Virus record (IMG/VR): IMGVR_UViG_3300028192_000162
Coordinates: 1 to 24,847 of that record
DNA from: a virus
Length of the DNA: 24,847 bases
Direction: 5' to 3' (one strand)
The position numbers were made by a program, and so were the translations under genes. Positions 1 through 24,847 of this stretch are shown here, piece after piece. The notes beneath the pieces are model-generated. The model saw nothing but the letters and a program-made list of their open reading frames with translations, was not told the origin of the DNA and made no database searches. Every line of letters begins with the position of its first letter. Positions within the stretch are counted from its first letter, which is position 1.

Positions 1-1
1 C

Positions 2-571
2 ATACAAGTGCCAGGAATTGGTCTGAGTAGTGGCACTACAGTTCGTGATATGAACTGTGAACGTATGAAACTATCTAAACTCTTAAACGATTATGGTATG
101 AAGGTGGCCGCTGTGGCTATCCTTTGCCAGGATGAACGTGTCTTTGAAGCCATGGAACAGGCTGGAACTCCTTGCCCATTTGAAGGCAAGATTGGTGGTG
201 CGGCTGTTAAGCAATGGAAGAAGTATGACATCGAACGACCAGACTACGACAAGTATGTTGAGAAGATGGACACACGATTAAAGATTGACGAACGTATTGC
301 TAAAGAAGATGGTGTAATCGCAGAGAACGAATCATTGAAGACAAGCATTGATAGTGTTGCTAAAGAAAATGCAGAGTTACAAAAAGCAATCAACGAGTTA
401 CAGAAAGCACAAGCAGAATTGATTGCGGCTCAACAGGAAGAAATTGAACGCCTTGAAAGTTTAGTTCCTGAAGTTCACGAAGATGAAGAAGTATCTGAAG
501 CAGAACACGAAGAGGTGCCAGTAGTTACAACATTAGATAACGGCAGAGTACAACTTCGTATTCCATTGTAA
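2..571 (+). CDS. Coiled-coil protein, 5' end cut by window (partial)
   Basis: The reading frame is open from the first bases (ATA CAA GTG ...), so the gene almost certainly begins upstream and the GTG at 8 is probably internal. I do not recognise a characterised family. The N-terminal part (about residues 1-65) has short Gly- and Cys-containing stretches (VPGIGLSSGTT, MNCERMKLSKLL, GTPCPFEGKIG) that look like a compact conserved domain. After that comes a long Glu/Lys/Gln-rich helix (about 90-160) with heptad-like spacing, ENESLKTSIDSVAKENAELQ, indicating a coiled coil. The tail is acidic. The downstream secreted-protein gene begins two bases after its stop, with no ribosome binding site of its own, so the two are probably translationally coupled. 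A virion or membrane-associated structural role is possible but not shown. Confidence 0.8.
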   Translation: MQVPGIGLSSGTTVRDMNCERMKLSKLLNDYGMKVAAVAILCQDERVFEAMEQAGTPCPFEGKIGGAAVKQWKKYDIERPDYDKYVEKMDTRLKIDERIAKEDGVIAENESLKTSIDSVAKENAELQKAINELQKAQAELIAAQQEEIERLESLVPEVHEDEEVSEAEHEEVPVVTTLDNGRVQLRIPL

Positions 572-573
572 AA

Positions 574-2580
574 ATGTGGAAGTTACTTCCTACATTCATA
601 CTTCTTTTACTAGTATGCTTTACTGAAGTTCAAGCAGAAACAACTCAAGTAACATCCGTCACCTGTGTTGATACTGATAACAGTCCAGTAGAAGGTGACA
701 CAACTACAGTATGTACAACTACTGTTGTTACAACTGTAACAACTCCTGAATCAACAACAACTACAACATCCATATCAGAAAATCTCACAAGTTCAGGTGA
801 CATACTAACTAACTCAGATTTTAAACATGCATCTAATAATAATTATGGTGCAGACGGATGGACTATTACAAATAATCCAGGCTCTCACAGTAGTGCCGGT
901 AGTACGGGGGGCGATAGTACAGGTGGTGTAGTTGCAAGTGGACATAATACAAACATATCACAAACTGTAACATCTATTAAGAGTGAAACTGGAATGTCAG
1001 ACGCAGAAATAAAACATGGCTTCCGTTCAACACTATCAGCAAAGTTATGGTTTTGGAATAATCATACTAACAAAATAACACTTAAACAAACTATCACAGA
1101 TAATGATGGCAACACTACGACACAAACAAGAATCCTCACTGATACAGGTTGTGGATATACGAACTGTGGTGTGTGGGAAGACTTTGATGATACTTACATA
1201 CAAGGCTCTAACTCAGCAACAGACTTCTCTATTAAAGCAGAGGTAAACAATGTTAAAGTGACTGGCTCTACAAGTGGTCATTGGGGACCAGACATTGACA
1301 GTATAGAATTAAATATACAACACAATGAAATTACAACGACAACAGAAACAGTAGCCGCAACATCATCTTCATCAACTGCAACATCATCAGCAACAACATA
1401 TGAATATTGCTGGCAAAAGAATCCATCAACATGTGCTGGCGACCAACCAGGCGTAGATGATATTGAAGAAGATATTGTAGAGGCAGTCGAAGACCTTGAA
1501 GTTGAAGAAGTAGTAGAAGAAGTAACAGTGATTAATGTAGTGAACTTGGATGTCGAGGAACTTGTAATCGTTAATGTTACAATGGATGAAGCAATGGACA
1601 TGGAACTTACTTTTGAACCAGAACAAACATTTGAAGAAGCATTTACTGGCATCATAGAAGAGGCGGGAATGGAAGAAGAATTTGAGGCTGCACTAGAAGA
1701 TGAAGGCTTAACTGAAGAAGAATTCTTTAGTGAAGTTGAAGATGTCATGGAAGAAGAGATGGGTTCTCCTGATGTTGAACCAGAAATTACTACTGAACCA
1801 GAAGTTGAAACTGAAGTAGAAACAGAACCAGAAATTACTACTGAACCAACAATAGAAGAAGATGTTATGAACACATCAGGCTCAGAAGAAACAATGGAAA
1901 CAGAAGTTGAAACTGAAACAGAGGTAGAGGAAGAAACAGAAGTAGAAACAGAAACAGAAGTTGAAACTGAAACAGAAGTAGAAGAAGAAACAGAAGTAGA
2001 GACCGAAACAGAAGTAGAAGAAGAAACAGAAGTAGAAACTGAGGAAGAGATTGAAACTGAAACTGAAACTGAAACAGAAGAAGAAGAAACTGAAACTGAA
2101 ACTGAAGTAGAATCTGATAGTGAAGTTGAAGAGTCAACAGAAACTGGAGATACTGAAGTAGAAGAATCTGAAGAGGTAGAGGTCGATGAAGTTGAAGTAG
2201 ATGCACAAGTTGAAGCAATACAGGCAAGTATCGAAAGAGTCATTGCTCGAATAGAAGCAAACCTAACTCGTATAGATTTAAAACTAAAAGCAACTTCTTT
2301 TGTACTTGCTAAAGCAATGCAAGACCAACAACCAGATATGACAGAGTATACAACACAATCATTTTATGACCCTACTCAACTACCAGACAATCGTGATTGG
2401 TATGCTGAGAGTACAATTTTAGATGTATATGGTAGGTCAGTGTATCAAGATGTAGACTTGAGTGACTATCAAGCAAGTGACCCAATGGCAGTATACGAGG
2501 AAGAGATAAATACAGTCAACAATAATATTCGCCGACTTGAGGCAGAACTGGAGGAATTAGAAAATGAACTTAATGAATAA
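574..2580 (+). CDS. Secreted acidic repeat protein with signal peptide
   Basis: Residues 1-21 form a clear Sec signal peptide: MWKLL, a Leu-rich core, then VQA before the likely cleavage site. Next come a Thr-rich segment, a domain at about 75-250 rich in Asn, Gly, Thr and aromatic residues that looks beta-sandwich-like (possibly sugar-binding), and a Ser/Thr linker. A very acidic region at about 290-545 follows, whose core (about 439-512) is built from ETEVE and EEETEVE repeats. The C-terminal 120 residues are helical and coiled-coil-like (IRRLEAELEELENELNE at the end). I know no named family. A phage protein with a signal peptide should act in the periplasm, envelope or outside the cell. 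It is followed, with overlap, by a membrane-anchored coiled-coil gene and a holin-like gene, so a lysis or envelope role fits. Repeat-number variation is likely. The start lacks a Shine-Dalgarno motif. Confidence 0.88.
   Translation: MWKLLPTFILLLLVCFTEVQAETTQVTSVTCVDTDNSPVEGDTTTVCTTTVVTTVTTPESTTTTTSISENLTSSGDILTNSDFKHASNNNYGADGWTITNNPGSHSSAGSTGGDSTGGVVASGHNTNISQTVTSIKSETGMSDAEIKHGFRSTLSAKLWFWNNHTNKITLKQTITDNDGNTTTQTRILTDTGCGYTNCGVWEDFDDTYIQGSNSATDFSIKAEVNNVKVTGSTSGHWGPDIDSIELNIQHNEITTTTETVAATSSSSTATSSATTYEYCWQKNPSTCAGDQPGVDDIEEDIVEAVEDLEVEEVVEEVTVINVVNLDVEELVIVNVTMDEAMDMELTFEPEQTFEEAFTGIIEEAGMEEEFEAALEDEGLTEEEFFSEVEDVMEEEMGSPDVEPEITTEPEVETEVETEPEITTEPTIEEDVMNTSGSEETMETEVETETEVEEETEVETETEVETETEVEEETEVETETEVEEETEVETEEEIETETETETEEEETETETEVESDSEVEESTETGDTEVEESEEVEVDEVEVDAQVEAIQASIERVIARIEANLTRIDLKLKATSFVLAKAMQDQQPDMTEYTTQSFYDPTQLPDNRDWYAESTILDVYGRSVYQDVDLSDYQASDPMAVYEEEINTVNNNIRRLEAELEELENELNE
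2505..2512 (+). promoter_or_regulatory. Possible intragenic T4-like late promoter (GATAAATA)
   Basis: The string GATAAATAC inside the preceding gene is identical to the copies found in the gaps before other genes in this window. It lies about 52 bases upstream of the start at 2564. Because it also encodes ordinary codons (E-I-N-T), it may be coincidence. Confidence 0.3.
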
Positions 2581-3001
2581 ACTAACATCATACGCATCAT
2601 TGATAGGCGTAATCGTAGCAATCGGTGGTGGCTTTTATGCCTGGGGCGAATTTAACACTCGTTTAGATGCTATTGAAAGTAAGAAGGTAATAAGTCTAGC
2701 ACCAATTAACAAACAGGTTTTAGAACTTCGTAACTCAGTTTCATCATTAGAAGTAGATTTGATTGATAGAATTGATGCACTAAGAGAAAAGATAGACGAA
2801 GGTAATGATATTGACCTTTCAGAGTTGTCAGCACAGATTGATGGTGTCGAAGAGGCTATCAAAGCAGACTTAGATGCTATGAAAGATACATTAACTAAAG
2901 TTGATAAAGAAGTTTCTATCGCATTAAAAGAGAACGAATTACAAGACGAGAAGATTGAAGCAGTTAGGCTTAAAACAACCAACCCTTTAGCAACTAATTA
3001 A
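2564..3001 (+). CDS. Single-pass membrane protein with coiled coil (spanin-like layout)
   Basis: A short N-terminal stretch (about residues 10-27, SYASLIGVIVAIGGGFYAWG) forms one transmembrane helix. It is followed by about 110 residues of charged, heptad-like helix (VLELRNSVSSLEVDLIDRID and later segments), so the bulk probably projects into the periplasm as a coiled coil. This is the general architecture of inner-membrane spanins (Rz type), but sequence alone does not prove that role. The ATG at 2564 has a good ribosome binding site, GGAGGA at 2550-2555 with 8 bases spacing. The second Met at 2573 is an alternative start. The gene overlaps the end of the secreted acidic protein by 17 bases and is followed by three small membrane-protein genes, which suggests an envelope or lysis cassette. 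Confidence 0.85.
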   Translation: MNLMNKLTSYASLIGVIVAIGGGFYAWGEFNTRLDAIESKKVISLAPINKQVLELRNSVSSLEVDLIDRIDALREKIDEGNDIDLSELSAQIDGVEEAIKADLDAMKDTLTKVDKEVSIALKENELQDEKIEAVRLKTTNPLATN

Positions 3002-3012
3002 GGAGATATATT

Positions 3013-3120
3013 ATGAACTTAAATAATAAATGGATATGGATAGCACTAGGTGTAGTAGGATTTATCGCATTAATGTTGTGGGGTGTTGATGCAACTATGT
3101 GCAAGGAAGCACTCTGCTAA
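3013..3120 (+). CDS. 35-residue single-pass membrane protein
   Basis: This is a small gene preceded by AGGAGA at 3001-3006 with 6 bases spacing. The product starts MNLNNKWIWIALGVVGFIAL, a single hydrophobic helix, and ends in a short Cys-containing tail (DATMCKEALC). Its stop codon TAA shares its last base with the ATG of the holin-like gene (TAATG), so the two are translationally coupled. The N-terminal LNxKW motif followed by a hydrophobic helix also occurs in the 33-residue protein on the other side of the holin-like gene. The function is unknown; a holin accessory or antiholin role is an inference from position and topology. Confidence 0.75.
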   Translation: MNLNNKWIWIALGVVGFIALMLWGVDATMCKEALC

Positions 3121-3416
3121 TGGCACTAAGTGAATTAGAAAGAAGTACAATGACCTGGCGGTGGGCCGCCTTGTCTATATATCTCTTAATTTGTTTTTAT
3201 GACTTTATGTTCGTGCCCATCTGGTACGGGTTAAACCGACCAGACATCACAGCATTAATGTTAGTCATCGACAGCACAGAGGAAGTTCTCGTCCAGATGG
3301 AATTGATGAAGACCCTCACTGCTCAACATAACCCATTTACATTAATGGGTGGCGGATTGTTTCATTTGGCATTTGGTGCAATACTTACAGGTAGTGCAGT
3401 AGGAATGAATAGATAA
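3120..3416 (+). CDS. Holin-like membrane protein (3TM-holin/GTA type)
   Basis: The likely start is the ATG at 3120, overlapping the previous stop; an upstream GTG at 3099 in the same frame would lie inside the preceding gene. The 98-residue product has a hydrophobic helix near residues 14-36 (WRWAALSIYLLICFYDFMFV), a short acidic helix with STEEVLVQMELM, and a C-terminal hydrophobic, Gly-rich segment at about 72-95 (FTLMGGGLFHLAFGAILTG). The CFYDF and GGGLFHLAFGAI motifs resemble the 3TM holins of gene transfer agents and marine phages, as I remember that family. Holins make the inner-membrane lesions that time host lysis. The neighbours are two tiny membrane proteins and a spanin-like gene, which supports a lysis cassette. 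No endolysin is visible in this window. Confidence 0.75.
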   Translation: MALSELERSTMTWRWAALSIYLLICFYDFMFVPIWYGLNRPDITALMLVIDSTEEVLVQMELMKTLTAQHNPFTLMGGGLFHLAFGAILTGSAVGMNR

Positions 3417-3438
3417 ACAGAATTTAACAGGAGACTAT

Positions 3439-3540
3439 ATGAACGACATAGAAAGATTGAATAGAAAATGGGTAAACGTATTACTTTTTATAGTATCATT
3501 TCTTGTAGCATGGGAAATTGGTCTATACTTAATGAGTTAA
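3439..3540 (+). CDS. 33-residue single-pass membrane protein
   Basis: The small gene has a ribosome binding site (AGGAGA at 3429-3434). The product begins MNDIERLNRKWVNVLLFIVS and consists of a short charged head plus one transmembrane helix. The LNRKW start of the helix resembles LNNKW in the 35-residue protein upstream of the holin-like gene, so the pair may be diverged duplicates. It is the last gene before the intrinsic terminator, so it probably ends the lysis/envelope transcript. The function is unknown. Confidence 0.72.
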   Translation: MNDIERLNRKWVNVLLFIVSFLVAWEIGLYLMS

Positions 3541-3577
3541 AATAATATGATATGAACGATTAATTTGTATTATATTT

Positions 3578-3605
3578 AAAAGAGGGCATTGAAGCCCTCT
3601 TTTTA
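3578..3605 (+). terminator. Rho-independent terminator
   Basis: There is a perfect 7-bp stem, AGAGGGC at 3581-3587 pairing with GCCCTCT at 3594-3600, with a 6-base loop (ATTGAA). It can be extended by AAA/TTT pairs and runs into a U tract (TTTTT). It lies between the membrane-protein cluster and the next late promoters, so it separates two transcription units. Confidence 0.92.
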
Positions 3606-3617
3606 GTTTTGCTTGAA

Positions 3618-3625
3618 GATAAATA
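3618..3625 (+). promoter_or_regulatory. T4-like late promoter octamer (GATAAATA), first of a pair
   Basis: GATAAATA occurs just after the terminator and 21 bases before a second copy. T4 late promoters use TATAAATA at the -10 position, and related cyanophages use NATAAATA. This one is followed by A rather than the C seen in most other copies here, so it may be the weaker of the two. Confidence 0.55.
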
Positions 3626-3638
3626 ACATACTGAGGAA

Positions 3639-3646
3639 GATAAATA
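3639..3646 (+). promoter_or_regulatory. T4-like late promoter octamer (GATAAATA), second of a pair
   Basis: GATAAATAC lies 33 bases before the ATG at 3680, the spacing seen at other copies in this window. It probably starts the transcript covering the genes from 3680 towards 5631. Confidence 0.7.
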
Positions 3647-3679
3647 CAATTAGAAATTAATTATATTTGAGGAGAATCT

Positions 3680-3928
3680 ATGGCTGATAAAGAACCAAGA
3701 TTAGCACATCTAGAAGCAGAGAGTTTGGAAACTCACGTGGCTGTATGTTACGAGAGATACCATCACTTTAATAAGTCATTAAAAGATATTAATATCAAGA
3801 TTGACAAGAACGAAAAAGAGATGGATAAAGGCTTTACTGAAGTAAAGAGAATGTTGATATGGACAGCATCAACTTTGTTTTCTACTATGTTGATTGCCAT
3901 ATTTGCACAGATGTTTAACCTCTTATAA
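3680..3928 (+). CDS. Tail-anchored coiled-coil membrane protein (XhlA-like layout)
   Basis: This 82-residue protein has a helical, charged N-terminal region (about 1-58, with KSLKDINIKIDKNEKEMDKG) and one C-terminal transmembrane helix (about 59-80, LIWTASTLFSTMLIAIFAQM). This coiled coil plus terminal membrane anchor is the architecture of XhlA-type haemolysin/holin-partner proteins, but the match is only in layout. The ribosome binding site GAGGAGA ends 7 bases before the ATG, and the gene is the first after a double late-promoter octamer. A role in the membrane at lysis is plausible; the function is not proven. Confidence 0.8.
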   Translation: MADKEPRLAHLEAESLETHVAVCYERYHHFNKSLKDINIKIDKNEKEMDKGFTEVKRMLIWTASTLFSTMLIAIFAQMFNLL

Positions 3929-3938
3929 GAGAAACAAA

Positions 3939-4220
3939 ATGTTATTTAATGAACTTGCCCAGGAAGAGATATATGAAGCAAAGTTGGTATATGCGAGAAA
4001 AGGACGGCAAATTATTCGTAAATACAGATGTGGCTCTGGAAGACTAAAAGGCAAGACGGTTTCTAAACCTGCCAAATGTTTCGCACCAGTAAATATCAAG
4101 AAACGTTTCACATTAGCAAGAACAAAAGCAAAAATGGGTGCAAGAATGAAACGTAAGGCTAAGATGACTCGTAGAATGAATCCAGCCAGTAAGAGATTAA
4201 AAACTCTAAATAGAAGATAA
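3939..4220 (+). CDS. Small, very basic protein (possible nucleic-acid binder)
   Basis: The likely start is the ATG at 3939, ten bases after the preceding stop; an upstream ATG at 3894 lies inside the previous gene. The 93-residue product is extremely rich in Lys and Arg, especially over its last 60 residues (RTKAKMGARMKRKAKMTRR, then NPASKRLKTLNRR). It has two Cys residues at about 32 and 47 (KYRCGSG, KPAKCFAP) that could bind metal or form a disulfide. Composition suggests binding to DNA or RNA, for example as a packaged internal-head or DNA-condensing protein. I remember similar basic proteins in marine T4-like phages without an assigned function. The ribosome binding site is weak. Confidence 0.78.
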   Translation: MLFNELAQEEIYEAKLVYARKGRQIIRKYRCGSGRLKGKTVSKPAKCFAPVNIKKRFTLARTKAKMGARMKRKAKMTRRMNPASKRLKTLNRR

Positions 4221-4231
4221 CGGAGAATATA

Positions 4232-4798
4232 ATGTCATTAAAGAATGAAATAGAAAAAGAAATGTTTACTGAAGGTAGGGAAGATAGAATGCAAGATATT
4301 GCATCTCTTATTGATATGCCAGTAGAGGATGTTGATAAACGATTAAAAACCTTGACATTTTCTGATTATATTGAAGTAATGACATCACTAAAAACCCAAA
4401 ATAAAGATACTATTAAACGCATCATGGGACTTGATGAAGCATATAGTAAGGGTTCTCAAGGAGTACAAGGAACATTAGCACCGGGTGAAGAGGAAGAAGA
4501 AGTAGCAGGAGCAGTAGATATGCCAACTACTTCACAAGATGACCAAAAAGTTAAGACTGCTAGAACACAAGCAATGCAACGACTAGGCAGAGATAACTTA
4601 GGTGGCGCAACAGCACAACAAACAGCAGATGCAATGGACAGGGCGGCACAGGGGCAAGCATTAACGCCGATACAACGTAGATCTATGGCGGCACAAACGC
4701 AGAATTTAGACAATTTAGCAACAAATCCACAGACCAGAATGCAGTTTAAAAATTTACTAAATAAATTGAGAATGCAACAAAGAAATCAAGAGGGCTAA
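4232..4798 (+). CDS. Unrecognised acidic/Gln-rich phage protein
   Basis: I do not recognise this 188-residue protein. The first 65 residues are helical, with a pattern (IASLIDMPVEDVDKRLKTLT, then FSDYIEVM) that looks like a small helical domain. A linker with a run of Glu (GEEEEEV) follows, and the last 80 residues are Gln-, Ala- and Met-rich helices (TPIQRRSMAAQTQNLDNLAT). A ribosome binding site (CGGAGAA) precedes the ATG, and the gene follows the basic protein after 11 bases. The composition, charged and helical with an unstructured linker, would suit a scaffold or head-core protein, but nothing in the sequence is diagnostic. Confidence 0.78.
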   Translation: MSLKNEIEKEMFTEGREDRMQDIASLIDMPVEDVDKRLKTLTFSDYIEVMTSLKTQNKDTIKRIMGLDEAYSKGSQGVQGTLAPGEEEEEVAGAVDMPTTSQDDQKVKTARTQAMQRLGRDNLGGATAQQTADAMDRAAQGQALTPIQRRSMAAQTQNLDNLATNPQTRMQFKNLLNKLRMQQRNQEG

Positions 4799-4801
4799 TA
4801 T

Positions 4802-4996
4802 ATGAAATTAACAGAGATATTAGGCGGGTTATTTGTAATGATTACAGAGGAAGAAGAAGATTTGATGACTAAATACTTCTCTGAAGGAGATTATGTAAAT
4901 GAATCACAAATGTCAGGTAGAGAATTGAGACTGGCAGAGGTATTATCACACAAAGGTGTGTTAGTTCCTACAATACGAGGATATAAAACTGTTTAA
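4802..4996 (+). CDS. 64-residue hypothetical protein
   Basis: The small protein starts MKLTEILGGLFVMITEEEED, then has an acidic helix and a segment VNESQMSGRELRLAEVLSHK followed by GVLVPTIRGYKTV. The order of helices and the final beta-like strands are compatible with a small winged-helix-like fold, but this is a weak impression. It starts three bases after the preceding stop, with only a poor ribosome binding site (AGAGGG), so it is probably translationally coupled. An internal ATG at 4838 is an alternative start. Function unknown. Confidence 0.6.
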   Translation: MKLTEILGGLFVMITEEEEDLMTKYFSEGDYVNESQMSGRELRLAEVLSHKGVLVPTIRGYKTV

Positions 4997-5013
4997 ACAA
5001 CTAGGAGTCCCAA

Positions 5014-5631
5014 ATGTCCGCACCAACCAAAAAAGATATAGATTTAATGTCCAACCTGATGAAAGTCATGGATGGCAAAAAACCAACTAAACTCACAGAA
5101 ACAACTAAACAAGATGAATCATCTTCTATAGATGTTACTCCTGGCGTAAAACGTTCAGATATAGACGCAATGTCAAAAATCATTAAAGGATTTAATGAGG
5201 CAACAACAAGTGTCGCACACAAAGTCAAGAAAACAATTAGCGAATCCACTAAAACTGAAAAAGGCGTCAAAGTTGGTGCGTTTTCAGTAGAGAAAAATAA
5301 AGAAGATAGATATGATATACTTGATAGTCGTAGTGATTCTATATTATTTCAAGATATTCAATTGTATGAGACAGTTTGTTGTATCGCTAATCATCTCAAT
5401 GAAGGCAAAACAATTAATTCTATAGAAATTATGAAAATAATTAGAATTAATGAATTATTTGAACGTCATTATAGCAGTGCAGTTCAGCATAAGCATTCAT
5501 ATCAAGTTGCCAAACGTGTAAATAACGATGGCAGAATGGATATCGCTCAAGCAAGATTTTCCCAAGCAAAACACGAGGCTAGCAAAGCCAAACATAAGAT
5601 AACTAATCTTTACGAAACCATAATCCTTTGA
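5014..5631 (+). CDS. Unrecognised protein with internal DID-x-MS repeat
   Basis: This 205-residue protein has two related segments near its start: KKDIDLMSNLMKVMDG at about 6-21 and RSDIDAMSKIIKGFNE at about 48-63, joined by a Thr/Lys/Ser-rich linker. These could be two copies of a short helical docking motif. The second half (about 105-205) is a helical domain with Lys, His and Arg, including IRINELFERHYSSAVQHKHS. A ribosome binding site (AGGAG) precedes the ATG, with 18 bases between it and the previous gene. No family is recognised. Repeated short motifs with flexible linkers suit a protein that binds several copies of a partner, for example in head assembly, but this is a guess. Confidence 0.78.
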   Translation: MSAPTKKDIDLMSNLMKVMDGKKPTKLTETTKQDESSSIDVTPGVKRSDIDAMSKIIKGFNEATTSVAHKVKKTISESTKTEKGVKVGAFSVEKNKEDRYDILDSRSDSILFQDIQLYETVCCIANHLNEGKTINSIEIMKIIRINELFERHYSSAVQHKHSYQVAKRVNNDGRMDIAQARFSQAKHEASKAKHKITNLYETIIL

Positions 5632-5652
5632 TATACTAGTAATATACGAATG

Positions 5653-5685
5653 TATAAATAGATTTGTGCATTAAAAAGATAAATA
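5653..5685 (+). promoter_or_regulatory. Double T4-like late promoter octamers
   Basis: TATAAATA at 5653-5660 is identical to the T4 late -10 consensus, and GATAAATA at 5678-5685 (followed by C) matches the form used elsewhere in the window. The second lies 32 bases before the ATG at 5718. The gap 5632-5717 contains no gene. A TATACT at 5632-5637 could be an additional sigma70-type -10, but its -35 (TTTACG) is poor. Confidence 0.68.
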
Positions 5686-5717
5686 CATGCAATATACAGT
5701 AATACTGGAATAATATT

Positions 5718-7262
5718 ATGAGTTTAAATACAACAAGTTTCTTTAATTCGAACGAAGTTCACATATCTTCACGAATGAATGAATATATGAAGAAAAACTT
5801 TGGCTACGAAGTCGAGGGTGATATCGATACATTGAGAGAAGCAAAAAAATCGCTTGAAGCCGAGCAAATTGAGTTGAAAAAACACTCATATATGAATCAC
5901 AAGTATATGGAAAACATGCTTATGATTGAAACGATTAATTCATTGGTAAAAGCACACTCCAATACGCCAATTATTAAAGAAGACGACAAAGAATTAGAAT
6001 ACGGTGACACTGAAGAAGAGATGGCAAAAGGATTGGGCATGTCCCAAGACGATTTCTGGGAATTAGCAGAAAGAGTTGGACAAGAACAATATGGTAGTTT
6101 AACAAAAGACAACTACGAAGATGTTATGAATCATATAGTTGATAATGCTGACAGTTATACGCAAATAAAAGAAGATTCTGAAGATGACGAAGAACAGCAT
6201 CGTAGAGATGTGAAGCACGGCCTTTATGGTGATGATGAAGAAGAAAGCCAGTCAGAAGATGAAAAAGCAGAGCATGATAGAGATGTGAAGCGTGGTCTTT
6301 ATGGTGAAGATTCTTCCGAGCCTGCGTTTTCTATTAGAACATTTAAAAATGCTAAAGACCCATCTAAAGATGGACTAGAAATTACTAAAACTGGTGGCAT
6401 GGGCGGAACAGTTATTATAAAAAATCAAAAAGAATTAAAAGATTTATTAGTGGCACTTAAAGGCAATGTTGATAATCTTAAAGAAGCATATAATCCTGAA
6501 ACAGGAAGAGATCCCAATGTGGACACAACAGAGTGGGACGACCTTATTGCAAAGACAAAGAAAAAGCAAGAGAAAGAATATGCTAATTCAAAAGAAGGTA
6601 AAAGAGATCCAGCATATAGACATTATCATCAGTATAAGACCCAAGAAGCAGTAACTGAAGATGATGAAACTATAGATTACAGTAATCCAGATAAATTTGA
6701 ACTTCCAGAGTTTATGTGGAAATTCCAAGAAAAATTAGTTAAATTTGCGGCTGGTACATTCGGAGTACATGCAACTAAAGATTCAAGTGGAATTACTGGA
6801 ATGACAATTTCTACTAAGGAGACTACACCTTATATATTAAATACAACAGGTCAAGAAGGAACTAGAGAAGATTTTAAGAATACTGATGAATGGCAAGAAT
6901 GGTTAGATTATCAAGCAAAAATTGAAGCAGAACAAAATAAAGCACGTGAATTAATTGCTAAAGTTAAAGAAACAACTAAAGAACAAGCAGTTAAACAAAC
7001 AGAATCGGTAACTGAAGATGATGAAGAAAAAGGTCCCGAACATTATCGATGGAAAAACGAATCACAATTGGCTGTTGCTCTAGGTCGTATAGAAAGTGCT
7101 ATGGAAGAAATAGACCATGCAATAGAATATAGAGGCGAAAACAGTGCCAAATTTTTTAATAATGGTGACAAAGCAGGTGTCGGCTCACTAATGAGTATCA
7201 AAGGTACACTTCAAAAGATACTCGACAATTGGGAAAAAGACACAGAATTCTACGGAATGTAA
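5718..7262 (+). CDS. Large acidic, repeat-bearing probable structural protein
   Basis: The 514-residue, highly charged protein sits behind a late promoter pair. The N-terminal 85 residues are helical (DIDTLREAKKSLEAEQIELK). Residues about 150-200 contain a 25-residue tandem repeat with core RDVKHGLYGDDEE and RDVKRGLYGEDSS. A beta-like segment (about 205-235) and a Lys/Glu-rich region follow. A second repeated motif, EAVTEDDE and ESVTEDDE, appears at about 312 and 431. The C-terminal 75 residues form a helical domain (LAVALGRIESAMEEIDHAIE). I do not recognise a named family. Its late promoter and neighbours suggest a virion, prohead-core or scaffold-associated protein. The ribosome binding site (GGAA) is weak. 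Confidence 0.82.
   Translation: MSLNTTSFFNSNEVHISSRMNEYMKKNFGYEVEGDIDTLREAKKSLEAEQIELKKHSYMNHKYMENMLMIETINSLVKAHSNTPIIKEDDKELEYGDTEEEMAKGLGMSQDDFWELAERVGQEQYGSLTKDNYEDVMNHIVDNADSYTQIKEDSEDDEEQHRRDVKHGLYGDDEEESQSEDEKAEHDRDVKRGLYGEDSSEPAFSIRTFKNAKDPSKDGLEITKTGGMGGTVIIKNQKELKDLLVALKGNVDNLKEAYNPETGRDPNVDTTEWDDLIAKTKKKQEKEYANSKEGKRDPAYRHYHQYKTQEAVTEDDETIDYSNPDKFELPEFMWKFQEKLVKFAAGTFGVHATKDSSGITGMTISTKETTPYILNTTGQEGTREDFKNTDEWQEWLDYQAKIEAEQNKARELIAKVKETTKEQAVKQTESVTEDDEEKGPEHYRWKNESQLAVALGRIESAMEEIDHAIEYRGENSAKFFNNGDKAGVGSLMSIKGTLQKILDNWEKDTEFYGM
6198..6318 (+). repeat. Coding tandem repeat, 75-base period
   Basis: Two units start at 6198 (CAT CGT AGA GAT GTG AAG) and 6273 (CAT GAT AGA GAT GTG AAG) and both run through a GLYG-encoding stretch. 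They encode the acidic RDVK-x-GLYG repeat of the large structural-type protein. Divergence at third positions shows the duplication is not very recent. Confidence 0.75.
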
Positions 7263-7284
7263 TAATTATAATTGAGGAAACAAA

Positions 7285-7740
7285 ATGAAAAAAACTAAAT
7301 TAGAAAAAACTTTGATGGAAGAGTTGAATGCTCTACTTGAAGTTGATGCCGCAGAAGCAGAAATCACTATGGCTGCCAGAGGCATTGTTGATGAATTGCA
7401 AGATGTCATCGAAAAGTTAGGTAAAATTCAAAACGACCAAATTGGTCCCCTAGCAGACGAAATGGCATATTCACATGGTCCAGACCAAGCGGCAACGTTT
7501 AGAGGTTCAGTTGATGATGCAATCAATGGTTTACTAGGACAAGCACGTTCTGCCAAAGATGCAGTAGCAGATGCAACACTTGTACTATCAGGCGAGAAAA
7601 TGGCTGATGATATGGGTGATGTTGAACTTGGTGGCGATATGGGTGCAGACTTAGAAGATGATATCACAGCAGATATGGGTGGTGATGAATCAGCATCAGG
7701 CGAAGAATCAAATCCGTTAGGCAGAGAAGAAAGAGCCTAA
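7285..7740 (+). CDS. Acidic alpha-helical probable virion protein
   Basis: The 151-residue protein has a helical N-terminal two-thirds (ITMAARGIVDELQDVIEKLG, then PLADEMAYSHGPDQAATFRG) and a strongly acidic, Gly/Asp/Met-rich tail (DDMGDVELGGDMGADLEDD). The MAARGIVDELQD...DEMAYSHG arrangement resembles small proteins I remember from marine T4-like cyanophages, some annotated as structural; I cannot confirm this here. A good ribosome binding site (GAGGAA) precedes the ATG. It lies 22 bases after the large acidic protein and one base before the next gene, so it belongs to the same late transcript. Precise role unknown. Confidence 0.82.
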   Translation: MKKTKLEKTLMEELNALLEVDAAEAEITMAARGIVDELQDVIEKLGKIQNDQIGPLADEMAYSHGPDQAATFRGSVDDAINGLLGQARSAKDAVADATLVLSGEKMADDMGDVELGGDMGADLEDDITADMGGDESASGEESNPLGREERA

Positions 7741-7741
7741 C

Positions 7742-8065
7742 ATGAAAATTAGTCTACTCTTAAAAGAGAAGGCAAACTATGATGCACAGTTAATTGGTGA
7801 CATCAACGCCTATCTTATTTCATTGAAAGCAAATGATATTCCTTCTATTGACACTGAGATGTTAGTTCGTGAATTAGCAGGAATGGGTTATACAGTAGAC
7901 GAAGAGTCTTTGGTCGATTTATTAGCAAATAGTAAATATGTATCAAAGGTTACAGTAGATACTATTGACCTAGAAAATAGATATAATAAAAATAGTGATG
8001 ATGCTGACAAAAAAGCAGTACGTAAGTTAGCAGTCAAAACAGCAAAGAAAAAGGTGAAAAAATAA
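7742..8065 (+). CDS. 107-residue hypothetical protein with basic tail
   Basis: The first 80 residues form a mixed alpha/beta domain (LIGDINAYLISLKANDIPSI, then ELAGMGYTVDEESLVDLLAN and SKYVSKVTVDTIDL). The last 20 residues are Lys-rich (RKLAVKTAKKKVKK) and could contact nucleic acid. It starts one base after the preceding stop, and its own stop overlaps the ATG of the following gene by one base (TAATG), so the three genes are tightly coupled. No named family is recognised. A virion or DNA-associated role is only suggested by context and charge. Confidence 0.78.
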   Translation: MKISLLLKEKANYDAQLIGDINAYLISLKANDIPSIDTEMLVRELAGMGYTVDEESLVDLLANSKYVSKVTVDTIDLENRYNKNSDDADKKAVRKLAVKTAKKKVKK

Positions 8066-8490
8066 TGGCATTAATAGTTAAAGGTGAACAAAAAATCATA
8101 TCAGTAGAAGAGATGAAGATTCTTACTTCGAAAAACTTAAAGAAAGATGATCCATTTGCTGGACTTTCTCCAGAAAAGAAACAACTTAGAAAAGAAGTTC
8201 AATCTGCAAAAAGACATCGTGAATTCATGGGTCGTGTTGAAGCAAACAAAACTAAGATTGTAGATGAAGTAATAGCAACAGATGAAGTAATAGCAACAAG
8301 CGAAATCGTATCAATTGCAGTAGGTGAAGAAATTTCAACTGTAGAAGAAGAAATAAAAATACCAGAAGTTGATTTCGAGTCAATGACTAAAAAGCAAATT
8401 GATATGTGGGCTGACGAAAATCTTGGTATTCAATTAGACAGACGCCACACTAAAGCAAAACTAATAGCCGAAATCAAAGAAAATCTATAA
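8065..8490 (+). CDS. Protein with C-terminal SAP/HeH-like domain
   Basis: In this 141-residue protein the N-terminal half is basic and helical (FAGLSPEKKQLRKEVQSAKR). The middle is a Val/Ile/Glu-rich linker containing the directly repeated hexapeptide DEVIAT. The last 38 residues (SMTKKQIDMWADENLGIQLD, then RRHTKAKLIAEIKENL) have the helix-extended loop-helix pattern of SAP/HeH/Rho-N-type domains, with the TKAKLI motif at the second helix. Such domains usually bind DNA or RNA, or serve as docking modules on phage structural proteins. The gene closes the late transcript that starts at 5718 and is followed by a separate promoter. The domain call is by pattern recognition only. Confidence 0.75.
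   Translation: MALIVKGEQKIISVEEMKILTSKNLKKDDPFAGLSPEKKQLRKEVQSAKRHREFMGRVEANKTKIVDEVIATDEVIATSEIVSIAVGEEISTVEEEIKIPEVDFESMTKKQIDMWADENLGIQLDRRHTKAKLIAEIKENL
8263..8298 (+). repeat. Exact 18-base tandem duplication inside a gene
   Basis: GATGAAGTAATAGCAACA is repeated twice in a row without change, encoding DEVIAT twice. Identity at all 18 positions points to a recent in-frame slippage event in a linker. Confidence 0.9.
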
Positions 8491-8495
8491 ACCAC

Positions 8496-8524
8496 TTGAT
8501 TTTTCGGTCAAAGTATAGTATACT
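8496..8524 (+). promoter_or_regulatory. Sigma70-like promoter for the exonuclease gene
   Basis: TTGATT at 8496-8501 and TATACT at 8519-8524 are separated by 17 bases. The expected transcription start falls at or next to the ATG at 8531, so the message may be leaderless. There is no Shine-Dalgarno sequence in the gap. Confidence 0.6.
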
Positions 8525-8530
8525 AGTGCT

Positions 8531-9220
8531 ATGCTTAAAGAAAAATACAAATATTCCCCAATAGACAGAGTAACAGTAAATGGTAATAGACATTATCAGA
8601 CTCCTACTGGCTCTCCATTACCCAGTGTAACCACCGTTTTAAGTTCATTAGCAGATAAGACTGCTATATATGAATGGCGTAAACGTGTCGGTAACGAAGA
8701 AGCCAATCGAATAACGAACTTAGCAACTGGTATAGGAACTCAAGTTCACTTACATTTAGAAAAACATATTCTCGCAGAAGATAGACCAGGTGGTACTAAT
8801 CTAATTCATCAGATGGCACATAGTCTTGCTGATATTGTGATAGATAGAGGACTATCAAACATAGATGAAGTTTGGGGAACAGAAGTTCCTTTGTACTATC
8901 CTGAATTATATGCCGGTACGGCAGACTGTATTGGAGTCTGGAAAGGCAGACCAGCAATGATTGATTTTAAGACTACTCGTAAGCCAAAGAAACGTGAATG
9001 GATTAACGATTACTTTCTGCAATGTTCAGCATATGCAGAAGCCCATAATAAATTATATGAAACAGAAATTAAAACATCGGTAATTATGATGATTGGTTGG
9101 GACGAAGAAGCAGATAATATGGGCAATTATCAAGAATTTGTTGTCCAAGATGAAGAATTTGACAAGTATTCAGTAGAGTGGGCTGGCAAGGTCCAAGAAT
9201 ACTTTGATAAATTTATGTAA
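8531..9220 (+). CDS. PD-(D/E)XK exonuclease, RecB-like phage type
   Basis: The 229-residue protein has the motif set of the RecB/Cas4-like PD-(D/E)XK nuclease superfamily: GTQVHLHLE (His73), GTEVPLYYP (Glu118), AGTADCIG (Asp132), MIDFKT (Asp145 and Lys147) and LQCSAYA (Gln164). The N-terminal PLPSVTTVLSSL segment is typical of phage members of this group. Such enzymes digest DNA ends, either to recycle host DNA or to prepare ends for recombination. Full length seems intact and all catalytic positions are present. It has its own sigma70-like promoter and probably a leaderless start, unlike the surrounding structural genes, which suggests expression earlier in infection. Whether it is 5'-3' or 3'-5' cannot be told from sequence. 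Confidence 0.9.
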   Translation: MLKEKYKYSPIDRVTVNGNRHYQTPTGSPLPSVTTVLSSLADKTAIYEWRKRVGNEEANRITNLATGIGTQVHLHLEKHILAEDRPGGTNLIHQMAHSLADIVIDRGLSNIDEVWGTEVPLYYPELYAGTADCIGVWKGRPAMIDFKTTRKPKKREWINDYFLQCSAYAEAHNKLYETEIKTSVIMMIGWDEEADNMGNYQEFVVQDEEFDKYSVEWAGKVQEYFDKFM

Positions 9221-9234
9221 TATTTCTTTCAAAT

Positions 9235-9242
9235 GATAAATA
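9235..9242 (+). promoter_or_regulatory. T4-like late promoter octamer (GATAAATA)
   Basis: GATAAATAC lies in the gap after the exonuclease, 23 bases before the ATG of the fibre-like gene at 9266. It is identical to the copies at 3639, 5678 and 22908. Confidence 0.72.
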
Positions 9243-9265
9243 CATACAACTAGGAGAGTAATATT

Positions 9266-10450
9266 ATGGCAACAAATGTAAAAATTCTATTAAGACGAGG
9301 CGCTAGATCCGAGTTATCAGCAGATACGTTGGAAACAGGCGAAATGGGATTCGCAAATGATACTAATCAAGTTTATATTGGTATCGATGCGGCTATTGAT
9401 GAAGTAGCCTTTGACCCATTTGCTAATGCCCACGCAACAATACAATCATGGTTAGATAACACAACAGCAGTTAAGACTATTACAGTAGACACTGGTGGAA
9501 CAGGATACGCAACGTTGCCAACAATAACTATTTCTGGTGGTGGTGGCACTAATGCAACTGCATTTGCAACTCTTACAGCAGGTGTTGTAACGGCTATCAC
9601 TGTAGTTGATTCAGGAACTGGATACACATCAGTCCCAACAGTAACTATTGCTGATGCTAATGGAACCTCTATCGCAGGTGCATTTGTAATTGGTATTGAA
9701 TATACAATATTAGTTCCAGGTGACACAGACTTCACTTTAATTGGTGCGGCAGATAGTGTTGCAGGAACAGTATTCACAGCAACAGGAGTTGGCACAGGAA
9801 CTGGAACAGCCACATATTCAGGCACGGGTGCAACAGCAACAGCATCTACTGGTTCATTAAGTTCAGAAGCAGGATTACAAGTAAACGAAGACTTGGTAAT
9901 TCCTAACGTAACTGACGTTGATGCATTACTTACTGCAATGGCAACTTATACTACTGGATATAGCATATCGTCATTTGGCAGAGCAAGAAGAAACGTAGAA
10001 GTTCTTACTGAGAATAGTTTTAATCAAGCATTTGCTAACATGCATTTACAAGCCCACGAGGCGGTAACAGGTAGACGTTCTGATTTATTTAAGAAATCAT
10101 TAGCAACAGCATCTGGCACATTTCTGAAATATGCTAAAACAGATTCCACTACATTTTTTATTGATTACTCATTAAAACAAACAGATGGTGCAAATACATT
10201 TGTTCGTGTTGGCACAATTAAAGTTATTAATGGTGTCCCTCAAGGAATTACTCAAGTTAAACTTATAGATGATAATGCAGAAATCTGGCAAGATACCCTA
10301 GGCACTATTCCAGGAACTGCTGAAGCAGACGAATTTTCTAATATTGAATTCGATTCAGTTATAGATGGTGATGATATAAAGATAAATTACACACAAGACG
10401 CAACCTTTACTACTGAAATATCATATACTGTAAAACGATGGACGATGTAA
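9266..10450 (+). CDS. Tail-fibre or baseplate-associated structural protein
   Basis: The N-terminus (about 5-40, [20 protein letters not shown] then [15 protein letters not shown]) matches the short beta module that opens many phage fibre and tropism-determinant proteins. Residues about 70-135 hold two copies of a beta-strand repeat with core [13 protein letters not shown] and [12 protein letters not shown]. Residues 143-185 form another Gly/Thr-rich module ([20 protein letters not shown]). The C-terminal 190 residues are a mixed domain with strands and no recognisable enzyme motif. A late promoter and a good ribosome binding site (AGGAGA) precede it. Modular, Gly/Thr-rich architecture and position next to the PAAR and baseplate-like genes support a fibre or baseplate role in host contact. 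No reverse transcriptase or template repeat is nearby, so no diversity-generating system is indicated. Confidence 0.82.
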
Positions 10451-10462
10451 CTGTTCAGTTAC
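10447..10462 (+). repeat. 16-base palindrome overlapping a stop codon
   Basis: GTAACTGTTCAGTTAC is an exact inverted repeat (7 bp each side, 2-base loop, or 6 bp with a tetraloop) that includes the TAA stop of the fibre-like gene. No U tract follows, so it is not a typical terminator. It may stabilise the message end or be a processing site. Confidence 0.6.
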
Positions 10463-10551
10463 GATTAAATCACAAAATTCACTAATTTATACTTCAGAAA
10501 GCATATGAAGATATAAGTTTATCTAAAAATAATTAAGTGTGTACATAATTA

Positions 10552-10563
10552 TATAAATAAATA
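10552..10563 (+). promoter_or_regulatory. T4-like late promoter (TATAAATA with overlapping AATAAATA)
   Basis: The perfect T4 consensus TATAAATA at 10552-10559 overlaps a second copy, AATAAATA followed by C, at 10556-10563. The ATG at 10589 is 25 bases downstream. The gap 10451-10588 is AT-rich and otherwise shows only the palindrome at its left end. Confidence 0.72.
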
Positions 10564-10588
10564 CATATAACAATAAAGGTAGATAAAA

Positions 10589-10900
10589 ATGCTAAAAGAG
10601 AAAACGTACAACTCAGGTGATATAGTAACAGTATACTTACAAACTGGACAAGAAATATTAGGTAAATTCGTGTCAGAAGATGATAGTTCTACTATTATTA
10701 AGAAACCATTAACTGTAGCAATCGGACCAAATGGTGCGGCTTTTCAAACATTTACTGTAACAGGTGATAGTGAAAATGAAGTCTCTTTTAAGACAGGAAA
10801 AATTATTTCGGTACTAAAGACTAACGATGCAACATCAACTTCATATATAGAAGCAACATCTGGTCTTGTACTTCCTGGAGCAGGAGGGAATCTTCAATAA
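10589..10900 (+). CDS. Small beta-rich protein, SH3/Sm-like pattern
   Basis: The 103-residue protein has the alternating hydrophobic pattern of a small beta barrel: GDIVTVYLQTGQEILGKFVS, then SSTIIKKPLTVAI, later FKTGKIISVLK. The GD-x-V-x-V-x-L-x-T-G-x-E start resembles Sm-like or SH3-like barrels, as in many small phage proteins of unknown role. Residues 80-103 are a Gly/Ser/Thr-rich tail (LVLPGAGGNLQ). The gene is first in a late transcript, with AAAGG as ribosome binding site, and overlaps the PAAR gene by one base (TAATG). A baseplate or tail-tip assembly role is suggested by its neighbours only. Confidence 0.75.
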   Translation: MLKEKTYNSGDIVTVYLQTGQEILGKFVSEDDSSTIIKKPLTVAIGPNGAAFQTFTVTGDSENEVSFKTGKIISVLKTNDATSTSYIEATSGLVLPGAGGNLQ

Positions 10901-11205
10901 TGCCACAAGCCGCTAGAACAACTGACCCAATTACAGCACACATTCCTTGTTTGCCAGGAGAGTGCGGACCAGGAAGTAATAACGTGATTATTCAAGGTTT
11001 ACAAGCATACCGTGTGAGTGATAGTACAATGCCACATGACGTTCCATCATCTCCATGGCCAAAGTGTATACCACATGTTACACCATTAGTAAAAGGTTCT
11101 AAAAATGTTATCGTAAACGGTAAGCAGGCAGGCAGAGTGGGTGATACGCATTCTTGTGGCGTAGTAGTTGTCGCAGGTTCAAGTAAGGTGATTATCAATG
11201 GCTAG
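10900..11205 (+). CDS. PAAR-domain spike-tip protein
   Basis: This 101-residue protein fits the PAAR family: MPQAARTTDPITAH at the start, two repeats of the form N-x-V-I-x-G-x-Q-A-x-R-V-x-D (NVIIQGLQAYRVSD at 28-41 and NVIVNGKQAGRVGD at 69-82), and a third partial strand pair at the end. Candidate zinc ligands are His46, Cys56, His59, His84 and Cys86. PAAR proteins form the sharpened zinc-bound tip on the central spike of contractile tails (T4 gp5.4) and type VI secretion systems, and help pierce the outer membrane. A good ribosome binding site (AGGAGG) sits upstream in the preceding gene. It overlaps the next gene by 8 bases, so that gene may encode a spike- or hub-linked partner. Confidence 0.9.
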   Translation: MPQAARTTDPITAHIPCLPGECGPGSNNVIIQGLQAYRVSDSTMPHDVPSSPWPKCIPHVTPLVKGSKNVIVNGKQAGRVGDTHSCGVVVVAGSSKVIING

Positions 11206-12841
11206 TGAAGCAGAAATCGAAAGACTATATCAGTTATTTGTTGCTAAAGGCGGTGGAGCAGGAACATTCGATAACACAAATTTAACACCAAAACAATATT
11301 CTGATGCAACAGCATCGTCACAATTGACCGCATTGCAATTAGCACAATTACAAGCCAGAGAACATCAATATAATAAATCAGTTGCGTTAAATTCTATAGC
11401 AGATGAAATAGCGGCTAATAACTTTAGTAATCCATATGCGGCACGAGGAGCATATAGTTCATCGCTATTTGGATCAAGTGGATTGGCAACTGGCGCAACG
11501 AATGTAGGATTATTGAGTAGTGCATTGTCGTCATTTAGCACAGGTGAAAAGGCATTAATTTTCGCAGGAGTATTAGCCGGATCTGGCGTAGATTTAGAAC
11601 AAATTTTAAAAATTGCAGGATTATCAGCAGTAGGATTAGCAATGTTTTCATCATTGACAGACCATACGAATAATCAGACTGCAAACATACCACAAACAAT
11701 GGCAGACGCAAGTTCCCTAGCATCAATGAATTCACAATTCGGACCAGCCGGTGGTCCTTTACCACCAGGAGAAACTGATTGTACAGATTTTAATGATTTA
11801 ATGGGAATATTAGGTGGCGTATTTGATGGTACTTTAGATTTTATTGACAGTACAATTCAGGCAATTATTTCATTAATAAATCAAACAGGTGTAACAAGTT
11901 TATTAACAAGTATTATTTCAGCAGTTCAAGGAGCAGGTAGTATTGTAGGAGATGTAATAGGCGCCATAATACAAGCATTAGTTGGGGCAGGAGTAGCATT
12001 GATGAAGACTCTTTCTCCTCTAGTAGGAAAAATATTTAACGCAATCACAGACATGACAAGTCAAATTGCAAAAGAATTGGCTGGTGTAATTGATATGGCA
12101 GCGGAATTGTTACGCAAAGCACTAGCATTAGTTCTAGGCAGTGCGGCATTAGACCCTTGTCAAAGTGCAGTATTAACGAATACTGGCTCATTAGCAATGA
12201 AAGATGCAGTCGCTCTATTGAAACATCCTATGGGAACAGGCGCACCAGGTGGAATCGGCACTACAGTCGATGATAGAGCAAATTCTGAAGAAGTATTAAG
12301 AGCAATGACTAATGCAGAAGCAAAAGCATTAATTGATGATGGTGTTCCTCAATCTCCATTTACAGAAACAGCAAAATCTTATACTGCACATGATAGTTCC
12401 TTACATAATAATACTACAACATCAGATTACTGGACTCGTAAGATATTATCAACGCAATATACAAACTTAAGTAAAGAATGGATGCCATCACAGAAAGATT
12501 ACATAGTAAATGCATCAAAATTAATATCTCAAATGGAGAAAGCACAAGAGTCTAAAGAAGCCAGTCAGTATTCGTCTCGTATAAACCAATTGATATCAGG
12601 ACTCTTAGACCAGGTGGAGAATGTCAAGTCACTAAGGACAAACTATCGACAGGAGTTTACATATGTAACAAACAATATAAACATTTACGACAAGATAGAT
12701 AATGCCAACGAGATAAAAATTGCATCAAGGTATCAATCCATAATAAAACCAGCAATGACACGTACATACAATACGGCTGTCACTACATTAAATAATACAA
12801 AAACATCATGGAATAGTATTGCCGAGAAACTCTATTATTAG
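11198..12841 (+). CDS. Large hydrophobic virion structural protein, hub/tip-linked
   Basis: The 547-residue protein has an N-terminal helical segment (about 1-65, ALQLAQLQAREHQYNKSVAL), then a Ser/Gly/Ala-rich region. A long stretch of hydrophobic, glycine-containing helices spans about 105-320, including GEKALIFAGVLAGSGVDLEQ and GDVIGAIIQALVGAGVALMK. The C-terminal 200 residues are charged and helical (KLISQMEKAQESKEASQYSS) and probably coiled-coil. No enzyme motif is seen. It overlaps the PAAR gene by 8 bases, and in marine T4-like phages I remember large proteins of this kind as virion structural. A membrane-inserting or tape-like role during DNA delivery is possible given the hydrophobic core, but this is inference. 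The stop codon lies directly before a strong sigma70-like promoter. Confidence 0.78.
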   Translation: MASEAEIERLYQLFVAKGGGAGTFDNTNLTPKQYSDATASSQLTALQLAQLQAREHQYNKSVALNSIADEIAANNFSNPYAARGAYSSSLFGSSGLATGATNVGLLSSALSSFSTGEKALIFAGVLAGSGVDLEQILKIAGLSAVGLAMFSSLTDHTNNQTANIPQTMADASSLASMNSQFGPAGGPLPPGETDCTDFNDLMGILGGVFDGTLDFIDSTIQAIISLINQTGVTSLLTSIISAVQGAGSIVGDVIGAIIQALVGAGVALMKTLSPLVGKIFNAITDMTSQIAKELAGVIDMAAELLRKALALVLGSAALDPCQSAVLTNTGSLAMKDAVALLKHPMGTGAPGGIGTTVDDRANSEEVLRAMTNAEAKALIDDGVPQSPFTETAKSYTAHDSSLHNNTTTSDYWTRKILSTQYTNLSKEWMPSQKDYIVNASKLISQMEKAQESKEASQYSSRINQLISGLLDQVENVKSLRTNYRQEFTYVTNNINIYDKIDNANEIKIASRYQSIIKPAMTRTYNTAVTTLNNTKTSWNSIAEKLYY

Positions 12842-12843
12842 TA

Positions 12844-12872
12844 TTGACACGAATCCCTATTAGTGTTATAAT
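12844..12872 (+). promoter_or_regulatory. Consensus sigma70 promoter with extended -10
   Basis: TTGACA at 12844-12849 and TATAAT at 12867-12872 are separated by exactly 17 bases, and TGT directly before the -10 gives an extended -10. Every box is a perfect match. It lies right after the stop of the large structural gene and serves the P-loop kinase. The 14-mer GTGTTATAATATAG (12863-12876) recurs exactly at 24578-24591. Confidence 0.9.
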
Positions 12873-12888
12873 ATAGACCATACTTTAA

Positions 12889-12896
12889 GATAAATA
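12889..12896 (+). promoter_or_regulatory. T4-like late promoter octamer (GATAAATA)
   Basis: The octamer lies 20 bases before the ATG at 12917 and just downstream of the sigma70-type promoter. The kinase gene therefore appears to have both an early/host-type and a late promoter. Confidence 0.62.
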
Positions 12897-12916
12897 ATAG
12901 AATATCGGGAGAAGCA

Positions 12917-13630
12917 ATGCAAGTTAATGACATAATTAAAACAATTGACGAGGGATTGTATGATTCCCACATCTTCAAAGCCGTATTTATGGCTGGTGGA
13001 CCAGGTTCTGGTAAAAGCCACATCGCAAAATCAAACATATTAAAAGGTACTCATTTGAAAGTCGTAAATTCAGATGACATATTCGAGTATAAGATGGATA
13101 AACTAGGTTTGGATATTGAAGATCCAGATGTAATTTATAGTGATAAAGGACAAGAGACTCGAAATCAAGCAAAAGAAATCACAGCAAGAAAAGAACAAAT
13201 GCATCTTGATGGTAGACTGGGATTAATCATAGATGGTACTGGAAGAGAGATAACCAAGATAGCAGGTGCTAAAGAAAAGTTAGTTCAGATGGGTTATTCA
13301 TGTATGATGTTATTTGTCAATACAAGTTTAGAAGTAGCACAAGAAAGAAACCGAAATAGACCGGGGAGAACAATTAAGTCTGAAGAAGTAGAAAAAATGT
13401 GGAATGCAGTTCAAAACAACATAATGAAATTTCAACAATTATTCGGTGCAGATAAATTTCAGGTTGTAGATAATAATGGTGGGCTTGAAGACCCAGAAAG
13501 AGCAGAGAATTTTGAGCAGGTTGCAAGAAATGTTGATAGGTTTGTAAATAGACCACCAAGAAGTAAATATGCAAAGGCTTGGATTGAAGACCAAAAGAAG
13601 AAGAGAAATACAGTGAATCAGCAAAAGTAA
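12917..13630 (+). CDS. P-loop kinase (zeta-toxin/AAA_33-like)
   Basis: The 237-residue protein has a clear Walker A motif, GGPGSGKS at residues 27-34. It continues with VVNSDDIFE (about 49-57), an acidic substrate-side motif, LIIDGTGRE (Walker-B-like) at about 111-119, and an Arg-rich lid RNRNRPGRT. This order is that of small P-loop kinases such as zeta toxins, polynucleotide kinases and AAA_33 proteins. The substrate is not decidable from sequence: nucleotide, nucleic acid end, sugar or protein are all possible. It has both a perfect sigma70 promoter and a late octamer, with a good ribosome binding site (GGGAGAAG). No antitoxin-like partner is adjacent. The C-terminal 50 residues are basic (RSKYAKAWIEDQKKKRN). 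Confidence 0.85.
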   Translation: MQVNDIIKTIDEGLYDSHIFKAVFMAGGPGSGKSHIAKSNILKGTHLKVVNSDDIFEYKMDKLGLDIEDPDVIYSDKGQETRNQAKEITARKEQMHLDGRLGLIIDGTGREITKIAGAKEKLVQMGYSCMMLFVNTSLEVAQERNRNRPGRTIKSEEVEKMWNAVQNNIMKFQQLFGADKFQVVDNNGGLEDPERAENFEQVARNVDRFVNRPPRSKYAKAWIEDQKKKRNTVNQQK

Positions 13631-13634
13631 TGGA

Positions 13635-14480
13635 ATGGAATCAATAGTAGATAAATTATCTAAATTTAGAAAAGAAATAGATTTAGATTTCGTCCGAAAG
13701 ACTCACGTTCATTATTGCACACCATGTTACGCAGGTCAAATTTCTGAACCATATTTTAGGTCATGGACAAAGGGTCATATGATGTTTACGAAATATCAAA
13801 TTCCGTATACATTAACAACCTCAGCAAATGAGAGTTTAGTTTCCAGGGCAAGATGTCATATGGTAGCATATTTTATGTCTAATCCAGAAGCCACCCACAT
13901 GATGTTTATTGATGCTGATATAAACTTTGATGCGATAGATATATTACATATGCTACAACATGATAAAGATGTTATTGTGGGAGCATATCCGAAAAAACAA
14001 TTAGACTGGACATCTGTTAAAGATGCAGTTAATAGAGGACTAGACGAAGGTTCACTTAAAGATACCGCGGCAAATTACGCAATAAATTTTCTTTGGGATT
14101 ACAATGAAGAAACTGATACTCGTAGATTAGATATTCAAGATGGATTAGTTAAACTTAAAGATGCAGGCACTGGATTTATGATTATTAAACGAAGTGTTAT
14201 TGAGAAAATGATAGAAAGTTATCCAGAGTTATATTTCAATAACGACTTGCATTTAGATGAAGAGTTCTCAAAATGGACATATTTGTTTTTTGACTGTATG
14301 CACGAAGAAGATACAAAGAGATATCTTAGTGAAGACTATGCTTTTTGTCGAAGATGGCAAAAACTGGGTGGTGAAATTTGGTTAGATCCGTTAGTGAAAT
14401 TAGACCACGTTGGTCATTATACATTTAACGGCAATGTAGGAAAAATGTTTTATTCAGCAACAGAGAAAGATTTTTTATAA
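13635..14480 (+). CDS. GT-A fold glycosyltransferase
   Basis: The 281-residue protein has features of phage GT-A glycosyltransferases. The SLVSRARCHMVAYFM segment (about 67-81) precedes THMMFIDADINFDAIDILHM, with the metal-binding D-x-D at residues 93-95. It also has a conserved VGAYPKKQ loop (115-122), GTGFMIIKRSV (about 174-184), and a late SEDYAFCRRW motif that often supplies the acidic catalytic or acceptor-side residue. The enzyme probably transfers a sugar from a nucleotide donor; possible targets are phage DNA, virion proteins or host surface glycans. The start at 13635 is four bases after the kinase stop and lacks a good ribosome binding site, so translation is likely coupled. The first ATG, overlapping the previous stop at 13630, gives only five codons and is not used. 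Confidence 0.85.
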   Translation: MESIVDKLSKFRKEIDLDFVRKTHVHYCTPCYAGQISEPYFRSWTKGHMMFTKYQIPYTLTTSANESLVSRARCHMVAYFMSNPEATHMMFIDADINFDAIDILHMLQHDKDVIVGAYPKKQLDWTSVKDAVNRGLDEGSLKDTAANYAINFLWDYNEETDTRRLDIQDGLVKLKDAGTGFMIIKRSVIEKMIESYPELYFNNDLHLDEEFSKWTYLFFDCMHEEDTKRYLSEDYAFCRRWQKLGGEIWLDPLVKLDHVGHYTFNGNVGKMFYSATEKDFL

Positions 14481-14507
14481 ATGAGAGTTTAAATATATAG
14501 AGCCAAG

Positions 14508-14515
14508 CCTAAATA
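14508..14515 (+). promoter_or_regulatory. Degenerate late promoter octamer before prkA
   Basis: CCTAAATA followed by C matches GATAAATAC at seven of nine positions and lies 36 bases before the ATG, the usual distance in this window. No better promoter is visible in the gap 14481-14551, which otherwise holds only a ribosome binding site. Confidence 0.35.
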
Positions 14516-14551
14516 CTGTAAGAACTACTATATTAATGGAGATATTTAAAG

Positions 14552-16486
14552 ATGGGATTAATAAAGAAATACAGTGAGGTTTATGCTAGTAAATCACACG
14601 ATGAGATGTCACTTACTGACTATCTTAAATTGTGTAAAAAAGATAAATTAGCATATGCATCCTCGGCAGAGAGGTTACTAAAAGCAATCGGAGAACCAGA
14701 TGTAGTTGATACTAGCACTGATGCCCGATTAAGCCGAATCTTTCTAAATCGAACAATCAAGATTTATCCAGCATTTAATGACTTCTACGGAATGGAAGAA
14801 GCCATTGAGAGATTAGTGTCGTATTTTAGACAATCGGCTCAAGGTCTTGAAGAAAAGAAACAAATATTATATCTATTAGGTCCAGTTGGTGGCGGTAAAT
14901 CATCATTAGCAGAACGACTTAAAGAGTTAATGGAAAAGCATCCAATTTATGTGCTTAAAGCAGGTGATGAAATTTCACCAGTATTTGAGTCTCCATTGGG
15001 ATTATTTGATCCAAAAGAATTTGGAAAAGATGCTAAAAAAGAATATAAAATTCCATCACGATATCTTACTGGATTATTGTCACCGTGGGCAGTTAAACGA
15101 CTAGACGAATTTGAGGGAGACATCTCAAAGTTTAAAGTTGTGAAAATGTATCCATCTAAGTTGAAACAAATCGGTATTATGAAGACTGAACCGGGGGACG
15201 ACAACAATCAAGATATCTCAGCATTAGTCGGTAAGACTGATATTCGTAAATTAGAATTCTTTTCACAAAATGACCCAGATTCATACGCATTCTCGGGTGC
15301 GTTATGTCGTGGTAATCAAGGTGTTATGGAATTCGTAGAGATGTTTAAAGCACCAATCAAAGTATTACATCCATTATTAACAGCAACGCAAGAAGGTAAC
15401 TATATGGGAACTGAAGGTATTTCAGCAATTCCATTTAATGGTATCGTAGTTGCTCACTCAAATGAGAGTGAATGGGAAACATTCAGAAACAACAAGAACA
15501 ATGAAGCATTCTTGGACAGAGTATATATCGTTAAAGTTCCATATTGCTTACGTGTAAATGAAGAAACACATATCTATCAGAAGATGTTAGATGCATCAGG
15601 ACTAGATAGTAGCAAAGGTGCGCCACATACACTTGATATGTTAGCACAATTTTCAATTCTTTCAAGATTGAAAGAACACAAGAATTCAAATCTGGCAGCC
15701 AAATTAAGAGTATATGATGGCGAAAATCTGCATGATGTAGATCCAAAAGCGAAAAGTATGCAGGAATATAAAGATGTAGCAGGTGTAGATGAAGGAATGA
15801 AAGGAATGAGTACTCGTTTCGCATTTAAGATTTTGTCTCAAACATTCAACTTTGATCCAGAAGAAATTGCGGCAGACCCAGTACATCTTATGTACGTGCT
15901 AGAAACTTCTATTAAACGTGAACAGTTCCCAGAAGAACTAGAAGACAAACTATTAGGATTCATCAAAGACCATTTGGCCGCGAAATACAGCGAACAAGTA
16001 GGAAAAGAAATACAAAAAGCATACTTAGAAAGTTATAATGAGTATGGTCAAAATCTATTTGATAGATACTTAGATTATGCTGACCATTGGATTCAGAATA
16101 TTGATTATAAAGATGCTGATACTGGCAATCTATTTTCACGTGAGACATTAAATGAAGAACTAGAAAAAATAGAAAAACCTGCAGGTATTGTCAATCCAAA
16201 AGACTTTAGAAATGAAGTTGTGAATTGGGTATTACGTGCAAGAAGCAAATACAAAGGAAAGAATCCGCCTTGGACTGCCTACGAAAAGATGAAAGAAGTA
16301 ATCGAACACAAAATGTTCGCAGGAACAGAAGAATTACTTCCAGTTATTTCATTTGGTAGTAAGAAAAGTAAAGAAGACCAGACTAAACATGATGATTTCA
16401 TAGATAGAATGGTGGCTAAAGGGTATACGGCCCGACAAGTTAAACGATTAGTGGAATGGTATATGCGGGTTCAAAAGTCTAACTAG
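14552..16486 (+). CDS. prkA: PrkA/YeaG family AAA+ protein
   Basis: At 644 residues this has the same length, as I recall it, as Escherichia coli YeaG. Motifs run in the family's order: SRIFLNRTIKIYPAFNDFYG (about 61-80), Walker A GPVGGGKSS at 110-118, the Walker-B-like GVMEFVEMFKA at 257-267, ATQEGNYMG at 278-286, AHSNESEW at 301-308 and LDRVYIVKVPYC at 321-332. The C-terminal 300 residues correspond to the PrkA-specific domain and are full length. PrkA was described as a serine protein kinase, and more recent work on Bacillus attributes ATP-dependent protease activity to it. In enterobacteria yeaG-yeaH respond to starvation and stationary phase. The ribosome binding site is GGAGA. It is followed after 11 bases by yeaH and then spoVR, the same order as in bacteria. 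Confidence 0.95.
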   Translation: MGLIKKYSEVYASKSHDEMSLTDYLKLCKKDKLAYASSAERLLKAIGEPDVVDTSTDARLSRIFLNRTIKIYPAFNDFYGMEEAIERLVSYFRQSAQGLEEKKQILYLLGPVGGGKSSLAERLKELMEKHPIYVLKAGDEISPVFESPLGLFDPKEFGKDAKKEYKIPSRYLTGLLSPWAVKRLDEFEGDISKFKVVKMYPSKLKQIGIMKTEPGDDNNQDISALVGKTDIRKLEFFSQNDPDSYAFSGALCRGNQGVMEFVEMFKAPIKVLHPLLTATQEGNYMGTEGISAIPFNGIVVAHSNESEWETFRNNKNNEAFLDRVYIVKVPYCLRVNEETHIYQKMLDASGLDSSKGAPHTLDMLAQFSILSRLKEHKNSNLAAKLRVYDGENLHDVDPKAKSMQEYKDVAGVDEGMKGMSTRFAFKILSQTFNFDPEEIAADPVHLMYVLETSIKREQFPEELEDKLLGFIKDHLAAKYSEQVGKEIQKAYLESYNEYGQNLFDRYLDYADHWIQNIDYKDADTGNLFSRETLNEELEKIEKPAGIVNPKDFRNEVVNWVLRARSKYKGKNPPWTAYEKMKEVIEHKMFAGTEELLPVISFGSKKSKEDQTKHDDFIDRMVAKGYTARQVKRLVEWYMRVQKSN

Positions 16487-16497
16487 AGGAAGACTTT

Positions 16498-17838
16498 ATG
16501 GCAAATACAATTATCGACAGAAGAAAGAATGGTGACTTGAGAAATCCTGGTTCGAAATCTTCGGACAATCGTCAAAAATTTATCAAAAGAACTAAAGACG
16601 AGATACGTAAAAGTATACACGATTCTTTAGGTGGCAGGAGTATTGGTGGTTCTGGCGATTCACAAGATGTCGTAATTACTAGAAAAGGCATTGACGAACC
16701 ACAATTCAATCATAATCCACAAACAGGCTCACGTGATATAGTTCTTCCTGGCAACAAAGACTTTGTTGAGGGAGACCACTTAGAGAAACCAAGAGGTGGT
16801 GGCGCTGGAAGTGGTGGTAAAGAAGGTGAAGCAAGTAATGAAGGTATAGGGGAAGATGAATTTGGTTTTGCGTTAAGTAATGACGAATTTGTCAATATCT
16901 TGTTTGAAGACTTAGAACTCCCTCATATGATTTCCAAAGAAAACAAAGCAGTTGAACGATATGAGATATCTCGTAGCGGCTACACAACTACTGGTAATCC
17001 ATCACAAATGAATTTAGAAAAAAGCATGGTCAATTCTATTGGCCGAAAAATTGCTTTGAAATTTCCAAAACTGAGAAAGATACGTAAATTAGAAGAAGAA
17101 CTTGCAAATCTCGATAAGTTCTTTTATAAAACTACGCAAGAACAAAAAGAAGCAACAGAAGAATGGGTTCGATACCAAGAGATTGAAGAAGAAATTCGCA
17201 GATTACGTATCAGAGCAAATTCAGTTTCATTTGTTGACCCAGTAGACTTAAGATTTAATAATTTTACTAAGAGACCTGCACCAATATCACAAGCAGTTGT
17301 ATTCTTCATTATGGATGTCAGTGCAAGTATGACTCAACAACATAAAGACTTAGCAAAACGCTTTTTTATGTTACTCAACTTGTTTGTATCTCGTAAGTAT
17401 AAAAAAGTAGAATGTGTCTTTATTAGACATCACATTCAAGCAATAGAATGTACTGAAGATGAATTTTTTAATAGCAGAGATAACGGTGGTACGATAGTTT
17501 CAAGTGCATTCAAACTTGCAAAAGAAATTATAGATGACCGTTACTCACCAAACGAATGGAATTTATACGTTTCTCAAGCAAGTGATGGTGACAACTGGGA
17601 CAATGATAACGAATTACTTCTGAATATTATTGATAAAGACATTTTGCCTGTAACTCAATACTTTAGTTACATTCAAGTTGGAATGAAACGTCATGGATAT
17701 TATAATAGTGGAAATCTCTTACAAGAATATGTGAAATTAGAGGCAATCCACGACAATATTATAACCAAACACATAGAGCAACACAGAGATATATATCCAG
17801 TATTCAGAGAAATATTTAAAATTAGGGATAAACAATGA
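16498..17838 (+). CDS. yeaH: YeaH/YhbH family protein (DUF444, VWA-like)
   Basis: The 446-residue protein matches the UPF0229/DUF444 family. The N-terminal NTIIDRRKNGDLRNPGSKSS and RQKFIKR motifs are typical, followed by a Gly/Glu-rich linker at about 96-120. The metal-ion-dependent adhesion site VFFIMDVSASMTQ lies at 268-280 (D-x-S-x-S), with NGGTIVSSAFKLA and SQASDGDNW further on forming the rest of a von Willebrand A-like fold. The family accompanies PrkA and SpoVR in many proteobacteria, and YhbH is a sporulation-linked relative in Bacillus. It probably acts as a partner or substrate adaptor of PrkA; this is inferred from conserved linkage. The ribosome binding site AGAGGAAG precedes the ATG, and the end overlaps spoVR by four bases (ATGA). 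Confidence 0.95.
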   Translation: MANTIIDRRKNGDLRNPGSKSSDNRQKFIKRTKDEIRKSIHDSLGGRSIGGSGDSQDVVITRKGIDEPQFNHNPQTGSRDIVLPGNKDFVEGDHLEKPRGGGAGSGGKEGEASNEGIGEDEFGFALSNDEFVNILFEDLELPHMISKENKAVERYEISRSGYTTTGNPSQMNLEKSMVNSIGRKIALKFPKLRKIRKLEEELANLDKFFYKTTQEQKEATEEWVRYQEIEEEIRRLRIRANSVSFVDPVDLRFNNFTKRPAPISQAVVFFIMDVSASMTQQHKDLAKRFFMLLNLFVSRKYKKVECVFIRHHIQAIECTEDEFFNSRDNGGTIVSSAFKLAKEIIDDRYSPNEWNLYVSQASDGDNWDNDNELLLNIIDKDILPVTQYFSYIQVGMKRHGYYNSGNLLQEYVKLEAIHDNIITKHIEQHRDIYPVFREIFKIRDKQ

Positions 17839-19376
17839 GTGATTTAATATATACAGGTTCTAGTTGGAATTACGATAAGTTATATCGAATGATGGATGCG
17901 TGTGAAGAAATTGCAGTTAACGATATGGGTCTTGACTGTTTCCCTAATCAGATAGAAATTATTACATTTGAACAAATGCTAGATGCATATTCAAGTGTTG
18001 GTATGCCACTGATGTATAATCATTGGAGTTTCGGTAAAAGTTTCATTCAGAATAAGAAACAGTACAGTGCAGGACAGATGGGATTAGCATATGAGTTAGT
18101 TATCAACTCTAATCCTTGTATAAATTATCTTATGGAAGAAAACTCTATGACAACACAATCTCTTGTGATTGCTCATGCGGCCTTTGGACATAATCATTTC
18201 TTTAAGAACAACTATTTGTTTCAACAATGGACATCACCTGATGCTATCGTAGATTATCTATTATTTGCAAAACGATATATAAAAGAATGTGAAGAAAAGT
18301 ATGGTGTAGAAGCAGTAGAGGAAACATTAGATGCGTGTCATGCCATTCAATATCAGAGTATTAACAAGTATAAGAGACCTAACAGATTAAACGCACAAGA
18401 TGAAATAGAAAAACAACGTACTAGAAGCGAATATTTGCAGTCACAAGTAAACGACTTATGGCGTACATTGCCAGAAGAAAAGAAAAAAGCAAAAAAAGAG
18501 GAAAAAACTTGGCCTACAGAACCAGAAGAAAATCTGTTGTACTTTCTAGAGAAGCATTCTCCGATATTGTCATCATGGCAACGTGAGATATGTAGAATTG
18601 TTAGACGAATTGCACAGTATTTTTATCCTCAGTATCAAACAAAAGTAATGAATGAGGGTTTTGCAAGTTTCACACATCATTACATATTCAATAAGTTGTA
18701 TGACCAAGATAAAGTGGATGACGGCGCAATGATTGAATTCTTTAAATTACATAGTGCTGTATTATATCAACCACCGTTTGATTCACCAAACTATAATGGT
18801 TTTAATCCATATGCACTAGGATTTGCTATATTAAAAGATATTCAAAGAGTATGTACAGAGCCAGATGAAGAAGATAAACGATGGTTTCCTCATTTAGCAG
18901 ATACAGATTGGCGTATTACAATTAAAGATATTGCCGCTAATTATCGTGATGAGAGTGCAATCCTGCAATTTCTAGGACCGAAAGTTATTCGTGACTTAGG
19001 ACTGTTTAATTTACATGATGAAGTTCATTATGACAACTATATAGTTACGTCAATACATAATGACCGAGGTTATAAGAAGATTCGTAAGCATTTAAGTGCA
19101 AGTTATGAAACTGCGGCGATGATACCTGATATTCAGATAACAAATGCAGATATTACAGGTTCACGTGATTTGACATTATTGCATGAAAGTTATAAAGGAA
19201 AGAGATTAGACAAGAAAACAGCAGACCAAGTTTTAACACATGTACAAAAGTTATGGGGATATAAAGTTAAATTATACACAATGCACGATGAAACTCTATT
19301 GGATGTATTTGAATGTAATCAAGTTTCAAATAGTGATGTTGGTTCTTTACAAATGAACATCTCTGATAATTGGTAA
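17835..19376 (+). CDS. spoVR: SpoVR/YcgB family protein
   Basis: The 513-residue product is close in length to Escherichia coli YcgB. Signature segments are present: IYTGSSWNYDKLYRMMDACE at about 5-24, MPLMYNHWSFGKSF at about 56-69, GQMGLAYELVINSNPCINYL at about 79-98, and SLVIAHAAFGHNHFFKNNYL at about 108-127. The His/Asn-rich SLVIAHAAFGHNHFF region and MNEGFASFTHHYIFNKLYDQ (about 273-292) could form a metal site. SpoVR is needed for spore cortex formation in Bacillus; in Gram-negative bacteria its biochemical role is not settled and it is linked to PrkA-YeaH. The gene overlaps yeaH by ATGA and ends the operon, and a new promoter follows. The copy appears complete and uninterrupted. Confidence 0.95.
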   Translation: MSDLIYTGSSWNYDKLYRMMDACEEIAVNDMGLDCFPNQIEIITFEQMLDAYSSVGMPLMYNHWSFGKSFIQNKKQYSAGQMGLAYELVINSNPCINYLMEENSMTTQSLVIAHAAFGHNHFFKNNYLFQQWTSPDAIVDYLLFAKRYIKECEEKYGVEAVEETLDACHAIQYQSINKYKRPNRLNAQDEIEKQRTRSEYLQSQVNDLWRTLPEEKKKAKKEEKTWPTEPEENLLYFLEKHSPILSSWQREICRIVRRIAQYFYPQYQTKVMNEGFASFTHHYIFNKLYDQDKVDDGAMIEFFKLHSAVLYQPPFDSPNYNGFNPYALGFAILKDIQRVCTEPDEEDKRWFPHLADTDWRITIKDIAANYRDESAILQFLGPKVIRDLGLFNLHDEVHYDNYIVTSIHNDRGYKKIRKHLSASYETAAMIPDIQITNADITGSRDLTLLHESYKGKRLDKKTADQVLTHVQKLWGYKVKLYTMHDETLLDVFECNQVSNSDVGSLQMNISDNW

Positions 19377-19392
19377 TTATACGTTTTAAGTG

Positions 19393-19421
19393 TTGCATAT
19401 TGGTCTCAGATATGCTATAAT
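19393..19421 (+). promoter_or_regulatory. Sigma70 promoter with extended -10 before yggX
   Basis: TTGCAT at 19393-19398 and TATAAT at 19416-19421 have 17-base spacing, with TGC giving an extended -10. The ATG at 19445 follows after a ribosome binding site (AGGAGAA). Confidence 0.85.
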
Positions 19422-19444
19422 TAAATGATTATTAGGAGAATTAA

Positions 19445-19729
19445 ATGAGTTATGCTGAAACGTTTCAATCAAGTACTGTATTCTGTTTGAAATATAAAAA
19501 AGATTTACCTGCCCTCTCAAATGCACCTTTTCCAGGTCCAGCAGGAGAGAAAATTCTAAACAACATCTCTGACCAAGCGTGGACCGAATGGCTTGGAATG
19601 CAAACGATGTTTATCAACGAAAATCAATTAAATATGATGGACCCAAAGGCAAGAGAATTCTTAGCAGAACGCAGAGAAGAATTTTTGTTTAAAGGTGGTG
19701 AAAAACTTGATCCACCAACTCCAATTTAG
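19445..19729 (+). CDS. yggX: YggX-family Fe(II)/Fe-S trafficking protein
   Basis: The 94-residue protein aligns well by eye with YggX: STVFCLKYKKDLPAL at 10-24 carries the family's single conserved Cys (Cys14). Then come FPGPAGEKILNNISDQAW (about 29-46), EWLGMQTMFINENQLNMMDP (about 48-67) and the C-terminal EFLFKG. YggX helps in iron and iron-sulfur cluster handling and protects Fe-S enzymes from oxidants in enterobacteria. It has its own strong promoter and ribosome binding site, and lies upstream of a hotdog thioesterase and a sugar-nucleotide epimerase. The family is mostly known from gamma- and betaproteobacteria, so it probably came from the host lineage. A phage copy is unusual. An incoming protein of this type could protect Fe-S enzymes during infection; that is inference. 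Confidence 0.93.
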   Translation: MSYAETFQSSTVFCLKYKKDLPALSNAPFPGPAGEKILNNISDQAWTEWLGMQTMFINENQLNMMDPKAREFLAERREEFLFKGGEKLDPPTPI

Positions 19730-19735
19730 ATATCA

Positions 19736-20137
19736 ATGAAAACATTAGTGTACAAATTATACACTGGCGGTGCAACAGTGAATGGGCATGGCAGTGTTTA
19801 TGGCGGATGGCTATTTGATATATTAGATAGAGCAGGACTTGTCTGGATAAATGAAAACATAACGAGTAAGATTGGCGGGATAGCCGCCGCAACTAGTTCA
19901 GCAACAGTAAAATTTCATAGTGCAGTGATGCCTTTTGGATTTATAGAGGCGTATGCTGAATGTAACGATATCTCAGTAGGTAATATTACGGTCAATGTTG
20001 AACTACATTATAGAAAGAATGATAGCACTAAATCAGAACTAGCCGCAAGTGGCACACTTTCATTTAGTCTAGTAGATAAAGATACACGAAAACTAAAAAG
20101 AATTCCAAGGGAGATAATAGATGCAAACAAAGGGTAA
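19736..20137 (+). CDS. Hotdog-fold acyl-CoA thioesterase (YciA/4HBT-like)
   Basis: This 133-residue protein shows the hotdog thioesterase signature HGSVYGGWLFDILDRAG at about 18-34, matching the NG-D-I-F-GGW-L-x-x-M-D pattern of YciA-type enzymes and including the likely catalytic acid Asp31. The family strand order follows: a central strand with SSATVKFHSAVMPFGFIEAY, then GNITVNVELHYRK. Such enzymes hydrolyse acyl-CoA esters to fatty acid and CoA. The phage might use it to alter host lipid or CoA pools, but no substrate can be read from the sequence. The ATG lies six bases after the yggX stop with no clear ribosome binding site, so translation is probably coupled. It overlaps the epimerase gene by 17 bases. 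Confidence 0.88.
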   Translation: MKTLVYKLYTGGATVNGHGSVYGGWLFDILDRAGLVWINENITSKIGGIAAATSSATVKFHSAVMPFGFIEAYAECNDISVGNITVNVELHYRKNDSTKSELAASGTLSFSLVDKDTRKLKRIPREIIDANKG

Positions 20138-21023
20138 AGTATTAGTAACTGGTGGAACAGGCTTTATAGGAACTGAATTAGTAGAGCAGTTACACGTAAA
20201 AGGATATGAAGTAACTATCTTAGATAGAAAAGATAAACCTATTGGATTAGACCACGTTAAGTATATACAAGGAGACTTATCTAATCCAGCAAAATGCGTG
20301 TATGCGTGTGCAGGTCAGGACTATGTTATTCACTTGGCAGCCAAAGCACGAATTCCAGAGAGTTTTATCAATCCTGATGAATACTTTGATAGTAATGTAA
20401 CAGGTACAAGAAATATTCTAACAGCCGCTAGTGCGGTAGGTGTTAGAAAATTTGTATATGCTGGTTCAAGTTCTGTATACGGCAACAACACAGCACCTAA
20501 TAAACCTACTCATAAACCAGACCCATTAAATTATTACGCAATGTCGAAATTATTTGGCGAACACTTATGTAAACAATATAAGATTATGTTTAATCTCAAT
20601 TATAACATACTAAGGTTCTTTACAGTATATTCAGAGAATCAACCAACTTCTTTGTTGTTTGGAAAGTTTGCTCAAATGGTCAAAGATGGTCAACCAGTAA
20701 CTATTCACGGAGATGGTGAGTTCAAAAGAGATTATATTCACGTATCTGATGTTGCATCAGCATGTATTGCCAGTATGGAAAGTAAAGTTAAAAATGATAC
20801 ATTTAATGTGGGTACTGGAACTAGCATATCAGTAAATGCAGTAGTTGATGTGTTAAAAACGTTTGCTCCAACTCTTACAGCAATAAATGTAGATAAACCA
20901 AGGGGATATGCACCAGAGACATTAGCAGATATTAGTAAAACTAAAAATTTATTACATTGGTCTCCCAAAATCGGAATTGAAGAAGGCTTAACAGATATGT
21001 TTGAAGCGATATTTAAGAAATAA
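20121..21023 (+). CDS. NAD-dependent sugar-nucleotide epimerase/dehydratase
   Basis: The 300-residue short-chain dehydrogenase of the extended (GalE/RmlB-like) class carries the Rossmann motif TGGTGFIG at 10-17, HLAAKARIPES (about 71-81), and SSSVYG at 116-121. The catalytic Tyr139/Lys143 pair lies in YYAMSKLFGE, and GDGEFKRDYIHVSDVASA completes the family's set. These enzymes interconvert nucleotide sugars such as UDP-glucose/galactose or make deoxysugars. The substrate is not determinable here. With the nearby GT-A glycosyltransferase it could make a sugar for virion, DNA or surface decoration. The start has a good ribosome binding site (AGGGAG) inside the end of the thioesterase gene. Confidence 0.92.
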   Translation: MQTKGKVLVTGGTGFIGTELVEQLHVKGYEVTILDRKDKPIGLDHVKYIQGDLSNPAKCVYACAGQDYVIHLAAKARIPESFINPDEYFDSNVTGTRNILTAASAVGVRKFVYAGSSSVYGNNTAPNKPTHKPDPLNYYAMSKLFGEHLCKQYKIMFNLNYNILRFFTVYSENQPTSLLFGKFAQMVKDGQPVTIHGDGEFKRDYIHVSDVASACIASMESKVKNDTFNVGTGTSISVNAVVDVLKTFAPTLTAINVDKPRGYAPETLADISKTKNLLHWSPKIGIEEGLTDMFEAIFKK

Positions 21024-21024
21024 T

Positions 21025-21996
21025 ATGGCAAAATTCAGAGAATTTTATGTTCCATCTGGCGCAGGAAGCAATTTCTTAGCGAAACAATGTGTGTGGCTTG
21101 GAAATCCACACGAATATGCACCACACGATATTAATCAGAACGAATTCTTTATTAATAGAGTTAAATGTGATTCTAAAGTAATGGCACATGATATTAGAAA
21201 TTCAGACCCGACAACCGAGCCAGCAAAATACTATGACTGTCCCGATAAGAGTATATTATCTGAAAGTAAAAGAATAAAGCCAATATTAATAGAATTAGAT
21301 AGATTTATAGGCGGTGATAGTAACTGGCACAGTGGGGAAGAAGACAGAAAAAAGATTATTGACCATTGTGACCATATATGGAGAGAAGATTACTCGGTAT
21401 GGTCTAAGGCTTTCTTTAATATTTTGGAATCAGGATATTTTTATGAAAATGACATATCAGAACCAGTTGTAGAACAGATAAGAGAAGTTGAAGATTATTT
21501 TGAAAAGTGTAGAAGATATTATTATGACGAATGCGAAAGAAATAACTGGGATATGTTTCAGATATGTCATATGCATCCGTACTTGACAACTTCTCCTAGA
21601 TTAAAATTACCCAAAAACATGCTTACAATGGCAATGGAAGTAGATAATGAAATGAATATGTATAACAATGCCCTAATAGATATAAAAATGCGTGAATATA
21701 CAGAAGATAATTACTTCATATTGATAGATGAAAATGACGCACCTATGAAGTCAGAAAACTTATATGTTAATAGGAGTGTTAAACTTTCAGACAGTAGGGT
21801 TAGTTTTAGAAGGATATATTTTGAGAATGACGAAAATGAAATAAGAAGAATGTATGATTTTTTTGATAATGAAGACTATTTTGATAAGAATAGAGTACAA
21901 ATTATGTCCGAATTTAGACAATATCATGACGATAATATGAAATTAGTCCAGAAGTTAGCACCAAATTTATATGAGCAGATAAATGGCAAAATTTAG
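21025..21996 (+). CDS. Unknown protein, first of tandem paralogues
   Basis: The likely start is the ATG at 21025, one base after the epimerase stop; the alternative TTG at 21001 would lie within that gene. The 323-residue product begins MAKFREFYVPSGAGSNFLAK and ends with a helical part RRIYFENDENEIRRMYDFFD. Both ends closely resemble those of the next gene's product, so this is a diverged duplicate. The GAGSNFL stretch after a beta strand could be a phosphate-binding loop of the type found in sulfotransferase-like folds, and the C-terminal helix pattern is compatible with that, but no reaction can be assigned. The middle is acidic with several Tyr and Trp. No ribosome binding site is obvious, so it is probably coupled to the epimerase. 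Confidence 0.82.
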   Translation: MAKFREFYVPSGAGSNFLAKQCVWLGNPHEYAPHDINQNEFFINRVKCDSKVMAHDIRNSDPTTEPAKYYDCPDKSILSESKRIKPILIELDRFIGGDSNWHSGEEDRKKIIDHCDHIWREDYSVWSKAFFNILESGYFYENDISEPVVEQIREVEDYFEKCRRYYYDECERNNWDMFQICHMHPYLTTSPRLKLPKNMLTMAMEVDNEMNMYNNALIDIKMREYTEDNYFILIDENDAPMKSENLYVNRSVKLSDSRVSFRRIYFENDENEIRRMYDFFDNEDYFDKNRVQIMSEFRQYHDDNMKLVQKLAPNLYEQINGKI

Positions 21997-22897
21997 AGAA
22001 TTTTATGTTCCAGTAGGAGCAGGAAGCAATTTTTTAGCAGGCAAATGTCTTTGGACTAATAAAGCAGATAGCAAACAATATGTAGACCATAAAGATTTAG
22101 GACCTAATGAATATTACTTTGATAGGGAACAGATTAATAAAAACTGGTCTTTCTTGAGTGAAATAAATCCTGCTAAGTATAACATTCATGTCCAGGAATT
22201 TTTAGAAGAAAACTTAGATACTATTTCGAAAATAAAATCAATATTAATAGAATTAAGCAAGATTATTAATCCAGAACAAAAAGAGGACTTTGTTATGGGT
22301 AGTATTAACAATATTCATAAAATGTTTGAAAATGATTGTTCATATCATTCTGATGTGTTCATTAATTTTGATTATCCAGAATTATCTATTGTTGAAGACA
22401 AAATAAGAGAAGTTGAAGATTATTTTGCAATGTGTAGATGGTATTATTGGAACATATGTGAAAAAAATGACTATAATGCATTTATGATATCACATAAGCG
22501 ACCATTAGAATCGATTTCTCCTCGATTAAAACTGCCAGAGAATTTTAAAACATTAGCAATGGAACTAGATGCAGAGACTACTAGGTTTGTGGGCGCATTA
22601 CAAGATATAAAATCAGATAATTATGATCCAAATGGATTCCCTCGTCAGTTTTCTAAATCTTATAATGAAAATTTTAGATGTGTTGAGAATTCTGATGATA
22701 CCGTCAGTTATAGAAAGATATTCTTTGAGAACAATGTTGAGGAAATAAGAAAAATGTATGATTTTTTCGATAATGCAGACTATTTTGAAGAAAATAAAAC
22801 GAATATTATGAAAGAATTTAAAGAATACCACGACAATAATATGATAGTAATAAAAGATTATATGCCACTTTTTTATGAGAGTGTAAAAAAGTTCTAA
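21983..22897 (+). CDS. Unknown protein, second of tandem paralogues
   Basis: The 304-residue product starts MAKFREFYVPVGAGSNFLAG and shares with the preceding protein the segment REVEDYFA/E-x-CRxYY (about 140-160), SPRLKLP-x-N, and the C-terminal YRKIFFENNVEEIRKMYDFF. Differences in the middle third suggest specialisation after duplication. The two genes overlap by 14 bases. The function is unknown; a sulfotransferase-like P-loop is a weak suggestion from GAGSNFL. Since a tandem pair sits directly after an epimerase and before a peptide deformylase, a role in surface or glycan modification is possible but unsupported. It is the last gene before a late promoter. Confidence 0.82.
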   Translation: MAKFREFYVPVGAGSNFLAGKCLWTNKADSKQYVDHKDLGPNEYYFDREQINKNWSFLSEINPAKYNIHVQEFLEENLDTISKIKSILIELSKIINPEQKEDFVMGSINNIHKMFENDCSYHSDVFINFDYPELSIVEDKIREVEDYFAMCRWYYWNICEKNDYNAFMISHKRPLESISPRLKLPENFKTLAMELDAETTRFVGALQDIKSDNYDPNGFPRQFSKSYNENFRCVENSDDTVSYRKIFFENNVEEIRKMYDFFDNADYFEENKTNIMKEFKEYHDNNMIVIKDYMPLFYESVKKF

Positions 22898-22907
22898 ATA
22901 ACTGATA

Positions 22908-22915
22908 GATAAATA
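22908..22915 (+). promoter_or_regulatory. T4-like late promoter octamer (GATAAATA)
   Basis: GATAAATAC lies in the 43-base gap after the tandem paralogues, 25 bases before the ATG of the peptide deformylase gene. Confidence 0.72.
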
Positions 22916-22940
22916 CAGTATATTAATAAGGAATACTCTG

Positions 22941-23369
22941 ATGAAATTAATAGATAAAGACAATAAAATATTAAAAACAGTATGTGATGAACATATTCTT
23001 TCAGAACATTCTGAAACTTTAGCATACGATATGATTATATCAATGAAAGAACACGATGCTATTGGTCTTGCCGCACCACAAGTTGGAGAAAACACAAGAC
23101 TGATGATTATCGGGCATGAAGACAATGGTTATGTTGTATGTATAAATCCAGAATGGGAAGTAGCAGAAGATAGTGAAGATGAAGAATTCTTAGAGGGATG
23201 CGTAAGTTTTCCTGGGCTAGAATTGACAATCACTAGACCTAATAGTATTTTAGGAACATTTACAAATCTACAAGGAGAGAGAAAAACATCAACGTTTGTC
23301 GGAGTATGGGCACAAGCATTTCAACACGAATGCGACCATCTTAATGGCGTCACATTTGACACTCTATAA
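22941..23369 (+). CDS. def: Peptide deformylase, short phage type
   Basis: All three deformylase motifs are present: GLAAPQVG at 42-49, EGCVSFPG at 85-92 (metal ligand Cys87) and HECDHLNG at 129-136 (ligands His129 and His133, catalytic Glu130). The enzyme removes the N-formyl group from new proteins. At 142 residues it lacks the C-terminal helix of bacterial enzymes, as in the peptide deformylases of marine cyanophages, where they are thought to favour turnover of host or phage photosystem proteins. This window has no photosystem genes, so the role here is more general. It is preceded by a late promoter and AAGGAA ribosome binding site, and its stop overlaps the next start (TAATG). Confidence 0.95.
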   Translation: MKLIDKDNKILKTVCDEHILSEHSETLAYDMIISMKEHDAIGLAAPQVGENTRLMIIGHEDNGYVVCINPEWEVAEDSEDEEFLEGCVSFPGLELTITRPNSILGTFTNLQGERKTSTFVGVWAQAFQHECDHLNGVTFDTL

Positions 23370-24277
23370 TGAATTTTTCAGAATATACCCTAATTAGTTT
23401 TGGGGACAGTTTTACCTTTGGCCAGGATATTGTACCTATATATAAACATCAACCCCATGGCTCACCAGAACAGTGGAAAAAAGACTGTAATCTAAACTCA
23501 TTTACTCAAGTTATTGCCGACAGAATGGGATTCAAAGATTGTTTGAATTTCGGAGTTCTTGCTGGTTCAAACGAAAGGTCATTCACTTTAGTAGAATCAT
23601 TTTTGCGTACTAATCCAGATAAGAAAGTATTTGTTTTATTCAATTTTACATCTGCGTCTAGGTTTATGAATATCTTTAAAGTAGACAATAAACGTCAGTA
23701 TGATATAGTTGAAGTAACACCTACCACCATAAACAACGTAAAAGCAAGAGAATGGATAAGTGAAGAAAGATACACAAGTATAAATGTCAAGTCTATTACA
23801 CAGCATTATACTTACTGGAGAAATAGTATGCAAGATGTGTATCATCATATAAGAGACAGACGAAATCTATATTATCTATTATCTAGTTATAATACTCCAC
23901 ACGTAACATTTGACGTTCTTAATAATACAGATTCTCTTATGTTAAGAGATAATCCATTAAAGTATATTCTTAGTAATGATGGTTTTGGTGTTGATTTTAT
24001 GTATAAAGATGATGCTGATTATGTCTTAAAAGAGATGGATTTCTTCAGGTCCTACTATAATGAGATACTTACTAACACTCCATTGCTCTGCCACATAGAT
24101 ATTGATTTGATGAATGGAACAAAAAATCTGGCTGCATACCTAGATAATAAAGCAAAATATGAACACAATGATACAGACTATTATTCAGCAATGACAGGTG
24201 GACATTGGAATATTGAGGGTCACATTGAAGTGGCGAAATTGATAGAGAGTTTTATAAACGATAAATATTACGATTAG
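23369..24277 (+). CDS. SGNH/GDSL-type hydrolase-like protein
   Basis: The 302-residue protein carries the SGNH blocks: block I SFGDSFTFG (nucleophile Ser14), block II NFGVLAGSNE (about 60-69), block III-like VFVLFNFTSASR (about 87-98), and a C-terminal HWNIEGHIEVAKL (His279 and His285). These enzymes are esterases, lipases or acetyl-hydrolases on lipids or glycans. The Asp that normally precedes the catalytic His (D-x-x-H) is not at its expected place (TGGHW), so the site may use a dyad or be altered. It is translationally coupled to peptide deformylase (TAATG) and shares its late promoter. A role in modifying host surface sugars or virion glycans is possible. Confidence 0.85.
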   Translation: MNFSEYTLISFGDSFTFGQDIVPIYKHQPHGSPEQWKKDCNLNSFTQVIADRMGFKDCLNFGVLAGSNERSFTLVESFLRTNPDKKVFVLFNFTSASRFMNIFKVDNKRQYDIVEVTPTTINNVKAREWISEERYTSINVKSITQHYTYWRNSMQDVYHHIRDRRNLYYLLSSYNTPHVTFDVLNNTDSLMLRDNPLKYILSNDGFGVDFMYKDDADYVLKEMDFFRSYYNEILTNTPLLCHIDIDLMNGTKNLAAYLDNKAKYEHNDTDYYSAMTGGHWNIEGHIEVAKLIESFINDKYYD

Positions 24278-24288
24278 AGTTTTAAGCA

Positions 24289-24317
24289 TTGACATTGATG
24301 TCTATATGTATTATAAT
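24289..24317 (+). promoter_or_regulatory. Consensus sigma70 promoter
   Basis: TTGACA at 24289-24294 and TATAAT at 24312-24317 have 17-base spacing, so both boxes are perfect. It serves the small membrane protein at 24390. A GATAAATA also lies upstream at 24260-24267, but inside the preceding gene and 122 bases from the start, so it may be incidental. Confidence 0.88.
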
Positions 24318-24350
24318 AGATACTGTATAGAAGTTAATGTTTAATATAAC

Positions 24351-24383
24351 GTGGTTAGATAAACCACACAATATAAAGGAGGT
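24351..24383 (+). promoter_or_regulatory. Leader hairpin and near-ideal Shine-Dalgarno
   Basis: A perfect 6-bp stem (GTGGTT at 24351-24356, AACCAC at 24362-24367, loop AGATA) is followed by AAAGGAGGT at 24375-24383, complementary to the 16S rRNA end, six bases before the ATG. The hairpin does not cover the ribosome binding site and may protect the 5' end. Confidence 0.75.
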
Positions 24384-24389
24384 CCAATT

Positions 24390-24548
24390 ATGGATTTTAT
24401 TACAGATAGAATGAAAGAGAAAGCATCTCATGGCGGACTAGGATTAGTTGCTGTGGGTTTGATTATATTATTTCTAGGTGGATGGGTTACATACGCCGCC
24501 TATGCCGCTATCGCTTATGGTGGTTATCAAGTTTTAACTAAAGGTTAA
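24390..24548 (+). CDS. 52-residue small membrane protein, probably highly expressed
   Basis: The product starts with a charged head MDFITDRMKEKASHGG, followed by a hydrophobic helix LGLVAVGLIILFLGGWVTYA and a second, small-residue segment with repeated aromatic residues (AYAAIAYGGYQ), so one or two membrane passes. No family is recognised. It has the strongest expression signals in the window: a perfect TTGACA/TATAAT promoter, a leader hairpin, and an AAAGGAGGT ribosome binding site. Small, strongly expressed early membrane proteins in phages often act on the host membrane or exclude other phages, but that is only a general possibility. Confidence 0.82.
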   Translation: MDFITDRMKEKASHGGLGLVAVGLIILFLGGWVTYAAYAAIAYGGYQVLTKG

Positions 24549-24559
24549 TTCTCAAAATC

Positions 24560-24587
24560 TTGACAAAAACGCCAATTGTGTTATAAT
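24560..24587 (+). promoter_or_regulatory. Sigma70 promoter with extended -10 before the tiny basic protein and ferredoxin
   Basis: TTGACA at 24560-24565 and TATAAT at 24582-24587 have a 16-base spacer, with TGT giving an extended -10. The 14-mer around the -10 is identical to the one before the P-loop kinase. Confidence 0.85.
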
Positions 24588-24603
24588 ATAGTATATTGGC
24601 GTT
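24568..24603 (+). repeat. 9-bp perfect inverted repeat spanning a promoter -10
   Basis: AACGCCAAT at 24568-24576 and its exact complement ATTGGCGTT at 24595-24603 enclose an 18-base centre that contains the TATAAT box. The position is right for an operator that would block RNA polymerase. If transcription starts near 24594, only the right arm would be in the RNA, so an RNA hairpin is less likely. Confidence 0.7.
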
Positions 24604-24623
24604 ATTTGTTATGTGAGAGAATT

Positions 24624-24776
24624 ATGAAAAGAAGTAGAAAAACTAAAAATAAAAAACTTAAAAGAGGTAATCCTTTCGCAAAGGCAGTCAGAACACCGTT
24701 ATTTAAAAGTAGGGTAGAGAAAGACAGAAAAAAAGAAGCCAAGAAAACTGGTAAATACTTAGATGATGAAGAATAG
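24624..24776 (+). CDS. 50-residue very basic protein
   Basis: The likely start is the ATG at 24624, with a ribosome binding site-like GAGAGA upstream; an earlier ATG at 24576 lies across the promoter. The product is rich in Lys and Arg (MKRSRKTKNKKLKRGNPFAK at the start) with a KRGNPFAKAVRTPLFKSR segment and an acidic tail YLDDEE. Small proteins with an R/K-x-NPF motif and basic helices occur in many phages and bacteria without known function, as I remember them. Charge suggests nucleic-acid or ribosome contact. It is two bases upstream of the ferredoxin gene and probably shares its transcript. Confidence 0.72.
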   Translation: MKRSRKTKNKKLKRGNPFAKAVRTPLFKSRVEKDRKKEAKKTGKYLDDEE

Positions 24777-24778
24777 TT

Positions 24779-24847
24779 ATGGCATATGTAGTAAATCAAG
24801 ATTGTATCAAATGTAAATATACTGATTGTGTTGAAGTTTGCCCAGTT
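24779..24847 (+). CDS. fdxA: 7Fe-type ferredoxin, FdxA-like (3' end cut by window)
   Basis: The 23 residues visible start MAYVVNQDCIKC and continue KYTDCVEVCPV, giving Cys9, Cys12, Cys17 and Cys21. The C-x2-C-x4-C-x3-CP spacing and surrounding residues are those of bacterial 3Fe-4S/4Fe-4S (7Fe) ferredoxins of the FdxA type. These are soluble electron carriers. The rest of the gene, with the second cluster motif, lies beyond the window. It begins two bases after the tiny basic protein gene and is probably driven by the same sigma70 promoter with an inverted repeat. A phage ferredoxin could support reductive metabolism such as nucleotide synthesis, or another viral enzyme. Confidence 0.9.
   Translation, partial: MAYVVNQDCIKCKYTDCVEVCPV

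Follow-up and report, generated by a model that had tools for sequence, protein, structure and literature searches.

Genes and signals at the locus

The window analysed here, the whole 24,847-base stretch of an IMG/VR virus record, carries three adjacent genes of the PrkA/YeaG, YeaH/DUF444 and SpoVR/YcgB families (Table 1). All three open reading frames are full length and score above the curated cut-offs of their families. The PrkA protein matches PF08298 (578 bits) and PF06798 (221 bits) and reaches 1180 bits against NF011999 (cut-off 576), spanning profile positions 2-643 of 644. For the DUF444 protein the scores are 488 bits with PF04285 and 508 bits with NF003707 (cut-off 396), and SpoVR matches PF24755, PF04293 (535 bits) and NF008737 (748 bits, cut-off 679). 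The original prediction had described three intact genes arranged as in bacteria, prkA and yeaH being separated by 11 nt and yeaH and spoVR overlapping by 4 nt (ATGA), and all of this proved correct. It had also named the middle gene YeaH/YhbH; the YeaH assignment stands, but the sporulation-type YhbH assignment does not, since the protein falls under the cut-off of the corresponding model, TIGR02877 (216 against 468 bits).

Table 1. Features of the three-gene cassette and its surroundings, in positions of the window
Feature	Position	Strand	Remarks
Extended -10 sigma70-type promoter	12844..12872	+	TTGACA-N17-TATAAT with TG; perfect consensus match, upstream of zetaK-gt-prkA-yeaH-spoVR
zetaK (flank)	12917..13630	+	Zeta-toxin/polynucleotide-kinase-like P-loop protein; conserved neighbour, outside the trio
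gt (flank)	13635..14480	+	Glycosyltransferase-like protein; PHROG 1574, weak PHROG 34859; left border of the cassette slot
Intergenic region upstream of prkA	14501..14551	+	Late-promoter-like element CCTAAATACTGTA; consensus match only
prkA/yeaG	14552..16486	+	644 aa; AAA+ ATPase domain and PrkA C-terminal domain; Walker A GPVGGGKS; K426 conserved
yeaH/DUF444	16498..17838	+	446 aa; vWA-domain protein; MIDAS D273xS275xS277, T332, D363 (446-aa numbering)
spoVR/ycgB	17835..19376	+	513 aa; gluzincin-like predicted fold without HEXXH; HAxxGH and NEGxAxxxH conserved
YggX-like gene (flank)	19445..19729	+	Fe(2+) trafficking protein; right side of the cassette slot

The trio lies downstream of baseplate and PAAR genes, and the PHROG matches of the genes around it include virion structural, baseplate and PAAR proteins as well as a phage exonuclease. 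The flanking genes of the window recur at 37 IMG/VR loci (L002-L037 and L049). Larger syntenic contigs, including those holding L036 and L037, encode a T4-type gp23 capsid protein and a terminase, neither of which lies on the window itself. The capsid protein on the trio-bearing 342-kb contig of L036 shares 70% identity with its counterpart in the PA5oct/Paride jumbo phages of Pseudomonas and 69% with the one in Sinorhizobium phage Phosso. Judged by this gene content, the window is a piece of a T4-type jumbo myovirus. Bacterial contamination is ruled out by the viral flanks together with the syntenic contigs bearing gp23 and terminase, in agreement with the view of the original prediction that the surroundings are viral rather than bacterial. 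Additionally, third-codon GC is equal in the trio genes (0.24-0.26) and the neighbouring phage genes (0.22-0.29).

The promoter upstream of zetaK is retained in relatives L002-L026 with at most one mismatch, and many relatives have a related element, TAACTACTGTA, before prkA. The coding strand holds 11 copies of a T4-late-like motif, nATAAATA, and the opposite strand a single one; most of these copies lie upstream of genes. On the basis of consensus matching, these elements are regarded as candidate early and late signals.

Distribution, phylogeny and loss of the trio

A PrkA scan of viral contigs returned 123 relatives and a SpoVR profile scan returned 219. Considering the non-redundant IMG/VR loci with enough flank, all three genes were found in order at 36 of the 37 loci detected through PrkA and at every one of the 56 detected through SpoVR. 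Each of the 74 complete viral trios in the non-redundant set has the order prkA-yeaH-spoVR, and in many of them yeaH overlaps spoVR by 1-11 nt. Complete trios are also present on contigs that do not share the flank of the window (L038-L081), and the contigs reach 578 kb. Amongst deposited phages, three uncultured phages of 630-640 kb carry the trio (one of them, LR756502, with spoVR unlinked), and a highly divergent trio is found in Thermus phages. The trio is a widespread phage module.

The sole exception amongst the PrkA loci, L072, has prkA and yeaH only. This pattern resembles that of Enterobacterales, where ycgB sits elsewhere (in E. coli, yeaG and yeaH are linked and ycgB is unlinked), and L072 probably represents host flank. 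Similarly, 32 of the 75 loci from a DUF444 scan, which appeared to be phages with a solitary yeaH, turned out to be proviruses of enterobacteria in which yeaH lies at the edge of the contig, and the yeaG-yeaH pair of Enterobacter phage LAU1 lies at the very end of its record; both were set aside as host flank.

Phylogenetic trees of the three proteins were compared using the 80 nearest bacterial copies, which come from Alpha-, Gamma- and a few Betaproteobacteria. The PrkA tree places the window among 31 rows that form a purely viral clade (SH-aLRT 96) and lie outside the sampled bacteria. The same 31 rows cluster with only a few further viruses in the SpoVR and DUF444 trees (supports 95 and 85, respectively). 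Tree distances among the three genes are correlated (r 0.66-0.86, a level reached by 0 of 999 permutations), and the three trees share 34 supported splits; this congruence indicates that the genes moved as a group. Further viral lineages sit in other parts of the PrkA tree, which implies more than one transfer overall. Identity to the proteobacterial copies is approximately 68% for PrkA, 50% for SpoVR and 42% for DUF444. Pairwise dN/dS, with one nearly identical pair left out, ranges over 0.02-0.11 for PrkA, 0.03-0.14 for DUF444 and 0.03-0.10 for SpoVR; it is at most 0.135 for each gene and indicates purifying selection on every member of the trio.

The cassette can also be seen to be missing as a whole. 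To either side of the slot, loci L326 and L018 share ~95% identity, but L326 lacks positions 6968-11745 of L018, whose trio occupies 7010-11756. The alignment jumps from L018 position 6967 to 11746 with six bases shared at the junction, and only the trio is removed. The trio is likewise absent from other relatives with the same flanking genes (L328, L334-L344, L349, L372 and others), and no PrkA match was found anywhere in the 342.6-kb record holding L372. The glycosyltransferase-like gene at the left border occurs both with and without the trio, and the YggX-like gene is present in most trio-less relatives as well. The trio is therefore an accessory cassette, gained and lost as one unit. In the lineage of L346 and L347 a PrkA match that appeared to be an intermediate gene turned out to be a remnant of the first 41 codons, followed by an N6/N4-type DNA methylase gene; apart from this exception, the genes are intact in related phages and show no decay. 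The original prediction that the whole system is under selection is thus borne out by the co-occurrence of the genes in viral contigs, their low dN/dS, their congruent trees and their loss as a unit. Its question of one or three transfers is answered by joint travel of the three genes, with more than one transfer overall indicated by the PrkA tree.

Sequence conservation and predicted structure of the proteins

The Walker A motif GPVG[GSA][GSA]KS is present in all 74 viral PrkA sequences, and K426 is found in all of these and in each of the 80 bacterial ones. A K426A variant of YeaG has been reported to be catalytically defective (PMC10954441), and PrkA of B. anthracis has been described as an AAA+ protein for which neither kinase nor protease activity was detectable (PMC13001217). 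The kinase label of the family is disputed, also for bacterial PrkA. A solved structure of the family exists (9xip).

The model of the DUF444 protein has a vWA fold (Foldseek E 9e-6; VIA Z 16.8), and its matches include NorD of the NorQD AAA+/vWA complex (E 4e-5). The MIDAS motif DxSxS is present in the 74 viral trios without exception, with D273, S275, S277, T332 and D363 invariant. An AAA+ motor with a vWA partner is likewise seen in NorQ-NorD and in the MoxR-vWA(-metallopeptidase) pair (PMC7824862). The latter pair also has a metallopeptidase domain. PrkA has no match to the MoxR-type AAA_3 family of Pfam at E 0.001; AAA_3 matches do occur elsewhere in the genomes of trio-positive and trio-negative phages alike.

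For SpoVR, a gluzincin-like fold is a lead provided by the predicted model (pLDDT 82). The best VIA alignments of this model are to gluzincin metallopeptidases, mostly of the M1, M2, M3, M4, M32 and M61 families, with a top Z of 12.6 over 201 residues (3o0y), a middling score of a kind that is common for helical models. An invariant NEGxAxxxH segment is reminiscent of the NEGxA segment of gluzincins. The HEXXH zinc motif is found in none of the 74 viral and none of the 60 bacterial SpoVR sequences, and Foldseek returned nothing significant for the model. Assignment of SpoVR as a peptidase by sequence was rejected: a profile search of the PDB gave no match, hhalign scores against M3 and M32 alignments built for this study did not exceed those of the DUF444 and PrkA controls, and a Peptidase_M1 match in one of 58 members (E 0.05) was considered noise.

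Relation to known systems and possible role

The gene families and their operon are already known from bacteria, and single genes have been annotated in phages. The bacterial prkA-yeaH-spoVR operon has the same families, order and coupling, and its Walker A, K426 and MIDAS residues are identical. The phage trio differs in being accessory in jumbo phages, in its tighter and often overlapping spacing, in its candidate phage promoters and in forming all-virus clades. The Ralstonia jumbo phage RsoM2USA, a 343.8-kb myovirus, encodes PrkA (ORF30) and SpoVR (ORF28) on one strand; these were published as separate annotations, SpoVR under replication/repair and PrkA under signalling, and no system was proposed (PMC8504454). 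The interval of ~1.35 kb between them would fit a DUF444 gene; the RsoM2USA record was not among the matches of our deposited-phage search. PrkA-like AAA+ genes and DUF444-like vWA genes are present in the Thermus phages phiYS40, TMA, phiLo, Lalka and MN1, and a SpoVR-like gene was detected in the Lalka phages and phiLo. This set differs from the trio in its identity of 27-28%, its order vWA-SpoVR-PrkA and, in Lalka8, its location in the head/terminase cluster, and existing annotations present isolated "serine kinase" and SpoVR genes. Our search of the open-licence literature turned up no account that treats the phage trio as a unit which is conserved, inherited jointly and separable. The claim of an undescribed viral system accordingly stands for the trio as a system, but not for its genes taken singly, in view of the RsoM2USA and Thermus phage annotations.

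In bacteria, the three genes are associated with starvation and stationary phase. Their strong conservation as one intact unit in many large phages suggests that such phages rely on a three-protein machine for handling hosts that grow slowly or lie dormant. The reading we favour, though tentatively and with a confidence that falls just short of even, is that of one functional cassette of long-ago bacterial origin, whose AAA+, vWA and SpoVR proteins act together on the starvation or quiescence state of the host. Jumbo myoviruses would have acquired the trio long ago from bacteria with PrkA of the proteobacterial type, and purifying selection would have kept it since. PrkA may serve as an ATP-driven AAA+ remodelling motor and YeaH as its vWA/MIDAS adaptor, while SpoVR, with its predicted gluzincin-like, HEXXH-less fold, may be a third subunit or the partner acted upon. 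During infection, and this is less certain, the complex could act on host targets so as to impose or exploit starvation or quiescence, and the outcome, again less certain, might be easier phage replication in starved or non-growing cells.

A role in host quiescence is proposed because YeaG and YeaH of E. coli cooperate to quiesce metabolism under nitrogen starvation, their deletion shortening the lag (PMC10954441). It is from this literature that we infer a possible effect of the phage trio on host growth state, protein turnover or the cell envelope, as the original prediction had also suggested. A more specific version appears doubtful: the AAA+/vWA/degenerate-gluzincin machine would hold or exploit quiescence as a dormancy-control module, the bacterial proteins would work alike, and SpoVR would be a subunit of metallopeptidase fold. 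The jumbo phage Paride can multiply on dormant cells of P. aeruginosa, for which it depends on stress responses of the host (PMC10761892). The phage search gave no PrkA, DUF444 or SpoVR match in Paride, and its dormancy phenotype therefore does not need the trio; the capsid kinship noted above is context for a role in dormancy, not proof of it.

How the conserved bacterial stress proteins YeaG, YeaH and SpoVR work together biochemically is not settled, and phages that keep, lose and conserve exactly these three genes define a minimal unit. L018 and L326 constitute a natural plus/minus pair for it. Should the trio prove to support the infection of starved cells, phage replication in bacteria that are not growing, as is common in nature, would become accessible to genetics.

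The main rival to a role in host quiescence is a function in virion assembly, in which the AAA+ motor, a vWA co-chaperone and a protease-like SpoVR would fold or process structural proteins. The position of the window's trio behind baseplate/PAAR genes and a late-promoter-like element would suit such a function, as would the divergent trio of Lalka8, which lies between a minor head protein and TerL; Iyer et al. proposed a role of this kind for the different MoxR-vWA-metallopeptidase pair of group 2.2 jumbo phages (PMC7824862). However, the trio is cleanly absent from phages with the same neighbouring structural genes (L326, L328, L334-L344 and L372, the last with its PrkA-free record), and the identity of PrkA and SpoVR to their bacterial orthologues is higher than expected had they been retargeted to phage structural proteins. 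We consider an assembly function unlikely.

Distinctly less probable is a module for conflict, that is, an accessory cassette for superinfection exclusion, counter-defence or toxin-antitoxin control. Presence or absence at one slot would fit this, as would the DNA methylase directly after the prkA remnant in one relative and the reported repression of mqsRA and dinJ-yafQ by YeaG (PMC4664914). The adjoining zeta-toxin-like kinase gene also points this way, but it is equally present without the trio, and in bacteria the orthologues are stress genes of the chromosome that form a constant operon.

Single carriers such as LAU1 or the provirus-edge yeaH loci could be accidental, but a host operon without function, acquired through transduction or an error of assembly, is a negligible prospect for the trio, given 74 distinct complete viral trios with low dN/dS, an all-virus clade, third-codon GC equal to that of the neighbours and contigs that reach 578 kb and bear gp23 and terminase; for the lineage of the window it is refuted by purifying selection and synteny.

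The trio slot and yeaH at provirus edges

L018, a viral contig carrying the prkA-yeaH-spoVR trio, and its relative L326 constitute a natural plus/minus phage pair, ~95% identical, in which the difference is the precise absence of the trio from L326; the junction (L326 10835-10840 versus L018 6967/11746) shows an overlap of 6 nt. The same slot, between the glycosyltransferase-like gene and yggX, was found to hold more cargo, at 11766-12950 and in two ORFs upstream in L326, and in the spoVR-yggX interval in L018. This cargo comprises a protein of 394 aa, amidinotransferase-like in appearance by eye and matching nothing in Pfam, and another of 160 aa that is weakly similar to ATE_C.

In many enterobacterial proviruses (L280-L311 and L375, Enterobacter phage LAU1) yeaH lies <=30 nt from the contig edge, which suggests that prophages insert beside yeaH.

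Promoter-like elements and other proteins of the window

The extended -10 promoter is retained in relatives, the trio-less L326 among them; its counterpart in L328, another relative without the trio, has one mismatch and TGC. In many relatives the -10 is TATACT, similar to the sigma-S preference. There are 11 T4-late-like motifs on the coding strand and 1 on the opposite strand, most of them lying 28-65 nt upstream of genes.

The gene for the YggX-like protein is present in most relatives, and its product matched no PHROG family at E 0.001. No family match was obtained for the 668-aa protein. For the first tandem paralogue, the listed TTG start is probably too early.

Features of the window and their basis
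Feature	Position	Basis
Extended -10 promoter, perfect match	12844-12872	Consensus match
nATAAATA, T4-late-like motif	e.g. 3618, 3639, 5653, 5678, 9235, 10552, 12889, 22908	Motif match
YggX-like Fe(2+) trafficking protein, phage-encoded	19445-19729	PF04362, E 2e-30
Tandem paralogues, no assigned function	21001-21996 and 21983-22897	MAKFREFYVPxGAGSNFLA near start of both
668-aa protein with long acidic TETEVE repeat tract	574-2580
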